Source of the DNA: Rubrivivax sp.
GTDB lineage: Bacteria > Pseudomonadota > Gammaproteobacteria > Burkholderiales > Burkholderiaceae_C
DNA: 64,000 bases
Direction: 5' to 3'
Assembly: GCA_016789955.1 (NCBI GenBank)
Contig: JAEUPB010000096.1
Coordinates: 1 to 64,000 of the forward strand
Part shown: in pieces, positions 1 through 64,000 of the stretch
Numbering within the stretch: the first letter of the stretch is position 1
Layout of the letters: each line of letters starts with the position of its first letter
Program-made: the position numbers and the translations under genes
The notes under the pieces: model-generated
The model's database searches: none
Seen by the model: only the letters and a program-made list of their open reading frames with translations
Told to the model about the DNA's origin: nothing

Positions 1-417
1 GCGCGCGAGGTGCTGAGCAAGGAAGGCAACTTCATCCGCCCGATGTACACGCCCGGCTTCGCGGCACCCGAGATGTACCGGCGCGACGGCTCGCTGGGCC
101 CGTGGACCGACATCTACGCGATCGGCGCGTGCATCTACGCCTGCATGCAGGGCTATCCGCCCAACGACGCGCCGCAGCGGCTCGAGAAGGACCGCCTGGC
201 GCTGAGCCTCTCGCGGCTGCGCAACGTGTACTCCGACAACCTCATCGAGGTCACCGAGTGGTGCATGTCGCTCGACCCGCTGTCGCGGCCGCAGAGCGTG
301 TTTGCGCTGCAGAAGGAACTGGCCCGCGAGACCGAGCGGCGCTACACGAAGCTCACGTTCTCGGAGCGACTCAAGCTCCAGCTCGAGACCATCAAAAGCG
401 GCGGAGACAAGCGGTGA
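1..417 (+). CDS. Serine/threonine protein kinase, C-terminal part (5' cut)
   Basis: The reading frame is open from base 1, so the N-terminus and ATP-binding lobe lie outside the window. What remains is the C-lobe of a Hanks-type kinase: the APE motif of the activation segment (GFAAPEMY), the subdomain IX pattern DIYAIG with its structural Asp, and an Arg near DPLSRPQS typical of subdomain XI. A basic tail follows. The next gene is a PP2C phosphatase, so the two probably form a reversible phosphorylation pair. Substrates cannot be inferred. Confidence 0.88.
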   Translation, partial: AREVLSKEGNFIRPMYTPGFAAPEMYRRDGSLGPWTDIYAIGACIYACMQGYPPNDAPQRLEKDRLALSLSRLRNVYSDNLIEVTEWCMSLDPLSRPQSVFALQKELARETERRYTKLTFSERLKLQLETIKSGGDKR

Positions 418-420
418 CGG

Positions 421-482
421 CTCCCACGCTCGCTGCGCTCGCTGCCCTCCGGGAGGGCGCCAACCTCCTTGGGACGGCCCTG
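421..482. repeat. Burkholderiales-type intergenic repeat, copy 1
   Basis: This sits between the kinase and phosphatase genes. It contains CCCACGCTCGCT-GCGCTCGCT-GCCC, then the self-complementary CCCTCCGGGAGGG and a CTTGGG..GGCCC tail. A diverged copy is at 17891-17960. From memory, GCTCGCTGCGCTCGCTGCCCCC-like elements are common between genes in Comamonadaceae and relatives. The right edge runs into the phosphatase ribosome binding site. Confidence 0.6.
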
Positions 483-493
483 CGGAGGTTGCG

Positions 494-1405
494 GTGAAGT
501 TCTCCGTCTACCAGGTCAGCCGCAAGGGCGGCCGCGAGAAGAACGAAGACCGCATGGGCTACTGCTACACGCGGGACGCGGGCCTCTTCGCACTGGCCGA
601 CGGCATGGGCGGGCACCCCGAAGGCGAAGTGGCGGCGCAGATCGGGCTGCAGACGCTGGCAGCGCTGTTCCAGCGCGAGGCGCGGCCGCGGCTGGCCGAT
701 CCGCTGCGTTTCCTGCACGACTCGATCTTCGCCGGCCACCACCAGCTGCTGCGCTACGCCAGCTCGCGCAACCTGCCCGACACGCCGCGCACCACCATCG
801 TGGCCTGCGTGCTGCAGGGCAATGCCGCGTACTGGGCGCACTGCGGCGACTCGCGCCTGTACCTGCTGCGCGGCGACAAGCTGATCGCCCGCACGCGCGA
901 CCACTCGTACTCCGAGCTGCAGGAGTCGATGTCGCACGTGGTGCCGATCGCCGAGCGTTTCAACCGCAACGTGCTCTTCACCTGCCTTGGCAGCCCCGGC
1001 AAGCCGGTCGTCGACACCACCGGCCCGCTGTTGATGCAGCCCGGCGACCGCGTGCTGCTGTGCTCCGACGGCCTGTGGAGCAGCGTCACCGACGCGCAGA
1101 TCACGCGCCAGGTGGCCAATGCGCCGATCAGCGACGCGGTGCCCGAGATCGTCGAGATGGCGCTGCGCGAAGGCGGCCCCAAGTGCGACAACGTCACCGT
1201 GCTGGCCGTAGAGTGGGAAGCCACCGAGGACGCCCGCGACAGCGGCGGCGTCTCCACGCGCTCGCTGCAGGACGACGTGTTCGCATCGACGATCCAGGCC
1301 AGCATGGCCGACACGCCGCTCGACGAGCTGGACGACGCCGAGATCGAGCGTTCGATCCGCGAGATCAACGAGGCCATCCAGCGTTCCTCACAAAAACGTC
1401 GCTAG
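494..1405 (+). CDS. PP2C-family protein serine/threonine phosphatase
   Basis: The protein has 303 residues from a GTG start, chosen because GGAGG lies 6-7 bases upstream and the PP2C fold begins at once; the open frame upstream is repeat sequence. PP2C motifs appear in order: NEDR near residue 17, DGMGGH near 34 (metal-binding Asp/Gly), HCGDSR near 116, CSDGLW near 193 and CDNVTV near 235. These supply the metal-binding aspartates. The last ~60 residues are an acidic tail outside the domain. There is no membrane segment, so it is cytoplasmic. It probably reverses phosphorylation by the adjacent kinase. Confidence 0.92.
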
Positions 1406-1457
1406 TCCTTGCGCTCGGCGCCGCGGCACGCCCCGTGCCCTACACCCCGGAAGTCCC

Positions 1458-2192
1458 ATGACCTACACACGCAGCGGTGGTCGCACCGCCCATGAACTGC
1501 GCCCGGTGCGCCTGCAGCGCGGCTACACGCGTCACGCCGAAGGCTCGGTGCTGGTGAGCTTCGGCCACACGCAGGTGCTGTGCACCGCGTCGGTGGAGGA
1601 GAAGGTGCCGCCGCACAAGCGCGGCAGCGGCGAGGGCTGGGTGACGGCCGAGTACGGCATGCTGCCGCGCGCCACCCACACCCGCGGCGACCGCGAGGCC
1701 GCGCGCGGCAAGCAGAGCGGTCGCACGCAGGAGATCCAGCGGCTGATCGGCCGCAGCCTGCGCAGCGTGTTCGACCTGTCCGCGCTGGGCGAGCGCAGCA
1801 TCCTGCTCGACTGCGACGTGCTGCAGGCCGACGGCGGCACGCGCACCGCCGCGATCACCGGTGCCTTCGTGGCCGCGCACGACGCCGTGAGCTGGCTGCT
1901 GGAGCAGGGCCGCATCGAGCGCACGCCGATCCGCGACGCCGTGGCCGCGGTGTCGGTGGGCATCGTGCAGGGCACGCCGCTGCTGGACCTAGAGTACGTC
2001 GAGGACTCCGCCTGCGACACCGACATGAACGTCGTGATGACCGGCGGCGGCCATTTTGTCGAGGTGCAGGGCACGGCCGAAGGTGCCGCGTTCAGCCGCG
2101 CCGAGATGGACGCGCTGCTCGCGCTGGCCGACCGCGGCATCCGCGAACTGGTGTCGCTGCAGCAGGTGGCCCTGGCCGCGCCGCGCCCATGA
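1458..2192 (+). CDS. rph: Ribonuclease PH
   Basis: A 244-residue phosphorolytic 3'-5' exoribonuclease that trims tRNA precursors. It opens with the typical [14 protein letters not shown] segment and carries the phosphate/RNA-binding [18 protein letters not shown] region (about 75-92), the [11 protein letters not shown] motif near 130 and [10 protein letters not shown] near 190. Length matches the family. It overlaps the next gene by four bases (ATGA), so the two are probably translationally coupled; rph-rdgB order is common in proteobacteria. Confidence 0.96.
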
Positions 2193-2824
2193 AGCTGGTG
2201 CTGGCGTCGAACAACGCGAAGAAGCTCGTCGAGCTGCGCGCGCTGTTCGAGGGGTTGCCGGTGGAGCTGGTCGGCCAGTCGTCGCTCGGCATCGACGAGG
2301 CCGACGAGCCGCACGTCACCTTCCTCGAGAACGCGCTCGCCAAGGCGCGGCATGCGGCGCGGGCGAGCGGCATGGCGGCGATCGCCGACGACTCGGGGCT
2401 CGTCGTCGATGCGCTGGGCGGCGCGCCGGGCGTGATCTCGGCGCACTGGGCACCCATGCCGGAGATGCCGCCGGACGCCGATCGCGAGGCACGCCGCCGC
2501 GCGCAGGACGCCGCGAACAACGCGCTGCTGCTGCAGCGGCTGCAGGGCGAGGCGCGCCGCTCGGCCGCGTTCGTCAGCACCATCGTCGCGCTGCGCCATG
2601 CCGACGACCCCGAGCCGCTGGTGGCTGTCGGCCGCTGGGCCGCGCTCATCCTGCAGGCGCCCAGCGGGAGCGGCGGCTTCGGCTATGACCCGCTCGTGCA
2701 CATCGAGTCGCTCGGCCGCTCGGTGGCCGACCTGGACGCGGCCACGAAGAACACGCACAGCCACCGGGCGCTGGCCGCCGCGCGCATGCGCGAGCTGATG
2801 AACGCGTCGTGGTTCGCGGGCTGA
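2189..2824 (+). CDS. rdgB: RdgB/HAM1-family non-canonical purine NTP pyrophosphatase
   Basis: This 211-residue enzyme hydrolyses dITP, XTP and ITP to monophosphates, keeping damaged purines out of DNA. The start is the ATG overlapping the rph stop. Family signatures are the N-terminal [16 protein letters not shown] (substrate/phosphate binding), [13 protein letters not shown] near 49, the catalytic [17 protein letters not shown] near 69 and [10 protein letters not shown] near 165. Length is normal. Confidence 0.96.
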
Positions 2825-2852
2825 GCCACGTCGCTCTTGAGAGCCTGAAGGC

Positions 2853-4070
2853 GTGAGCACCGCGCCGATCCGACTGCACCGACCCGGCGAGCTGTCGCTG
2901 GCCGCGCTGCCGCCGTTGTCGCTGTACGTGCACCTGCCGTGGTGTCTGCGCAAGTGCCCCTACTGCGACTTCAATTCCCACGAGATGTCGGCCCCCAGGC
3001 TTCCTTCGGTCGCCGCGCTGCTCGATGCAGCGATCGAATCCCGCTATCTCGACGCCCTCTGCGCCGACCTCGAAGCCTCGCTGCCGCTGGTGTGGGGCCG
3101 CCGCATCGTCAGCGTGTTCGTCGGCGGCGGCACGCCCAGCCTGTTCTCGCCCGAGGCCATCTTGCGGCTGGTCGGCGACATCCGCGCGCGGCTGCCGCTG
3201 GTGCCGGGCTGCGAGATCACGCTGGAGGCCAACCCGGGCACCTTCGAGCGCGACCGCTTCCGCGCCTACGCCGACGCGGGCATCACCCGGCTGTCGATCG
3301 GCGTGCAGAGCTTCGACGACCGCGCGCTGCGCACCATCGGACGCGTGCACGACGGGGCGCAGGCGCGAGCCGCGGTGGAAGAGGCCGCGCGGGCCTTCGC
3401 GACGTGGAACATCGACCTGATGTACGCGCTGCCGGGGCAGACGCCGGCCGATCTCGAACGCGACCTCGACATCGCCCTGGCCCATGCCCCGCCGCACCTG
3501 TCGGTCTACCACCTGACGATCGAGCCGAACACCGTGTTCGCGAGCCGACCGCCGGCCGCCTTGCCCGACGACGACACGGCCTCGGCGATGCTCGATGCGA
3601 TCACGGCGCGCGCAGGCGCCGCGGGCCTGGAGCGCTACGAGGTCTCGGCGTACGCCCGGTCGGGCCACCGCTGCGCGCACAACGTCAACTACTGGACCTT
3701 CGGCGACTACCTCGGCATCGGCGCCGGCGCGCATGGCAAATTGAGCTTCCCGCACCGCATCCTGCGCCAGGTGCGCTGGCGCGAGCCGGCCGCGTACGTC
3801 GAACACGCGCTGGCGGGCAACGCCGTCTCGAACGAGCACGAGGTCGCCGCGTCGGAACTGCCGTTCGAGTTCATGCTGAACGCCCTGAGGTTGCGCGAGG
3901 GCTTCGAACGGCGCCTCTACACCGAGCGCACCGGGCTGCCGCGCACGACGATCGACGCGGCCGTGGCCGACGCCGTCGCACGCGACTGGCTGGCCGATGA
4001 CGGCGCGCGCATCAGCCCGACCGTGCGTGGCTACGACTTCCTGTCGGACGTGCAGCAGCTCTTCCTCTGA
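2853..4070 (+). CDS. hemW: HemW, radical SAM heme chaperone
   Basis: A 405-residue radical SAM protein from a GTG start. The cluster motif is CLRKCPYCDF near residue 30. The Asp after the third Cys, rather than a fourth Cys, separates HemW from true coproporphyrinogen oxidase HemN. FVGGGTPSLF (SAM-binding GGGTPS) is near 90 and the conserved GIGAGAHGK near 290. HemW binds heme and is thought to deliver it to respiratory enzymes. Its 3' end overlaps the convergent LysR gene by 59 bp, and the HemW C-terminus in that overlap still looks family-like. Confidence 0.94.
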   Translation: MSTAPIRLHRPGELSLAALPPLSLYVHLPWCLRKCPYCDFNSHEMSAPRLPSVAALLDAAIESRYLDALCADLEASLPLVWGRRIVSVFVGGGTPSLFSPEAILRLVGDIRARLPLVPGCEITLEANPGTFERDRFRAYADAGITRLSIGVQSFDDRALRTIGRVHDGAQARAAVEEAARAFATWNIDLMYALPGQTPADLERDLDIALAHAPPHLSVYHLTIEPNTVFASRPPAALPDDDTASAMLDAITARAGAAGLERYEVSAYARSGHRCAHNVNYWTFGDYLGIGAGAHGKLSFPHRILRQVRWREPAAYVEHALAGNAVSNEHEVAASELPFEFMLNALRLREGFERRLYTERTGLPRTTIDAAVADAVARDWLADDGARISPTVRGYDFLSDVQQLFL

Positions 4071-5010
4071 AGGCCTTCACTGGCGCAGGAGCCGCGGGCG
4101 GTGGCGCCAGCGCCGCCGGCAGCCCCTGCAGCGACTGCGCCATCTGCTCGTGCAGCCAGTCCCGCAGCGCCACCACCGGCGGCCAGTCGCGCAGCTCGGG
4201 CGGGTAGGCCATCCAGAAGGCATCGGCGCGGTCGTCGGGCAACGCGATCGGCGACAGCCGCACCAGGCGCCCGGCGCGCAGCGCGTCGGCCGCGTACAGC
4301 TCGCGGGCCAGCGCGATGCCGATGCCCTGTTCGGTGGCCTGCAGCATCAGGCCGGCGTCGTTGAACACCGCCACGGGGCGGATTGCCGGCGTGCAGCAAT
4401 CCATCGCGAACCAGCGCTCCCACAGGTCGGCGTCGCCCAGCAGGGGCTCCTGCGCCAGCGACGGCGTGGCCGCGCCGCGCAGCCGCTCGGCCGCGGCCGG
4501 CGAGCCCACGACGATGAACGGCGAGTCGACCAACCGCTCGCTCTCCAGGCCCTTCCACGGCCCGCGGCCCTGCCGCAGCGCGACGTGGAAGCCCTCGCGC
4601 GCCAGGTCCACCACGCGCTGAGAGGCATCGAGCTCCACGCTCAGCCCCGGATGCCGCTCGTGCCACACCGGCATGCGCGGCATCAGCCAGCGCTGCGCGA
4701 ACGACGGCAGCAGCGTGATGCGCAGCGTGTGCGCCTCGCCCGAGGCGGCCGCGGCCGCGCCGCGCAGGCCGTCGTCGAGGCGGTCGAGCGCGGCCTCCAC
4801 GGCGCGCTGCAGCGTGGCACCTGCGCTGTTCAGCACCACGCGGCGGCCGCGGCGGTCGAACAGCCGGAAGCCGATCTGCTCCTCCAGCAGCGCGATCTGC
4901 TGGCTGATGGCGCTGGCGGTGACGTGCAGCTCATCGGCGGCCTCGCGCAGGTTCTGGCGCCGCGCCACGGCGCGGAAGGCAGGCAGGGTGTGCAGCGGGA
5001 GGCGGGCCAT
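4012..5010 (-). CDS. GcvA-type LysR-family transcriptional regulator
   Basis: A 332-residue protein. The N-terminus MARLPLHTLPAFRAVARRQN followed by REAADELHVTASAISQQIALLEEQIG is a LysR winged helix-turn-helix of the GcvA subgroup. An effector domain follows from about residue 90. The last ~30 residues are Arg/Ser-rich, look unlike the family, and fall in the overlap with hemW. The gene is divergent from a DUF1127-like gene across a 114-bp gap holding two inverted repeats. Such LysR/DUF1127 pairs are common in proteobacteria, so it probably controls that neighbour and itself. Confidence 0.9.
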   Translation of the reverse strand: MARLPLHTLPAFRAVARRQNLREAADELHVTASAISQQIALLEEQIGFRLFDRRGRRVVLNSAGATLQRAVEAALDRLDDGLRGAAAAASGEAHTLRITLLPSFAQRWLMPRMPVWHERHPGLSVELDASQRVVDLAREGFHVALRQGRGPWKGLESERLVDSPFIVVGSPAAAERLRGAATPSLAQEPLLGDADLWERWFAMDCCTPAIRPVAVFNDAGLMLQATEQGIGIALARELYAADALRAGRLVRLSPIALPDDRADAFWMAYPPELRDWPPVVALRDWLHEQMAQSLQGLPAALAPPPAAPAPVKAFRGRAAARPTGSRSHARSG

Positions 5011-5033
5011 GGGTGGTGGGTTGTGAAGCAGGA

Positions 5034-5069
5034 CTGTACAGATCGCGCAGAAACTATCGCTTCATGCGC
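5034..5069. promoter_or_regulatory. Inverted repeats in the LysR/DUF1127 divergent promoter
   Basis: Two dyads lie in the 114-bp divergent region: a perfect CTGTACAG at 5034-5041, and GCGCA (5045-5049) paired with TGCGC (5065-5069) over a 15-bp spacer. LysR proteins usually bind an imperfect dyad in such regions, so either could be the operator. This is inferred from position and symmetry only. Confidence 0.35.
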
Positions 5070-5124
5070 CGATTTTGTCCAGATAAGCTAACCAGCACTG
5101 ACCACTCTGCTGTTGGAGCCCGTG

Positions 5125-5376
5125 ATGACCACCTACCGCCTGCCCCTGCCCGTCGCCACCCGTTCGTCGCCGTGGCGGCGCCTGGGGGATGTCGTGAGCG
5201 AGCGCCTCGCGGCGTGGCGTGCGCGGCGTTCCGCCGCACGACCCGATGTCGTGGAGGACTGGTTGCTGCTGCGCGACCTGCCCGAATCGATCCAGCGCGA
5301 CATCGGCGTGCCCGCGGGACTGCGTGAGCACAGCGCCGCGCTGCGCGTACGCGACTCGCTCTGGCTGCACGTGTGA
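5125..5376 (+). CDS. DUF1127-like small protein
   Basis: This 83-residue basic protein starts at ATG 5125, six bases after a GGAG; a TTG twelve bases upstream is less likely. The central segment (VVEDWLLLRDLPESIQRDIGVPAG) resembles the DUF1127/YjiS motif, in which an Arg-rich helix is followed by a L-x-D-I-G turn. Some DUF1127 proteins have been linked to RNA or phosphate metabolism, but no function can be assigned here. The divergent LysR gene is its likely regulator. Confidence 0.65.
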   Translation: MTTYRLPLPVATRSSPWRRLGDVVSERLAAWRARRSAARPDVVEDWLLLRDLPESIQRDIGVPAGLREHSAALRVRDSLWLHV

Positions 5377-5381
5377 CGCCG

Positions 5382-5395
5382 CAGCGGCGCCGCTG
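5382..5395. terminator. Possible bidirectional terminator between convergent genes
   Basis: The self-complementary CAGCGGCGCCGCTG lies in the 21-bp gap between the DUF1127-like stop and the cheB stop. The pairing is strong but has no unpaired loop or T-tract, so intrinsic termination is only possible. Confidence 0.3.
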
Positions 5396-5397
5396 AT

Positions 5398-6480
5398 TCA
5401 GACGCGCGTGGTCGCCAGGCCTGAATGGGTGCGCAGGTGCTCGATGAGCCGCCCGGCGATGCGGCCCACCGGCAGCACCTCGTGCACGGCGCCGTGCGCG
5501 ATGGCCTCGCGCGGCATGCCGAACACGACGCAGGAGGCTTCGTCCTGCGCGAGGTTGAAGCTGCCGGCGTTGAACATCTCGCGCATCGCGACGGCGCCGT
5601 CGGCGCCCATGCCGGTGAGCATCACGCCCAGCGCGTTGGGGCCGGCCACGCGCGCCGCCGAGCGGAACAGCACCTCCACCGACGGCTTGTGCCGGTTGAC
5701 CGGCTCGCCGTCCTTCACGCGCACGATGTAGTTGGCACCCGAGCGCTCCACGCTCATGTGCAGGCCGCCCGGCGCGATGTAGGCATGACCCGGCAGCACG
5801 CGCTCGCCGTCGCGTGCCTCGGCCACGCGGATGCGGCACAGGCTGTCCAGCCGCGCTGCGTAGCTCTTCGTGAAGCCCGGCGGCATGTGCTGCGTGATCA
5901 GCACGCCCGGCGCATCGGGCGGCAGCTGCACCAGCACCTCGCGCGTGGCCTCGGTGCCCCCGGTGGAAGCGCCGATGCAGATCAGCTTCTCGGTGGACAG
6001 CCGCCCGAGCGACGGCGCGGCTGCGGGCGCCGGCGCGCCCGGCGCGGCCGGTGCCGGCGTGGCCAGCCGCTTCACGCGGGCGCGCGAGGCCATGCGGATC
6101 TTCTCGGTGATCTCCTCGCCGAGCTGGCGCAGCCCGTCGGCCACGCCGATCTTGGGCTTGGACACGATCTCCACGGCGCCGAGTTCCAGCGCGCGCAGCG
6201 TCACGTCGGCGCCGCGCTCGGTCAGCGTGGACACCATCACCACCGGCGTGGGCCGCAGCCGCATCAGCTTGCCGAGGAAGTCGATGCCGTCCATGCGCGG
6301 CATCTCCACGTCGAGCGTGATGACGTCGGGGTTGGTGTTGCGGATCATCTCGCGGGCCACGAACGGGTCGCTGGCCGCGCCGACGCAGCACATGTCGGGC
6401 TGCCGGTTGATGATCTCCGTCAGCAGGCTGCGCACCAGGGCCGAGTCGTCGACCACCACCACCTTGATCTTGTTGTTCAT
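5398..6480 (-). CDS. cheB: CheB chemotaxis protein-glutamate methylesterase/deamidase
   Basis: A 360-residue response regulator that removes methyl groups from chemoreceptor glutamates and deamidates glutamines. The receiver domain (1-125) has acidic residues at VVVDDS, phospho-acceptor D57 in [12 protein letters not shown] and the switch Lys in VSKPK. After an Ala/Pro linker, the catalytic domain shows the triad: S172 in [10 protein letters not shown]198 in TQHMPPG and D294 in MGADG. It is the last gene of the cheR-cheD-cheB run, 21 bp after cheD. Confidence 0.97.
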
Positions 6481-6501
6481 GTCGTTCGAGCTCTCTCGTG
6501 A

Positions 6502-7164
6502 TCAGAACAGGTCCACCGAGCCGCCGGCCGAGACGGTCGGAGCGGCACGGCTGGCGGCCGCGCGTTCCTGCGCGGCCAGGGCCTCGGTGTTGGTGGATGC
6601 GAGCCGCTTGACCATCGCCTTGCCGCTGGCGGGCAGGAAGCAGACCTTGCGCGGGTAGACGTCCATGACGTCCTTGGAGACCACCGTGATGCGCTCGGTG
6701 CGCAGGTAGTCGAGCACGAACGCGGTGTTGCGCTCGCCGACGTTCAGGCTCGTCATGCCGCCGATGACGGCGCCGCCGCCGAACACCTTGGCTTCCATGT
6801 TCGCGCGCGTGGCGCCGCGCTTGACCAGTTCGCCGATCAGCAGTTCCATCGCGTACGAGCCGTAGCGCCCCGCGTCGCCCGAATGGCCGCCGCTGCCGGC
6901 GTCGGGCAGCATGAAGTGGTTCATGCCGCCCACGCGCTGCTGGCGGTCCCAGATGCACGCGGCGATGCACGAGCCCAGCGTCGTCATCACGAGGATGTCC
7001 TCGTCGTGCACGAAGTGCTCGCCCGGCAGCACCTTCACGGCATCGTTGCGGAAGTGCGCGTCGTAGAAGAAGAACGAGGCCTCGCCGGGCTTGCGAGGGC
7101 GGGCCTTGAGCTTCTCCAGACGAGTGGTGCCGGCGGCGGGAGCGGGAGCGGCGGTGGCGAGCAT
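6502..7164 (-). CDS. cheD: CheD chemoreceptor glutamine deamidase
   Basis: A 220-residue enzyme. The chosen ATG lies 23 bp after the cheR stop; the open frame further upstream overlaps cheR. CheD hallmarks are TLGSCIAACIWD with the catalytic Cys, GGMNHFMLPD with the catalytic His, and KVFGGGAV followed by IGERN-like VGERNTAFV. It deamidates receptor glutamines to adjust adaptation. The last ~30 residues are an Ala-rich tail. Confidence 0.95.
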   Translation of the reverse strand: MLATAAPAPAAGTTRLEKLKARPRKPGEASFFFYDAHFRNDAVKVLPGEHFVHDEDILVMTTLGSCIAACIWDRQQRVGGMNHFMLPDAGSGGHSGDAGRYGSYAMELLIGELVKRGATRANMEAKVFGGGAVIGGMTSLNVGERNTAFVLDYLRTERITVVSKDVMDVYPRKVCFLPASGKAMVKRLASTNTEALAAQERAAASRAAPTVSAGGSVDLF

Positions 7165-7187
7165 GGGAACGGCGGGCTCCTGCACGC

Positions 7188-8039
7188 TCAGGCGCGCTCG
7201 TAGATGGTCTTGCCGCGCAGGCGGAACAGGTCGCGCGAGTCGGTGAAGTTCTCCGAGTGGCCCACGTACAGCAGGCCGCCGGGGCGCAGCGCACCGTGCA
7301 TGCGCTCGAGCACGCGCCGCTGCGTCGGCGCGTCGAAGTAGATCATCACGTTGCGGCAGAAGATGATGTCGAACGGGTCGCCGAGGGCGCTCCAGTTCGT
7401 GCTCATCAGGTTGAACACGCGGAACTCCACCAGCCGCGCGATCTCGGGCTTCACGCGGATCATCCCGGCATGCGTGCCGGTGCCGCGCAGGAAGTGCCGC
7501 CGCAGCCGCTCGGGCGTTAGCCCGCGCGAGTCGGCTGGGTACACGCCGCGCTGCGCGGTGGCGAGCACGCGGGTGTCGATGTCGCTGGCGACGATCTTCA
7601 CCGGGGCCGAGTTCGACAACGCCTCGGCGGTGGTCATCGCGATGGTGTAGGGCTCCTCGCCGGTGGAGGCGGCGTTGCACCACAGCCGCAGCGAGCGCGA
7701 GCCGAAGGCGCGCAGGTCCTGAACCAGCGAGTCGAAGTGGTGTTCCTCGCGGAAGAACGAGGTGAGGTTGGTGGTCAGGCAGTTCACGAACTCCTGCCAC
7801 TCCGCGTCGGAGCCGGAGCCCTGCAGCCACTCCAGGTATTCGTGGAACGAGCGGTGCCGGGTCTCGCGCAGCCGGCGCGACAGGCGGCTGTAGACCATCG
7901 CCTGCTTGCCGTTGTGCAGGCTGATGCCGGCTCGGTCGTAGATCAGCCGACGGATGCGTTCGAAGTCCTGCGGTTGCAGCACGAACTCCTGATCCAGCGC
8001 GGCCAGCGTCGAGGGGGAATCCAGCGAGGGCGTCGTCAT
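7188..8039 (-). CDS. cheR: CheR chemotaxis protein-glutamate methyltransferase
   Basis: A 283-residue protein from ATG 8039; an in-frame ATG 31 codons upstream is possible but adds only Pro/Arg-rich sequence. The N-terminal helical domain contains IYDRAGISL and the domain boundary LTTNLTSFFRE. The SAM-binding domain has LWCNAASTGEEPYTIAM near residue 120 and FDIIFCRNVMIYF near 225. It methylates receptor glutamates. It heads a cheR-cheD-cheB cluster with no cheA, cheW or cheY nearby. Confidence 0.95.
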   Translation of the reverse strand: MTTPSLDSPSTLAALDQEFVLQPQDFERIRRLIYDRAGISLHNGKQAMVYSRLSRRLRETRHRSFHEYLEWLQGSGSDAEWQEFVNCLTTNLTSFFREEHHFDSLVQDLRAFGSRSLRLWCNAASTGEEPYTIAMTTAEALSNSAPVKIVASDIDTRVLATAQRGVYPADSRGLTPERLRRHFLRGTGTHAGMIRVKPEIARLVEFRVFNLMSTNWSALGDPFDIIFCRNVMIYFDAPTQRRVLERMHGALRPGGLLYVGHSENFTDSRDLFRLRGKTIYERA

Positions 8040-8199
8040 GCGCGGGTGCAGCAGTGCGTGGGGAGTGCGTGGAGAGTCAGCCCGTAGTGTCGGCACCGGG
8101 TGGCGCGGCGTCGGCGTGAACAGCGTCGGCAAGACCCGTCATTTCGTCGCAGGGGCCGGTGGGGCCGCTGCTAGACTGCCCCGCACAAATCGCCCGCCC

Positions 8200-8925
8200 A
8201 TGCCCCGCGCCGCGCAAGCCCCGATGCCGACGCTGCAGCTCGATGTCGCGCTGCAGTTGCTGCAGCAATCGGGCCGCTCGCCCCCCGAGGGCGACCCGTC
8301 CAGCCCCTTCTGGCTGCAGTCGGTGATCGACGCGCTGGTGGAGATCTCGTCGAAGGACGCGCTCACCGGGCTTTCCAACCGCCGCGCCTTCGAACTGGCA
8401 CTGGGCCGCGAGCTCGATCGCGTGGCGCGCAGCGGCGAGCCCGCCTTGCTGCTTACGCTGGACATCGACCACTTCAAGTCGGTGAACGACACCCACGGGC
8501 ACCATGTCGGCGATCTGGTCATCCAGGCCGTGGCGCGCGCGCTGCAGGACAGCGTGCGCCCGATGGACCTCGTCGCCCGCGTCGGTGGCGAGGAGTTCTC
8601 GATCATCCTGCCCAACTGCCCGAGTTCGTTCGGCGAGACGGTGGCCGAGCGCATCCGCCGCCGCGTGGAAGGCATGCCGGTGGCCATTGGCCCGCCTGGC
8701 GCTCCGCAGACACTGTCGGTGACGGTGTCGATCGGCGGCGCCTTCGCGCCGCAATGGGTGCGCTCCACGCCGGTGCTGTGGATCGAGCGCACCGACCAGC
8801 AGCTCTACCGCGCCAAGGCGCACGGCCGCAACCTGGTCCGCCTGGAGCCCACCGCCAGCCCGATGGTGACCCCCGAGGAGCGGCGCATGCTCTTCGACCA
8901 ATTCCAGCCGCAGGAACACGAATGA
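8200..8925 (+). CDS. Diguanylate cyclase (GGDEF) with short N-terminal region
   Basis: A 241-residue protein; an ATG at 8224 is an alternative start. After about 55 residues with no recognised sensor comes a complete GGDEF domain: DALTGLSNRRAFE, the metal-binding DIDHFKSVND, active-site GGEEF, and RPMD five residues before it, a canonical inhibitory RxxD I-site. It should make c-di-GMP from two GTP and be product-inhibited. Its stop overlaps the next start (ATGA), so it is coupled to a ParA/MinD-like ATPase. It is divergent from cheR across 160 bp with no clear motif. Confidence 0.92.
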   Translation: MPRAAQAPMPTLQLDVALQLLQQSGRSPPEGDPSSPFWLQSVIDALVEISSKDALTGLSNRRAFELALGRELDRVARSGEPALLLTLDIDHFKSVNDTHGHHVGDLVIQAVARALQDSVRPMDLVARVGGEEFSIILPNCPSSFGETVAERIRRRVEGMPVAIGPPGAPQTLSVTVSIGGAFAPQWVRSTPVLWIERTDQQLYRAKAHGRNLVRLEPTASPMVTPEERRMLFDQFQPQEHE

Positions 8926-9671
8926 TCACCGCCATCACCAGCGGCAAGGGCGGCGTGGGCAAGACCTTCGTCGCCGCCAACCTGGCCGCCGCGCTGGCGC
9001 GGCTGGGCGAGAAGGTGCTGGTGCTCGATGCCGACCTGGGCCTGGCCAACCTCGACGTCGTGCTGCACCTGCACCCCAAGGTGACGCTGCACGACGTCTT
9101 CACCGGCCAGAAGCCGCTGGAGGAGGCGATCCTGCCCGCGCCCGGCGGCTTCTCGGTGCTGCTGGCCGGCTCGGGGCTGGTCGAGTATTCGCGGCTCACG
9201 CCGCACATCCGCGAACAGCTGCAGAGCGTCATCGAGCGCGTCAAGCCGAAGTTCGACCGCGTGCTGCTCGACACCGGCGCAGGCATCTCCGACGTGGTGC
9301 TCTACACGATCTCGCTGGCCGACGACGTGCTGGTGGTGGCCTCGCCCGAGCCCACCTCGCTTGCCGACGCCTACGCCACCATCAAGGTGCTGGCCACCAC
9401 GCAGACGCGGCGCACCGTGCAGCTGCTCGTCAATCAGGCCAACCGCCCGGTGGACGGCCGCAACGTGCGCCAGCAGCTGCAGCAGGTGGTGGACCGCTTC
9501 GTCAACGTCGGCCTGGACAACCCGCTGCGCATCGAGCTGCTGGGCACGGTGATGAACGACAACGCCGTGCGCGAGGCCGTGCAGCGGCGCCAGCTGCTGC
9601 TGCAGACCGCGCCGGGCAGCACCGCGGCCGCCGGCATCGTCGAGGCCGCGGCGCGCATGGTGAAGGCGTAG
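8922..9671 (+). CDS. ParA/MinD-family ATPase (FlhG/FleN-like)
   Basis: A 249-residue deviant Walker-A ATPase that begins directly with the P-loop SGKGGVGKTFVAANLA and carries VLVLDADLGLANLD, the signature of MinD/FlhG proteins. LLDTGAGISD (Walker B) is near residue 110. The resemblance to FlhG, which limits flagellar number, fits the nearby chemotaxis genes, but it is shorter than typical FlhG and no flhF is visible. It overlaps the GGDEF gene by four bases. Confidence 0.85.
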   Translation: MITAITSGKGGVGKTFVAANLAAALARLGEKVLVLDADLGLANLDVVLHLHPKVTLHDVFTGQKPLEEAILPAPGGFSVLLAGSGLVEYSRLTPHIREQLQSVIERVKPKFDRVLLDTGAGISDVVLYTISLADDVLVVASPEPTSLADAYATIKVLATTQTRRTVQLLVNQANRPVDGRNVRQQLQQVVDRFVNVGLDNPLRIELLGTVMNDNAVREAVQRRQLLLQTAPGSTAAAGIVEAAARMVKA

Positions 9672-9681
9672 CGGCGCGCCG

Positions 9682-10068
9682 ATGACGGCGCCGACGCCCT
9701 TCGAACGCCTGGGCGGCGAGCCCGCCGTGCGGGCGCTCGTCGACCGCTTCTACGACCTGATGGACCTCGAGGCGCGGTTTGCCGAGCTCCGCGCGCTGCA
9801 CCCCACCACGCTCGACGGTTCGCGCGACAAGCTGCACTGGTTCCTGTGCGGCTGGCTGGGCGGCCCGCAGCACTACGTGGAGCGGTTCGGCCACCCGATG
9901 CTGCGGGCGCGCCACCTGCCGTTCGCCATCGGGCTGCGCGAGCGCGACCAGTGGATGGGCTGCATGCTGCAGGCGATGGGCGACGAAGGCGTCGACGAGG
10001 CGCTGGCGCAGAAGCTGGCCGAGGCGCTGTTTGGCACCGCGGACTGGATGCGCAACCGGCCGGGGTGA
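9682..10068 (+). CDS. Group II truncated hemoglobin
   Basis: A 128-residue globin starting 11 bp after the ATPase gene. It has the early FERLGGEPAVRALVDRFYDLM, the group II core FLCGWLGGPQHYVERFGHPMLRARHLPF with the proximal His in the RARHLPF segment, and a Trp in DQWMGCM at the usual G8 position. The fold binds O2, NO or similar ligands. It ends tail-to-tail with the flagellar-rod-like gene. Confidence 0.92.
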   Translation: MTAPTPFERLGGEPAVRALVDRFYDLMDLEARFAELRALHPTTLDGSRDKLHWFLCGWLGGPQHYVERFGHPMLRARHLPFAIGLRERDQWMGCMLQAMGDEGVDEALAQKLAEALFGTADWMRNRPG

Positions 10069-10072
10069 CGCG

Positions 10073-10088
10073 GGCTGCGGCCGCAGCC
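10073..10088. terminator. Possible bidirectional terminator
   Basis: The 16-bp palindrome GGCTGCGGCCGCAGCC fills most of the 21-bp gap between the convergent globin and rod-like genes. There is no T-tract. Position and strong pairing suggest a transcription stop for both genes. Confidence 0.35.
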
Positions 10089-10089
10089 G

Positions 10090-10386
10090 TCAGGCGATCT
10101 CGAGCAGCTTGCCGAAGGCCTCGTCGGCGCGCTTGAACACCGCGAGGTTCGCGAGGAAGGCGTTCTTCGATTGCAGCAGGCCGACCATGTCGGCGGCCAG
10201 ATCGTCTCCGGCGGCCTCGGCCTGGCCGTACGAGAGCGTCACACCGCCCTCGGGGGCCGTGGCGGGCAGTGCGCGCTGGCGGCGGAACCCGTCGACCGGC
10301 GCGTTGGCCACGTTGTGCGCGGCCACCTGCATGCCGCCGACGGCAGCGGACAGGCCGGACAGCGACACGGCGGACATCGACATCAT
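10090..10386 (-). CDS. Short flagellar basal-body rod-like protein
   Basis: A 98-residue protein; starts at 10386, 10383 and 10377 are all possible. Residues ~8-35 (SLSGLSAAVGGMQVAAHNVANAPVDGFRRQR) are the N-terminal rod signature shared by FlgB/C/F/G/E, and the C-terminus has the helical LQSKNAFLANLAVFKRADEAFGKLL pattern of their C-terminal helix. Only the two terminal helices are present, with no central domain. It may be a minimal axial component or a remnant. No other flagellar structural gene is nearby. Confidence 0.7.
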   Translation of the reverse strand: MMSMSAVSLSGLSAAVGGMQVAAHNVANAPVDGFRRQRALPATAPEGGVTLSYGQAEAAGDDLAADMVGLLQSKNAFLANLAVFKRADEAFGKLLEIA

Positions 10387-10451
10387 GGCGCCAGCATAGC
10401 CGCCCCGCCCGCCGGCGGGGACCCCGCCGGGCCGCCGCAGCACGCCGGAAG

Positions 10452-11252
10452 TCACGCGGAGGCGGCCGTCGTGGCGCGTCCGCGCACGGCATGCGTGCGC
10501 ACCGGCTCGGCGATGCCCTTCACCGGCTCGGGCGGCATCGGGTCGAGCAGGAAGGCGGCGTCGAGCTCCTCCATGACGGCATCGGTGACGAGGATGTCGG
10601 TGCCGTGGGTCCGCGTCAGGCCCTGCACGCGGGCGGCCAGGTTCACGGTGCGCCCGACGAAGGCGTATTCCATCCGCTCGCGCGAACCGAACATGCCGGC
10701 CAGCCCCGGCCCGCGGTGGATGCCGATGCCCACGCCGAGCGCCGGCAAGCCCTCGGCGGCGAGTTCGTCGTTGTAGCGGCGCATGGCCGCGCGCATTTCC
10801 AGCGCGGCCGAGGCGGCGTCGTTGCACTGCCAGGGGTTGGGCCGCAACGCGCCGAAGTAGGCGAGGATGCCGTCGCCGAGGTAGGTGGAGACATGGCCGC
10901 CGTGCTCGTGGACGGCATCGCTCATGCGCTGGAAGTAGCCGTTCAGCACCCGCGCCAGCTCGGCGGCGTCGAGCCGCTCGCTCATCGCCGTGTAGCCGAC
11001 GAGGTCGATGAAGAGCGCCGTGACGACCTTGCGCTGCGGCGGCAGGTCCATCGCCGCGCTCGCCCCGTCGGCCACGAGCCGGTTCACCACGCCTGCCGGC
11101 GCCAGCCGGGCGCAGGCCTGCTGCAGCTCCTGCAGCGCTGCGGCCGAGGCGTCGAGCTGGCGCTGCAGCGCGGCGTTGCGCAGCCGCTGCCGCCACCACA
11201 GCGCCGCAGTCACCAGCGCCACCAGCGCGAGCCCCGCCAGCGCGACCGGCAT
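10452..11252 (-). CDS. Membrane-anchored class III adenylate/guanylate cyclase
   Basis: A 266-residue protein with one N-terminal membrane helix (VALAGLALVALVTAALWW), a coiled stretch to about 60, and a class III cyclase domain. Metal-binding aspartates are in FIDLVGYT and YLGDGILAYFG; HRGPGLAGMFGS and GRTVNLAARVQ complete the domain. cAMP is the usual product, though nucleotide specificity was not resolved. The start overlaps the stop of the upstream tandem-CMD gene (ATGA), suggesting joint function. Confidence 0.9.
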   Translation of the reverse strand: MPVALAGLALVALVTAALWWRQRLRNAALQRQLDASAAALQELQQACARLAPAGVVNRLVADGASAAMDLPPQRKVVTALFIDLVGYTAMSERLDAAELARVLNGYFQRMSDAVHEHGGHVSTYLGDGILAYFGALRPNPWQCNDAASAALEMRAAMRRYNDELAAEGLPALGVGIGIHRGPGLAGMFGSRERMEYAFVGRTVNLAARVQGLTRTHGTDILVTDAVMEELDAAFLLDPMPPEPVKGIAEPVRTHAVRGRATTAASA

Positions 11253-12346
11253 CAGGCGTCCTCCAGCACGAGGGCGGTCATGCGGCACAGGCCGTTGGCG
11301 AGCGCGGCCACGGCGATCGCCTCCACGATCTGCGGCGCGGTGAGCGCGCCGAGCAATGCGCGCGTGCGCCGCTGCAGCGCGGCCGGCTCGTACCAGAGCG
11401 TCTCGCGGGCAAAGGGCAGCAGCGCGCGCTCGACGGCATCCAGCTCCGGCGCATCCAGGTCGCGCAGGGCACGCGCCAGCGTCCCCGCATCCAGCCCTTC
11501 GCGCTGCAGTGCGTGGCCCACCTCGGTCTCGCAGATCTCGCAGGGCAGGCCGCGCGACACCACCGCGAAGATCAGCAGCTTGCATCGCCGCGTCAACTGC
11601 GGGGAGGCCCACATCTCGTCGAGGGTGCGGGCGAGCGCCGCGCCGATCGGAGAGCCGGCGTAGGCCTGCACCAGCCGGGCGTACGGCTGGTGCGCGTCCA
11701 CCACCGGTGCCGGCACCGGATGGCCCCGCGCGTGATGGCGCCGCATGATCCAGTCGATCAGCGGCCGCACCCACCGGTACGGTGCCCGCTCGGGCATGCC
11801 CTCGAGCGGCAGCGCGGGCACGGCCGCCGCGGTGTGCAGCCGGTTGCTGAAGTCGGTCAGCGCCACGGTGAAGGCGATCTCGCGGAACTCGTCGGCCTCC
11901 ACGCCATGCTGCCGCAACCCGTCGCGGGCCGCGCGCGCGGCGGCCGGCCCGAGGCGCGACTGCCGGCGCGCATAGTCCAGCGTGGCGCGGGTGCGGGCGT
12001 GCATCGCGTCGTGGGCCAGGTCGCGCTCGATGCGCTCGATGCGGGCCGTGTCCATGCCCTGGTACCACAGCGTCGTGCGCACGGCCGCGTAGCAGTAGCG
12101 GCACGAGTTCTCCTGGCTGACCACGAGCGCGACGAGGTCGGCGGTGCGCTGGTCCAGCTTCAGCAGCAGGCCGAACTCGACGTGCAGGTCGATCGCCGCC
12201 CGCGCCACCCAGGGCACCGCGACGAAGTACCGCACCGATGGCAGCGGCACGCCGAAGCGGCGGCGCGCCTGTGCCTCCAGCGCGCGGTCGGGCCGCGGCT
12301 CCAGCACGCTGGCTTCCCACGCGACGCTCGACAGGGCGGTGGCCAC
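11252..12346 (-). CDS. Tandem carboxymuconolactone decarboxylase/AhpD-like protein
   Basis: A 364-residue protein with two AhpD-like halves. The first has C82-x2-C85 in SQENSCRYCYAAV; the second has C269-x2-C272 in SRGLPCEICETEVGH. This spacing matches the redox CxxC plus downstream His of AhpD-type proteins, which reduce peroxiredoxin partners. Some members are small-molecule decarboxylases, so a thiol-redox role is inferred. It is translationally coupled to the downstream cyclase. Confidence 0.82.
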   Translation of the reverse strand: MATALSSVAWEASVLEPRPDRALEAQARRRFGVPLPSVRYFVAVPWVARAAIDLHVEFGLLLKLDQRTADLVALVVSQENSCRYCYAAVRTTLWYQGMDTARIERIERDLAHDAMHARTRATLDYARRQSRLGPAAARAARDGLRQHGVEADEFREIAFTVALTDFSNRLHTAAAVPALPLEGMPERAPYRWVRPLIDWIMRRHHARGHPVPAPVVDAHQPYARLVQAYAGSPIGAALARTLDEMWASPQLTRRCKLLIFAVVSRGLPCEICETEVGHALQREGLDAGTLARALRDLDAPELDAVERALLPFARETLWYEPAALQRRTRALLGALTAPQIVEAIAVAALANGLCRMTALVLEDA

Positions 12347-12360
12347 CCGTCGACTGTAGA

Positions 12361-12381
12361 CGCGCGGCCGCCGGCCGCGCG
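12361..12381 (-). terminator. Hairpin downstream of phaC
   Basis: CGCGCGGCC, a three-base loop, then GGCCGCGCG gives a perfect nine-bp stem starting 36 bp after the phaC stop and before the next minus-strand gene. No T-run follows. It may end or attenuate the SDR-phaC transcript. Confidence 0.4.
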
Positions 12382-12416
12382 TGGCCCCGGCTCCCGCTCG
12401 CGGATGCCGGCCCGAT

Positions 12417-14312
12417 TCAGCGTTGCTTCACGTACTCGCCCGGCGCGTCGCCCAGCACCGGATAGCCGCGCGCCGGCGCGCCCATCGCGGGTGGCTTCGT
12501 GCGGCCGCTGGAGTGCTCGGCCAGCCAGGACTGCCACGCCGGCCACCACGAGCCTTCCTGCTTGGGCGCGGAGGCCACCCAGTCGTCCGGCGCCAGGTGC
12601 GGGTCGGCCAGGCGGCGGGTGCGCAGCCGGTGGTGGCGCTTGGGGTTCACGGCGCCCGAGACGATGCCGGCGTTGTGCCCGCTCGACGTGAGCAGGAACG
12701 TGAAGTCGTCGGAGCGCACCAGGTTGTCGACCTTGTAGACCGACTTCCACGGTGCGACGTGGTCGGTCTCGGTGCCCACCACGAACATCGGCAGCCGGAT
12801 GTCGGAGAGCCGGATCAGCTTGCCGCCCACCGGGAAGCGGTTGGTCGCCAGCTCGTTGTCCAGGTACAGCCGGTACAGGTACTCCGAGTGCATGCGCCAC
12901 GGCATGCGCGTGCCGTCCGCATTCCAGGCCATCAGGTCGATCATCGGATCGCGCTGGCCCTTCACGTACTGGTTGACGATCGGCTGCCACACCAGGTCCT
13001 GCGCGCGCAGCAGCGCGAAGGCGCCGCCCATCTGCTTGCTCTCAAGCACGCCCTGCCGGTGCATCGAGGCCTCGAGCAGCGCGAGCTGGCTCGGGTTGAT
13101 GAAGAACGCCAGCTCGCCCGGCTCGGAGAAGTCGGTCTGCGCGGCGAACATCGTCATCGACGCCAGCCGCTGGTCGCGCTCGCGGGCGAGCGTGGCCGCG
13201 CCGATCGACAGCAGCGTGCCGCCGATGCAGTAGCCCACCGCGTGCACGCGCTGCTTCGGCACGATCGTGGTCACTGCGTCCAGCGCCGCGAGGAAGCCCT
13301 GCTGCACGTAGTCGTCCATGCCCACGTTGCGGTCGTTCTCGCTCGGGTTCTTCCACGAGATCATGAACACCGTGTGGCCCTGGTCGACGAGGTACTTCAC
13401 CATCGAGTTGCGCGGGCTCAGGTCGAGGATGTAGTACTTCATGATCCACGCCGGGACGATCAGCACCGGCTCGGCGTGCACCTGCGGCGTGGCCGGTGAG
13501 TACTGGATCAGCTCGATGAGGTCGTTGCGGTAGACGACGCGGCCCGGCGTCACCGCCAGGTTGCGGCCGACCTCGTACTCCTCGGTGCCGGCCGGCACGT
13601 CGCCGCGCACGGTGCGGCTCACGTCGTCGAGCACGTGCTGCAGGCCGCGCACGAGGTTCTGGCCGTGCTCGGCCTGGGTCAGCGCCAGCAGCTCGGGGTT
13701 GGAGGCGAGGTAGTTCGAAGGCGCCGAGGCGTCCAGCAGCATGCGCACCGCGAACGACATCAGCTGCGTGTGGTAGTCGGTGACGCCTTCGACATCGTTC
13801 ACCGCCTCCTTCATCAGCTCCACAGAGTTCTGGTAGGCGCGGGCGTAGACGTTGAACGGGAAGGTCGACCAGGCATCGGCGCCGTAGCGGCGATCGGTCT
13901 TGCCCTCGAAGCCCTCGGCCGGCGACACCTCGCCGCCGGTCAGCGCGCGCATCGCGAACATCCATGTGTCCTGCGCCCGGGCCATCGCGTGCTGCTGCAG
14001 TTCGCGCTGCTTGCCGGGCGCCAGGGCCAGGTGCATCGCCCAGTCGCCGAAGGCACTGGCGAAGGCCGTGGGCGCCAGGCCCGCGGTCATCTGCGCCACC
14101 TGGGCGCGGAACTCGCGGTCGAAGTCCTGCACGGTGGGCGTCTTCGGCGGTACCGGGGTTGGCGCCACCGGGGCCGCGGCGGCCTCGACAGGCGGCGCGG
14201 CGGCCGGCATCGGGGCGGCGGGCCGTCCGGGTGCAGGGGCCCTGCGCGCACGGGGTGCAGGGCGGGCGGGGCGGGTGCCGCCGGGGGCGGCGCTGCGGCG
14301 AGGGGTGGCCAT
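12417..14312 (-). CDS. phaC: Class I poly(3-hydroxyalkanoate) synthase
   Basis: A 631-residue synthase that polymerises (R)-3-hydroxyacyl-CoA into cytoplasmic polyester granules. The lipase-like box VGYCIGGTLLS holds catalytic C362; D517 in GTETDHVAPW and H546 in SSGHNAGIV complete the triad. An Ala/Pro-rich N-terminal ~60 residues precede the conserved N-terminal domain. The start is an ATG five bases after the SDR stop with no strong ribosome site, consistent with coupled translation. Size and motifs fit class I (no separate PhaE or PhaR subunit). Confidence 0.97.
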   Translation of the reverse strand: MATPRRSAAPGGTRPARPAPRARRAPAPGRPAAPMPAAAPPVEAAAAPVAPTPVPPKTPTVQDFDREFRAQVAQMTAGLAPTAFASAFGDWAMHLALAPGKQRELQQHAMARAQDTWMFAMRALTGGEVSPAEGFEGKTDRRYGADAWSTFPFNVYARAYQNSVELMKEAVNDVEGVTDYHTQLMSFAVRMLLDASAPSNYLASNPELLALTQAEHGQNLVRGLQHVLDDVSRTVRGDVPAGTEEYEVGRNLAVTPGRVVYRNDLIELIQYSPATPQVHAEPVLIVPAWIMKYYILDLSPRNSMVKYLVDQGHTVFMISWKNPSENDRNVGMDDYVQQGFLAALDAVTTIVPKQRVHAVGYCIGGTLLSIGAATLARERDQRLASMTMFAAQTDFSEPGELAFFINPSQLALLEASMHRQGVLESKQMGGAFALLRAQDLVWQPIVNQYVKGQRDPMIDLMAWNADGTRMPWRMHSEYLYRLYLDNELATNRFPVGGKLIRLSDIRLPMFVVGTETDHVAPWKSVYKVDNLVRSDDFTFLLTSSGHNAGIVSGAVNPKRHHRLRTRRLADPHLAPDDWVASAPKQEGSWWPAWQSWLAEHSSGRTKPPAMGAPARGYPVLGDAPGEYVKQR

Positions 14313-14317
14313 GTCGA

Positions 14318-15136
14318 TCAGGCCGGCGCGTGCCAGCCGGCGTCGACCCACAACTCGCCGCTGACGGCCGAGTTGCCCAGCATGAAGCAGATCGCGTCGG
14401 CGATCTCGTCGGGGCGGATCAGCCGGCCGAGCTGCGTGTACGGCAGGATGTTCTTCGCCACGTAGTCCTCGCCCATCGCGCGCACCATCGGCGTGTCGGT
14501 GAAGCCGGGGTGGATCACGCTGCAGCGCACGCCGTGGAACATCGCTTCCTTCATGATCGTCGCCGCCGCGCCTTCGAGGCCGGCCTTGGTGCTGGCGTAC
14601 GAGATCTGGCCGCGGTTGCCCTGCGACGAGATCGAGCCGATGAACACCACCGAGCCCTGCATGCGCTCGGCCGGCGTCCACTTCTTCAGGCCGCGCGCGG
14701 CGCGGTCCTCGGCGATGCGGCCGATCATCTCGAGCGACCAGTAGATCGGCGCGATCAGGTTCACGTCGACGACGAGCTTGAACTGCTCCACCGGGTAGAT
14801 GCGCGCCTTGCCGGTGTTCTTGTCGATGCGCACCGCGAGGTCGTCGCGCGTGATGCCGGCGGCCGGCACGCACAGGCCCACGCCGCCGAAACGGCTGCCC
14901 ATCGCATCGAACACCGACGAGCGGAAGGCGCCATCGGTGGTGTCGCCCTGGAACGGGATCGCGTACTCGCGCCCGGCCTCGGCGTTCAGCGTGGCCGCCA
15001 CGTCGGCGATCGCAGTGTTCATGTCGACCAGCGCCACGGCCTTCACGTTGCGCCGCGCCAGCGCGGCCGCCACGGCGCGGCCGATGCCACTCGCGCCGCC
15101 GGTGATGACGGCGACTTTCCCGGTGATGTTGTCCAT
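14318..15136 (-). CDS. Short-chain dehydrogenase/reductase upstream of phaC
   Basis: A 272-residue SDR. ATG 15136 is preferred over one 10 codons upstream because a GAGGG site precedes it. The NAD(P)-binding GGASGIG is at residues ~12-18, the catalytic Ser in FIGSISS and YASTK supplies the YxxxK pair. Its place just upstream of phaC suggests supply or recycling of hydroxyacyl precursors, as acetoacetyl-CoA reductase does. It is not obviously PhaB, so the substrate is inferred from context only. Confidence 0.88.
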   Translation of the reverse strand: MDNITGKVAVITGGASGIGRAVAAALARRNVKAVALVDMNTAIADVAATLNAEAGREYAIPFQGDTTDGAFRSSVFDAMGSRFGGVGLCVPAAGITRDDLAVRIDKNTGKARIYPVEQFKLVVDVNLIAPIYWSLEMIGRIAEDRAARGLKKWTPAERMQGSVVFIGSISSQGNRGQISYASTKAGLEGAAATIMKEAMFHGVRCSVIHPGFTDTPMVRAMGEDYVAKNILPYTQLGRLIRPDEIADAICFMLGNSAVSGELWVDAGWHAPA

Positions 15137-15149
15137 CGTGCCCTCGCTT

Positions 15150-15166
15150 ATGTTGCGGTGCAGCAT
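15150..15166 (-). promoter_or_regulatory. Candidate PhaR operator upstream of SDR-phaC
   Basis: Read on the minus strand, ATGCTGC-ACC-GCAACAT is a near-perfect dyad ending 13 bp before the SDR start. It resembles the TGC-rich dyads (TGCTGCAnTGCAGCA-like) that I recall for the PHB-responsive repressor PhaR in beta-proteobacteria. No phaR gene is in the window. Confidence 0.4.
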
Positions 15167-15255
15167 TGTAGGGACATCGGCGCCTTCAGCGCCACGATCT
15201 GGTGCGCGGTGTGGGGCGCGCGCACCAGGATCGTCAGGTCGGGGTCAGGCCCGGC

Positions 15256-16158
15256 TCAGCGCGGCATCAGCCCGAGCATCATGGCCACGAACTGCTCGGC
15301 CTTGATGAAGCCGCCGCCGTACTTGGCGTCGAACTCGGCGGCGGGCTTGGCGGCACGGATCTGCTCGTCGGTCTGCCCGGCGCGGCGGGCGTCGCGGATG
15401 CGTTGCGTCACCGTGGCCAGCATCTGGCGCGTGGCCTGCAGTTCGGCCTTGGTCGACAGCGGCCCGTGGCCGGGGATGATCTTCGTGCGGTCGCCGATCA
15501 GCGCCAGCACGCGGTCGTAGGCCGCCAGCACGCCCTCGGGGCTGCCGTTGCTCGACACGTCGATGAACGGGTACATGCCGTTGAAGTAGGTGTCGCCCAT
15601 GTGCACCACGTCGCTCTTGCGGAAGTGCACGACGAGGTCGCCGTCGGTGTGCGCGCGCGGCACGTGGAAGGCGTGCACCTCCTCGCCGTTGACGTGGAAG
15701 GTGATCTCGCCGGCCACCGTCACCACCGGCAGGCCGGCCTTCGCGGTGGGGGCCTGCTTCGCGCCGATGAAGCTCATGAACTGCTCGGTCGACAGGCGCC
15801 GGCGCACGTTGTCGTGCGCGACGATGATCGCGCCGTCGCCGCCGAGGACCTCGTTGCCCCCGGTGTGGTCGAAGTGGAAGTGCGTGTTCAGCAGGAACTG
15901 CACCGGCTTGGGCGAGAGCCGCAGGATCGCCGCCTTCAGCTTGGGCGCCATCGGCGCGAACTGGTCATCGATCATGAACACCGAGTCCGGCCCCACCGAG
16001 AGGCCCACGTTGCCGCCCGCGCCGGTGAGCATGTAGACGGTGTCGGAGAGCTTCTCCACCTGCACCGCGACCTTGCTGAAGTCGTCCTGCGCGTGGGCGC
16101 CTGGGCCCGGCGTGGCGAGGGCGGCGGTGACCAGGGCGAGCAGGTGGCGGCGGTGCAT
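15256..16158 (-). CDS. Secreted metallo-beta-lactamase-fold hydrolase
   Basis: A 300-residue protein with a signal peptide (RRHLLALVTAALATPGPGAHAQ). GGAG-type ribosome pairing precedes the chosen ATG. The zinc motif is THFHFDHTGGNE near residue 95, followed by VPRAHTDGD (third His), MGDTYF (bridging Asp) and IPGHGP (last His). This pattern is common to periplasmic MBL-fold hydrolases; lactamase and quinoprotein-linked hydrolase roles cannot be separated. A 174-bp divergent gap separates it from the Bug protein gene. Confidence 0.88.
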   Translation of the reverse strand: MHRRHLLALVTAALATPGPGAHAQDDFSKVAVQVEKLSDTVYMLTGAGGNVGLSVGPDSVFMIDDQFAPMAPKLKAAILRLSPKPVQFLLNTHFHFDHTGGNEVLGGDGAIIVAHDNVRRRLSTEQFMSFIGAKQAPTAKAGLPVVTVAGEITFHVNGEEVHAFHVPRAHTDGDLVVHFRKSDVVHMGDTYFNGMYPFIDVSSNGSPEGVLAAYDRVLALIGDRTKIIPGHGPLSTKAELQATRQMLATVTQRIRDARRAGQTDEQIRAAKPAAEFDAKYGGGFIKAEQFVAMMLGLMPR

Positions 16159-16332
16159 GCGGGGTGTCTCCAGGGATGGTGGGTAGGGTCGGGCGGCGCT
16201 GGAGCTTAGCGGCTCCGCGCGGCTCGTGCCGGCGGCCGCCGGCCCCGGGGTAGCCCCGAGCCGCGGCGCCGCGCGCGGTGCTACAAGTCCCGAACCCGTG
16301 CCGCGGCGACGGCACCCACGGAGGAGACGACG

Positions 16333-17319
16333 ATGACCCGAGGCAAGACCTGGCTGGCCTGCGTGGCCGCGGCCGTGACGACGCTGCTGGTGGCTGCGCC
16401 CGCCCATGCGCAGGGCTACCCGACCAAGCCGATCACGCTGGTCGTGCCGTTCGCCGCCGGCGGGCCCACCGACGTGGTGGCGCGGCTGCTCGGCGGCACG
16501 ATGACGCGCACGCTGGGGCAGACGGTGGTGGTGGAGAACCGGGTCGGCGCCGGCGGCACCATCGCCGCGGCCTCGGTGGCGCGCGCCGCGCCCGACGGCT
16601 ACACCTTCCTCATCCACCACAACGGCATGGGCACGGCGCCTTCGCTGTACCGCAAGCTCAGCTACAACCCGCTGGCCGACTTCGAGTACGTGACGCAGGT
16701 GGTCGACGTGCCGATGACGCTGGTGGGCCGCAAGGACCTGCCCGCGAAGGACTTCAACGAACTGCTCGCCTACCTCAAGGCCAACGGCACCAAGGTGAAC
16801 CTCGCGCACGCCGGGCTGGGCGCGGTGTCGCACCTGTGCGGCATGCTGTTCCGCCAGGCCGTGGGCACCGAGATGACGACCGTGCCCTACCAGGGCACCG
16901 GGCCGGCGCTGAACGCGCTGCTGGCCGGGCAGGTCGACCTGCTGTGCGACCAGACCACCGGCACCGCGCCGCACATCAAGGCCGGCACCGTGAAGCTCTA
17001 CGGCGTGACCACGACGAGCCGGCTGAAGCTGCTGCCCGAGGCGCCGACGCTGGCCGAGCAGGGGCTGCCCGGCTTCCAGGTGGTGGTGTGGCACGGCATC
17101 TACGCGCCCAGGGGCACGCCGAAAGAGGTGGTCGACCGCTTCGGCAACGCGGTGCGCGGCGCGCTGAAGGACGCGGCGGTGCTGGCCCGCCTCACCGAAC
17201 TCGGCGCCGTGGTGGCCGCCGACGACAAGCTCACGCCCACCGGCCTGCAGACCTGGCTGCAGCAGGAGACGCAGCGCTACGGGCCCGTCATCAAGGCCGC
17301 CGGGCAATTCGCCGACTGA
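16333..17319 (+). CDS. TctC/Bug-family periplasmic substrate-binding protein
   Basis: A 328-residue secreted binding protein with an ideal GGAGGAG ribosome site. The signal peptide ends at AHAQ, followed by the family opening GYPTKPITLVVPFAAGGPTDVVAR. Later motifs ENRVGAGGTIAA and PYQGTGPALNALLAGQVD are typical of Bug proteins. Bug proteins bind small carboxylates; this one has no TctA/TctB transport genes beside it, as is usual for the expanded orphan Bug set of Burkholderiales. Ligand unknown. Confidence 0.94.
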   Translation: MTRGKTWLACVAAAVTTLLVAAPAHAQGYPTKPITLVVPFAAGGPTDVVARLLGGTMTRTLGQTVVVENRVGAGGTIAAASVARAAPDGYTFLIHHNGMGTAPSLYRKLSYNPLADFEYVTQVVDVPMTLVGRKDLPAKDFNELLAYLKANGTKVNLAHAGLGAVSHLCGMLFRQAVGTEMTTVPYQGTGPALNALLAGQVDLLCDQTTGTAPHIKAGTVKLYGVTTTSRLKLLPEAPTLAEQGLPGFQVVVWHGIYAPRGTPKEVVDRFGNAVRGALKDAAVLARLTELGAVVAADDKLTPTGLQTWLQQETQRYGPVIKAAGQFAD

Positions 17320-17397
17320 CCGCGCCACTCCGTATTTACCCGGATCCGCGCGCGGGCCTGTCGTACTCGTTGCTTTCGCGTCGTCTGTTCCTTCAAC

Positions 17398-17415
17398 GCG
17401 CCTCGATCGAGGCGC
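17398..17415. promoter_or_regulatory. Perfect 18-bp palindrome upstream of the unknown helical protein
   Basis: GCGCCTCGATCGAGGCGC is fully self-complementary and lies 73 bp before the start of the gene at 17489. It follows a slightly AT-richer stretch (GTATTTACCC, 17332-17341). Location and symmetry suggest an operator or a terminator for the Bug gene. Confidence 0.4.
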
Positions 17416-17488
17416 CCGGTGTCAGGGACTACCGAAGGTCCCGGTTCAACGGAATGGCCGCAGCGGCGGCCGCACGAAGGAGATCGAG

Positions 17489-17887
17489 ATGGCTGGCGGA
17501 TTCACCAAGACCTGGGTCAAGACCCTCGACAACGCACTGAAGGCCGGCGTGCCCGCCGAGCAGTTCAAGGGCATCCAGGCCTTCGGCACCAACCTCGAGA
17601 AGGCTGAGGAAGCGATGCTGAAGATGGGCGACCTGCGCGAGCAGATCGAGAAGGACTGGGCCGAATTCGAGAAGCTGCGCAAGGTCGCCAACACCTACAT
17701 CCCGACGATCCAGTCGCAGAGCAAGCTGTACCGCAAGGCCTCCGAAGGCATGGAGTCGGCCTACAAGAAGCTCGGCGACAAGCAGACCGCCGAAGCGGCC
17801 TCGATGCTGCGCGCCGGCCTGGACTGCATCGACGCGATGACCGACAAGAACGTGAACCTCAGCTTCGACTGCAAGATCACGCATTGA
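17489..17887 (+). CDS. Unknown small helical protein
   Basis: A 132-residue cytoplasmic protein with a strong AAGGAG site. It is rich in Lys, Glu and Ala and predicted almost wholly helical: amphipathic stretches at ~10-60 (LDNALKAGVPAEQF, then EKAEEAMLKMGDLREQIEKD) and ~75-110. There is no signal peptide or membrane segment. Its size and helical character recall small granule-associated or phasin-like proteins, and phaC is 3 kb away, but no phasin motif was recognised. A palindrome precedes it and the intergenic repeat follows directly. Confidence 0.75.
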   Translation: MAGGFTKTWVKTLDNALKAGVPAEQFKGIQAFGTNLEKAEEAMLKMGDLREQIEKDWAEFEKLRKVANTYIPTIQSQSKLYRKASEGMESAYKKLGDKQTAEAASMLRAGLDCIDAMTDKNVNLSFDCKITH

Positions 17888-17890
17888 GTT

Positions 17891-17960
17891 CGGGCCCCCA
17901 AGCTCGCTAGCGCTCGCTACCCCCAGGCCCCGGAGGGGGCCTCTGCGCGGCCCGCGGGGC
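17891..17960. repeat. Burkholderiales-type intergenic repeat, copy 2
   Basis: This begins right after the stop of the helical protein gene: CCCAAGCTCGCT-AGCGCTCGCT-ACCCCC, then CCCCGGAGGGGGCC and GCGGCCCGCGG. Core order matches copy 1 (421-482), with differences in between. The CCCC/GGGG arm can pair, so it may also act as a bidirectional terminator. The convergent kinase frame ends inside it. Confidence 0.6.
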
Positions 17961-18623
17961 CGTCCGCCGACGGACCGGCAAAGCCGGATCCGTGGCGGGA
18001 AGCTTGGTCAATGCATTCGCGCCGGCGACAGTCAAGTCCGCCGGCGCGCTGTGCGTGATGACGAGGTCGGCGTTCGGCAGGTCGTTGGCCTCGACCTTGC
18101 GGCGCGCGGCCTCGTCGCTCAGACCCAGGTCGCGCCAGCGCTGCAGCAGCCGCGCGGCGAGCACGTCGCGCGGCACGTCGAGCATCACCGTCGCGTCGAA
18201 CAGCGGGCGCAGGGCGCGCCACGGCGGCTCGTCGAGCAGCAGCCAGTTGCCTTCGACGATGACGAGCCGCACCGTGCCGGCGATCACCGCGGCGCCGGCC
18301 CGGGCGATCTCCAGCCGGCGGTCGAACACCGGCACGACGACCTCGCACCCGTCGTCGGCCCTCAGCCGGGCGAGCATCGCCGCGAGGCCGTCGACATCGT
18401 AGGTGTGCGGCGCCCCCTTGCGGGCTCGCTGGCCGCGCTGCTCGAGCAGGCCGTCGTCGAGGTGGTAGCCGTCCATCGCGAGCATCGCCGCAAGGCCCGG
18501 GCGAGCCGCCTCGAGGTGGGCCAGCAGCGAAGCGGCCAGCGTGCTCTTGCCCGAGCCCGGTGCCCCGGCCAGGGCCACGATGCGCCGGGCCGGCCCCTGC
18601 GTGGCCAGCAGGCGGCGCGCCAG
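17907..18623 (-). CDS. P-loop nucleoside/sugar kinase family protein (YggC/uridine-kinase-like)
   Basis: About 238 residues. The P-loop GAPGSGKSTLAASLL is near residue 17, then AMDGYHLDD (the family DGYH motif), RKGAPHTYD and VIVEGNWLLLDEPPW. This matches the YggC/FrcK branch of the uridine kinase-like family. No ATG, GTG or TTG is in frame between the upstream GGDEF stop and the P-loop; CTG 18623 is given as the likeliest start, coupled to the GGDEF stop 15 bp upstream. The C-terminal ~18 residues are read from repeat DNA. Confidence 0.72.
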   Translation of the reverse strand: MARRLLATQGPARRIVALAGAPGSGKSTLAASLLAHLEAARPGLAAMLAMDGYHLDDGLLEQRGQRARKGAPHTYDVDGLAAMLARLRADDGCEVVVPVFDRRLEIARAGAAVIAGTVRLVIVEGNWLLLDEPPWRALRPLFDATVMLDVPRDVLAARLLQRWRDLGLSDEAARRKVEANDLPNADLVITHSAPADLTVAGANALTKLPATDPALPVRRRTAPRAAQRPPPGPGGSER

Positions 18624-18637
18624 CTCGTCGGCGGGGC

Positions 18638-19555
18638 CTACAGGCTCACCTGGTTGCGGCCGCGCCGCTTGGACTGGTACAGCGCACGGTCGGCCGCTTC
18701 GAGCAGCTCGCGCTCGCTGCTCATCTCGGGCGTCAGCTCGGCCACGCCGATCGAGACCGTCTGGTGGTGCTCCACCGGCCGCGTGGTCTGCTTGTTCACC
18801 GGGTCGGGCAACTCGATCGGGAACTGCGCCATCGCCGCGCGGATGCGCTCGGCCGCTTCCACCGCCGCGGCCACCGGCGTGTTCTCCATCACGATGGTGA
18901 ACTCCTCGCCGCCCACGCGACCCAGCGTGTCGGGGCTGCGCAGTTCGGAGCGCGCGATCTTCGTGGTGATCTGCAGCACCGTGTCGCCGGCCGCGTGGCC
19001 GTAGGTGTCGTTGACGGTCTTGAAGTGGTCCAGGTCGTAGGCGATCACCGAGAGCGGCCGGCCGCTGGCGCGCGCCCGCGCGTAGGCCTGCTTCAGCGTG
19101 TCGATCAGGAACTTGCGGTTGTAGGCGCCGGTCCCGGCGTCGACGATGGTCTGCTGATAGATGTGGTCGTGCAGCAGCAGCTCGAGGCTGTTGGTGGTGT
19201 GGAAGCGCAGCACCACGTCGGACAGGCGCACCAGGTCGCCGTCCTTCAGCAGCGTCGCCTCGGTGATCGGCGTCTCGTTGACCCGCGTGCCGTTGGAGGA
19301 GCCGAGGTCGCGGATGGTCACGCCGTCGGGGCCCACCTGCAGTTCGGCGTGGTGGCGGCTGACGCCCGCGGCGTCGATGCGCAACTGCGCCTCGGGCACG
19401 CGGCCGATGGTCTGCACGCCAGGGCCCAGGTCGAAGCGCTGGCCCGCGTCGGGCCCGCTGTACAGCACGAAGCAGGGCTTGGTCGCGGTGCCCACGGTCC
19501 GGAGCAGCGCCACCGCATTGGGGTCGATGACGGCGGTCGGGGGCTGCTCTTGCAT
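18638..19555 (-). CDS. FHA-GGDEF diguanylate cyclase
   Basis: A 305-residue protein from ATG 19555, chosen for an AGGAG six bases upstream. Residues ~20-115 form an FHA domain with the phosphothreonine-binding signature IGRVPEAQLRIDAAGVSRHH and LGSSNGTRVN. The GGDEF domain follows with DLDHFKTVND and active-site GGEEF; the residues before it (RSPD) fit an RxxD I-site. It should make c-di-GMP in response to binding a phosphorylated protein; a Ser/Thr kinase of the type at base 1 is one possible partner. Confidence 0.92.
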   Translation of the reverse strand: MQEQPPTAVIDPNAVALLRTVGTATKPCFVLYSGPDAGQRFDLGPGVQTIGRVPEAQLRIDAAGVSRHHAELQVGPDGVTIRDLGSSNGTRVNETPITEATLLKDGDLVRLSDVVLRFHTTNSLELLLHDHIYQQTIVDAGTGAYNRKFLIDTLKQAYARARASGRPLSVIAYDLDHFKTVNDTYGHAAGDTVLQITTKIARSELRSPDTLGRVGGEEFTIVMENTPVAAAVEAAERIRAAMAQFPIELPDPVNKQTTRPVEHHQTVSIGVAELTPEMSSERELLEAADRALYQSKRRGRNQVSL

Positions 19556-19682
19556 GGCGGACTCCTGCTGCGGGGGCGGATGGTCGGATGCTGCCGCAGG
19601 CCCGGCGGGGCCCGAGGCGTGACCCGATTGTGTAGGGACACGCACCGGCCCGTGATTCCGGCGTGTTCGAAACCGTTCGGAA

Positions 19683-19695
19683 GTTCGTCACGAAC
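19683..19695. promoter_or_regulatory. Small dyad in the FHA-GGDEF/TAXI divergent region
   Basis: GTTCG-TCA-CGAAC lies in the 215-bp divergent gap, 76 bp before the TAXI start. A related GTTCG is at 19669-19673. It could be an operator half-set; nothing else recognisable was seen in the gap. Confidence 0.25.
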
Positions 19696-19770
19696 GCGCT
19701 TCGTGTTTGCACCAGCAAGCCCCCGCGACGCGCGGGCCGACAATGGTCCGACACTTTCGAGGAGGATCCG

Positions 19771-20775
19771 ATGACGCTTTCGTCCCGGCGCCCGGCCACG
19801 CGCAGAACCTTCGCGGTCGCGGTGGCAGCCGCTGCAACCGCCGCCGCGCTCGCGCTCCCGCTGGCCGCGCAGGCCCAGCAGCGGGTGTTCTTCGGCATCG
19901 CCACGGGCGGCACCGGCGGCACCTACTACCCGCTGGGCGGGATGCTCGCGCAGCTCATCTCGAACAAGGTCGTGATCGGCAACGCCAAGCTCTCGGCCAC
20001 CGCCGAGACGGCCGGAGCCTCGGTGGGCAATGCGCAGCTGCTGGGCCGCAAGGAGATCGAGTCGGCCTTCGTCGCGGCCGACGTGCTCGACCAGGCCTAC
20101 AACGGCAAGGCGCAGTTCGACGGCAAGCCGCTGAAGAACCTGCGTGCGCTCGGTGCGCTGTACCCTGAACAGGTGCAGCTCGTCACCGCGGCCAAGTCCA
20201 ACATCCGCGGCTTCAAGGACCTGAAGGGCAAGTCGGTCTCGTCGGGTTCGCCGGGCTCGGGCCAGTGGCAGCTGCTGGGCGACCTGCTCGAGGCGCACGG
20301 CATGACGCGCAAGGACATCGGCGAGGACCTGTCGTCGTTCGCGCAGTCGGTGGACAAGATCAAGGACGGCAACCTCGTCGCCTCGCTGATCACCGCCGGC
20401 GCGCCCACGTCGGCCGTCACCGACCTGGCCAACGGCACCGAGGTGCGCATCGTGCCGCTGGCCGGCGCCGAGATCGAGGCGCTGAAGAAGAAGCAGCCGT
20501 ACTACGCGTCGGTCACGCTGCCGGCCAACCTCTACAAGGGCCAGGCCGCACCGGTCGAGACGCTGGCGGTGATGGCGATCTGGGCCACGCACGAAGGCCT
20601 CTCCGACGACACCGCCTACGCCGTGACGAAGGCGCTGTTCGAGAACACCGAGACGCTCGGCCAGGTGCACCCCAAGGGCAAGGAGATCTCGCTGAAGACG
20701 GCGCTGCAGTCGGTGTCGATCCCGCTGCACCCCGGTGCGGCGCGCTACTACCGCGAGAAGGGGCTGCTGAAGTAG
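19771..20775 (+). CDS. TAXI-family TRAP transporter solute-binding protein
   Basis: A 334-residue periplasmic protein with a GAGGAGG site just upstream. The signal peptide ends at LAAQAQ. The family signature ATGGTGGTYYPLGGMLAQLIS follows, with SVGNAQLLGRKEIESAF and DLKGKSVSSGSPGSG further on. TAXI proteins deliver organic acids (glutamate or related dicarboxylates in studied cases) to a fused TRAP permease, encoded two genes downstream. First gene of the operon. Confidence 0.95.
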   Translation: MTLSSRRPATRRTFAVAVAAAATAAALALPLAAQAQQRVFFGIATGGTGGTYYPLGGMLAQLISNKVVIGNAKLSATAETAGASVGNAQLLGRKEIESAFVAADVLDQAYNGKAQFDGKPLKNLRALGALYPEQVQLVTAAKSNIRGFKDLKGKSVSSGSPGSGQWQLLGDLLEAHGMTRKDIGEDLSSFAQSVDKIKDGNLVASLITAGAPTSAVTDLANGTEVRIVPLAGAEIEALKKKQPYYASVTLPANLYKGQAAPVETLAVMAIWATHEGLSDDTAYAVTKALFENTETLGQVHPKGKEISLKTALQSVSIPLHPGAARYYREKGLLK

Positions 20776-20785
20776 GCCGCAAGCG

Positions 20786-21265
20786 ATGAGGGCCTCGCGG
20801 GCGGCGTGGCTGCTGGCGGGCCTGGGCGTGGCAGGCCTGGACGTGGCCGCTGCGGCCCGCGCGGGCGCGGCGGCCTGCACGCTGCACGTCGAGCCCACGC
20901 GCGGCGCCGGCGTCACGCTCGAACTGCCGCTGCCGCCGGCGCGCGAGTTCACGCTGAGCTACCTGCACTCGGTCACCCGCACCTGGGTGCACGAGACGCT
21001 GCAGGCCGACGGCGGCGGGCTCGTGCAGCGGCGCATCGCCTGGAGCGTGCCCGGCCCGGGGCTGCCCACCGAGGCCTTGCCGGGCGAGCGCTTCGAGCGC
21101 ACGGCCGACGGGTTCGTGATCGACGGCATGCAGCGCCGCATCGAGCGGCTGGCGATGCGGGTCGATCCGCAGCAGCAGCAGACGCTCGAGGTGGCCGGCC
21201 ACCGCCACCCGCTCGCCACCGCGGGCCCCGCCGCGCTCGTGCTCGAGGCGCGCGGCTGCGACTGA
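20786..21265 (+). CDS. DUF1850 protein of the TAXI-TRAP operon
   Basis: A 159-residue protein starting 10 bp after the TAXI gene. A hydrophobic N-terminal stretch suggests export or anchoring. The core FTLSYLHSVTRTWVHETL matches the DUF1850 pattern with its conserved HSV and Glu. DUF1850 genes repeatedly occur between TAXI and TRAP permease genes, so a role in transporter assembly or activity is likely but unproven. Confidence 0.82.
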   Translation: MRASRAAWLLAGLGVAGLDVAAAARAGAAACTLHVEPTRGAGVTLELPLPPAREFTLSYLHSVTRTWVHETLQADGGGLVQRRIAWSVPGPGLPTEALPGERFERTADGFVIDGMQRRIERLAMRVDPQQQQTLEVAGHRHPLATAGPAALVLEARGCD

Positions 21266-21298
21266 CCTCGGTCCCACCTCCACACAACCCACCGCCCG

Positions 21299-23545
21299 AT
21301 GAGTGCCACCCACGGCGATTCCCCCCTGCTGCACGGCGTCGAGGCCGTCTCCGAACAGCGCCAGCAGGAGCTGATCCGGCAGTTCGACGCCGAGTCGAAC
21401 TTCCGCCGGCTGGTGGGGCCGCTGGCGCTGGTGGTCACCGTGCTCGCGGTGATCCTGTCGGCCTTCCACGTCTACACCGCGGGCTTCGGTCTGCTGGTGG
21501 AGATCAAGCACCGCACCTTCCACCTCGCGATGGTGCTCGGGCTGGTGTTCCTGGTGTTCCCGCGCGCGGAGCCGCCTGCGCAGGCCGGGGCGCGGGCGCG
21601 CGGCTGGGCGATGGGGCTGGTGTTCGCGGCCTTCTACCTGTACCTCGCCTGGGACCTGGTGAGCCGGTTCATCGAGAGCGGCGAGATCGGCAGGACCCTC
21701 GGCGCGGCCTACCTGGCGCTGATCGCGGCGCTCGCCGCCTCGGGCCTGCCGATCCGGCGGCTGGGCGGCCATGGCCACCGGCTCGGGCTGCTCGACCTGC
21801 CGCTGGCGCTCGCGGCCGCAGGCGTGTCGGGCTATCTGCTCGTGTTCTTCCAGGACGTCTTCGTGGCCCGCGTCGGCGCGCCGATCGCGCAGGACTACCT
21901 GATGGGCGTGCTGGCCGTGGTGATGGTGATGGAGGCGACGCGCCGCGCGATGGGGCCGCTGCTGCCTGCCATCGGCATGGCCTGCCTGCTGTACGCGCTG
22001 TTCGGCCGCGCGATGCCCGGCGTGCTGGCGCACCGCGGCTACAGCGTGGTGCGGCTGGTGAACCACCTGTACGTTGGTACCGAGGGCCTGTACGGCATCG
22101 CGGTGGGCGTGGTCGCGACCTACGTCTTCCACTTCGTGCTGTTCGGCGTGCTGGCGCAGATGACGGGCCTGGGCAAGCTGTTCATGGACCTGGCCACCAT
22201 CGCGGCGGGCCGCTACTCGGGCGGGCCGGCCAAGGTGTGCGTGGTGTCGTCGGGCCTGTTCGGCATGATCTCCGGCAGCCCGGTGGCCAACGCCGTGACC
22301 ACCGGCGCGCTGACGATCCCGATGATGAAGAAGTACGGCTTCTCGGCGCGTTTCGCAGGTGCGATCGAAGCCTCGGCGTCGTGCGGCGGGCAGGTGACGC
22401 CGCCGGTGATGGGTGCCTCGGCCTTCGTGATGGCCGAGATGCTGGGGGTGCCGTACAAGGAACTGGCCGTCATCGCGATCGTGCCGGCGATGTTCCACTA
22501 CCTCGCGTGCCTGACGATGGTGCACCTGGAAGCGAAGCGCCTGGGCCTGCAGGGCGTGGACGCGGCGCTGATCCCGCGCCTGGCCGAGGTGGTGCGGCGC
22601 GGCTGGCACCTGTTCATCCCGCTGATCGCGCTGGTGGGCCTGCTGCTGCTGGACTACACGCCGTTCCTCGCGGCGTTCTGGGGCATCGTGCTGACGGTGG
22701 TGTGCTCGTGGATTCCGCCGCTGGTGCGCCGCGCCGGGCTGCCGCAACTCGAAGGCCAGGCGCTCACGCCGCGGCTGCTGGTGAAAGGGTTCGAGGAAGG
22801 GGCCAAGTCGGCGCTGGCGATCGGCGCGGTGTGCGCCTGCGTGGGCCTGATCCTGGGCACGCTCACGCTCTCGGGGCTGGGCTTCAAGTTCTCCGGCGCG
22901 GTGGTGGAGCTCTCGGCCGATGTCGCGCGCGCGCTGGTGGCCATCGACGTGACGGGCCTGCTCACCGAGCACGGCACGCAGGTCTTCGCCGGGCTCATCT
23001 TCGTGGCGGTGGCCTGCATCCTGATGGGCACCGGCATCCCGACGACGCCCACCTACATCATCCTGGCATCGATCGCCGCGCCCGCGCTGCTCAAGCTCGG
23101 CGTGCCGCTGCTGGCCACCCACTTCTTCGTCTTCTACTACGGCGTGCTCGCCGACGTCACGCCGCCGGTGGCGATGGCCGCCTATGCGGCCGCCGGCATC
23201 GCCGGCAGCGAGCCGATGCGCACCGGCCTCACCGCGTTCCGGCTGTCGATGGGCAAGGCGCTGGTGCCCTTCATGTTCGTCTACACGCCGAGCCTGCTGT
23301 TCATCGGCTTCGACCCGCTGCAGTTCACGCTGGCCGTCGTCAGCGGCGTGGTGTGCGTGGTGGCGCTCTCGGCCGCCTACATCGGCCACTTCCGCGCCGG
23401 CCTCGCGAGGCCGCAGAAGGCGGTGCTCACGGTGGCGGGGCTGATGCTGGTGGTCAACGACTGGCGGCTCGACGCGATCGGCATCGCGGTGGTGGTGATC
23501 GTGCTCGGGCACAACGCGTGGCGGGCCCGGCCGCGGGGCGCGTGA
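21299..23545 (+). CDS. TRAP transporter fused permease (DctQM-type)
   Basis: A 748-residue inner-membrane protein with roughly 18 hydrophobic segments. The first ~200 residues correspond to the small DctQ-like part and the rest to the DctM-like transport domain. Conserved loops include SGSPVANAVTTGALTIPMMK near 324, CGGQVTPPVMGASAF near 365 and MGTGIPTTPTYI near 577. It uses an ion gradient to import solute delivered by the TAXI protein. A small hairpin (CCGGCG-AA-CGCCGG, 23546-23559) directly after the stop may end the operon. Confidence 0.95.
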   Translation: MSATHGDSPLLHGVEAVSEQRQQELIRQFDAESNFRRLVGPLALVVTVLAVILSAFHVYTAGFGLLVEIKHRTFHLAMVLGLVFLVFPRAEPPAQAGARARGWAMGLVFAAFYLYLAWDLVSRFIESGEIGRTLGAAYLALIAALAASGLPIRRLGGHGHRLGLLDLPLALAAAGVSGYLLVFFQDVFVARVGAPIAQDYLMGVLAVVMVMEATRRAMGPLLPAIGMACLLYALFGRAMPGVLAHRGYSVVRLVNHLYVGTEGLYGIAVGVVATYVFHFVLFGVLAQMTGLGKLFMDLATIAAGRYSGGPAKVCVVSSGLFGMISGSPVANAVTTGALTIPMMKKYGFSARFAGAIEASASCGGQVTPPVMGASAFVMAEMLGVPYKELAVIAIVPAMFHYLACLTMVHLEAKRLGLQGVDAALIPRLAEVVRRGWHLFIPLIALVGLLLLDYTPFLAAFWGIVLTVVCSWIPPLVRRAGLPQLEGQALTPRLLVKGFEEGAKSALAIGAVCACVGLILGTLTLSGLGFKFSGAVVELSADVARALVAIDVTGLLTEHGTQVFAGLIFVAVACILMGTGIPTTPTYIILASIAAPALLKLGVPLLATHFFVFYYGVLADVTPPVAMAAYAAAGIAGSEPMRTGLTAFRLSMGKALVPFMFVYTPSLLFIGFDPLQFTLAVVSGVVCVVALSAAYIGHFRAGLARPQKAVLTVAGLMLVVNDWRLDAIGIAVVVIVLGHNAWRARPRGA

Positions 23546-23609
23546 CCGGCGAACGCCGGCGGGGTCGAGCCACGAGCCCGCGTGGTGCCCAGGCCGCGAG
23601 CGGCGGGAA

Positions 23610-23984
23610 TCAGCGCCCCGCCAGGAACTGCTCGACCAAGGTCGGGAAGGTGGCGGCCTCGATCGGCTTCGACAGATAGCCATCGCAGCCGGCCGCCCGC
23701 GCCCGAACCTCGTCGCCGGACATCGCATACGAGGTCACGGCCACCACGGGCACGCCGGCGAGATCGGGGCGGGCCTTCAGCCGCCGCGTCAGCTCGAAGC
23801 CGTCGACTCCGGGCAGTTGCAGATCCATCAGGATCAGGTCCGGCCGCACCTCGTCGATCGACGCGACGGCCGAGTCGGCGTCGGCCGCGGTGCGCACGCG
23901 ATAGCCGTCGATGGTCAGCAGGTGCTCCAGCAGCGCGAGGTTCAGCGGATGGTCGTCGACGACGAGGATGGTGGCGCCGGTCAT
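23610..23984 (-). CDS. Single-domain response regulator
   Basis: A 124-residue stand-alone receiver. VVDDHP supplies the acidic pair, LILMDLQLPGVDG the phospho-acceptor Asp, VVAVTSYA the switch Thr and YLSKPI the Lys. Its start overlaps the stop of the histidine kinase gene upstream (ATGA), so it is the natural acceptor of that kinase. With no output domain it may act by protein contact or as a phosphate sink. Last gene of the kai-containing run. Confidence 0.93.
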   Translation of the reverse strand: MTGATILVVDDHPLNLALLEHLLTIDGYRVRTAADADSAVASIDEVRPDLILMDLQLPGVDGFELTRRLKARPDLAGVPVVAVTSYAMSGDEVRARAAGCDGYLSKPIEAATFPTLVEQFLAGR

Positions 23985-25474
23985 GCGTGCACCTCGGCCG
24001 GGGCCGCCTGGCGGGGCAGGATGGCCGAGAACACGCTGCCGCGACCCGGCTCGCTGCGCACTGCCACCTCGCCACCCTGCGCCTCGACGAGCCGGCGGGT
24101 CAGCGCGAGCCCGAGCCCGGTGCCCTGGTGACGCTTGGAGGCACCGCCCTCGAGCTGCTGAAACTCGGTGAACAACTTCGGCAAGTCGTCGGCGGCGATG
24201 CCGATGCCGGTGTCGGCCACGTCCACGCGGAAGCGGTCGTCGCCCTCGGGGCCGACGCTGACGGTGACCGACCCCGCGTCCGGCGTGAACTTCAGCGCAT
24301 TGGAGAGGTAGTTGTAGAGCACCTGCTTGAAGCGGGACGGGTCGATGCAGACGTTGCGCACGGCAGTGTCGTAGCGTTTGGCGACGCGGATGCCCTTCTG
24401 GCGCGCGATCTCGCTCAGCACTTCGGTGACCTCCTCGACGAGCGCCACGAGATCCACCGGCACCGGCCGGAACTCGACCTTCCCGGCCTCGACCTTGGCC
24501 AGGTCGAGGATGTCGTTGATGAGCTCCAGCAGGTGCCGGCCGCTGGTGAGGATGTGGCTCGTGAAGCGCGAGAACTGCGGCGACTGCGGATCGACCTTGC
24601 CGGCCAGGATGATCTGCGAGAAGCCGATGATGGCGTTCAGCGGCGTGCGCAGCTCGTGGGACATGTTGGCCAGGAAGGCGCTCTTGGTGCGGCTGGCCGC
24701 GACGATGCGCTGGTTCTCGGCCTCGAGCGCTTCGGTGCGCAGGCGCAGCTGCTCGGCGTGGCGGCGCTCGGTGATGTCGCGCACCGTCGCGAGGTGGGTG
24801 GCCTCGTCGTTCCAGAACAGCGACACGACGCGGATCTCGCAGGTGCGCTCGCCATCCGGACGCGGCAGCATGATCTCCGCGGGCTCCCCGTCGCGCACCG
24901 AGAAGCCGAGCCGCTCGCCGAGCAGCTCGGAGCGGCTGCGGCCGAACAGCTCGATGGCCGCCTGGTTCACGTAGCGCACCACGCCGTCGAGGTTGACGAC
25001 CAGCACGGCGTCGGGCATGGCGTCGAGCAGCCGGCGCATCTGCGTGAGCCGCTCGCGTTTGCGCTCGATGATGTGCAGCACGCTGCGCCAGAAGAGCCGG
25101 TTGTTGGTCTCGTCCTTCAGGTAGATCTCGTCGGCACCGGCGGCAAAGGCCAGGTCGCGCAGGCGGTCGTCGACGGCGCCCGTGACGACGATGATCGAGG
25201 TCGCCCTCGACGACGCCCGGACCCGGTTCACGGTGTCGATGCCACTCGAGTCCGGAAGACCGAGGTCGAGGATCACGGCGTCCATCGTGCCTTGCGCCAG
25301 CACACCGAGCGCCTCGCGGACGCTGCCGGCGCGGTGGATCTCGAACGTCGGAGACCCTTCGCTCAACCGAAGCGTCACGGTCTCGACGTCGCCGGGGTTG
25401 TCGTCCACCACGAGGATGCGCTGCTGGCAGGCCGCCTCCTGGATGCCTTCCTCGAGGTTGTTGCGCATGTTCAT
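23981..25474 (-). CDS. REC-PAS-histidine kinase downstream of kaiC
   Basis: A 497-residue soluble kinase. The receiver (~17-135) has VVDDNPGD, AVILDLGLPDSSG and YLKDET. A PAS domain (~145-255) follows, then HisKA with phospho-acceptor His in ANMSHELRTPLNAIIGF (near 275) and an ATPase domain with DTGIGI and GTGLGLALTRRLVE. No membrane segment. It starts 19 bp after kaiC and overlaps a receiver gene, so it may carry Kai state to phosphotransfer output. The receiver belongs to the same lineage as those at 37276 and 40246. Confidence 0.92.
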   Translation of the reverse strand: MNMRNNLEEGIQEAACQQRILVVDDNPGDVETVTLRLSEGSPTFEIHRAGSVREALGVLAQGTMDAVILDLGLPDSSGIDTVNRVRASSRATSIIVVTGAVDDRLRDLAFAAGADEIYLKDETNNRLFWRSVLHIIERKRERLTQMRRLLDAMPDAVLVVNLDGVVRYVNQAAIELFGRSRSELLGERLGFSVRDGEPAEIMLPRPDGERTCEIRVVSLFWNDEATHLATVRDITERRHAEQLRLRTEALEAENQRIVAASRTKSAFLANMSHELRTPLNAIIGFSQIILAGKVDPQSPQFSRFTSHILTSGRHLLELINDILDLAKVEAGKVEFRPVPVDLVALVEEVTEVLSEIARQKGIRVAKRYDTAVRNVCIDPSRFKQVLYNYLSNALKFTPDAGSVTVSVGPEGDDRFRVDVADTGIGIAADDLPKLFTEFQQLEGGASKRHQGTGLGLALTRRLVEAQGGEVAVRSEPGRGSVFSAILPRQAAPAEVHA

Positions 25475-25493
25475 GGTGCCGTCCGCCGGTGGC

Positions 25494-27023
25494 TCAGTGG
25501 CCCGCCGGGCCCTTGAACATCTCGCCGAGCCGCGCCCGCTCGTCCTCGAAGGTGTAGGTCGGCGTGCCGGTCAGGATGCCGTGCACGCCCCGGAACGGGG
25601 CCTGCACGTGCAGGCCCTTGTCGTCGATCACGTACTCGCGGATGCCCTTGTCGTGGAAGGTTCCGCGCATCTTCAGCACCGTCAGCCCGCGGCGCATCTC
25701 GCCGTGCAGCTCGACGTAGCGCAGCAGGATGATGGTGTCGGTGATCGTCGAGATGTGGGTCTCGGTGATCGACTCTCCGCCGGTCAGCATCGACGTCGTG
25801 TTGGTGAACAGGCCCGTGATCTCGAGGTGCTTGATCGTGCTGGTCAGCGCGATCACGAACTCGCGGAACGACTTGGGCGTCGACACGCGCTCGAAGGCCG
25901 ACATGCTGTCGATGGCCACGCGCTTGGGCTGGAAGTCGTGGATGTCGCGCTTCATCTGCAGCAGGTGGTCCTCCAGGCCCATCACTTCCGGGTAGCGGCA
26001 GATGATGCGCAGCAGCCCGTCGCGCTCGGCCTGCTCGAAGTCCACGCCCCACGACGCGGCGTTGCGGGTCAGCTGCTCGCGGCTCTCCTCGGCCCCGAAC
26101 AGCAGCACGCGCTCGCCGGCCTGGATGGCGGCCTTGACGTACTGCGACACCATCAGCGTCTTGCCGGTGCCGGTGGCGCCGCTGACGAGGATGATCGAGT
26201 CGCGGTACATGCCGCCGGCGCACATCTTGTCGAGTTCGGCCACGCCCGAGGAGACGCGGATCTGCGATGAGCGTTGCTTCAGCTCGATCGCCGACAGCGG
26301 GATGATCGTCACGCCGTCCTCGCTGTCGATGGTGAACGGGTACTCGCCCTTGTGGTGCGTGGCCCCGCGGAACTTCAGGATCTCCACCGTGCGGCGGCGC
26401 TTCTCGTTCTCGAGCCGGTTGCGCAGCACGATCACGTTGTCTGCGACGAACTCCTCGACGCCCCAGCGTCCGATGCCGCCTTCCTCGTCGGTGCGCTCCA
26501 TCGTCACCAGCGTGGTGACCCCGAGCAGGCGCAAGCCCGATGCGATGCGGTGCAGCTCGCGGCGCACGATGTTGGCGTCGGTCAGCTGCGGGAACAGCGC
26601 GCCGATGGCGTCGAGGATCACGCGCCGTGCGCCCACCGAGCGGATGCCGTTCTCGATGCGTGCCAGCAGCGCCGACAGGTCATACGACCCCGTGGTGATG
26701 ACCTCCTCGCCGGGTTCCGGGGTCGCGTCGACGACGGCGATCTTCTTGTCGGACAGCAGGCCTTCCAGGTCCCAGCCGAACGAGCGCACGTTCTGCATCA
26801 GGTCCGAGGGCGCTTCCTCGAAGGTGACGAACACGCCGTTCTCGCCGTAGTCGCGCACGCCGGCGAGCAGGAACTGCAGCGCCATCACGGTCTTGCCGCT
26901 GCCTGCGGTGCCCGACAACAGCGTGCTGCGGCCCTTGGGGATGCCGCCGTTGGCGATCTGGTCGAATCCGACGATGCCGGTCGGGAGCTTGCTCAACTCC
27001 GTCGGTGCGTGCTTCACGCTCAT
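25494..27023 (-). CDS. kaiC: KaiC circadian/timer ATPase-autokinase
   Basis: A 509-residue double-RecA protein (cyanobacterial KaiC is ~519). CI has Walker A GTAGSGKT at 38-45 and paired Glu at 69-70; CII has GATGTGKT at 282-289 and Glu at 312-313. Phosphosites are kept: S425 and T426 in THISTITDT align with S431/T432 of Synechococcus KaiC, and T420 with T426. The C-terminus lacks the long cyanobacterial tail. The start overlaps the kaiB stop (ATGA). It should form a hexamer that autophosphorylates and hydrolyses ATP slowly. Confidence 0.96.
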   Translation of the reverse strand: MSVKHAPTELSKLPTGIVGFDQIANGGIPKGRSTLLSGTAGSGKTVMALQFLLAGVRDYGENGVFVTFEEAPSDLMQNVRSFGWDLEGLLSDKKIAVVDATPEPGEEVITTGSYDLSALLARIENGIRSVGARRVILDAIGALFPQLTDANIVRRELHRIASGLRLLGVTTLVTMERTDEEGGIGRWGVEEFVADNVIVLRNRLENEKRRRTVEILKFRGATHHKGEYPFTIDSEDGVTIIPLSAIELKQRSSQIRVSSGVAELDKMCAGGMYRDSIILVSGATGTGKTLMVSQYVKAAIQAGERVLLFGAEESREQLTRNAASWGVDFEQAERDGLLRIICRYPEVMGLEDHLLQMKRDIHDFQPKRVAIDSMSAFERVSTPKSFREFVIALTSTIKHLEITGLFTNTTSMLTGGESITETHISTITDTIILLRYVELHGEMRRGLTVLKMRGTFHDKGIREYVIDDKGLHVQAPFRGVHGILTGTPTYTFEDERARLGEMFKGPAGH

Positions 27024-27313
27024 GATTGCAGTCCCTTCTCGATGAGCTCGACGTCCAGGCCGAGCAGGACCTTCTCGCGGTCCGACAGGTCGCCGATGAT
27101 CTTGCGCACGGGTTCGGGCAGGCGCTTCACGAGGGTCGGCGTGGCCAGGATCTTTTCCTTCTCGGCCATCGCCGGGTGCTCGAGCACGTCGATCACGTCG
27201 ACCTCGTAGGCCCCCTGCAGGTCGCGCTCGCACAGGGTGCGCAGGTTGTCGATCGCGCGTTGCGACTGCGATGTGCGGCCGGTGATGTACAGGCGCAGCT
27301 TGAACTTCGTCAT
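27020..27313 (-). CDS. kaiB: KaiB
   Basis: A 97-residue thioredoxin-like protein that binds KaiC CI after fold switching. Strongly conserved parts are KLRLYITGRT at the N-terminus and VIDVLEHPAMAEKEKILATPTLVK, then RKIIGDLSDREKVLLGLD. Length matches classical KaiB, without an extra domain. It overlaps kaiC by four bases and starts 12 bp after the REC/KaiA-like gene, so the three are almost surely co-transcribed. Confidence 0.96.
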   Translation of the reverse strand: MTKFKLRLYITGRTSQSQRAIDNLRTLCERDLQGAYEVDVIDVLEHPAMAEKEKILATPTLVKRLPEPVRKIIGDLSDREKVLLGLDVELIEKGLQS

Positions 27314-27325
27314 GGGGGGTTCCTC

Positions 27326-28147
27326 TTACTCGAAACGCCGCCGGTGACCAACCCGGTAGTAGTCGACCAGCAGACCCATCATCTCGAGTGCCAGCAGCCG
27401 GGCCTCGAAGACGATGGTGCGCGAGTGGGGATCGTCGAACAGGGACATCGCGCGCTCGATCGCGGCCAGATGGATGTCCAGCAGGTCGCGCGGGCCACCG
27501 CCGTGGTCGCCGACCACGGTGATCAGCTGCTCGGCGACGGCCCGCGGCGCGCGCACGTGGTCGCTTTCGCGCAGCAGGTAGGGCTCGAGCAGCCGGTAGT
27601 AGTCGCCGACGATGCGCTGGTAGGCCTCGGGGTTGGACACCGAGATCGCGCCCGACTTGGCCAGTGCCGCGGTCACCGAGGTGCCCTGCGTGCGCGACGA
27701 CATCGCGCGGTAGCCCGCCAGCGTCTCCTCCATCTCGCGCAGCTGCATCTCGCGCCGACGCGTGATCGAGTAGCCGATCGCCCGCTTCAGGTTGCGTGCC
27801 GTGACGTCCGACTTGGGCAGGTAGTCCTGCGCGCCGGCATCGATGCAGGCCAGCGCCAGGCGTTCGTCGTCGCTGCCGGTCAGCACGACGATCGGCAGCT
27901 GGCCGCGCAGCGCCCGCACGGCGCGCACGGTGTCCACGCCTTCGGCGTCGGGCAGCCGCAGGTCGAGCACGACGACGTCGACCTCCGTCGCCTCGAGCGT
28001 GCGCAGCGCCTCGTCCAACCGCGGCGCGTGCATGACCGTGTAGGTGTCCCGCTGGGATTCGTCCAGCAGTTCCCTCACCATTTGCGCGTCGCCGGGGTTG
28101 TCCTCCACCAGCAGCAGGATGCGGGTTCCGGTCAATGGGCTCGTCAT
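27326..28147 (-). CDS. Receiver fused to an RsbU_N/KaiA-C-like helical domain
   Basis: A 273-residue protein from ATG 28147 (GGAG seven bases upstream; overlaps the preceding stop). The receiver (~8-125) is intact: E15/D16, D62 in VVLDLRLPD, T90 and K112. After a linker, residues ~174-266 read YQRIVGDYYRLLEPYLL .. DLLDIHLAAIERAM .. FEARLLALEMMGLLVDYY. This matches by eye the pattern of the RsbU N-terminal domain, which shares a fold with KaiA-C (SCOP KaiA/RbsU superfamily). KaiA itself is a pseudo-receiver plus KaiA-C. Directly upstream of kaiB, it is a candidate KaiA-like regulator. Confidence 0.78.
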   Translation of the reverse strand: MTSPLTGTRILLLVEDNPGDAQMVRELLDESQRDTYTVMHAPRLDEALRTLEATEVDVVVLDLRLPDAEGVDTVRAVRALRGQLPIVVLTGSDDERLALACIDAGAQDYLPKSDVTARNLKRAIGYSITRRREMQLREMEETLAGYRAMSSRTQGTSVTAALAKSGAISVSNPEAYQRIVGDYYRLLEPYLLRESDHVRAPRAVAEQLITVVGDHGGGPRDLLDIHLAAIERAMSLFDDPHSRTIVFEARLLALEMMGLLVDYYRVGHRRRFE

Positions 28148-28551
28148 GACGGGGCTCCGAGGGCACACACGAGGTCGACGACGCGCTCGAACTCGGTGGA
28201 CTTGTCCAGGACGTGGTCGGCGCCGAGGTGGCGGCTGTGCCGGCGAACCTCGTCGGACTCGCCGTCCGTCAGCACCACGACCAGGCAGCCGGGGTTCAGC
28301 TTGCGAAGCAGGCCGAGCAGCTCGAACCCTTGCGGGTCATGCGCGGGCAGGTCGAAGACGACGCAGTGCGGGCGCCAGTCGGTGTAGCGGCGCAGCACGT
28401 CGGCGGCCCTGCCGCCGCAGGTCTGCGCGATCACACCGTCGAGCTCCGACAGCATGCGGCCCAGGCGCTGGCGCGTGGGCGCCGCCTCGTCGACGACGAG
28501 TGCGCGGATCGATGGGACCGGGCTGGAAGGCATGGACCGGACTGTGCTCAT
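28144..28551 (-). CDS. Single-domain response regulator heading the kai run
   Basis: A 135-residue receiver; an alternative ATG lies six codons in. LVVDEA, CVVFDLPAHDPQG (phospho-acceptor Asp), VVLTDG and VLDKST (Lys) keep all key positions, though the loop after the Asp is atypical. No output domain. Its stop overlaps the start of the REC/RsbU_N gene. Forty bases upstream is the inverted repeat at 28591-28609, so transcription of this gene and the kai genes may start here. Confidence 0.88.
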   Translation of the reverse strand: MSTVRSMPSSPVPSIRALVVDEAAPTRQRLGRMLSELDGVIAQTCGGRAADVLRRYTDWRPHCVVFDLPAHDPQGFELLGLLRKLNPGCLVVVLTDGESDEVRRHSRHLGADHVLDKSTEFERVVDLVCALGAPS

Positions 28552-28590
28552 GACGGGGGCCGAGCGACAGTCGGCACGAGCACCCGGAGG

Positions 28591-28609
28591 TGTCGGCTAT
28601 TTGCCGACA
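28591..28609. promoter_or_regulatory. 19-bp inverted repeat, site a (upstream of the kai run)
   Basis: TGTCGGC-TATTT-GCCGACA is a perfect 7+5+7 dyad with an AT-rich spacer unlike the surrounding DNA. It overlaps the stop codon of the upstream receiver gene and ends 40 bp before the next start. Matching dyads are at 29088-29106 and 40172-40190. The size and symmetry suit a NarL/LuxR-type dimer. Confidence 0.65.
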
Positions 28610-29043
28610 GGCGGTGCCGGTGCCCCGTCCGGTGCTGCGCCCGGCGGCGCGTCGCCGGCGTTGCGGGCGGACAACAAGTCGACGACCCGGTGCAGTTCAC
28701 CCTTGAGCAGGAAGTGGTCCGCCCCTGCGGCCAGCGCATGTCGCCGGACCTCGGGCTCGCGGCTGCTCGTGACCACGATCACGAGGCAGCGTTCGCCGCC
28801 CGGGGCGGCGCGGATCGCCCGCGTGACCTCGATGCCCGTCATGCCCGGCATCTGCACGTCGAGCAGGGCGACGTCGGGCGCCGCATCGAGGAACAGCCGC
28901 AGCGCCTCGGTGCCGTCGGCCGCGGGGCCGAGCACTTGCGCGCCGGCCTCCTCGACCAGCTCGCGCAGCGCCTCGGCGACGATCGGCGAGTCGTCGGCGA
29001 CGAGGACCAGGCGACCTGGGGAGTCGTTCATCCCGGAAAGCAT
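28597..29043 (-). CDS. Single-domain response regulator with Pro/Ala tail
   Basis: A 148-residue protein; ATG 29031 is an alternative start. The receiver has VADDSP, ALLDVQMPGMTG with the phospho-acceptor Asp, VVTSS and LLKGE (Lys). The last ~25 residues are a low-complexity Pro/Ala tail. The gene is set off from its neighbours by the inverted repeats on both sides (site b upstream, site a over its stop), so it may be its own transcription unit. Confidence 0.9.
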   Translation of the reverse strand: MLSGMNDSPGRLVLVADDSPIVAEALRELVEEAGAQVLGPAADGTEALRLFLDAAPDVALLDVQMPGMTGIEVTRAIRAAPGGERCLVIVVTSSREPEVRRHALAAGADHFLLKGELHRVVDLLSARNAGDAPPGAAPDGAPAPPVGK

Positions 29044-29087
29044 CGTCCCGGTCGCGCCGGGCCTGAGTCAGGATTCGGACGATCGGC

Positions 29088-29106
29088 TGTAGGCAATTCA
29101 CCGACA
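29088..29106. promoter_or_regulatory. 19-bp inverted repeat, site b
   Basis: TGTAGGC-AATTC-ACCGACA lies between the NarL-type regulator stop and the receiver gene start at 29043, ending 45 bp before that start, almost the same spacing as site a. Five of seven dyad positions pair within the site; the differences fall at the same positions as in site c. It supports a shared operator. Confidence 0.6.
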
Positions 29107-29115
29107 GGGATCACC

Positions 29116-29748
29116 CTAGTCCACGATGCCGTTGTGCAGCGCGTAGCGGGCCATCTCGACGCGGCCGGTGAGGCCGGTCTTCTTGCGGATGCGCTCGAGA
29201 TAGGTGGCCACCGTCTTGCTCGACAGGCCGAGGTCGTAGGCGATCTCCTTGATCGCCTGTCCGAGCGCGATGCGGCGGAAGATGTCGAGCTCGCGCTCCG
29301 ACAGTGCCAGGTGCGGATGGGTGGGCTGCTTCTGGTGCATCGAGCGCGCGAGCGCGGCCGCCGTGTCGGCGTGCAGGTAGTGGCCGCCGGCGGTGACACG
29401 CTCGATCGCCTGCTCGAGCTCGGTGTCGGCCTGGTGCTTGTGCACCAGCCCGTTGGCGCCGGCCCGCATGGTCTCGATGACGTACTCGATCTCGGTGGTC
29501 GCCGTCAGCACGAGGATCGGCATCGTCGGGTGCCGCTCGCGCACGGCTGTCAGCAGCGGCAGGATGCCGGGCCCGGGCATCATCACGTCGAGCAGCAGCA
29601 GGCTCCAAGGCTGCGTGTCCAGCTGGGCCAGCGCCGCGTCGCCGTCGATCGCCTCCCCGACCTGCGCATCGGGGTACAGCTCGCGCACGATCTCGCGCAA
29701 GCCGCGGCGCGTCACGGCGTGGTCGTCGGCGATCAGCACGTGCTTCAT
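29116..29748 (-). CDS. NarL/FixJ-type response regulator (LuxR HTH)
   Basis: A 210-residue transcription factor. The receiver has IADDHA, LLLLDVMMPG (phospho-acceptor Asp), LVLTATTE and LVHKHQ. The C-terminal HTH (~145-205) reads LSERELDIFRRIALGQ .. EIAYDLGLSSKTVATYLERI. It is the only recognisable DNA-binding output domain in the 23.6-41.8 kb signalling island. Its start overlaps the stop of a NarX-like kinase, its cognate partner. It is the best candidate to bind the three 19-bp dyads. Confidence 0.95.
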   Translation of the reverse strand: MKHVLIADDHAVTRRGLREIVRELYPDAQVGEAIDGDAALAQLDTQPWSLLLLDVMMPGPGILPLLTAVRERHPTMPILVLTATTEIEYVIETMRAGANGLVHKHQADTELEQAIERVTAGGHYLHADTAAALARSMHQKQPTHPHLALSERELDIFRRIALGQAIKEIAYDLGLSSKTVATYLERIRKKTGLTGRVEMARYALHNGIVD

Positions 29749-31250
29749 GCCGTGGTCCCATGCATCGGCACGATCACCACGGCGACCGTGCCGCCCGATT
29801 CGCCCGTGCGGATCGTGAAGCGGCCGCCGATGGCCACCGCGCGCTCGGTCATGCCGAGCAGACCCAGCGCGTCGCTGCGGGTGGTGGCCCCTACGGGCAG
29901 GCCGACACCGTCGTCGTGCACCTCCATCCGCCACTGGTCATCCACCTCGCGGAGCGCGATCCGCAACGAGCGGGCGTGCGAGTGGCGCACGACGTTGGAC
30001 ATCAGCTCCTGCAGGATGCGGAACATCGCGGTGGCCACGTCGGGTGGCGGCGAAGGCAGGCCTGCCCCGACCTCGACGAGGGTGGCGATGCCGCTGCGGG
30101 CCTCGAAGCGGCGCGCCTCGTCCCGAACGGCGGCCACCAGGCCGAGCGAATCCAGCGCGCTCGGCCGCAGCTCGACCGAGATGCGTTGCACGGTGGCGAT
30201 GGTGTTGTCGACCAGCGCGTCGGTCTCGGCGAGGCGGTCGACCAGGGCCCGCGGGCTGGCACTCTTCGCCTCGATCCGGCGCTGCACCCAGCGCAGGTCC
30301 ATCTTGATGCCCGTCAGCAGCTGGCCGAGCTCGTCGTGCACCTCACGCGCGATCAGCTTGCGCTCCTGCTCGCGCACCGCGCTCAGCCGTGCCGCCAGCG
30401 CCCGCATCTGCCGCTGGCGCTCCAGCAGCTGTTGATTGACCCGACGCAGCTCGTCGGATTGGCGTCGGACCTCGGTGACGTCGCGGCAGATCACCGCGAC
30501 CTGCGTGATCTCGCCGGCGGCGTTCGGCAAGGCGCTGGTGACGATGGACACGGTCACGGGCGAGCCGTCGCGCCGGAAGCGCACGAGCTCCTCGGGCACG
30601 CCGGTCCCGCGGCCGAGCCGGGTCTGCTCGAGGCGGTGTTGCTGGTGCTCGCTGTCGGGGCCGGGGGCGGCTCGGATGACCTCGCCGAACGGGCGCCCGA
30701 TCGCCTCGTCGGCGCCGTAGCCGAACATCGCGGCGGCGCCGTGGTTCCACGTCGAGACGCTGCCATCGAGCGCGATGCCGACGATCGCGTCGGCCGACGC
30801 GTCGACGATGGCCGCCAGGCGCGCCTGCAGGTCGTCCGCCCGTGCCCGCGCGGCGGCCTCGGCGGCACGTGCCACCGCATGGGCGATGGTGCGCGTCAGC
30901 GCGTGCGGGTGGAGCTCGTGCTTGGTCAGGTAGTCCTGCGCGCCCGCGGCGATGCAGTCCAGCGCGAGCGCTTCGTCGTCCAGGCCGGTCAGCACGACCA
31001 GCGGCATCGATGGGGCCGACGCCCGCAAGGCGCGCACGCATTCGATGCCAGCGGCGTCCGGCAGCCGCAGATCCAGCAGCGCCACGTCGAAGCCGCTGTC
31101 GATCGCCAGTTGTCGGGCCTCCTCGAGCCGCACGACGTGCACCACCTCGTGGCGCGGCGCATGCGTGACCGCCAGGTACTCGCCGACGAGTTCGGCGTCG
31201 CCAATGTCGTCCTCGACGAGCAGGACGCGGCGCAGGGTGGAGGTGTCCAT
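29745..31250 (-). CDS. REC-PAS-HisKA_3 histidine kinase, partner of the NarL-type regulator
   Basis: A 501-residue soluble kinase: receiver (~8-130, LVEDDIGD, ALLDLRLPD, YLTKHE), PAS (~145-265, with WNHGAAAMFGYGADEAIGRPFGE), a HisKA_3 dimerisation domain with phospho-acceptor His in REVHDELGQLLTGIKMDLR, and an ATPase domain with HDDGVGLP and LGLLGMTERA. This is the NarX/DegS class that pairs with LuxR-type regulators. It overlaps its regulator by four bases. Confidence 0.94.
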   Translation of the reverse strand: MDTSTLRRVLLVEDDIGDAELVGEYLAVTHAPRHEVVHVVRLEEARQLAIDSGFDVALLDLRLPDAAGIECVRALRASAPSMPLVVLTGLDDEALALDCIAAGAQDYLTKHELHPHALTRTIAHAVARAAEAAARARADDLQARLAAIVDASADAIVGIALDGSVSTWNHGAAAMFGYGADEAIGRPFGEVIRAAPGPDSEHQQHRLEQTRLGRGTGVPEELVRFRRDGSPVTVSIVTSALPNAAGEITQVAVICRDVTEVRRQSDELRRVNQQLLERQRQMRALAARLSAVREQERKLIAREVHDELGQLLTGIKMDLRWVQRRIEAKSASPRALVDRLAETDALVDNTIATVQRISVELRPSALDSLGLVAAVRDEARRFEARSGIATLVEVGAGLPSPPPDVATAMFRILQELMSNVVRHSHARSLRIALREVDDQWRMEVHDDGVGLPVGATTRSDALGLLGMTERAVAIGGRFTIRTGESGGTVAVVIVPMHGTTA

Positions 31251-31262
31251 TGGGGCCGGGCC

Positions 31263-31688
31263 TCAAGGGAGCCGCACGATCGTGAACCAGAAGCCCTCGA
31301 CGGACCGCACGACGGTCTGGAAGGCCTCGAAGCCCACCGGCTTGGTGACGTAGCAGTTGGCCCCGAGCTCGTAGCTGCGGACGATGTCCTGCTCGGCGTC
31401 CGACGAGGTCAGGATCACGATCGGCACCTTGCGCAGCCGCGGCTGCCTGCGGATCTCCTCGAGCACCTCGCGGCCGGAGATGCGCGGCAGGTTGAGGTCC
31501 AGCAGCACGAGGTCGGGCATCGGCTTGCCCGCGTAGGGCGGCCGTTGCAGCAGGTAGTCCAGCGCCTGCTCGCCGTCGACCACCACGTCGATCTCCAGGT
31601 GCAGGCGGCCGGCTTCGAGTGTCTCGCGCGTCAGGTCGGCGTCGCCGGGGTTGTCCTCCACGAGCAGGACGCGCACGGGTGTGCTCAT
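31263..31688 (-). CDS. Rcp1-like single-domain response regulator
   Basis: A 141-residue receiver of the class paired with cyanobacterial and bacterial phytochrome kinases: LLVEDNPGDADLTRE, the long loop LDYLLQRPPYAGKPMPDLVLLDLNLP (phospho-acceptor Asp), ILTSSD and YVTKPVGFEAF. It overlaps the stop of the frameshifted kinase gene upstream, whose HisKA domain is also of the type seen in phytochrome-like kinases. Confidence 0.93.
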   Translation of the reverse strand: MSTPVRVLLVEDNPGDADLTRETLEAGRLHLEIDVVVDGEQALDYLLQRPPYAGKPMPDLVLLDLNLPRISGREVLEEIRRQPRLRKVPIVILTSSDAEQDIVRSYELGANCYVTKPVGFEAFQTVVRSVEGFWFTIVRLP

Positions 31689-33297
31689 GGTTCGCCTCCG
31701 GTCTTGGGCAGGGTGAAGAAGAAGGTCGTTCCGTGCCCAGGCACGGAGTCGACGCCGATCGTGCCGCCGTGGCGCTCGACGATGCGCTTGGCGATGGCCA
31801 GCCCGATGCCGCTGCCGTCGTAGCGGCCGAGCTCGTGCAGCCGCTGGAACATCATGAAGATCCGGTCGGCGTAGCGCAGGTCCAGACCGATGCCGTTGTC
31901 GATGACCTCGAAGCGCCATCCCGAGGCCAGCGGCTCGGCCCGGACCTGCACGCGCGGCGGCGCCTCGCCGTGGAACTTGATGGCGTTGCCGATCAGGTTC
32001 CGGAACAGCTGCAGCAGCTGGCCCTCGTCGCCCTGAACCGCGGGCAGCTCACCGACTTCGACCTGGGCAGCCGTTTCCCGGATGAGGTGCTTCATGCCGT
32101 GCAGCACCCGTCGCACGACGGAGCCGCTGTCCACCGGGGCGAACGGCTTGCCCTGCGAGCCGACTCGGGAGTAGGCCAGCAGGTCGGCCACCAGGCGCTG
32201 CATGCGGCGGGCGCCGTCGGCGGCATAGTGGATGTACTTGTCGGCCCGCTCGTCGAGCCGGCCGCGGTAGCGCTCGGCCAGCAGTTCGGTGTAGTTGGCC
32301 ACCATGCGCAGGGGCTCCTGCAGGTCGTGCGAGGCGACGTAGGCGAACTGCTCCAGTTCGGCATTGCTGCGCTGGAGTTCCTCGACGTGCCGCGCGCGCT
32401 CCTGTTCGAGCTGCCGCTGCTGAGTGAGGTCGCGGAACACGACCGCCAGGCCGCGCACGGTGCCGTCGTCGGAGCGCGTCCCGAGTGGGTCTCCAGCGGC
32501 GTGCGGCGGCCGCTGCGCGAGATGGCCACGAGTTCGCGCCCGACGTCTTCGGTGATTCCCTCGGCGAGCATGACGTCGATCGGATTGCGCTCGGTCATCC
32601 CGGGCGGACGGTCTTCGCGCAGGAAGACATCCCACACGCTGCGGCCCAGCGCTTCGGCTTCTGTCCACTCGAAGACCCGCTGCGCGACCGCATTGAACCG
32701 CGTGATGCGGCCTCGGCTGTCGGTACCGACGAAGCCGCCGCCGATGCTGGCCAGCGCGATGCCCAGGCTCTGCTGCAGGTCGACGAGGCCGTCCTCCGCG
32801 GTGCGCCGCCGCTGCACTTCGCCCTGCAGGCGTTCGACGGCGGCCTGCAGCTCGGCCTGCGCCTGCTTGAGCGGGCTGACGTCGGTGACCTGCGCCATGA
32901 AGCCGACGACCTCGCCGTCGACGACATCGGGCAGGTAGGTGGCCAGGCTGTGCCGCTGCACTCCATCAGGGCCCGGCACGATGCGCTCGAAGCGCTGCGG
33001 CTCGCCGCGCAGCGCTGCACGCATGTACGGCTCGTTCAGCGCGAAGAGCCGCGGCCCGAGGAGCTCAGTGATCGAGCGGCCGATCAACAGGTCCGGATCG
33101 GCGCCGAACCACAGCCCGTAGGCACGGTTGGCGAAGCGGCACAGCAGGTCGCGATCCCAGTAGGCCATCATCGACGGCGCCTGGTCGACCAGACGCCGCA
33201 CGTGGTAGGCGATGTCCTCCGGTCGCTTGCTCGGCGGGCCGAGGTGCGGGGCGACGCGGTCGCCCTGGGGCTCGTCGGGCTGTAGGGGCTTCGTCAT
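31685..33297 (-). pseudogene. PAS-PAS-histidine kinase disrupted by a one-base frameshift
   Basis: The N-terminal frame (from ATG 33297) encodes a PAS domain, a coiled linker and the start of a second PAS ending ..RRTPLETHSG near 32480. The PAS end, HisKA (YVASHDLQEPLRM) and ATPase domain (DNGIGLDL, GSGIGLAIAKRIVE) continue in another frame. Adding one base at about 32480 (CGGGACG to CGGGCACG) joins them as ..SGTRSDDGTVRG.. into one ~537-residue protein with no other defect. It is either a sequencing/assembly error or a recent inactivation. The upstream kinase is a close paralogue. Confidence 0.85.
32161..32371. repeat. Direct repeat A (kinase paralogue block)
   Basis: This 211-bp block encoding the HisKA region of the frameshifted kinase is more than 90% identical, by eye, to 33821-34031 in the next kinase. 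The residues around YVASHDLQEPLRMVANYTEL are identical in both. Confidence 0.75.
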
Positions 33298-35948
33298 GCG
33301 AGGATCCCGTCGCCGCCGTGCCCGTCGACGGCCGGCAGCGGCGCGACGCTGCCGGCCGACACTCGGGCCAGCGTGAAGTGGAAGGTGGTGCCGACGCCGG
33401 GTGTCGACTCGACCCAGATGCGGCCGCCATGGCGCTCGACGATGCGTTTGGAGATGGCCAGCCCGATGCCGCTGCCCTCGTAGCGGCCGAGCTCGTGCAG
33501 CCGCTGGAACATCTGGAAGATGCGCTCGGCGTAGCGCATCTCCAGGCCGATGCCGTTGTCGGACACCGAGAACTGCCACTGCGGCCCCGCTGGCACCGCC
33601 TTCACGACGATGCGGGGCGGTGCCTCGCCGCGGAACTTGATGGCGTTGCCGATCAGGTTCTGGAACAGCTGATGCAGCTGGCCTTCGTCGGCCATCACCT
33701 CGGGCAGCCCGTCGAACTCGACGCGGGCTTCGGACTCTTGCACCAGGCGGCGCAGCATCTCGAGCACGCGTCGCAACACGCGGTCCGACGACGTGGGCAG
33801 CAGCGGCCGCCCTTGCGAACCGACGCGGGAGTAGGCCAGCAGGTCGGACACCAGCCGCTGCATGCGGCGGGCACCGTCGGAGGCGTAGTGGATGTACTTG
33901 TCGGCGCGTTCGTCGAGCCGGCCGCGGTAGCGCTCGGCGAGCAGTTCGGTGTAGTTGGCCACCATGCGCAACGGTTCCTGCAGGTCGTGCGAGGCGACGT
34001 AGGCGAACTGCTCCAGCTCGGCATTGCTGCGTCGCAGTTCGGCGTCGCGCCGCTTGTTCTCGCGGATGTCGCGCATGATCGACGAGACCCCGGTCAGCAC
34101 GCCCTGCGTGAGGATGGGTGACAGCGTCACCGAGACATCGATCTCGCGCCCGTCGCGATGAAGGCGCAGCGTCTCGTAGTGGGCCACGTGCTCGCCGGCG
34201 CTCAGGCGCGCCATCAGCCGTGCCTCCTCCTCGGCCAGCCGCTCGGGAATCAGCATCAGCACCGAACGGCCGATCACCTCTTCGGCGCTGTAGCCCAGCA
34301 GCTTCTGGGCCCCTCGGTTCCAGCTGGTGACGATCGAGCCCGGCGACTTGCTCAGGATCGCATCTTCGGAGCCCTCGACGATCGCGGCCAGCCGCGCGCG
34401 CGTGCCTTCGGCGGCACGGCGCTCGGTGATGTCGCTCACCGAGACCAGCATCTGCAGCCCTGCACCCGGCGAGGCGACCGGGTTGAGTCCGATCTCCACG
34501 GCCACCTCGGCACCGTCGGCACGCAGCACATGCAGGTCGCTGCCCGCGCCCATCGCACGCGCCCGTGGCGCGGCCAGGAACTGGGCCACATGTGCCGGAT
34601 GCGCGGCGCGGTAGCGCTCGGGCATCAGCGACTCGATGTCCATGCCGACCAGTTCCTCGCGTCCCCTTCCGAAGAGCAGCTCGGCATTGCGGTTGACCAG
34701 GGTGACGCGACGCTGGCCGTCGACCATCAGCATCGCGTTCGGCGCCGCCTCGACGACATCGCGGAAGCGCCGCTGCTCTTGCTCCCGGAAGACATCGCGC
34801 TCGCGCATCGTCGCCTGCATGCGTTCGAGCGCACGCGCCAGCACCCCGACCTCGCCCTGCGCCCGCGCGGGCATCGGCGGCGGATGGCTGTCCAGGAAAC
34901 CCCGTGCGGCCTCGGTCATCGCGGCCAGCGGGCGGGTGACCGTGCGTGCGAACGGGATGGCCAGCAAGGAGGCCAGCAGCGCCGCCCCCAACGCGGCCAG
35001 GAACGTGGAGCGGCGGACCTCGCTTTCGAGGAAGGCGTTTTCGCGTTCGGTCAGGATCAGCGCGAGCGGCGTCGCTGCCGCTCCGACGATCGGGGCCACC
35101 GAGTAGGCGCGTTCGCCGGCCCCGGCGACCTGCAGACGGCCGCTGCGGGGCGCGCTGGCGGCCAGCAGCGCCTGGGCGCCCGGGAACTGGTCGAGCAGCC
35201 CGAACGGAGGCCCGGCGGCGCCGTGCCCCGACTCGCGTGCACGGTCCGGATGCAGGATGAATCGCCCCTCGCCGTCGACGAGGTAGAGCTGCCCGTCGGG
35301 CATGGACGCTCGCATGCCCTCCAGCACGGCCTGCAGGTCCAGCGTCACCGCCACCGCGCCCATTCGCCGGCCCTGCGCGTCGTCCACCGGCGTGGACGCA
35401 CGCAGCACGGCCCGGCGGACGCCGCCGGCACTGGAGCCCGCCGGCGCGAACACGACCGGCGACAGCGCCACCACGCCCGATGCCAGCGCCAGCGCGCCGG
35501 CGACGTCGAGGTTCGCACCGTGATCCTCGAGCGCGCGCCCGGTGGCCACCCGCACCGGCGCCCCAGGCGCCAGGCGTTCGATCCGCACCACCTCGCGCCC
35601 CTCGGCATCCAGCATGCGCACGTCGAGGAAGTTCGGGTGCCAGCCCAGCAGCGCGCGCATGCCCGGCAGGCGGTTCCCTTCCGTGCCCGGGAGCGGCTGC
35701 TGTTCGGCGTGGGCGGTCAGCACCGCGCGGGTCGGGTTGGCTTGGCCGATGCTGTACGCCTCGGCGCGCAGCACGCGGACCTCGTTGCTCAGCCGCAAGG
35801 CACTGCCTTCCAGCACGCGCACCCGTTGTTCGGCGTCCAGCGCGGCCAGCGTCTGCCTCAGGGCCGCGTCCACCGTCAGCTCGACCGCCAGTGCCGTGAC
35901 GGCGACGGTGGCCAGCAGCACGAGCCACAGGCGCGACGCCAGCGTCAT
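33294..35948 (-). CDS. Membrane sensor histidine kinase (double PAS)
   Basis: An 884-residue kinase from ATG 35948; an in-frame GTG at 36086 would add 46 hydrophilic residues and is less likely. It has a first membrane helix (LWLVLLATVAVTALAVELTV), a ~290-residue periplasmic region of double-Cache type, a second helix (FLAALGAALLASLLAIPFA), HAMP, two PAS domains, HisKA (FAYVASHDLQEPLRM) and an ATPase domain (DNGIGLEM, GSGIGLAISKRIVE). It overlaps the frameshifted paralogue (ATGA) and heads the minus-strand run. The 271-bp divergent gap to the REC-GGDEF gene probably holds both promoters. Confidence 0.92.
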   Translation of the reverse strand: MTLASRLWLVLLATVAVTALAVELTVDAALRQTLAALDAEQRVRVLEGSALRLSNEVRVLRAEAYSIGQANPTRAVLTAHAEQQPLPGTEGNRLPGMRALLGWHPNFLDVRMLDAEGREVVRIERLAPGAPVRVATGRALEDHGANLDVAGALALASGVVALSPVVFAPAGSSAGGVRRAVLRASTPVDDAQGRRMGAVAVTLDLQAVLEGMRASMPDGQLYLVDGEGRFILHPDRARESGHGAAGPPFGLLDQFPGAQALLAASAPRSGRLQVAGAGERAYSVAPIVGAAATPLALILTERENAFLESEVRRSTFLAALGAALLASLLAIPFARTVTRPLAAMTEAARGFLDSHPPPMPARAQGEVGVLARALERMQATMRERDVFREQEQRRFRDVVEAAPNAMLMVDGQRRVTLVNRNAELLFGRGREELVGMDIESLMPERYRAAHPAHVAQFLAAPRARAMGAGSDLHVLRADGAEVAVEIGLNPVASPGAGLQMLVSVSDITERRAAEGTRARLAAIVEGSEDAILSKSPGSIVTSWNRGAQKLLGYSAEEVIGRSVLMLIPERLAEEEARLMARLSAGEHVAHYETLRLHRDGREIDVSVTLSPILTQGVLTGVSSIMRDIRENKRRDAELRRSNAELEQFAYVASHDLQEPLRMVANYTELLAERYRGRLDERADKYIHYASDGARRMQRLVSDLLAYSRVGSQGRPLLPTSSDRVLRRVLEMLRRLVQESEARVEFDGLPEVMADEGQLHQLFQNLIGNAIKFRGEAPPRIVVKAVPAGPQWQFSVSDNGIGLEMRYAERIFQMFQRLHELGRYEGSGIGLAISKRIVERHGGRIWVESTPGVGTTFHFTLARVSAGSVAPLPAVDGHGGDGILA
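33821..34031. repeat. Direct repeat B (kinase paralogue block)
   Basis: Partner of 32161-32371. The near-identity stops sharply outside the HisKA segment and resumes over the ATPase box (31760-31850 against 33425-33510), which suggests tandem duplication followed by patchy gene conversion or strong selection on these segments. Confidence 0.75.
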
Positions 35949-36205
35949 GCCCGGCACCCCCGGGCGGCCAACCCTGCTGGCCGCCGAGTCGCCCCGGAAT
36001 CCGTCGTCAGCTCCGCCATCGAGTCGACCATGCCTGCTCTCCCGACCGGCTGTTCTTCGATCCGCTGGGGTCAGCGGCTTGCTCACGTGAGGTGCTCGCG
36101 AGTCTAGTCCGCCGCGCTTCGGGTCGTCATGTCGCGTCGCTCAAGCGTCGGCGCCGGCGGCCGAAATCCCGCTCATCCCGTGCCAACCGAACGCAGGCTC
36201 GTGGC

Positions 36206-36217
36206 GAAGGATCCTTC
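36206..36217. promoter_or_regulatory. Palindrome over the ribosome binding site of the REC-GGDEF gene
   Basis: GAAGGATCCTTC is a perfect 12-bp palindrome, and its AAGGA is the ribosome site for the GTG at 36220. It could bind a dimeric regulator or affect translation. With no loop, an intramolecular hairpin would be weak. Confidence 0.25.
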
Positions 36218-36219
36218 CG

Positions 36220-37242
36220 GTGAATCACAAGTTCAGCATCCTCCTCGTCGATGACGACCCCCTCGTGATTAGTGCGCTCGGCAGCATGCTGCAGGAGTTC
36301 GGCCAGCTGCGCTTCGCCACGTCGGGCATCGATGCGCTGCGCGTGGCGCGGCAGCAAACGCCGGACCTCATCCTGCTGGACGTCGAGATGCCGGGCATGA
36401 GCGGGTTCGAGGTCTGCGTGGCCATGAAGGAGAACCCGCTGCTGGCGGACGTGCCGGTGATCTTCATCACCAGCCACGACAGCGCGGACCACGAGGTCGC
36501 CGGACTCGAACTGGGCGCCGCCGACTTCCTCGCCAAGCCGCCGCGGGCGCCGCTGGTGGCGGCGCGCGTGCGCATGCACCTGCGCATGAAGCAGATGGCC
36601 GATGCGCTGCGGGCGGCGGCCTACAGCGACGGCCTGACCGGTGTGGCCAACCGCCGCCACTTCGACGAGGCGCTGGCGCGCGAATGGGCACGCGCGCAAC
36701 GCAACGGCGATCCGCTGTCGCTGCTGCTGATCGACATCGACCACTTCAAGAAATACAACGACCGCTACGGACACCAGGCCGGCGACCGCTGCCTGGCCTC
36801 GGTGGCCGGTGCGCTGCGCAGCCACATCCACCGCGCGACCGACCTCGTGGCGCGCTACGGTGGCGAGGAGTTCGCGGTGCTGCTGCCGGACACCGATGCC
36901 AGCGGGGCACGGTACATGGCCGAGCACCTGCTGCGTGCAGTGGCGACCCTGGGCCTCGCGCACGAGGCTTCGCCGGTGGGGCCGCACGTGACGCTGTCGA
37001 TCGGCGCGAGCACCAGCCGCTCGCACGATCGGGGGCCACGACCGGCGGACTCCCGTCTGGGCGGCCTGATCAAGCCGGCGATGGCCGACCTGGTGGCCGC
37101 GGCCGACCAGGCGCTGTACGCGGCCAAGGAAGGCGGGCGGCGCCAGGCGCGCTACCTCTCCGTCGACGACCTCGGCCTGCCCGGCCGTGCCGAGCGGGTG
37201 GGCGATGTCGCCGAGCCCGCGGCCGAGGCACTGCGCGCCTGA
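36220..37242 (+). CDS. REC-GGDEF response regulator (PleD/WspR-like)
   Basis: A 340-residue protein from a GTG with AAGGA upstream. The receiver (1-120) has LLVDDDP, LILLDVEMPGMSG (phospho-acceptor Asp), FITSHD and FLAKPP. The GGDEF domain has LIDIDHFKKYND and active-site GGEEF, with RATD five residues before it as the inhibitory I-site. Phosphorylation should raise c-di-GMP synthesis. Among the island proteins it is the one enzymatic c-di-GMP output, 33 bp before the hybrid kinase. Confidence 0.95.
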   Translation: MNHKFSILLVDDDPLVISALGSMLQEFGQLRFATSGIDALRVARQQTPDLILLDVEMPGMSGFEVCVAMKENPLLADVPVIFITSHDSADHEVAGLELGAADFLAKPPRAPLVAARVRMHLRMKQMADALRAAAYSDGLTGVANRRHFDEALAREWARAQRNGDPLSLLLIDIDHFKKYNDRYGHQAGDRCLASVAGALRSHIHRATDLVARYGGEEFAVLLPDTDASGARYMAEHLLRAVATLGLAHEASPVGPHVTLSIGASTSRSHDRGPRPADSRLGGLIKPAMADLVAAADQALYAAKEGGRRQARYLSVDDLGLPGRAERVGDVAEPAAEALRA

Positions 37243-37275
37243 GCGGCCGCGGCACGCGCGACCGGGACCTGCGAC

Positions 37276-40098
37276 GTGCCGCTGGATCACCACAGCGTCC
37301 TGATCGTCGACGACAACCCGGGCGACGCCGACCTCGCCAGCGAGCGGCTGGCCGAAGCGCCGGGCTGCGATTTCGAGACGCGTTGCGCGACGACGCTCGC
37401 GCAGGCGCTCGAGGCGATCGCCGAGCGGCCGCCGGAGGCCGTGATCCTCGACCTGAACCTGCCCGACTCCACCGGCCTGCAGACCCTGCACCGCGTGCAC
37501 CGGGCAGCCGCCGCGACGCCGGTGATCGTCGTCTCCGGGGTCGTCGACGGGGCTTTGCGCATCGCGGCGCTGCAGGCCGGTGCCGTGGACGTGCTGTCCA
37601 AGGACGAGACCAGCGGGCGACTGTTCTGCCGCAGCGTGCTGTACGTCATCGAGCGGCAGCGCGCCCGGCTCCAGCACCGTCAGCTCGAGCAGCTGCTCGA
37701 CGCCACGCCGGACGCGATGCTGGTCGTCAACGGCCGCAGCGAGGTGCGCTTCGTCAACCGTGCGGCGATGGCGCTGTTCGGACTCTCGCACGAGGAACTG
37801 CTGCGCGAGCGGCTCGCCTTCGCCGTGGGCGACGGCGACAACTTCGAGCTGGTCGTGCCGCGCCGCGACGCCGAACCCCGCGTCTGCGAGATGCGCGTGG
37901 TCGTGATGGAGTGGAACGGCGAGCAAACGCACCTCGCGTCGATGCGCGACATCACCGAGCGCAAGCAGGCCGAGGAGCTGCGGCGCCGCAGCGTCGAGCT
38001 GCAGGTGCAGAACGTACGCATCCAGCAGGCCAGCGATCTGAAGAGCGCGTTCGTGGCACACATGAGCCATGAGATCCGCACGCCGATGAACGCCGTCATC
38101 GGTCTGACGCACCTGCTCGCGCAGACGCCGCTCGACGACGACCAGCACGCCATGCTCGGGCAGCTGCGCGCCGCCGGGACCACGCTGATGGGTCTGCTGG
38201 ACAACGTGCTGGACCTGTCCAAGATCGAGGCCGGCGAGGTCGCGATCGAGCGGGTCCCGTTCGAACTCCCGGCGCTCGTGGACGAGGTGGTGGCGCTGTT
38301 CGCGCCGCAGGCCCGCGCCAAGGGCCTGGCGCTGGAGGTCCGCAGCGCCGCCGGTTTGCCGCGCTGGGTGCTCGGCGACCCGATGCGTCTGCGCCAGATC
38401 CTCACCAACCTGCTCGGCAACGCCGTCAAGTTCACCGAATCCGGTGGCGTGACGCTGGCGATCGACGACCACCCGCCGGGCCTGCGCTTTGCCGTGCGCG
38501 ACACCGGCATCGGCATCGACGCGGACGCGCAGGCCCGCCTGTTCACGCCGTTCATGCAGGCCGACGCGACGACGACGCGGCGATTCGGCGGCACCGGGCT
38601 CGGCCTGTCGATCGTGCGCCGGCTGGCCGAGCTGATGGGCGGCCGGGTGACGGTGTGCAGCGAGCCCGGCGTCGGCAGCGCATTCGACGTCGAGCTGCCG
38701 CTGCGGGAGACGGCCGCACCCCTGGGCTCGGCGCTCGGCGTGAGGCTGCTGGCGGTCGGGTCCACCATCGCAGCTCGCTGGGGCGGCCCTGCAGCCGATC
38801 TCGGCTGGATGCTGGATGTGCTCGACGACGCGGACACCGGATCCTTGCGTCACCGCCTGCAGCACCATCCGCGGCCCGACGCGGTGTTGTCCGAAGCCCC
38901 GGCGTCGGCATGGGTCGCCGCGGTGTGCCCGGAGGCGACCGACGGCAGCGCGGGGCCGCCGTGCCTGGTGCTCGACGGGCTCCCACCGACCGCTGGGCGC
39001 CTCTACGCCGCGGTCGACGCGCAGCTGCGTGCACGGTGCGGCATCGGTGTCCCGCTCGACGGAACCCGTGTCGGTTCGGGCGCCGTGCACTGGCTGCCGG
39101 GTACCCGCCTGCTGGTCGTCGACGACAGCGACATCAACCGCGAAGTGGCGCGCCGGCTGCTCGAGCGCGAGGGCGCCGAGGTGCACGGCTGCGCCGACGC
39201 GATGTCCGCCCTGCGCCGTCTCGCTGACGTGGGCGATCGGTTCGATGCGGTGCTTCTGGACGTGCAGATGCCGGAGGTCGATGGCGTCGAGGCCGCGCGG
39301 CGCATCCGCGCTCTCCCGCGCTTGGGGGGCCTGCCGCTCATCGCCCTCAGCGCCGGGGCCCTGGTGGCCGAGCGTCAGCGCGCCCTCGATGCCGGGATGG
39401 ACGACTTCCTCGTCAAGCCGATCGATCCGGCGGCGCTCGTGCGCGCGCTGCGCCGCCACATCGAGGCGCACCGGGGCTGCGCCCTGGCGGTGGAGGATGC
39501 GCCAGCGGATTCCGGGTTGCAGCCTGGCGGGCCTGCGACCGGGCAGGCGCTCGCCCGCATCGATGGCCTGTGCCTGCCGCGGCACTTCGCGTCGAACACG
39601 TCGCTGTGGCGGCGCCTCGCGCGCGCGCTGGTCGACGAGTACGCCGACCTGGCCGAGGCCTGCCCGGACGGCCGCGAGCCCGCGGAGACGCCGCGTCGCC
39701 GGCTGCACAAGCTGCAAGGGGCTGCCGGCGCACTCGGTCTGGACGCGCTGCACCGGATCGCCTCCGACCTGGGGACAGGCCTCTCGCAGGCCGGGGGCGG
39801 CGCGGCTGCGGGGCCGTCCTGGAGCGCGCTCGCCGCGGCGCTGCGCCGCTTGCGCCGCCAACTGGCGGAGTTGCCGATGACCGATGCGGCGGTCGCGTCG
39901 TCGACGCGCGGCTGTGCCGGTGACACCGCCGCCCTCAGGCAGCTGCTGCACCGCCACGACCTCGAGGCCATCGCATGCCTGGATCGCCAGGCCGAAACGC
40001 TGCAAGACGCGCTCGGCCCGGTCCGCTACGCCACGCTGCGCAGCGCTGTCGAGGGCCTCGACTATCCGCGTGCCGTCGAACTCCTGGACGGCTGCTAG
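37276..40098 (+). CDS. Hybrid histidine kinase: REC-PAS-HisKA-ATPase-REC-HPt
   Basis: A 940-residue soluble phosphorelay protein from a GTG. Order: N-terminal receiver (LIVDDNPGD, VILDLNLPD, LSKDET), PAS (~135-240), HisKA with His in AHMSHEIRTPMNAVIGL, ATPase (DTGIGIDA, GTGLGLSIVRRLAE), a ~150-residue variable part, a second receiver (LVVDDSDINREVARR, AVLLDVQMPEVDG, FLVKPI) and a C-terminal HPt-like domain with candidate His in RRRLHKLQGAAGALG. A full His-Asp-His relay in one chain. The neighbouring REC-GGDEF is a plausible final acceptor. Confidence 0.94.
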   Translation: MPLDHHSVLIVDDNPGDADLASERLAEAPGCDFETRCATTLAQALEAIAERPPEAVILDLNLPDSTGLQTLHRVHRAAAATPVIVVSGVVDGALRIAALQAGAVDVLSKDETSGRLFCRSVLYVIERQRARLQHRQLEQLLDATPDAMLVVNGRSEVRFVNRAAMALFGLSHEELLRERLAFAVGDGDNFELVVPRRDAEPRVCEMRVVVMEWNGEQTHLASMRDITERKQAEELRRRSVELQVQNVRIQQASDLKSAFVAHMSHEIRTPMNAVIGLTHLLAQTPLDDDQHAMLGQLRAAGTTLMGLLDNVLDLSKIEAGEVAIERVPFELPALVDEVVALFAPQARAKGLALEVRSAAGLPRWVLGDPMRLRQILTNLLGNAVKFTESGGVTLAIDDHPPGLRFAVRDTGIGIDADAQARLFTPFMQADATTTRRFGGTGLGLSIVRRLAELMGGRVTVCSEPGVGSAFDVELPLRETAAPLGSALGVRLLAVGSTIAARWGGPAADLGWMLDVLDDADTGSLRHRLQHHPRPDAVLSEAPASAWVAAVCPEATDGSAGPPCLVLDGLPPTAGRLYAAVDAQLRARCGIGVPLDGTRVGSGAVHWLPGTRLLVVDDSDINREVARRLLEREGAEVHGCADAMSALRRLADVGDRFDAVLLDVQMPEVDGVEAARRIRALPRLGGLPLIALSAGALVAERQRALDAGMDDFLVKPIDPAALVRALRRHIEAHRGCALAVEDAPADSGLQPGGPATGQALARIDGLCLPRHFASNTSLWRRLARALVDEYADLAEACPDGREPAETPRRRLHKLQGAAGALGLDALHRIASDLGTGLSQAGGGAAAGPSWSALAAALRRLRRQLAELPMTDAAVASSTRGCAGDTAALRQLLHRHDLEAIACLDRQAETLQDALGPVRYATLRSAVEGLDYPRAVELLDGC

Positions 40099-40171
40099 GG
40101 CCGCAGTCTTTCGCCGACAAGGGGAACCGGGAGTCGAGGCGCGCCAGCGGTCGTCTGGATCCGGGCACGCC

Positions 40172-40190
40172 TGTAGGCAACTTGCCGACA
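40172..40190. promoter_or_regulatory. 19-bp inverted repeat, site c
   Basis: TGTAGGC-AACTT-GCCGACA lies in the 147-bp gap before the kinase at 40246, ending 55 bp before that start. It has the same 7+5+7 form and AT-richer spacer as sites a and b. A lone half-site GCCGACA is at 40113-40119, and a TGTAGGC half-site is at 41798-41804 after this kinase. Confidence 0.6.
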
Positions 40191-40245
40191 GACCGATCCA
40201 GGATTGCCGATGGCGGGGATCGCCGCCATCGCGGAGAGTGCGGCC

Positions 40246-41757
40246 ATGCGCAGCCTCGACCTCGCGGCCCCGTCCCGCCTCCTGCTGGTGGAGTCGAACC
40301 CCGGCCGCGCGCCGCTGACGAGCGAACTCCTGTCGCGGGCCCAGGCCGAGCGGCTGGTCGTCAGCCGGGCCGCGACGCTGACGACCGCGATCGAGCTGCT
40401 GTCCTCCGGCGTGTCCGTCGACGCGATCATCCTCGACCTCAACCTCCCGGACTCGCAAGGCGTCGAGACGGTGCGGCGCGTCAGGATCGTCACCCGCAGT
40501 GCGCCCATCATCGCGATCTCGAGGGTGGCGGACCGCGAGTTGCGGCGCCGCGCCCGCTCCGAGGGTGCGGAGGACCTGTTCGCCGACGACGAATCGACCG
40601 GCCAGCTCTTCTGGCGCAACGTGCTGCAGATCATCGAGCGCAAGCGCTCGCAGCAGCGGCGGTTCCAGGTGCTGCTCGACGCTTCGCCGGACGGGATCCT
40701 GCTGGTCAACGACGCCGGAGTCGTCCGCTACGTCAACCAGGCGGCCGTCGACCTGTTCGGACGCAGCCGCGACGAGCTGTTCGCCGAGCCGATCGGGTTC
40801 TCCGTGGTGGACGCCAAACCCGTGGAGATCGTCGTCTCGCGGCCCGACGGCGATCGCACCTGCGAGATGCGTGTCGTGCGGATGGAGTGGGACGAGGAGC
40901 CGACCTGGCTGGCCTCCATCCGGGACGTCACCGACCGCAGGCAGGCCGAGATCCTGCGCATCCGGGCCCTCGAGATGGACTTCGACCATCGGCGCACGGA
41001 AGCCGCGAACCGCCACCGGAGCATGTTCCTCTCGAACATGTCGCACGAGCTGCTCACACCCCTCAACGCGATCATCGGGTTCTCGCAGCTCATCGACGAG
41101 GGCGTGGTGCCGCAGGGGTCGCCCAAGCACAAGGACTTCATCGGCCACATCCTCGGCAGCGGCCGACACCTGCTCAAGCTGGTCAGCGATGCGTTGGAGC
41201 TTTCCAGCGTCGAATCGGGCAAGGTCACGTTCCTCCCCGAATCCGTCGACCTGCTCGAGCTGACCGAAGAGGTGGTGGAACTGCTCGGAAGCACGGCCGG
41301 TAGGAAGGGCGTCCGGATCGTGATCGAGTTCGATCCGTCGCTCGATGCGATCGAGATCGATCCCGGGCGCTACAAGCAGGTGCTGTACACCTACGTTTCC
41401 AACGCGATCCGGTTCAGCCCCGACCAGGGCACGATCCACGTGCGGGTGCGCGCCGAAGGTGAGCGCCGCTTCCGCCTCGAGGTGCGCGACCACGGCTTCG
41501 GCATCGCACCGTCCGATGTCGCCCGGCTGTTCCACCAGTTCGACCAGGTCGAGCCGAGCACCAAGCCGCAGGACCACGCCACCGGCCTCGGGCTCGCCCT
41601 GACGCGGCGGCTCGTGGAGCTGCAGGGCGGTTGGGTCGGAGTCAGCAGCTTCATCGGCAAGGGCAACGAGTTCTTCGCCGTGCTGCCACGCTCGGCGAGC
41701 CTGCCCCGCGACGCCAACCCCCGCGGACCGCGGCCACCGCCCGACTCGCCGCGCTGA
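40246..41757 (+). CDS. Pseudoreceiver-PAS-histidine kinase
   Basis: A 503-residue kinase from ATG 40246 with GGAGAG upstream; starts at 40204 (TTG) and 40210 are possible. The N-terminal receiver keeps ILDLNLPDSQG but has LLVESNPG in place of the usual DDNPGD, and Asp instead of the switch Lys (FADDES against LKDET in its paralogue), so it probably cannot be phosphorylated normally. PAS (~125-235) follows, then HisKA with SNMSHELLTPLNAIIGF, where Leu replaces the usual Arg after HE, and an ATPase domain with FGIAPSDV and TGLGLALTRRLVE. The G1-type motif reads DHGFGI. Confidence 0.9.
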   Translation: MRSLDLAAPSRLLLVESNPGRAPLTSELLSRAQAERLVVSRAATLTTAIELLSSGVSVDAIILDLNLPDSQGVETVRRVRIVTRSAPIIAISRVADRELRRRARSEGAEDLFADDESTGQLFWRNVLQIIERKRSQQRRFQVLLDASPDGILLVNDAGVVRYVNQAAVDLFGRSRDELFAEPIGFSVVDAKPVEIVVSRPDGDRTCEMRVVRMEWDEEPTWLASIRDVTDRRQAEILRIRALEMDFDHRRTEAANRHRSMFLSNMSHELLTPLNAIIGFSQLIDEGVVPQGSPKHKDFIGHILGSGRHLLKLVSDALELSSVESGKVTFLPESVDLLELTEEVVELLGSTAGRKGVRIVIEFDPSLDAIEIDPGRYKQVLYTYVSNAIRFSPDQGTIHVRVRAEGERRFRLEVRDHGFGIAPSDVARLFHQFDQVEPSTKPQDHATGLGLALTRRLVELQGGWVGVSSFIGKGNEFFAVLPRSASLPRDANPRGPRPPPDSPR

Positions 41758-41885
41758 CCGCGGGGCGCCGCGCGGACTGCCCGCCGCAGGGGCGGCGTGT
41801 AGGCGCTCCGCAGCCCGGTCACGAGGGCTGGCTGCCGGGCCGGTCGCGAAACGCTCCCCTGCATGCGGTACAAAGCCTTCCCCCG

Positions 41886-43130
41886 ATGAGCTCGCCCGCC
41901 TCCCTCCACGTCGCCGTGATCGGCGGCGGCCCCGCGGGGCTGGCCGCGGCCGAGGTGCTGGCCGCCGGCGGCGCGCAGGTCGAGCTGTTCGACGCGATGC
42001 CCTCGGTGGGGCGCAAGTTCCTGCTGGCGGGGCGCGGCGGGCTGAACCTCACGCATGCCGAGCCGCTGGAGCCCTTCCTCGACCGCTATGGCGCGGCGCG
42101 CGAGCGGCTCGAGCCGATCGTCCGCGCGTTCGACCCGCAGGCGCTGCGCGACTGGGCGCAAGGGCTGGGCATCGCCACCTTCGTCGGCACCTCGAACCGC
42201 GTGTTCCCCACCGACATGAAGGCCGCGCCGCTGCTGCGCGCCTGGCTGCACCGCCTGCGCGCGGCCGGCGTGGTGCTGCACGCGCGCCACCGCTGGATGG
42301 GCTGGGCCGATGACGGCGCGCTGCGCTTCGCGGCGCCTGCGGGCGAGGCGAGGCACCGCGCCGACGCCACCGTGCTCGCGCTCGGCGGCGCGAGCTGGGC
42401 GAGGCTGGGCTCCGATGGCGCCTGGGTGCCGTGGCTGCAGGCCTGCGGCGTGGTGGTGGCCCCGCTGCGGCCGGCCAACTGCGGCTTCGACGTGGCCGGC
42501 GGCTGGAGCGACTTCCTGCGCACGCGCCATGCGGGCCAGCCGATCAAGCCGGTGGTCGCCAGCGTCACGCTCGACGACGGCTCGGTGCTGCGCCGGCAGG
42601 GCGAATGCGTGCTCACCGACACCGGCCTCGAAGGCAGCCTGGTCTACGCCTGTGCCGCACCGCTGCGCGAGGCGATCGCCCGCCACGGCGAGGCCACGCT
42701 GACGCTGGACCTGCTGCCCGCCCACAGCGCCGGGCAGGTGCGGGCCGAGGTGGCGCGCCCGCGCGGCCCGCGCAGCCTGGCCACGCACCTGAAGAGCCGG
42801 CTGAACGTGCACGGCCTGAAGCTCGCGCTGCTGCACGAGGTGCTCGGCCCCGAGCGCATCCACGACGCGGCCGCGCTGGCCGCCGCGCTGAAGGCGCTGC
42901 CGCTGCGCCTTGCCGCGCCGCGCCCGATCGACGAAGCCATCAGCACCGCCGGTGGCGTGGCCTGGGCCGCACTGGACGACCGGCTGATGCTGCAGGCGTG
43001 CCCGGGGGTCTTCTGCGCCGGCGAGATGCTCGACTGGGAAGCGCCCACCGGTGGCTACCTGCTCACCGCCTGCATCGCCACCGGCCGTGCGGCGGGGCAG
43101 GGCGCGCTGCAGTGGTGGGCGGGCCCGTGA
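41886..43130 (+). CDS. HI0933/YhiN-type FAD-dependent flavoprotein
   Basis: A 414-residue flavoprotein. It has the N-terminal dinucleotide motif VIGGGPAGLAAAEVLAAGG, the family-specific GRKFLLAGRGGLNLTHAEP near residue 40, FVGTSNRVFPTDMKAAPLLRAW near 98, and a C-terminal GVFCAGEMLDWEAPTGGYLLTAC that closes the FAD site. This matches the TIGR03862 subgroup. The reaction is not known. It overlaps the methyltransferase gene by one base (TGATG). Confidence 0.92.
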   Translation: MSSPASLHVAVIGGGPAGLAAAEVLAAGGAQVELFDAMPSVGRKFLLAGRGGLNLTHAEPLEPFLDRYGAARERLEPIVRAFDPQALRDWAQGLGIATFVGTSNRVFPTDMKAAPLLRAWLHRLRAAGVVLHARHRWMGWADDGALRFAAPAGEARHRADATVLALGGASWARLGSDGAWVPWLQACGVVVAPLRPANCGFDVAGGWSDFLRTRHAGQPIKPVVASVTLDDGSVLRRQGECVLTDTGLEGSLVYACAAPLREAIARHGEATLTLDLLPAHSAGQVRAEVARPRGPRSLATHLKSRLNVHGLKLALLHEVLGPERIHDAAALAAALKALPLRLAAPRPIDEAISTAGGVAWAALDDRLMLQACPGVFCAGEMLDWEAPTGGYLLTACIATGRAAGQGALQWWAGP

Positions 43131-44281
43131 TGACCTCCGATGTGCCCCAGCTGCACTGGACCGAGGGCGACGTGCCGCACCGCGGGCGCTGGCGCAGCGA
43201 GGCCGGCGTGCCACCGCCCCGCCGCGTGCGCGTGGCCGACGACACGATGAACGCCGACACCGCCCACCGCCTGGCCTGCGAGGGCACGGCGCTGCTGTGG
43301 CGTGGCGACTACCACCAGGCCCGCCAGCTGCTGCAGGCGCTGGCTCGGCGCATCGAGCGCCGCCCGCGCAAGGCCGCGCCGGGGCCCGGGCCCACGCCGG
43401 CGCAGGCTTTCCACCTGCATCGCAAGGCGCAGGCCGAGCGCGCCCGCATCCTTGGCATGCTGCTGATCCCGTTCGACGCCGACCAGCGCGTGCCGCTGCG
43501 GCGCGCTCCCGACGTGCGGGCCGCGTGCGAGGAAGCGTGGGGCCCGGCTGGCGAGCCCTGCGTGGCCTCGCTGCGCGACCTGATGGGGATGATCGGCGCA
43601 CACGAGTGGCGGCGCAGAGGCGTGCGTGTGCAGGCGCTGGGCGACGCGCTCGTCCACCCGCACTACGGCGTGTTCAGCCCGGTGCGCGGCGAGTACGTGG
43701 ACCTCGTGGCGCAGGCGCCGCTGCCCGCGGGCCTGGCGGCGCACAGCCTGGCCTGGGACATCGGCACCGGCACCGGCGTGCTGGCGGCGGTGCTGGCCCG
43801 GCGCGGCGTGCAGCAGGTCGTGGCCACCGACAGCGACGTGCGCGCGCTGGCCTGTGCGCGCGAGAACCTGGCGCGGCTGCCGGGCGGGCACGCGGTGCAG
43901 GTGATCGAGGCCGACCTCTTTCCCGATGGCCGCGCGCCGCTGGTGGTGTGCAACCCGCCGTGGCTGCCGGCCCAGCCTGGCTCGCCGATCGAACGCGCGC
44001 TGTACGACCCCGGCAGCCGCATGCTGAAGGGCTACCTCGCCGGCCTGCGGGACCACCTGGCGCCTAGAGGAGAAGGCTGGCTGATCCTGTCCGACCTCGC
44101 CGAGCACCTGGGACTGCGCACGCGCGACGAGCTCGAAGGCTGGATCGCCGCGGCCGGGTTGCGCGTGGCCGGCCGCCTGGACATCCGCCCGCGCCACGGC
44201 AAGGCCCACGATCCTGCAGACCCGCTGCACGCGGCGAGGGCTCGCGAGCTGACGTCGCTGTGGCAGCTGGTGGCGGCGTGA
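43130..44281 (+). CDS. Class I SAM-dependent methyltransferase
   Basis: A 383-residue protein. The N-terminal ~190 residues are a less conserved helical part; the SAM-binding core begins with LAWDIGTGTGVLAAVLARRG, followed by VVATDSDVRALACAREN and the NPPW tetrapeptide in LVVCNPPWLPAQ. NPPW/NPPY methylates planar nitrogens (glutamine, adenine or guanine), as in PrmC, PrmB and RsmC. Substrate not determined. Coupled to the flavoprotein gene upstream. Confidence 0.88.
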   Translation: MTSDVPQLHWTEGDVPHRGRWRSEAGVPPPRRVRVADDTMNADTAHRLACEGTALLWRGDYHQARQLLQALARRIERRPRKAAPGPGPTPAQAFHLHRKAQAERARILGMLLIPFDADQRVPLRRAPDVRAACEEAWGPAGEPCVASLRDLMGMIGAHEWRRRGVRVQALGDALVHPHYGVFSPVRGEYVDLVAQAPLPAGLAAHSLAWDIGTGTGVLAAVLARRGVQQVVATDSDVRALACARENLARLPGGHAVQVIEADLFPDGRAPLVVCNPPWLPAQPGSPIERALYDPGSRMLKGYLAGLRDHLAPRGEGWLILSDLAEHLGLRTRDELEGWIAAAGLRVAGRLDIRPRHGKAHDPADPLHAARARELTSLWQLVAA

Positions 44282-44311
44282 GCGGCATGCGTCAGCCGCT
44301 CGGCATGCCGC
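44282..44311. terminator. Bidirectional hairpin between convergent genes
   Basis: GCGGCATGC and GCATGCCGC form a perfect nine-bp stem around a 12-base loop, immediately after the methyltransferase stop and 14 bp before the DTW gene stop. There is no T-tract. A shared transcription stop is likely. Confidence 0.5.
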
Positions 44312-44325
44312 GCTGCGCCGCGCGG

Positions 44326-44958
44326 CTACCGCTGCGTCGAACCTGAACCAGGCCGCTGCCGGGCCGCCACGCCGGCCACGAAGCGGCCGAAGGCGTCGAG
44401 CAGCGGCGCGGCGTCGAAGGCCGGGCCTTCCAGCATTTCCAGCGCCTGCACGGTGGCTTCGAGCGTCGAGACCTGATCAGCCCGCCGCGCCGCGCGGATC
44501 GCACGGTAGCGGGTGGGGGCCGGTGCCGCGAGCGTCAGCCTCGGCAGCGCGGCCAGTGCGGGATGCTCGAGCAGCATGCGCAGGCTCTTGCGCCAGGTCG
44601 CGTCGATCACCGCCAGCCGCACCGTCGTGCCGGCCGTCGCGTGAGGCGCGGGCGGTGAAGGCGGCGCAGGCGCGGCCGGCACGTCCGGGTAGAGCAGCCA
44701 CGTGCTGCGCCCAGGGCGATGCAGCAACGCCTGCAACGCCTCCGGCGCGTGGCGCTCGCCGACCACCACCTCGCAGTGCGCCAGCGACAGCCGCAGCAGC
44801 GCCACGCTGTTCTTCGCCTGGCGCTGCTCCTGCGGATGCTGCAGCACCAGCACCTCGGTGCGGTGGGCCGTGGGCCGCACCAGGGCGCACAGGCAGGTGA
44901 GGCGCGGGCGCAGGCAGCGGGCGCAGGCCTCGCGGCCCAGGGAAGACGGGGCGTTCAC
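44326..44958 (-). CDS. tapT: tRNA-uridine aminocarboxypropyltransferase (DTW domain)
   Basis: A 210-residue enzyme of the DTW family, which transfers the aminocarboxypropyl group of SAM to a tRNA uridine (acp3U47 in E. coli). It has the N-terminal metal-binding ACARCLRPRLTCLCA, VLQHPQEQRQAKNS, and the name-giving DATWRKS near residue 120 (DATW in place of D-T-W, as in many members). The expected length is about 200-230. A Pro/Ala-rich insertion sits near residue 95. Confidence 0.86.
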   Translation of the reverse strand: MNAPSSLGREACARCLRPRLTCLCALVRPTAHRTEVLVLQHPQEQRQAKNSVALLRLSLAHCEVVVGERHAPEALQALLHRPGRSTWLLYPDVPAAPAPPSPPAPHATAGTTVRLAVIDATWRKSLRMLLEHPALAALPRLTLAAPAPTRYRAIRAARRADQVSTLEATVQALEMLEGPAFDAAPLLDAFGRFVAGVAARQRPGSGSTQR

Positions 44959-45009
44959 GCGGGCATGCTCGCACGGCGTCGTCGCCCGGTGACGGTGGCT
45001 CAGGCTGCT

Positions 45010-45729
45010 CTACGCCTCGGCCCAAGTCTCGGTGCTGAGCGGCAACGCATTCAGCTCCCTTCTCGACTCTTTCCACTGCGGCCAGTGCCGGGTCAGCAGC
45101 GCAACGAATCGCTCGTTGTGGGTCGGCTCCAGCAGGTGCAGCATCTCATGCACCACCACGTACTCGACGAGATCCTTCGGCTTCTTCACCAACTCGGTGT
45201 TGAGCCGGATGTTGCCGGCTGCAGGGTTGCAGCTGCCCCACTTGGTCTTCATGCGCTGCAGGAAGTAGCCTTCGACCTTCACCCGCAGTCGCGGCTCCCA
45301 TCGCGCAATCATGTCCGGCACCACGGCGTGCAGCAGCCGCTTGTGCCATTCGTGCATCACCTCGGCGCGCTTCGCGGCGTCGCTCCCAGGCCGCACTGAA
45401 AGCGTGATCCGGCGGTGGTCGAGCTTGATGGCGGGCTTGGCGTCGACCTCCATCACCGTCAGCAGGTGATTCCGGCCCCACAGCCGGTGGCTCTCGCGCT
45501 CGACGTACTGTCGCTGGGTCTCGCGAGCCTGGTTGCGCAGCGCGCGCTGCTGCAAGCGGATCCAGGCAAGTTTGGAGATCGCGTAGGCCCGGGCCACTTC
45601 GGTCCGGGTGCTGGTCGGGGCAACCAGGGTCACCCGCCCCTCCGGCGGATGGACCGTGAGGTGCACGTTCTTGACGCTCTTGCGCGTCAGACTGATCGTG
45701 ATCTCACCCAGCTCGAACACTTCGCTCAT
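45010..45729 (-). CDS. YgjP-type (DUF45) metal-dependent hydrolase in the restriction operon
   Basis: A 239-residue protein. The zinc motif is VVHEMLHLLEPTHNERF near residue 195 (HExxH plus a downstream His). The preceding KTKWGSCNPAAGNIRLNTELV is the conserved WGSC segment of YgjP/SprT-like metallopeptidases. It overlaps the hsdR stop by one base (TGATG), so it belongs to the restriction operon, an association often seen with type I systems. It may process or turn over a protein such as HsdR; that is inferred. Confidence 0.9.
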   Translation of the reverse strand: MSEVFELGEITISLTRKSVKNVHLTVHPPEGRVTLVAPTSTRTEVARAYAISKLAWIRLQQRALRNQARETQRQYVERESHRLWGRNHLLTVMEVDAKPAIKLDHRRITLSVRPGSDAAKRAEVMHEWHKRLLHAVVPDMIARWEPRLRVKVEGYFLQRMKTKWGSCNPAAGNIRLNTELVKKPKDLVEYVVVHEMLHLLEPTHNERFVALLTRHWPQWKESRRELNALPLSTETWAEA

Positions 45730-48700
45730 CAGTAGCCCGGCTGGTTCTTGATGATCTCGAAGATGGCCTGCGTGGCGGCGCGGTTCTTCTTCATGATGGG
45801 GTAGATGGCGTTCAAGACCTGGGCCTCTCGCGCCGCATCGCCCTTCCAGCCCGCCGGGGCCTTTTCTCGCAGGGCCTTGTCCAACGCCAATGCCAGCGAG
45901 AGAACCTCGTCGCCGAATTCGGTGGCGGTCTCGGCCGCCGTGTTGGGCTCCACCGCCGCGGCCAGCACCGAGGGCAGGTTGTTGTACAGAACCGTCGCTT
46001 CCTTGTTGCCGTGCAGCGCGGCGGGTACGTCGTTGTCGCCCTTGCCCGTGCCCAGCTTCTTCGCCAGCTCTTCCGCCTTCTTCAGGAATTCCTCGTAGGA
46101 CTCGGTGTCGTCGCGCTTCTGCTGGATCAGGTCCTCCAGCAGCTTCGACATCTCCTCGTAGAACATCGGGTCCGTCAGCTGGTCACGGATGATGGTCTTG
46201 CGGACGTTGTTGATGATCCCCTCGGCGATCGCGTTGCGGGACAGCGTGCCTTTCTCGTTCAGCTTCTTCGCGATGGCGTCGTGAATGCCCGTCTGGATGA
46301 TCAACTCGGTCAGCGACAGCTCGCTCAGGTCGCCCAGCAGGTTGGCCGGGTCGGCCAGCACGTAGCTGTTGATGAGGTGGCGCATGTCGGCCTCGAAGGG
46401 CTTGATGTCCAACTCCTCGCCCGAGTGGTTCTTGATGGCCGCGCGAACCTCGGCATGGAACTGGGTCTCCTGCTCGAACGCTGCCATCTGCGCGGCGGTG
46501 TAGCCGGCTTCTTCCATGTTCGGCGCCATTTCGGAGTAGGCGCGCACGTAGGCTGCCACCGCCTTGTAGTACGAGATGCGCAGAGGCTCGGTGTCGTTGA
46601 GCGCGTTGGGGTTGGCCGCAACACCGCAGAAGTAGTGGATGTGCTGCTCGATGCCCTGTGGCTGCTTGACCGGCGCGCACAGATAGATCAAGGCCTCGAC
46701 CGCCGCGTCCAGCCTGGCCTTGCCTTCCTCGCGCCAGTCCTTGACGATCACATTGCCATCGGGCCCACATGTCTCGGTGTCCAGTTCGTCCGACGTGTAG
46801 ACCGCAATGGCGTTCTGCACATTGCTGAACAACTCCTTGTAGTCGACGACGTGGCCGTAGTCCTTGTCCTCACCGTCCAACCGATTGGTGCGGCAGATCG
46901 CCTGGAACAGGTTGTGATCGCGCAGTTCGTTGTCGAGGTAGATGTAGGTGCAGCTCGGCGCGTCAAAGCCCGTCAGCAGCTTGCTCACCACGATCAGCAG
47001 CTTCAGGTTCGCCGGCTCCTCGATGAAGCGGCGCTTCATCTCGGCCTCGTATTGGCTGGTGGTCTGGTCCTTGGCCAGCACGTGCCTGGTGTACGTGTCG
47101 AACTTGTAGCGCTCGTCGCTGTCCTTGGGTTCTTGCGAGATCGCGTTGTGGTTCGGCTCGTACGAGGTGATGAGCCCGCAGTAGGGCCCCAGCGGTGAGT
47201 TCTGGAACAGGCGGTAGTAGTGGCAAGCGTCGTAGATCGACGCCGCCACCAGGATGGCGGTGCCCCTGTCGTTGTTCAGGCGCGGGCGAACGCCGAAGTC
47301 GTGGTTGATGTCGGCGATGATGCGCTGCTTGCGTTCGCCGGAACTCATCAGCTCTTCCATCGTGGCCCAGCGCTTGCGCAGCACGGACTTCTGGAAATTG
47401 TTCAACCCCTTGGCGGCCTTCTCGAACCACGCATCCACCGCTTTCGGCGAGGTCAGCCGCTGTGGCACATCGCGCGCCTCGTACTTCAGGTCCAGCACGA
47501 CCTTGTCGGCCACCGCCTGGTCGAACTTGTAGGTGTGAATGAAGGTGCCGAACACCTCGCGCGTGGTCTGCTTGTCGCGGCGCAAGAGCGGCGTGCCCGT
47601 GAAGCCGATGAAGATGGCGTTCGGCAGCCAGCGCTTCATCTGCTTGTTCATGTCGCCGCCCTGCGTGCGGTGGCATTCGTCGACGAACACGTAGAAGCGG
47701 CCGGCCACCTTGGGTGGGTCACCCTTCAGGTCCGAGGTGTCGATCTTGTGGATCAGCGCGCACATCAGGCGCGGGGCGGCTGCACCCAGCTTTTCCACCA
47801 ACTCCCGGCGTGACTGGATGCGCGGCGATGGGGAATCGGCGCCGATCACCCCGGCGTTCTTCATCACGCCTTCGATCTGCTTGTCCAGTTCGTCCCGGTC
47901 GGTCACCACCAGGATGCGTGCGTCGGCATCGTGCTCCAGCAGCCACTTGGCGATCAGCACCATGAGGATGCTCTTGCCGCTGCCCTGGGTGTGCCAGATC
48001 ACGCCGCCTTCGTGCTTCCTGATGCGCTCCTGCGCCGCCTTCACGCCCCCGTACTGGTGCAGGCGCGGCACCTTCTTCTGCCCGGCATCGAAGATCACGA
48101 AGTTGCGCATCAGGTCGAGCAGGCGCTCCGGGGCCAGCATCTCCCGCAGCGGACCATCCAGCAGCTCACCGACGGCCAGGCTGCCGCCCGTTGCGCCCGG
48201 CTGATGGTGCTTCCACTCGACGAAGAACTTCTCAGGCGTCCCTGTCGTGCCGTAACGCAGGCCCTGCGAATCGCTGCCGGCCAGCACCAACTGCACCGTG
48301 CTGAAGAAGCCCAGGTTGAAGATCTCTTCCTGGTTGGTGATGAGCTGCCGGATGCCGTTGGCGGTGTCGACCGAGCTGCGCTTCAGCTCGATGACCACCA
48401 CGGCGATACCGTTCACGTACAGCACGATGTCCGGCCTGCGCTCGTGCCCGCCCTTGAGCGTCACCTCCTCGGCCAGCGCGAAGTCATTCTCCGACGGCTG
48501 CTCCCAGTCGATCAGGCGTACCGTCTCGTGCGGCACGCCGGCGGCCACCTGCACCTGCACACCGTAGCGCAGCAGCTGGTAGGTGCGCAGGTTGGCCTGG
48601 TAGAGCGTGAGGCCCGTCGCATCGGCCGCCGCCATCAGCTTGTGCACGGCCTGCGAGATGTGGGCGTCGGTGTAGCCGCGCTGCTTCAGGTTGGCGCGCA

Positions 48701-48848
48701 GGTGCTCCACCTCGATGCCGCGGTTGCCGGCGCGCTGGCTCCAGTCACCCAGGTTCGTATAGCCCAGGCCACCGGCCGCAGCGGGCGCGGTGATGCAGCC
48801 CACCACGCGGTTCTGCGTGACGCGTTCGGGGCGCAGGGGCGGCGTCAT
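45729..48848 (-). CDS. hsdR: Type I restriction endonuclease subunit R
   Basis: A 1039-residue translocase-nuclease. The N-terminal PDDEXK nuclease shows RRPDIVLYVNGIAVVVIELKRSS near residue 145. SF2 helicase motifs follow: TQGSGKSILMVLIAKWL (Walker A), FVDECHRTQGG (DECH), GFTGTPLLRRDK and LLTGFDAPSC, with a QAICRTNRL motif VI. Full length. It cleaves unmodified DNA after ATP-driven translocation when bound to HsdM/HsdS. It overlaps the YhcG-type gene by four bases. Confidence 0.97.
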   Translation of the reverse strand: MTPPLRPERVTQNRVVGCITAPAAAGGLGYTNLGDWSQRAGNRGIEVEHLRANLKQRGYTDAHISQAVHKLMAAADATGLTLYQANLRTYQLLRYGVQVQVAAGVPHETVRLIDWEQPSENDFALAEEVTLKGGHERRPDIVLYVNGIAVVVIELKRSSVDTANGIRQLITNQEEIFNLGFFSTVQLVLAGSDSQGLRYGTTGTPEKFFVEWKHHQPGATGGSLAVGELLDGPLREMLAPERLLDLMRNFVIFDAGQKKVPRLHQYGGVKAAQERIRKHEGGVIWHTQGSGKSILMVLIAKWLLEHDADARILVVTDRDELDKQIEGVMKNAGVIGADSPSPRIQSRRELVEKLGAAAPRLMCALIHKIDTSDLKGDPPKVAGRFYVFVDECHRTQGGDMNKQMKRWLPNAIFIGFTGTPLLRRDKQTTREVFGTFIHTYKFDQAVADKVVLDLKYEARDVPQRLTSPKAVDAWFEKAAKGLNNFQKSVLRKRWATMEELMSSGERKQRIIADINHDFGVRPRLNNDRGTAILVAASIYDACHYYRLFQNSPLGPYCGLITSYEPNHNAISQEPKDSDERYKFDTYTRHVLAKDQTTSQYEAEMKRRFIEEPANLKLLIVVSKLLTGFDAPSCTYIYLDNELRDHNLFQAICRTNRLDGEDKDYGHVVDYKELFSNVQNAIAVYTSDELDTETCGPDGNVIVKDWREEGKARLDAAVEALIYLCAPVKQPQGIEQHIHYFCGVAANPNALNDTEPLRISYYKAVAAYVRAYSEMAPNMEEAGYTAAQMAAFEQETQFHAEVRAAIKNHSGEELDIKPFEADMRHLINSYVLADPANLLGDLSELSLTELIIQTGIHDAIAKKLNEKGTLSRNAIAEGIINNVRKTIIRDQLTDPMFYEEMSKLLEDLIQQKRDDTESYEEFLKKAEELAKKLGTGKGDNDVPAALHGNKEATVLYNNLPSVLAAAVEPNTAAETATEFGDEVLSLALALDKALREKAPAGWKGDAAREAQVLNAIYPIMKKNRAATQAIFEIIKNQPGY

Positions 48849-49975
48849 TCGGTGTCCTCGGGCGATGGCGGCAACAGGCGCTGCCGCGCGGCCGCGATGG
48901 CCTGCTGCAGCCGGGCCTGCAGCGCTTCACGCGGGGGCAGCACGGTCAGGTACTCGGCCACGTGGATGCCGCTCTTGTCCAGCTCCAGCAGCTCGATCTG
49001 TTCCTGCTTCTTGCCGGTGCACAGGATGATGCCCAGCGGCGGGTTCTCGCCCACCTCCTGCTCGTGCCTGGCCAGCCAGCGCAGGTACAGCTCCATCTGG
49101 CCCTTGTGCTCGGGGCGGAAGTCGCCGATCTTCAGTTCCACCGCCACCAGGCGCTTGAGCTTGCGGTTGTAGAACAGCAGGTCGATGTAGAAATCATCGT
49201 CGTCGATCTGCACCCGCTTCTGCCGCGCCACGAAGCTGAAGCCCGAGCCCAGCTCCAGCAGGAACTGTTCCAGCTCGCGCAGGATGGCGTCTTCGAGGTC
49301 GCGTTCCAGGTAGCGGTCGTTCAGGCCCAGGAAGTCGAGCACATAGGGGTCTTTCAGCAGCAGCGCCGGGCTGGGCCGTTCGTCGTGCCGCAGCGCCTGC
49401 AGCGCGTGCTCGACCGTGGCCTGGGGCTGGCGGCTGATGGCGCTGCGCTCGTACAGCAGGCTCTGCATGCGTTCCTGCAGCTGGCGCACGCTCCAGCCTT
49501 CCAGGCGGCACAGCTGGATGTAGAAGTCGCGCTTGAGCGCGTCGTCCACGTACATCAGCGTCTTGATGTGCGTCCAGCTCAATGCTCTCCGCAGTGCGGA
49601 GAGCGTTGCTTCATCGGGGAAAGTCTCCGCGGCGCGGAGACAGTGCCAGAGCTGCTTTTCGCTCCAGCCTCGCCCGTAGGCCGCCGTGAGCTGCCGCGCC
49701 AGGCCGGCCACCACGGTGGCGCCGTAGCCGGCGCGCTGCGCGCCCAGCACGTCCTGCCGGATGCGCGTGCCCACCTGCCAGTAGAGCAGCGTCAGCTCGG
49801 CATTCACCGCAGCCGCCACGCGCTGGCGCGCGCTGTCGATCAGCCGCTGGATGTCGCCGGCCAGCGAAGCATCGGCCACCCCGGCCGCGGCCGCTGCCGG
49901 CGCGGTGGCGTGCACCGGCGCCTTCGGCGGCCGCGCAGCGCGCGGGCGGCGTGGCGGTGGCGGCGTGCGGGTCAT
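48845..49975 (-). CDS. YhcG-type PDDEXK nuclease (DUF1016)
   Basis: A 376-residue protein. After a Pro/Ala/Arg-rich leader, the DUF1016 N-terminal helical domain appears (LTLLYWQVGTRIRQDVL, YGRGWSEKQLWHCLRAAE, SWTHIKTLMYVDD). A PDDEXK-type nuclease core follows: DDDFYIDLLFYNRKLKRLVAVELKIG near 265. YhcG-like nucleases have been linked to DNA recombination intermediates and are often found inside type I restriction loci. It lies between hsdS and hsdR and is coupled to hsdR. Confidence 0.92.
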   Translation of the reverse strand: MTRTPPPPRRPRAARPPKAPVHATAPAAAAAGVADASLAGDIQRLIDSARQRVAAAVNAELTLLYWQVGTRIRQDVLGAQRAGYGATVVAGLARQLTAAYGRGWSEKQLWHCLRAAETFPDEATLSALRRALSWTHIKTLMYVDDALKRDFYIQLCRLEGWSVRQLQERMQSLLYERSAISRQPQATVEHALQALRHDERPSPALLLKDPYVLDFLGLNDRYLERDLEDAILRELEQFLLELGSGFSFVARQKRVQIDDDDFYIDLLFYNRKLKRLVAVELKIGDFRPEHKGQMELYLRWLARHEQEVGENPPLGIILCTGKKQEQIELLELDKSGIHVAEYLTVLPPREALQARLQQAIAAARQRLLPPSPEDTE

Positions 49976-49985
49976 GGCGCCGGGC

Positions 49986-51161
49986 TCATGCGAGGCGTGT
50001 CCTTCCGGTCAGCAGCTCTTGCATCATCCCTTGCTTGAGCGCGCGGGTCTTGTTGCGGCGTGCTTCGAGGGCAGCTAGTTCAGAGTCCATGTCGGTAAGG
50101 ACCCCGGCGATTGCGGCCTGCTCTTTCGGCTCTGGCGCGGGCACTTCGACGCGTTCGATCGTCCGCGCATTCAAGCTCGGAACGCCTGACGCTTCGTTGT
50201 ACTGCATCCAGTCGATCAGACAGAAACGATAGTAGAGATACTTTGCGTTGTGATCGTCCTTCATCGCGGAATAGAACAGCGTGTCCACCGTCCAGAAGGG
50301 TTTATCCATGTAACGAGGCTGATTAATCGTTCCCTTTCGACCGATCAGCACCGACGGCTTGTCGTACAGCGCGCGAGAAGCTGTACCGATTTGGCCGCCA
50401 GTCGCGAGGATCGGATAGAGACCATCGACAGTCTCCACTTCGCGCTGGTTTCTGCCGTGGCAGACGGTGAGCATGTCGCCCATTCGTCTCACCTTCCACT
50501 CGCCCTGAAAGCCCGGAAGCCGGGTCTGGCCGGTGAGGAGTTGCTGCATGGCGGCCTGCTTGAGGTCGCGCTTCTTGGCGATGAGGCGGTCCAGCCCGAC
50601 TAGCAGCGCATCGACGTCTCCTATCGCTTCCCCAATGGCGCGCTGCTCTGCAACTGTTGGAACAGGAGCCAACACTCGGCCCAAACTCGCCTGTCCGATG
50701 TTGGCGCGCACGGCCCCTTGGCCCAACGGAATGATCTGCGCTCGAAGCGCGCGCGCTCGAAGCGCGTAGCCGCAGTAGTTTGGGTCGATTTCATCGGACG
50801 TCGGACGACCACGAATGACGAAGCCCCCGAACACGACTTCTTCCGAGTCGACGTAGGTAGCAGCCAAGGCCAGTTCTGAGTCAGTCTCGGATGTTCGATT
50901 GAAGAGCACATCGCCTCGCCTGACCGCATAGGTGGCGCGAATCGATGCCGGCAACGCGACTCGTCCTGCAACGTCGTCACATTTCAGGTGCGAGTGTGTG
51001 ATCGTTTCAAGTACGTTGACGAAGCGGACGCCAGTCCCGTAGGCGTGTCTTTCGGCGTTCACCCCGTTCTTGAAGGCGAAGAGCTCACCAAGAGGTTTCA
51101 CCGCCCAATCGGAGGGTAGTACGCCAATATCCGTACTCCGATATCCGGGGCTCAATTCCAT
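49986..51161 (-). CDS. hsdS: Type I restriction-modification specificity subunit S
   Basis: A 391-residue HsdS with two target recognition domains (about 15-150 and 215-345), each followed by a conserved coiled spacer: EQRAIGEAIGDVDALLVGLD with QQLLTGQTRLPGF, and EQAAIAGVLTDMDSELAALE with QELLTGRTRLA. The repeat of the LLTG-TRL motif marks the two halves. Each recognition domain reads half of a bipartite site; the sequence cannot be predicted here. Base composition is visibly less GC-rich than its neighbours. It overlaps hsdM by 10 bases. Confidence 0.94.
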   Translation of the reverse strand: MELSPGYRSTDIGVLPSDWAVKPLGELFAFKNGVNAERHAYGTGVRFVNVLETITHSHLKCDDVAGRVALPASIRATYAVRRGDVLFNRTSETDSELALAATYVDSEEVVFGGFVIRGRPTSDEIDPNYCGYALRARALRAQIIPLGQGAVRANIGQASLGRVLAPVPTVAEQRAIGEAIGDVDALLVGLDRLIAKKRDLKQAAMQQLLTGQTRLPGFQGEWKVRRMGDMLTVCHGRNQREVETVDGLYPILATGGQIGTASRALYDKPSVLIGRKGTINQPRYMDKPFWTVDTLFYSAMKDDHNAKYLYYRFCLIDWMQYNEASGVPSLNARTIERVEVPAPEPKEQAAIAGVLTDMDSELAALEARRNKTRALKQGMMQELLTGRTRLA

Positions 51162-53596
51162 GAGGCCCCCATCTTCGCAAGTCTTGCTTCTACCTTCGCG
51201 GCCAGCAGGGCGACCTCATCGGTGAGCTTCGGCAGCGGCATCGCATAGCGCTCGGCCAGCTCGCAAATGCGGCCGGTCAGCGTCTGCGAAGCGCGGTCGA
51301 GTTCACCCTGCACGGTGGCTGCCAACGCCACCATCCACTTGTCGTCGATCACCAGCGACTGGATGTCGGCCTGGGTCAGCACTGGGTACTTGTCGTGGGC
51401 CAACGTGTCCAACGCGGCCTCGCCCTCACGGATCTGCTTCTTCAGCGCGACGATGCGGTTGCCCAGGTCCAGCCACTGCTTGAGCAGCTTCAACTCCTCG
51501 GCGCCATCGCGGCCGCTGCCGATCTCGCGGATGCGCTCCTTCACCGCCACGGCCGTGATGCCGTCATAGCCGGCGAAGATGCCCTCGTCGCCACCGTTCT
51601 CTTCCTCCAGTTCGGACTGACTGGCCACCGCCGCGTCCAGCTCGGCCTGCAGGGCGTCGAGGGCGCCCTGCTCCTTGGCAAAGTAGCGCGCCACGATCAA
51701 GGGCTTGGGGATCAGCTCGCAGGTCCAGCCGCGGTCCTTGGTCTTGCCCTTCTTGTCGGTCTCCAGCATGCGGCTGGTCTTGGCCACCCAGCCGTCGGCG
51801 GCGATGAGGTAGGCGTCGTCCTGCATCGTGGCGGCCCAGTAGTCCATCAGGTGCTGGTACACGTCGTAGGCATCGATCAGCGGCACCTCCGCAAAGCCGG
51901 CCAGCAACTCTTCGGCCAGCGCCTCGATCAAGGCCTTGGGGTGGCCGCCGGCGCCGAAGGCCTGTAGGCGCTGCGTGGCTGCCGCGCGCCAATCCGAGAA
52001 GCGCTGCATGGCCTTCTGGTTGAAGGCCTGGAATTCGGCGTGTTCCGCGATGGCGGCCTTCAGGTCCTTCAGCGGCAGTTTGAGGTTCACATAGCCGGCA
52101 CGCCCGGCCGATTCGAAGAACCCAGTGCGCACGCCCGGCAGCACCTGCCAGTAGGGCGCCAGCGGGCAGGCGGGGTCGTCCAGATCACGCACCGGAATGC
52201 CACCGTGCAAGTGGGCCGTGATGTCGTGCAGGTCTTCGGGCTCGCTGCTGTCGATGTAGCGCGGCAGGTTCAGGTTGAAATCGTTCTTCTCGTCGGCGAT
52301 CTCGGCCAGCGGCACCTGGCGTGCATAGCGCGGCACGTCGGCCTGCCGGGTGAAGGTGTCGACGATGCGGTGGATGTCCTGCTCGCGCAGGCGGTTCTTG
52401 TTGCCGTCCTTGATGAAGCCCTTGCTGGCGTCGATCATCATCACGCCCTTGCGGGCCGCGGCGTTCGCCTTGTCCAGCACCAGGATGCACGCGGGGATGC
52501 CCGTGCCATAGAACAGGTTGGCGGGCAGGCCGATGATCCCCTTCAGGATGCCGCTGGTGACCAGTTGCCTGCGGATGACGGCCTCGGCATTGCCGCGGAA
52601 CAGCACGCCGTGGGGCAGGATGCAGGCGCCTTTGCCGTTGGCCTTGATGCTGCGAACGATGTGCAGCAGGTAGGCGTAGTCGCCCTGCTTGGCCGGAGGC
52701 AGGCCCCAGCTGAAGCGCTGGAAGGGGTCCTTCTGGCCTTCGTCGGCCAGATTCAGGCCGGTGCTCCACGTCTTGTCCGAGAACGGCGGGTTGGCCACCA
52801 CGTAGTCGTAGGTGCGCAGCTGCGGCCCGTCCAGGAACTTGGGGTTGGCCAGTGTGTTGCCGCTCTGCACGTTCGCGGTGGGAAAGTCGTGCAGGATCAT
52901 GTTCATCCGCGCCAGGCCGGCGGTGGTCACGTCCTTCTCCTGGCCTTCGAGCGTGATGTGCTTGCCCGCCTCGGCCGCCACCTTCAGCAGCAGCGAGCCT
53001 GAACCGCAGGTGGGGTCATAGGCCGTGGTGGAGGCCTTGGTGTTCTGCGGCGAGATGCCGATCACCTTGGCGATCACGCGGCTCACTTCGGACGGCGTGT
53101 AGAACTGCCCCTTGCTCTTGCCGCTCTCGGTGGCGAAGTGGCGCATCAGGTATTCGTAGGCGTCGCCGAGGATGTCGTCGTGCTCGGCGCGGTTCTTCGA
53201 GAAATCCAGTTCCGGCTTCTGGAAGATGCTGATGAGGTTGGTCAGCCGCTCCACCATCTCGGCGCCGGTGCCCAGCTTCTCGGGGTCGTTGAAGTTGGGG
53301 AAGTCGCTGCGGGCCAGGCGGGCGTTGGCGTCGATCAGCGGCTGGATGATCTGCGTGTTGATCTTGTCGCCGATGTCGGGCTTGCCCTTCAGGGCCACCA
53401 TGTCCTTGAAGCTGGCACTCTGGGGTATGACCACCGGCGGCGCGAAGTCATCGCTGTCGGCGTACTTGTCGCTGATGTACTTGATGAACAGCATGAACAG
53501 GACGTAGTCCTTGTACTGGCCGGCATCCATGCCGCCGCGCAGTTGGTCGCAGCTGGCCCAGAGAGAGGAGTAGAGGTCGGACTTCTTGATGGCCAT
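51152..53596 (-). CDS. hsdM: Type I restriction-modification DNA methyltransferase subunit M
   Basis: An 814-residue N6-adenine methyltransferase. The N-terminal helical domain (LWASCDQLRGGMDAGQYKDYVLFMLFIKYIS) leads to the SAM motif YDPTCGSGSLLLKVA near residue 195 and the catalytic VVANPPFSDKTW near 265. A long C-terminal extension beyond ~500 makes it larger than E. coli HsdM (~530), typical of the big HsdM branch. With HsdS it protects host DNA and forms the restriction complex with HsdR. Confidence 0.96.
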   Translation of the reverse strand: MAIKKSDLYSSLWASCDQLRGGMDAGQYKDYVLFMLFIKYISDKYADSDDFAPPVVIPQSASFKDMVALKGKPDIGDKINTQIIQPLIDANARLARSDFPNFNDPEKLGTGAEMVERLTNLISIFQKPELDFSKNRAEHDDILGDAYEYLMRHFATESGKSKGQFYTPSEVSRVIAKVIGISPQNTKASTTAYDPTCGSGSLLLKVAAEAGKHITLEGQEKDVTTAGLARMNMILHDFPTANVQSGNTLANPKFLDGPQLRTYDYVVANPPFSDKTWSTGLNLADEGQKDPFQRFSWGLPPAKQGDYAYLLHIVRSIKANGKGACILPHGVLFRGNAEAVIRRQLVTSGILKGIIGLPANLFYGTGIPACILVLDKANAAARKGVMMIDASKGFIKDGNKNRLREQDIHRIVDTFTRQADVPRYARQVPLAEIADEKNDFNLNLPRYIDSSEPEDLHDITAHLHGGIPVRDLDDPACPLAPYWQVLPGVRTGFFESAGRAGYVNLKLPLKDLKAAIAEHAEFQAFNQKAMQRFSDWRAAATQRLQAFGAGGHPKALIEALAEELLAGFAEVPLIDAYDVYQHLMDYWAATMQDDAYLIAADGWVAKTSRMLETDKKGKTKDRGWTCELIPKPLIVARYFAKEQGALDALQAELDAAVASQSELEEENGGDEGIFAGYDGITAVAVKERIREIGSGRDGAEELKLLKQWLDLGNRIVALKKQIREGEAALDTLAHDKYPVLTQADIQSLVIDDKWMVALAATVQGELDRASQTLTGRICELAERYAMPLPKLTDEVALLAAKVEARLAKMGASWN

Positions 53597-53605
53597 GGGT
53601 TGGGA

Positions 53606-54430
53606 TCATTCGCCGTTGGCTTTGACGATGTCGGAGAAGACGGCGGCGGCTGCGGCTTCATGGACTGGGGCGAGCCGCACCGTCCAGTAGCCGCCGGTTT
53701 CCTGCTGCACGGTCAGCAGGTCGTAGGTGCGCAGCATGTCCAGCAGGCCGGAGTGGCCGTAGGTCTGCGGAGAGAAGGCTGGGTCGGTGCGCTTGAGGTA
53801 TTGGCCCAGCGTCCCGAGATGAACCTTGCCCTCCGCGGTGTCGGCCGCCATCAGCCTGACGGCTTCCACCACCATCAGCGGCCGGCGCTTCGGCGCGGGC
53901 TTGGCGGGTTCGGCCTTGGGCGGCGCCGGTTTGGTGTCGGCAGGTTTCGGCGCCGGTGCCGCGCCCTGGGCAGCCGGCTCCGGGGCGCTCGCAGGCTTCA
54001 CCCATTCGAAGAACTGGTCGCTGGCGTTGCGCAGCGCGTCCGGCGACTTCGCTTCGCCGACGATGTGCACCGTGGCACCGCGTTCACGCAGCTTGCGGCA
54101 GAGGTAGGCGAAGTCGGAGTCGCTGGTGACCAGGCAGAAGGTATCGGCACGCTTGTCGAACAAGGCTTCCAGGGCGTCGAGCGCCAGCGCGATGTCCGAG
54201 GTGTTCTTGCCGGGGGCGTATGGGTACTGCAGGCAGGGCGTGAAGGCCAGCCGCACCAGCGCTTCCTGCCACTTGTTGGCCAGCGTGCCGTGGTTGCCGT
54301 AGCCACGGCGCAGGACGACCCGGCCGAACTGGGCGACGACCTTGAGGGCGTGCTCGAGGACCTCGGGTGAGGTGTTGTCGCAATCCACCAGAACGGCGAC
54401 ACGTGACTCCGTGGATGTGTGCTGGCTCAT
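53606..54430 (-). CDS. NYN-domain RNase with OST-HTH/LOTUS domain
   Basis: A 274-residue protein, first gene of the restriction operon, nine bases before hsdM. Residues ~8-145 are a NYN/PIN-like nuclease domain: VAVLVDCDNTSP (acidic metal ligands), KNTSDIALALDALEALF and VTSDSDFAYLCRKLRERGATV. A Pro/Ala/Lys linker precedes an OST-HTH/LOTUS domain (~190-262, LGQYLKRTDPAFSPQTYGHSGLLDMLRTYDLL). NYN proteins usually act on RNA, and LOTUS domains bind RNA. Its place in a defence operon suggests an RNA-directed accessory function; this is inference. Confidence 0.9.
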   Translation of the reverse strand: MSQHTSTESRVAVLVDCDNTSPEVLEHALKVVAQFGRVVLRRGYGNHGTLANKWQEALVRLAFTPCLQYPYAPGKNTSDIALALDALEALFDKRADTFCLVTSDSDFAYLCRKLRERGATVHIVGEAKSPDALRNASDQFFEWVKPASAPEPAAQGAAPAPKPADTKPAPPKAEPAKPAPKRRPLMVVEAVRLMAADTAEGKVHLGTLGQYLKRTDPAFSPQTYGHSGLLDMLRTYDLLTVQQETGGYWTVRLAPVHEAAAAAVFSDIVKANGE

Positions 54431-54576
54431 GCCTCCGCTGGGCCGGTTCGCGCTCGTGGTGCAGCCGGTCGGCCCTCTCCTTGTGATGCAATGTTGCCAT
54501 CACGGTCGGCCGTTCCAGTGGCGTCACAAGTGCTGGCCGCCGGGGCTGCTCTCGCCAAGGAAGACACCGGCTCCCC

Positions 54577-55221
54577 ATGCTTCGCCACGAAACCCTCCCC
54601 GTCACCCCGTTCCAGCAGAACTGCTCGCTGCTGTGGTGCGACGCCACGAACGAAGCCGTGCTGGTGGACCCGGGCGGCGACATCCCGCGGCTGCTCGCGG
54701 CGGTGCAGCGGCACGGGGTCACGCTCACCGCGCTGTGGCTCACGCACGCGCACATCGACCATGCCGGCGCCACCGGACAGCTGGCGCGCGAGCACGGCCT
54801 GCCGGTGATCGGCCCGCATCCGGGCGACCGCATGTGGATCGACGCGCTGGCGCAGCAGAGCCGCATGTTCGGCTTCCCGCCCGCGGAACCGTTCGAGCCC
54901 ACGCGCTGGCTGCACGACGGCGACGACGTCACCGTCGGGCGCGAGACGCTGCACGTGCGCCACTGCCCCGGCCACACGCCCGGGCACGTGGTGTTCCACA
55001 GCGCCGCGGCAGGGCGGGCGATGGTGGGCGACGTGCTCTTCGCCGGCTCCATCGGCCGCACCGACTTTCCCGGCGGCAACCACGCCGAACTGATCACGTC
55101 GATCCGCACGCGGCTGTGGCCGATGGGCGACGACACGGTGTTCGTGCCGGGCCACGGCCCGGAAAGCACCTTCGGCCGCGAGCGACGCACCAATCCCTAC
55201 GTGGCCGACGGCGCGCGCTGA
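54577..55221 (+). CDS. Glyoxalase II-like metallo-beta-lactamase-fold hydrolase
   Basis: A 214-residue cytoplasmic protein. THAHIDHAG near residue 66 gives the HxHxDH metal motif; HCPGHTPGHVVF, VGDVLF and PGHGPES complete the binuclear site. The sequence and length match the short YcbL/GloB-like subfamily (type I glyoxalase II-related), which hydrolyse thioesters such as S-lactoylglutathione weakly. The 146-bp divergent gap to the restriction operon shows no strong motif. Confidence 0.9.
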   Translation: MLRHETLPVTPFQQNCSLLWCDATNEAVLVDPGGDIPRLLAAVQRHGVTLTALWLTHAHIDHAGATGQLAREHGLPVIGPHPGDRMWIDALAQQSRMFGFPPAEPFEPTRWLHDGDDVTVGRETLHVRHCPGHTPGHVVFHSAAAGRAMVGDVLFAGSIGRTDFPGGNHAELITSIRTRLWPMGDDTVFVPGHGPESTFGRERRTNPYVADGAR

Positions 55222-55244
55222 ACGTCGAAGCGGGCCGGCCGTCG

Positions 55245-57983
55245 CTACGCCCCGACGTGCTGCCGGTACCAGGCCGCGGCCTGGCCGCGCGAGGCCGCGC
55301 CGATCTTGTCGAGGATGTTGGCGACGTGGCGCTTCACGGTGTGCGGGCTCAGGTCGAACTGCCGGGCGATGTGCTTGTTGCTGTCGCCCTCGGCGATGCG
55401 CTGCAGCACCTGCAATTCGCGCGGCGTGAGCGGCTCGCTGGCCGGAGGCCGCGCGGAGGAGGGCGTCGGCACGTGGGGCTGCACCGACATGGCCGGCGCG
55501 CGCGCGATCGGTGGCACCGCCCTGTCGCTGCGAGTGGCCGCACCCGCATCCACACCGGCCAGCGCCCGCGCCTGCCCTCCCCAGTGCCGCAGCGCATCGG
55601 TCAGCTCGCGCGGCGCGCGGCCCTGCCAGTCGCGCGTCTCCAGCCGCGACAGGCAGCCCGGCCCGGCCATCAGCACCGCGCCCCATTCGCCGCTGGCCTG
55701 TACGCGCTGCAGCAGCGGCAGCAACACCGCCACCGCTTCCTCCGGCGGGCGGCCGCGGCGCAGCAGCGCATCGGCCAGGCGCAGCCGCGCCTCGGCGACC
55801 TGGCCGTAGAGGTCGCTGGCCGACTCCTGCGCGAGCAGGCCGCGCCAGCGTGCGCAGGCTTCCTCCAGGTCGCCCGCGGCCTGCGCCGCGAAGGCGCCGA
55901 AGCCGGCCTGCTGCGGCAGCGAGAGCCAGCTCATCCCCCCGGCCTCGCCGGCCTGCGCACGGGCTGCCAGAGTGGCGACGCGCGGCCAGTCCTCGGCGAT
56001 GGCGGCGCAGCGCATCGCCACGTGCAGGTACAGCGCCAGGTAGATCTGCACGCGCATCGGCACGCCGCTGTGCTCGACGTCGTGGACCAGCGCGTCGGAC
56101 GCCTCGCGCGCGGCGGCTGCCTGCCCGCTCACCGCGTGCAGCACGGCCTGCAGCGCGCGCTGGTACGAGTCGACGTTGACCGGTCGCGCCAGCCAGCGCG
56201 CTTCGTCGGCGGCCAGGCGCTGCGCGTGCCAGGCGGCCGCCACGTCGCCGCGCCACAGGTCCAGCCAGCCTTGCAGCGCATGGCACATGCCGCGCAGCGG
56301 CGTGGGCATCTCGGGCAGCCGCCGCTGCACGCCGGCCAGGTAGCGCTGCAGCGGCTCGCGCGTGCCCGGCAGGCCGACGAACGGCGGCAGCGGCGAAGCT
56401 TCGTACCAGCGCGCGGCGTCGTCGATGCCCTCCAGCAAGTCGAGCTGCTCCGCGAGCGTGGGTGCCACCAGGCGCTGGTCGTGCCGCATGCCGGCCCAGC
56501 AGCGCGCGGCCAGCGCGCGCACGCGCGACTCGCGTTCGAGCGCCGCGTCAGCCAGCAAGGCATCGGCCGTGGCCATCGTCTCGGGCCGGTTGGCGCCCGC
56601 CAGCGCGATGCAGTGGTATGAGCGTGCCGTGCGTGCCGCGGCGGCCTGCCCGGCGGCGTCGAAGAGCTGCGCGGCCAGCGCGGTGCTGCGGATCACCAGC
56701 GCCCAGTCCCAGCGCGTCCACGCGAGCTGCGCCTGCACGATCTGCAGGCCCGGCGAGCGTTCTCGCTCGGCCGGCGGGAAGGCGTCCAGCGCCTGCCGCA
56801 CGACCTGGTTCTGGCCCTGCAGCAGCATCGTCTGGCCATGCTCGGAGAGCACCGCGGCGGCGTCGGCCCAGGCTTCGGCGCGCTGCAGCCAGGCCACGCG
56901 GCGCAGCGGATCGGGCTCGGTCGCCGCGGCCCGCCTGAGCAGCTCGCGCACACGCTGCGGCTGCTCGCGCACCAGGCGCGACTCCAGCGCCTCGCGGAAC
57001 AGGTCGTGCAGGCGCAGCGTGGTCTCGGCGGCGTCGATGCGCGTGGCGAACAGGCCCTCGCGCTCGATGTCGTCCAGCCACGCGGCGGCGCGCGCATCAC
57101 CGCTCAGCGCCGCGCAGCGCGAGGCGGCCAGCTCGGGCAGCACCGAGGTGGTGAGCAGGAACTCGCGCAGCGCCGGCTGCAGCCGGTTGATGACCTCGGT
57201 GGCGAGGAAGTCGAAGACGTGGCGGTCGATCGCCACCATCGGCCCGTCGTGGCCGAGGCCGGGGGACGCGCGCAGCGCGTTCAGCGCCAGCCGCAGCCCC
57301 GCCGGCCAGCCTTGCGCGCGGCCGTGCAGCCGCGTGCCGGCGTCCTCGGGAAGCCCGAGGGCCACGGCCAGCGCCCGCGCCTCGTCGGCCTCGAAGCGCA
57401 GTTGCGCCGGGCCGAACTCGGCCACCTCGCCCAGCGCGCGCAGCCGCGGCAGCGCCAGCGGCGGCTCGCTGCGCGTGGCGATGGCCAGCGTCCAGCGCGG
57501 GGTCAGCCGCTCCAGCAGCATGTCGAGGAACTCGTGCACCGCGGCGTGGCGCACGCGGTGCAGGTCGTCGACGACGATCACGCCGTGCGGCACCTCGCAG
57601 GCGTCGAGCACGTTGATCAGCTCGGCGGCGATCTGCCGCTGCTGCTCGGGCGTGGCGGCGTCGGCGGCGCCGCGCAGCATCGCCTCGGGCGCGCTGCGCC
57701 ATGGCGGGTCGTAGGGCTCCAGCGCAGCCACCAGGCACTCGAACAGCTGCACCGGCAGGTCGCCTTCGTCGCAGGCCACCCAGGCCACGGCCACCTGCTG
57801 CTGCAGGAGCTGCTGCGCCGCGCGCGACAGCGCCACCGTCTTGCCGAAGCCCGCCGGCGCGCAGATCAGCACCAGGCGCGTGTCCAGCATCGCCTGCGCC
57901 AGCCGCTGCTGCAGCGCCGGCCGCGCCAGCAGCGAGGCCGCGCGGGGCGTGGGGACCTGGATCTTGGTGCGTGCGAACGACAT
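55245..57983 (-). CDS. MalT-type LuxR-family ATP-dependent regulator
   Basis: A 912-residue transcription factor (an in-frame TTG lies 11 codons upstream). An STAND-type ATPase is at the N-terminus, with P-loop [18 protein letters not shown] near 37 and [13 protein letters not shown] near 135. A long TPR-like helical region (~380-800) is the sensor/oligomerisation part. The C-terminal LuxR HTH reads [22 protein letters not shown] followed by [19 protein letters not shown]. This is the MalT/AlkS architecture. Inducer unknown. Confidence 0.93.
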
Positions 57984-58114
57984 GGCGACGGGCGAGGCAC
58001 GCGGCGCATTCTGCAAGCAGCGCGGCCCGCTGGCGATGGCTCCTTCGGCCGATGCCTGCCGCGGCGGCCGTGCGGCATGCTCGCGGCCATCCTGACCCCA
58101 TCCCCGAGACCCGC

Positions 58115-58903
58115 ATGCCCACCGTCTTCCACATCCCCGTGTGCCCGTTCTCGCAGCGCCTGGAGATCCTGCTCGAGCTCAAGGGCATCCGCGATCGCGT
58201 GCGCTTCGAGGTCGTCGACATCACGCGGCCGCGGCCGCCCGAGCTGCTGGCGCTGACCGGCGGCCCGGTGCCGCTGCCGGTGCTGGCGGCCGACGACGGC
58301 ACCGTGCTGCGCGAGAGCCTGGTGCTGCTGCGCTACCTCGACACGCTGCACCCGCAGGTGCCGGTGGCCCAGGCCGATCCGCTGCGGCACGCGGTGGAGA
58401 ACCTGCTGTGCACGCACGAGGGCGCCTTCACCGGCGCCGGCTACACGTTGGTGATGAACCGCGACCCCGCTCGCCGCGAAGGGCTGGCGGCCGCCCTGCT
58501 CGAACAGTACGCCCGGCTCGACGCGTTCCTGTGCCGCCACGCGCGCGGCACGCCGTGGCTGTTCGAGCAGTTCGGCTGGGCCGAGGCGGTGTACACGCCG
58601 CTGTTCGCGCGCTTCGCGTTCCTCGGCTGGTACGAAGGCTTCGAGCTGCCCGAGGAGGCGCGCTACGCCCGCGTGCGCGCCTGGCGCGACGCCTGCCTGC
58701 GCCACCCCGCGGCGCAGCAGGTCTCGCCGGAAGAGGTGATCAAGCTCTACTACGACTACGCGCTGGGCTGCGGCAACGGCGCGCTGCCGCCCGGGCGCAC
58801 ACGGTCGAGCTTCGCGTTCGAGCCGCACTGGCGCATGCGACCCTGGCCGCCGCGCGACAAGTACGGCGAGCCGGCGACCGACGCCGCGCTGGGGCTGGCT
58901 TGA
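58115..58903 (+). CDS. Glutathione S-transferase-family protein
   Basis: A 262-residue protein with an N-terminal thioredoxin-like domain ([20 protein letters not shown], with Cys-Pro-x-Ser near residue 10 as in Cys-GST/omega types), then [24 protein letters not shown] (the conserved Pro and E-S glutathione contacts) and a C-terminal helical domain. The extra ~40-residue tail is longer than usual. Divergent from the MalT-type gene across 131 bp. Confidence 0.88.
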
Positions 58904-58924
58904 CCCGGCCCCGGGGCAGGGTCA
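58901..58924. terminator. Hairpin spanning both stop codons of convergent genes
   Basis: TGACCC, G, GCCCC-GGGGC, A, GGGTCA pairs along almost its whole length. The first TGA is the GST stop, and the final TCA is the stop (on the minus strand) of the small gene at 58922-59137. It is probably a bidirectional terminator. Confidence 0.55.
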
Positions 58925-59137
58925 GACGTTCCCGGCCCAGGGCAGGAGTTCATCCAGCGGCGCGTCCTCCCGCTGCAGCCCGCGGAAGCCCAGCAGGTCG
59001 CAGGCGGCGCGCAGCGTTTCGGGAAAGCGGGCGCAGGGGGCGCACAGGGCGGCAAGGCCGTCGTCGTCCAGCCGCACGAGGAACGTGACGAGGCGCTCGC
59101 CCGGGAGCAGCAGCAGGTGCGGGCCTGAGGTGCTCAT
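58922..59137 (-). CDS. Small unknown protein downstream of the chemoreceptor
   Basis: A 71-residue frame 41 bp after the MCP stop. Nothing was recognised; it has a CAPC motif near 32-35 and an amphipathic C-terminal half. There is no good ribosome site. It is kept because its stop codon is part of the hairpin at 58901-58924 and it could be co-transcribed with the MCP gene. Confidence 0.4.
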   Translation of the reverse strand: MSTSGPHLLLLPGERLVTFLVRLDDDGLAALCAPCARFPETLRAACDLLGFRGLQREDAPLDELLPWAGNV

Positions 59138-59178
59138 GGCGATGCGCCCGTGCTGCGCCGCGCTTCGGCGTCAGCGCA

Positions 59179-60945
59179 TCAGAAGGTCGTCCACTCCGCC
59201 TCGTCGGCGGTGGTGGCGGCCGCGGTCTCGGTGCGAGCGCGGGGGGCGGCTGCAGGTGCGCTGGCAACGGCTGCCGGTGGCGTGGCCGGCGCGGGCCGGG
59301 CCGCAGCCCTGGCCGCCGGCTTCGGAGCGGGCGTGGCCGGCCGTGACGGCGCGGCAGCGTGGGCCGCGAGCGACGTGCCGGCGGGGCGCGCCGCCTCGTC
59401 GACGAGCTTGAACACCGCCACCGCCTCGACGAGCTGGCGGGCCTGCTGCTTGAGACTCTCGGCGGCGGCAGCGCTTTCCTCGACCAGCGCGGCGTTCTGC
59501 TGCGTGACCTGGTCCATCTGGGTCACGGCGTCGCCGACCTGGTTCACGCCCTTGCTCTGTTCGCTGCTGGCCGAGCTGATCTCGCCGACGATGTCGCTGA
59601 CGCGGCCGATCGCCGCGACGATGTCTTCCATGCGCTGGCCGGCCTGGTCGACGAGCGTGCTGCCCTGCTCGACCTGCTCGACGCTGCGCGTGATCAGCGT
59701 CTTGATCTCGCGCGCGGCCTCGGCGCTGCGGCCTGCCAGGCTGCGCACCTCGCCGGCCACCACCGCGAAGCCGCGGCCCTGCTCGCCGGCGCGCGCGGCT
59801 TCCACCGCGGCGTTCAGCGCCAGGATGTTGGTCTGGAAAGCGATGCCGTCGATGGTGCCGATGATGTCGGCGATGCGGCGGCTGGAGTCGTTGATCGCCT
59901 TCATCGTGTCGACCACCTGGCCGACCACCTGGCCGCCGCGCGCGGCGGCTTCCGAGGCGCCGCGGGCGAGCTGGTCGGCCTGCTGCGCGTTGTCGGCGTT
60001 GTGGCGCACGGTCTGCGACAGCTCGGTCATCGTGGCCGAGGTCTGCTGCAGCGCGCTGGCCTGCTCTTCGGTGCGCTGGCTGAGGTCCTGGTTGCCCAGC
60101 GCGATCTGCGAGCTGGCCGAGGCCACGCTCTCGGCATTGACGCGCACCGAGCCGACGGTGCGGCCGAGGCTCGTGCGCAGCTGCTCCACCGCACGCTGCA
60201 GGTCGCCGATCTCGTCCTTGCGCCGGCCGTCCACGCGCATCGTCAGGTCGCCGCGCGACACGGCGTCCAGCATCCGCACGGCTTCGTCCATCGGGCGCGT
60301 GATCGAGCGGGTGACGACGACCCCCGCGCCGGCGGCCATCAGCACCGCCAGGCCGGCGGCGGCGAGGATGATCCACGACGCCTGCGCGGCGTCGGACTCG
60401 GCCGACTTGCCGTCGTCGACCATCAGCTGCTCCTGGAACTCGATGAGCTCGTTCAGGGCCTGCTCGTACCGCAGCTGCTGCGGACGCAGCTTTTCCAGCA
60501 GCACCGTGCGCGAGCCGACGAGGTCGGTGGCCCGGGCGCGCGTCATGAACTCCTCGAAATGCCCCGCGTACTGCTGGCGCTCGTTGAGCGCGGTCTGCAG
60601 GAGGGCGCGGCCCTTGTCGCTGCCGACCGACTTCTCGAGCTTCTCGTACAGCGCCTGCGCCTTGCCGCGCGATTCGACCATCGCCGCCAGCTGTGCTTCC
60701 CGGTCCTTGGGCGCTTCCAGGAACACCAGGTAGCCCTGGGCCCGGGCCTGCCGGCTCAGTTCGTCGAGGATGTCGTTGGCATCCTGCACCTTCGGGTAGC
60801 GGTCGTTGACGACGATGCGGATGTCGCCGGCCACGTTCGCCAGGCCCACCTTGGCGGTGAGCACCGTGGCGATCAGCAGCGCGATGAGCAGGAAGAACGC
60901 GCCGCCGAGGCGGGCACCGATGCGGAAGTTCGTGAACTGGAACAT
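59179..60945 (-). CDS. Methyl-accepting chemotaxis protein
   Basis: A 588-residue chemoreceptor from ATG 60945. It has a first membrane helix ([19 protein letters not shown]), a ~150-residue periplasmic four-helix-type ligand domain, a second helix ([21 protein letters not shown]), HAMP, and a signalling domain with the hairpin tip [24 protein letters not shown]. The C-terminal tail is Ala/Pro-rich and ends in EWTTF, similar to the NWETF pentapeptide that tethers CheR and CheB. It is a likely substrate of the cheR/cheD/cheB genes at 5.4-8.0 kb. Confidence 0.95.
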
Positions 60946-60956
60946 GCTGGCTTGCG

Positions 60957-61004
60957 CCCGGCCTCGCACATCGAGGGGCCGGGCCTACTCCTTTGCGGAG
61001 GAGT
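60957..61004 (-). promoter_or_regulatory. Structured 5' leader of the chemoreceptor gene
   Basis: Upstream of the MCP start lie two possible hairpins: ACTCCT/AGGAGT around a six-base loop (60987-61004), and CCCGGCCTCG-CACAT-CGAGGGGCCGGG (60957-60983), a ten-bp stem with a two-base bulge ending 12 bp before the start. They may form an attenuator or affect ribosome access. No known riboswitch was recognised. Confidence 0.3.
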
Positions 61005-61112
61005 GTCGGCCGCATGGCCCGAGCGCACTCGTCGGAGTTGGGGGCGGAAGGCCGTCCTCATCGGGCAGGCCACGCCCGTTGCGGGGTCACGTGCCGGACC
61101 CGCGCCGGTGCG

Positions 61113-62639
61113 TCAAGTGCCGCAGAACGTGCGGTAGCAGGCCGTCACGGCCGCGGGCGCCGGCTCGGCGTAGCGGGCGAGCGCGGGGTCGTCGTCGTAG
61201 GGGCGGCGCAGGGCTGCCAGCAGCTGTTCGAACGGCCCCAGGTCGTCGTGCTCGCTGGCGGCGGCCAGCGCTTCCTCGACGCGGTGGTTGCGCGGGATCA
61301 CGAGCGGGTTCGTGCGTCGCAGGTGCTCGGCGCGGTCACGGGCTGCCGCGTCGGTGCCGGCGGCGTCGCCATCCTCGGCCGCGCAGCGCGAGCGCCAGCG
61401 GGCCAGCCAGCCGTCCAGCGCCGCCGGCTCGGCGACCAGCGCACGCAGGCCCTCGGCGGAGCCGGCAGCCGCGTCGGCCAGCCGCCGCCAGGCCAGCGTG
61501 TGGTCCACCTGCTGCGCCTGCAGCAGCGCGAGCCAGTCGTCGGCCAGGGCCGCATCACCCGCTTCGGCGGTGCGCAGGCCGAGCTTGGCGCGCTGGCCGC
61601 TGCGCCACGCGGTGTCGTACAGGCCCGGGTAGGCGTCGATCACCGCCATCGCCTGCTCGATCGCGCGCTGCAGCGCGGCTTCGTCGTCGGGCTTGGCCAC
61701 CAGCGGCAGCAGCGCCTCGGCCAGCCGCGCCAGGTTCCAGCGCGCGATCGGCGGCTGGTTGGCGTAGGCGTAGCGGCCGCCGTGGTCGATCGAGCTGAAC
61801 ACGGCCTTTGGGTCGTAGGCCTCGAGGAAGGCGCAGGGGCCGTAGTCGATGGTCTCGCCGGAGATGGCCATGTTGTCGGTGTTCATGACGCCATGGATGA
61901 AGCCGACGTTCATCCACTGCGCCACCAGCGCGGCCTGCCGCTCGGCCACCGCGCGCAGCAGCGCGAAGGGCGCATCGGGGGCGCCGGCGAGCTGCGGGTC
62001 GTGCCGCGCGATGGTGTAGTCGAGCAGCTGCTTGAGCCGCCCCACCTCGCCACGCCCGGCGAAGTACTGGAAGGTGCCCACGCGCAGGTGGCTCGCGGCC
62101 ACGCGCGTGAGCACGGCGCCGGGCAGCTCGACCTCGCGGTACACCGCCTCGCCGGTGGCGGCCACCGCCAGCGCACGCGTGGTTGGGATGCCCAGCGCGT
62201 GCATGCCCTCGCTGATCAGCACCTCGCGCAGCATGGGGCCGACCGCGGCCTTGCCGTCGCCGCCACGCGAGAACGGCGTGCGGCCCGAACCCTTCCAGGC
62301 GATGTCGCGGCGGCGACCCTGGCGGTCGACCACCTCGCCCAGCAGCAGCGCGCGGCCGTCGCCGAGCTGTGGCGAGTAGTGGCCGAACTGGTGCCCCGCA
62401 TAGGCTTGGGCGATCGGCTCGGCGCCATCGGGTACGAGGTTGCCGGCGAAGATCGCCGCGCCCAGTTCGCTGCCCAGTGCCTCGGCGTCCAGGCCCAGTT
62501 CGGCGGCCAGCGTGCGGTCGAGGTGCAGCAGCCGCGGCGCCGGCACGGCGGCGGGCTTCCATGCGACGTAGAAGCCCGAGAGGTCGCGGGCGTAGCTGTT
62601 GTCGAAGGCGAAGGTGGGCAACCGCGGCGGGGCATTCAT
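61113..62639 (-). CDS. selO: SelO protein adenylyltransferase (YdiU)
   Basis: A 508-residue pseudokinase-fold AMPylase. SelO signatures are YAGHQFGHYSPQLGDGRALLLGE (glycine-rich region with the family QFGH), DIAWKGSGRTPFSRGGDGKA (ATP site, K near 117), TTRALAVAATGE, NVGFIHGVMNTDNMAISGETIDYGP (catalytic-loop-like Asp/Asn residues) and a C-terminal TFCGT. SelO transfers AMP to Ser/Thr/Tyr of redox-linked proteins. The last residues have CYRTFC, the Cys position of the family; no Sec codon is in frame. Length typical. Confidence 0.95.
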   Translation of the reverse strand: MNAPPRLPTFAFDNSYARDLSGFYVAWKPAAVPAPRLLHLDRTLAAELGLDAEALGSELGAAIFAGNLVPDGAEPIAQAYAGHQFGHYSPQLGDGRALLLGEVVDRQGRRRDIAWKGSGRTPFSRGGDGKAAVGPMLREVLISEGMHALGIPTTRALAVAATGEAVYREVELPGAVLTRVAASHLRVGTFQYFAGRGEVGRLKQLLDYTIARHDPQLAGAPDAPFALLRAVAERQAALVAQWMNVGFIHGVMNTDNMAISGETIDYGPCAFLEAYDPKAVFSSIDHGGRYAYANQPPIARWNLARLAEALLPLVAKPDDEAALQRAIEQAMAVIDAYPGLYDTAWRSGQRAKLGLRTAEAGDAALADDWLALLQAQQVDHTLAWRRLADAAAGSAEGLRALVAEPAALDGWLARWRSRCAAEDGDAAGTDAAARDRAEHLRRTNPLVIPRNHRVEEALAAASEHDDLGPFEQLLAALRRPYDDDPALARYAEPAPAAVTACYRTFCGT

Positions 62640-62752
62640 CCGGCGCAGTGTGCCGCCGTTGCCGGGCCCTTGCCGCGCAGGGGTCGGGCTGGATCCGCGA
62701 TTGCGCCGCTTCCGTCACGCGCGGTGTCGGCGCGCCAGCGTGGGTGATGCGC

Positions 62753-63592
62753 CTACCCGGCTTCGGCGTCGACGGGCCAGGCGGCCAGCGTCGCCACGCC
62801 GAGCGCCGCGCCGAGGTTGTGCAGCAGCACCGAGGCCACCGGGGCATCGAGCATCGCGGCGACCCCGCCGGCCAGCGGCTGCAGCACCGCCAGCGCGAGC
62901 AGCGCGGCAGCCGTGCGCCGATGCCGGGCCAGCAGCGCGTGCCGCGCGAGCAGCACGGTGCACGTGAGCACCGCCAGCGCGAGCAGCAGGTGCCCTTGCG
63001 GCGCGATGCGCAGGGCGCCGGCGCCCGAGAGCGCGCCCAGCGCGGCCTGCGCGAGCCACAGCACGAGTGCCGGCGCGAGCAGCATCGGCGGTGGGCGGGC
63101 ACCGCCGCAGGTCGCGTGCACCGGCCTGCGGGCGCAGGCCCACAGCCTCGCGGCCGCAGCCACCATCGCCAACCCGCCGACGAGGTTGCCGAGCATCACC
63201 ATCGAGGCCGTCGCCGCCGATCCCGCGCGCGAGCCGCCGGTGGCCACGCCGAGCGCCGACAACGCGAGCGCGAGCGCGAGCAGCCCCGCTGCGGCCCCGC
63301 GTACGCCGCGGGGTGCCGACTTGCCGCGCAGCGCCAGCAGCAGCGCGATCGTTCCGAGCAGCACCGCACTGGCGGCCACGCGGTGCAGCGTGCGCACGGC
63401 GCGTTCGGTGTCCGACGGAGCCTGCGCGAACGTCATCGTTGCCGGCTCCGCCTGCAGGCGGCAGGCCGGCCAGTCGATGCACGGTTCCCTCGGCGCCGAC
63501 AGGCGCAGCCACGCGCTCGCGCTCGTCACCACGAGCATCAGCACGAGCAGGGCATGGGTGCAGGAGCGCAGCAGCGCAGGCATGGGCCGCAT
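62753..63592 (-). CDS. CtaA/COX15-like membrane protein
   Basis: A 279-residue membrane protein (ATG 63583 also possible). Around eight hydrophobic segments. ASAWLRLSAPREPCIDWPACR near the N-terminus resembles the first periplasmic loop of heme A synthase (WVRLTxSGL..DWPxC). His residues occur in LHRVAASAVLLG and LLHNLGAALGVATL, in positions of heme ligands. The protein is shorter and more diverged than canonical CtaA. It is divergent from the probable oxidase genes at 63691, which supports a heme A or oxidase assembly role. Confidence 0.72.
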   Translation of the reverse strand: MRPMPALLRSCTHALLVLMLVVTSASAWLRLSAPREPCIDWPACRLQAEPATMTFAQAPSDTERAVRTLHRVAASAVLLGTIALLLALRGKSAPRGVRGAAAGLLALALALSALGVATGGSRAGSAATASMVMLGNLVGGLAMVAAAARLWACARRPVHATCGGARPPPMLLAPALVLWLAQAALGALSGAGALRIAPQGHLLLALAVLTCTVLLARHALLARHRRTAAALLALAVLQPLAGGVAAMLDAPVASVLLHNLGAALGVATLAAWPVDAEAG

Positions 63593-63690
63593 CTTGTGCG
63601 CTGCGGTACCGCGGAATCCTTGACCTGGTTCATTTCCCGCCGAGGGGCCGACACGAAGAATCGCCGGCACCCCGAGACAGGAGATTCGAC

Positions 63691-63849
63691 ATGGGCACAC
63701 ACGACGACGACGCGACGGCCCCGGTGCCGTGGATGCAGCAGGTGCTGGACAACCCGTTCCTGCTGCTGTTCCTCGGCGTGCTCGTGCCGATGCTGCTCTA
63801 CACGGTGTGGGGTGTCGTCGACATCCTCACCCTGCCCGTCTCGAAGTAG
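63691..63849 (+). CDS. Small single-pass membrane protein upstream of an oxidase gene
   Basis: A 52-residue protein with CAGGAG upstream. It has one membrane helix (FLLLFLGVLVPMLLYTVWGVV). It lies 11 bp before the next gene, which looks like oxidase subunit II. Small single-helix subunits (such as subunit IIa of ba3-type oxidases) occur in that position, so it is probably an oxidase subunit. Not recognised by sequence. Confidence 0.75.
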   Translation: MGTHDDDATAPVPWMQQVLDNPFLLLFLGVLVPMLLYTVWGVVDILTLPVSK

Positions 63850-63860
63850 CGGAGGCCCGC

Positions 63861-64000
63861 ATGAGCGCCATCCTTCCGCCCGCCGAGAGGCTGTGGTACC
63901 GGCACCCGATCGATCGTGTCGAGGGCACCTGGATCGCCCTCGCGCTGGCGTGGTGCCTGATCATGTTCGCGATGATGGTCGGGTGGCACATCTGGGGCTC
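63861..64000 (+). CDS. Probable cytochrome c oxidase subunit II, N-terminus (3' cut)
   Basis: Only 46 codons are inside the window. CGGAGG precedes the ATG. The start MSAILPPAERLWYRHPIDRVEG followed by the membrane helix TWIALALAWCLIMFAMMVGW and WHIWG resembles the N-terminal anchor of subunit II in ba3/cbb3-like or alternative oxidases. The CuA domain, if present, is beyond the window, so the call depends on N-terminal similarity and context. Confidence 0.6.
   Translation, partial: MSAILPPAERLWYRHPIDRVEGTWIALALAWCLIMFAMMVGWHIWG

Follow-up and report, generated by a model that had tools for sequence, protein, structure and literature searches.

The window, i.e. the whole stretch of 64,000 nucleotides of Rubrivivax sp. 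DNA analysed here, contains a run of kai and two-component genes located on the minus strand. One of them (27326..28147), identified by ORF and domain searches and starting with ATG, encodes a protein of 273 aa that we assign to the KaiA3 type. It is composed of a receiver domain (residues 12-113; 27809..28114; Pfam and alignment) and of a helical domain resembling KaiA-C and RsbU_N (about residues 172-270; 27338..27634; residue numbers converted from alignments), with conserved GPRD, EARL and YYR motifs. The coordinates given for this ORF in an earlier note, which had placed it 12 bp before kaiB, proved exact. Next come kaiB (27020..27313; 97 aa; Pfam, NCBIfam) and kaiC (25494..27023), whose double-domain product of 509 aa carries a Ser-Thr phosphosite segment of the KaiC1/KaiC3 type (ITETHISTITDT) and is devoid of the coiled-coil extension of KaiC2. 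The 12-bp spacer from the stop of the kaiA3-type gene to the start of kaiB at 27313 (27314-27325; GAGGAACCCCCC on the coding strand) contains a ribosome-binding-like GAGGA ahead of kaiB, and kaiB and kaiC overlap by 4 bp. KaiB passed the NCBIfam model PRK09301 (113.3 bits, cut-off 110) and stayed below TIGR02654 (110.2, cut-off 145.3); KaiC exceeded both of its NCBIfam cut-offs (PRK09302, 733 vs 408; TIGR02655, 649.8 vs 546.25).

Two-component genes flank this module on both sides. Located 19 bp past kaiC, a gene encoding a REC-PAS-HisKA-HATPase histidine kinase (23981..25474), a candidate input or output kinase, shares a 4-bp overlap with a single-domain receiver gene (23610..23984). On the other side, a single-domain receiver gene (28144..28551) overlaps the start of the kaiA3-type gene by 4 bp and is preceded by a further single-domain receiver (28597..29043), a receiver-GerE response regulator of the NarL type (29116..29748), a REC-PAS-HisKA_3 kinase (29745..31250) and a receiver gene (31263..31700), the product of which is presumably Rcp1-like. 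In 16 of the 37 related loci that could be tested, the kaiA3-type gene is immediately preceded by a match to this last receiver. Judging from the spacing, the run formed by the receiver, the kaiA3-type gene, kaiBC and the kinase looks like one translationally coupled cluster; scanning it for promoters and terminators was uninformative. Two other features of the minus strand deserve mention. At 31688-33234, a PAS-PAS-histidine kinase gene seems to be split by a frame change (PAS part in the frame of 32095-33234, HisKA-HATPase part in that of 31688-32668), which reflects either a genuine lesion or an assembly error. The genes at 45732-53596 make up a type I restriction-modification set, encoding HsdM as well as specificity and HsdR-type proteins; a gene for a DUF1016/YhcG nuclease is inserted between S and R.

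The full receiver announced by the earlier note was recovered by Pfam (Response_reg, residues 12-113, E 2.9e-21) and retains E15, D16, D62, T90 and K112, i.e. the complete active-site set; the helical motifs that the note had picked out (Y..LL..YLL, DLLDIHLAAI and ALEMM..LVDYY) are likewise present in the translation. As a single sequence, residues 114-273 matched no Pfam family, and the C-terminal domain found no match in PDB or NCBIfam. This domain was queried without the receiver, since common receivers could otherwise carry the result. Its relatives were gathered in the A4 alignment (35 of 74 domain rows, the window first, near-copies and second copies being dropped), in which 34 of the 35 rows are non-cyanobacterial and L058 is the only cyanobacterial one. 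Canonical KaiA domains formed the A5 alignment (18 of 21 KaiA matches, three partial or short ones being dropped) and cyanobacterial members the A6 alignment (13 of 23 loci, without near-copies and the four weakest); the A7 alignment comprised 10 rows after removal of the fragment L059:8179-8421.

When a profile of 55 C-terminal domains was compared with 177635 PDB sequences, KaiA chains occupied ranks 1 to 8, the best match having a modest E of 0.0029 over profile positions 26-124 of 130. Seven of these eight chains are named KaiA, and the fourth, 1r5q, titled 'circadian oscillation regulator', we take to be KaiA as well. RsbU chains appeared at ranks 10, 12, 14 and 15 (positions 33-87), with unrelated chains in between. 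A smaller profile, built from 18 rows of this family, retrieved no KaiA from PDB, and a profile built from the cyanobacterial members alone placed KaiA first (E 0.034). Using hhalign, the family aligned with the 18 canonical KaiA-C domains at P 2.9e-4 (score 28.8), and an enlarged family of 58 at P 8.7e-5 (score 31.5); 60 column shuffles of each peaked at 20.0 and 19.4, and reversed profiles reached 16.9 and 18.2, respectively. In Pfam, KaiA (10 members, best E 0.0021) and RsbU_N (8 members, best E 0.0068) were the commonest families among the 13 cyanobacterial members; the 35 members of A4 yielded RsbU_N in six cases (best E 0.0048), KaiA in three and DUF5304 in three; none of the Pfam matches of family members for which a cut-off was printed reached it. 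Taken at the level of sequence profiles, a relationship of the C-terminal domain to KaiA-C and RsbU_N is thus supported, and it is at this level that the earlier guess of a KaiA-C/RsbU_N fold for the domain of about 100 residues was right.

Proteins of this architecture have been published as KaiA3, i.e. a NarL-type receiver with its aspartate and a KaiA-like C-terminus, encoded upstream of kaiB3 and usually kaiC3 (PMC11372060). The architecture is therefore not new, and the novelty implied by the earlier note is out of date, the published members including non-cyanobacterial ones (five genera outside cyanobacteria according to the available part of that report, with Bradyrhizobium and Chloroflexus named). 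KaiA3 stimulates KaiC3 autophosphorylation in vitro and, for the Synechocystis protein, oligomerisation, binding and stimulation of KaiC3 and a damped oscillation with KaiB3 have been demonstrated (PMC11372060). Similarly, Rru_A3293 of Rhodospirillum rubrum is described as a kaiA3 ortholog preceding its kaiB and kaiC (PMC10931921). The A4 profile recovered 23 of 244 cyanobacterial genomes (best E 5.7e-45) and aligned with the cyanobacterial domains of A6 at P 2.6e-47, one protein being present in both sets; by sequence comparison the two plainly appear to be one family, and on these grounds we filed the gene as KaiA3-type. The domain of Bradyrhizobium is 50% identical to that of the window. 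Other identities were considered and discarded: canonical KaiA (PF07688), as neither the protein nor its own genome gave a Pfam KaiA match and D62 is present; RsbU, as the protein has no PP2C phosphatase domain; and a NarL-type response regulator, as no GerE/LuxR HTH is found in the protein, GerE residing instead in the neighbour at 29116-29748. We consider it very likely that the gene product is a KaiA3-type activator of KaiC, as predicted from its sequence; this confidence attaches to the activator, leaving aside the phosphorylation switch.

Using the C-terminal domain as query, matches were obtained in three of 274 genomes of the class of the window, its own included, and in two of 399 genomes of its family, i.e. 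the window and one false match; the five same-genus genomes of the family draw gave no match. In the phylum, a three-row profile matched 22 of 398 genomes, again including its own. The C-terminal domain alone, as query or profile, identified 28 matching loci in 23 other genomes, and kaiB was present in 27 of them (searched in fetched loci of 2.6-3.4 kb, the 28th, L007, ending at a contig end), an association far beyond chance. One further match (L005, E 1.2e-5) was kept out of the 28 as spurious, since it runs antisense to a long ORF resembling, on visual inspection, an enoyl-CoA hydratase; an E of about 1e-5 per genome is thus no proof by itself. In plasmids, tblastn gave 63 records, all with a query coverage below 80%; for the records listed (30), the alignment ends at residue 127-128 and hence concerns the receiver only.

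At least 42 loci of the family (one genome per species) were confirmed by tblastn from 118 candidate stretches, this count being a lower bound because the stretches were found with two short patterns; the sets of 28 and 42 loci share genomes and are not additive. Loci from the window's phylum have domain sequences identical to those of Magnetococcales loci in the set of 42, in line with a proteobacterial origin of the window. The 42 loci bear the labels of about a dozen phyla and include Bradyrhizobium sp. BTAi1 and STM 3809, an uncultured Pleurocapsa and an uncultured Chloroflexus. Their labels comprise Acidobacteria, Deltaproteobacteria, Desulfobacterales, SAR324, Nitrospinota, Alpha- and Gammaproteobacteria, Magnetococcales, an actinomycete, Chloroflexi, Armatimonadota-type lineages, Spirochaetales, Verrucomicrobia and Cyanobacteria; single phylum labels may be wrong, since many of these genomes are metagenome bins. 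Patchy presence in the genus, together with near-identity across labelled phyla, suggests either transfer or binning error. Within 600 bp downstream, kaiB was found in 35 of the 42 loci, kaiC in 36, and both in the order A-B-C in 35. L046 carries the two genes on the opposite strand, in L038 a kaiC is present and no kaiB is visible, and neither gene was found in the stretches fetched for L039, L042, L050, L052 and L071. In L050 and L052 the gene combines a receiver with the KaiA-like domain and is followed by about 6 kb of downstream sequence, yet both strands of the fetched locus were devoid of a detectable kaiB or kaiC. Two A-B-C modules occur in succession in L067 (5335-10281) and L070 (775-6634), the second set being divergent; in L067 the first of the two KaiC ORFs spans no more than 352 codons, and the second KaiA-like proteins of such double modules form a subfamily of their own, matched by Pfam KaiA in 7 of 10 members. 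L024, L026, L027 and L032 display the order kaiB, KaiA-like gene, second kaiB.

The receiver precedes the KaiA-like domain in 32 of the 42 loci. Among 35 aligned receivers, the window included (second copies of L067 and L070 being counted apart), the active-site set is complete in 30; it is incomplete in both Bradyrhizobium proteins (L036 and L045), L049, L064 and L041, the start of which was trimmed in the analysis. The Bradyrhizobium receivers carry S instead of D16, N instead of T90 and R or G instead of K112, in loci that keep the A-B-C order, so that phosphorylation is not essential in every relative. Ten loci have no fused receiver. Eight of these encode a PAS domain instead, among which two also have HAMP and a 4HB_MCP-type sensor and one has MEDS; the uncultured Chloroflexus encodes one of these PAS-type proteins. 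In L073 (5440-6380, Defluviicoccus) the receiver forms a separate ORF just upstream of the KaiA-like ORF, and in L071 the KaiA-like gene begins at the contig edge. The HAMP-PAS proteins of two Nitrospinota bins (L042 3-1724 and L046 4660-6369), in which a 4HB_MCP-type sensor (weak in L042) is combined with a KaiA-like end, are possibly membrane-tethered forms of KaiA, and in a Spirochaetales bin (L054 1-1779) a MEDS-PAS-PAS-KaiA-like protein is encoded directly before kaiB and kaiC. Receiver, PAS, HAMP-PAS and MEDS fusions indicate that the KaiA-like half has been joined to different input modules, and those with PAS or HAMP-PAS sensors suggest that the input half is exchangeable. Variable N-termini have been reported for cyanobacterial KaiA (PMC8113500); a limited literature search, by title or start of abstract, found no paper on PAS-KaiA fusions.

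The C-terminal tail of the partner KaiC contains the motif RLGEMF (residues 498-503; 25515..25532). A pattern written after viewing these tails, [LIVM]xx[ML]F, was present within the last 40 residues of all 41 KaiCs encoded beside a kaiA3-type gene, i.e. the best-scoring KaiC of each locus with a complete 3' end (the window, 35 of the 42 loci and five cyanobacterial loci). It was found in none of 10 canonical KaiC1 and in none of 11 KaiCs from genomes of the window's class that do not have the gene (0/14 when incomplete or shorter sequences are counted); the absence of the gene from those 13 genomes was checked genome-wide with a 55-row profile, which found the positive control. The tail also follows the gene where the two are unlinked: six of six cyanobacterial genomes having the gene and no adjacent kaiC encode exactly one tailed KaiC, their eight other KaiCs (E 1e-60 or better) being without the tail, and six cyanobacterial genomes in which the profile found no such gene have no tailed KaiC (0/7). 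This test is only partly independent, as these KaiC3s are close kin of the linked ones. On a tree built without the tail columns, tail and gene could be compared in three independent contrasts, all of which agree (sign test, p 0.25). We propose that the tail (ERARLGEMF in the window) is a docking peptide for KaiA3, a role predicted from sequence. In KaiC3, the A-loop is reported to be less conserved, with some KaiA-contact residues kept or conservatively replaced (PMC5520375), and no description of the tail motif was found in the parts of the KaiA3 and KaiC3 literature that were available. What is added here is the testable docking-tail hypothesis and the broad distribution, the KaiA3 family itself being already known.

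Phylogenetic analyses placed the KaiC of the window in a clade with those of Bradyrhizobium, Jiella, Tritonibacter and Mangrovihabitans (a group of ten, support 100/96; 84/78 in the smaller rooted tree). Its nearest relative, 90% identical, is found in L033 (labelled Acidobacteria), followed by L034 (labelled Deltaproteobacteria) and then by Bradyrhizobium and Jiella. In the tree rooted with KaiC2, which was built from a selection of 41 rows that did not include L067, L144, L145, L157, L158 and others, this clade lies beside and outside the group containing cyanobacterial KaiC3, and canonical KaiC1 falls among the KaiA3-associated KaiCs (87/72). Only 10% of 200 bootstrap trees had a branch that set the KaiA3-associated rows apart from all others, and the alternative to KaiC1 nesting was not rejected by the AU test (p 0.225), so that the nesting is to be taken as a possibility only. 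In a larger quick tree, KaiCs without a KaiA-like gene (L144, L145 and L158) branched within the KaiA3-associated radiation, and L067 and L157, which are KaiCs of second modules, grouped with KaiC1, in both cases on long branches.

A kinase domain like that of 23981-25474 was detected within 2.6 kb past kaiC in 18 of 33 testable loci, a count obtained with the window kinase as query, with which other kinase types could be missed. The occurrence of a kinase after kaiC is not a new observation, being a published theme, described in the betaproteobacterium Ramlibacter tataouinensis (PMC3164672), and it holds for only those 18 of 33 loci. The kinases encoded at 23981-25474 and 29745-31250 are candidates for acting on the receiver.

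By analogy with the KaiA3 paper and with KaiA, the KaiA-like C-terminal domain would most likely dimerise, the dimer would most likely grip the tail of the partner KaiC, this grip would most likely pull out the A-loop, and CII autophosphorylation at the Ser/Thr pair would most likely be stimulated; KaiB would bind phosphorylated KaiC and reverse the activation, an antagonism modelled on the same two systems. More speculatively, a histidine kinase, perhaps from the same cluster, would probably phosphorylate the receiver, and this phosphorylation would probably tune the strength of KaiC activation. The operon would then be a KaiABC timer with two-component input, a view that is itself speculative, as is any statement on whether the Kai system oscillates or is an hourglass.

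It is possible, if rather unlikely, that the protein is a KaiA3 member with a merely structural or ligand-sensing receiver, comparable to the pseudo-receiver of canonical KaiA, and that it activates KaiC constitutively, the input being ATP/ADP or quinones. The degenerate Bradyrhizobium receivers, found in loci with an intact A-B-C order, speak for such a role, as do the lack of the aspartate in KaiA3 of Pleurocapsa and Microcystis (the Pleurocapsa locus examined here, L058, keeps it) and the fact that, in the sections of their paper that were accessible, the authors state that no cognate kinase of KaiA3 has been identified so far (PMC11372060). Against it, the 30 receivers mentioned above retain the acidic pair together with D62, T/S90 and K112, and the kaiA3-type gene of the window has several receiver and kinase genes as overlapping or adjoining neighbours.

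The fact that RsbU_N is the Pfam family most often matched in A4 (6/35) would fit an adaptor for another partner, such as an RsbT-type switch kinase, acting in a partner-switching pathway and merely co-expressed with kaiBC. We regard this as very unlikely, considering that KaiA ranks above RsbU_N in the PDB profile search, that the tail motif of KaiC accompanies the gene also in genomes where the two are unlinked and that a PP2C domain is missing from the protein. An ordinary NarL-type or single-output response regulator, having a helical C-terminus by chance and no link to Kai, is less credible still: the dense cluster of receivers and kinases around the gene and the lack of a database match for the single C-terminal domain speak for it, but no GerE/HTH is present and the receiver-less query recovers mostly kaiB-linked genes (27/28 and 35/42 loci). 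Conservation of the A-B-C order, together with the family profile, already largely refutes it. The reading that we retain, as very likely, is that of a KaiC activator of the KaiA3 type.

The operon, which comprises the whole KaiA3-KaiB-KaiC set and encodes a full receiver, thereby comes from a proteobacterium in which no reaction-centre gene was detected: a search of its genome (79.6% complete) found no Photo_RC gene, so that a light-driven metabolism is unsupported. The receiver half could let the cell adjust its KaiC timer. A broader reading, which on balance we find doubtful, is that receiver-type KaiA (by domain swap also PAS- and HAMP-PAS-type) is the widespread bacterial form, with its own docking tail [LIVM]xx[ML]F, and that canonical KaiA/KaiC1 is a derived branch in which the phosphorylatable input disappeared and the tail was exchanged. 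If receiver-type KaiA were ancestral, KaiA would have begun as a two-component output coupling histidine kinases to KaiC. The relative age of the KaiA3 system and the standard clock is left open by the KaiA3 authors in the available text (PMC11372060).

Several known systems resemble this locus in part. Hourglass timers of the KaiBC type without KaiA and kaiC-histidine kinase pairs, e.g. in Ramlibacter tataouinensis, likewise have kaiC beside two-component genes (PMC3164672); the genome of R. tataouinensis is devoid of kaiA and kaiB according to its authors (PMC3164672), whereas the window has both a KaiA3-type gene and kaiB. The N-terminal domain of RsbU (PF08673; PDB 1w53, 2j70) is the next recurring family after KaiA in our profile searches. 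RsbU carries a PP2C phosphatase, and differs in this respect from the window protein, which has no such domain. The closest counterpart is KaiA3 (Sll0485) of Synechocystis sp. PCC 6803, part of its KaiA3-KaiB3-KaiC3 system, which likewise combines a receiver with a phosphorylatable Asp and a KaiA/RsbU_N-type C-terminus, is encoded directly before kaiB and usually kaiC, and has a partner KaiC with Ser-Thr phosphosites (PMC11372060). Unlike it, the window gene lies in a two-component gene cluster, in a genome without a detected reaction centre, and its KaiC belongs to a separate clade. Canonical cyanobacterial KaiA (PF07688) shares the two-domain layout and, at the profile level, the C-terminal fold, but its pseudo-receiver is without the Asp (PMC11372060) where the window protein has a full receiver. 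Their partners differ in the same region: canonical KaiC1 proteins end in SELSRIVRGV-like tails and do not have the RLxxMF of the window's KaiC.
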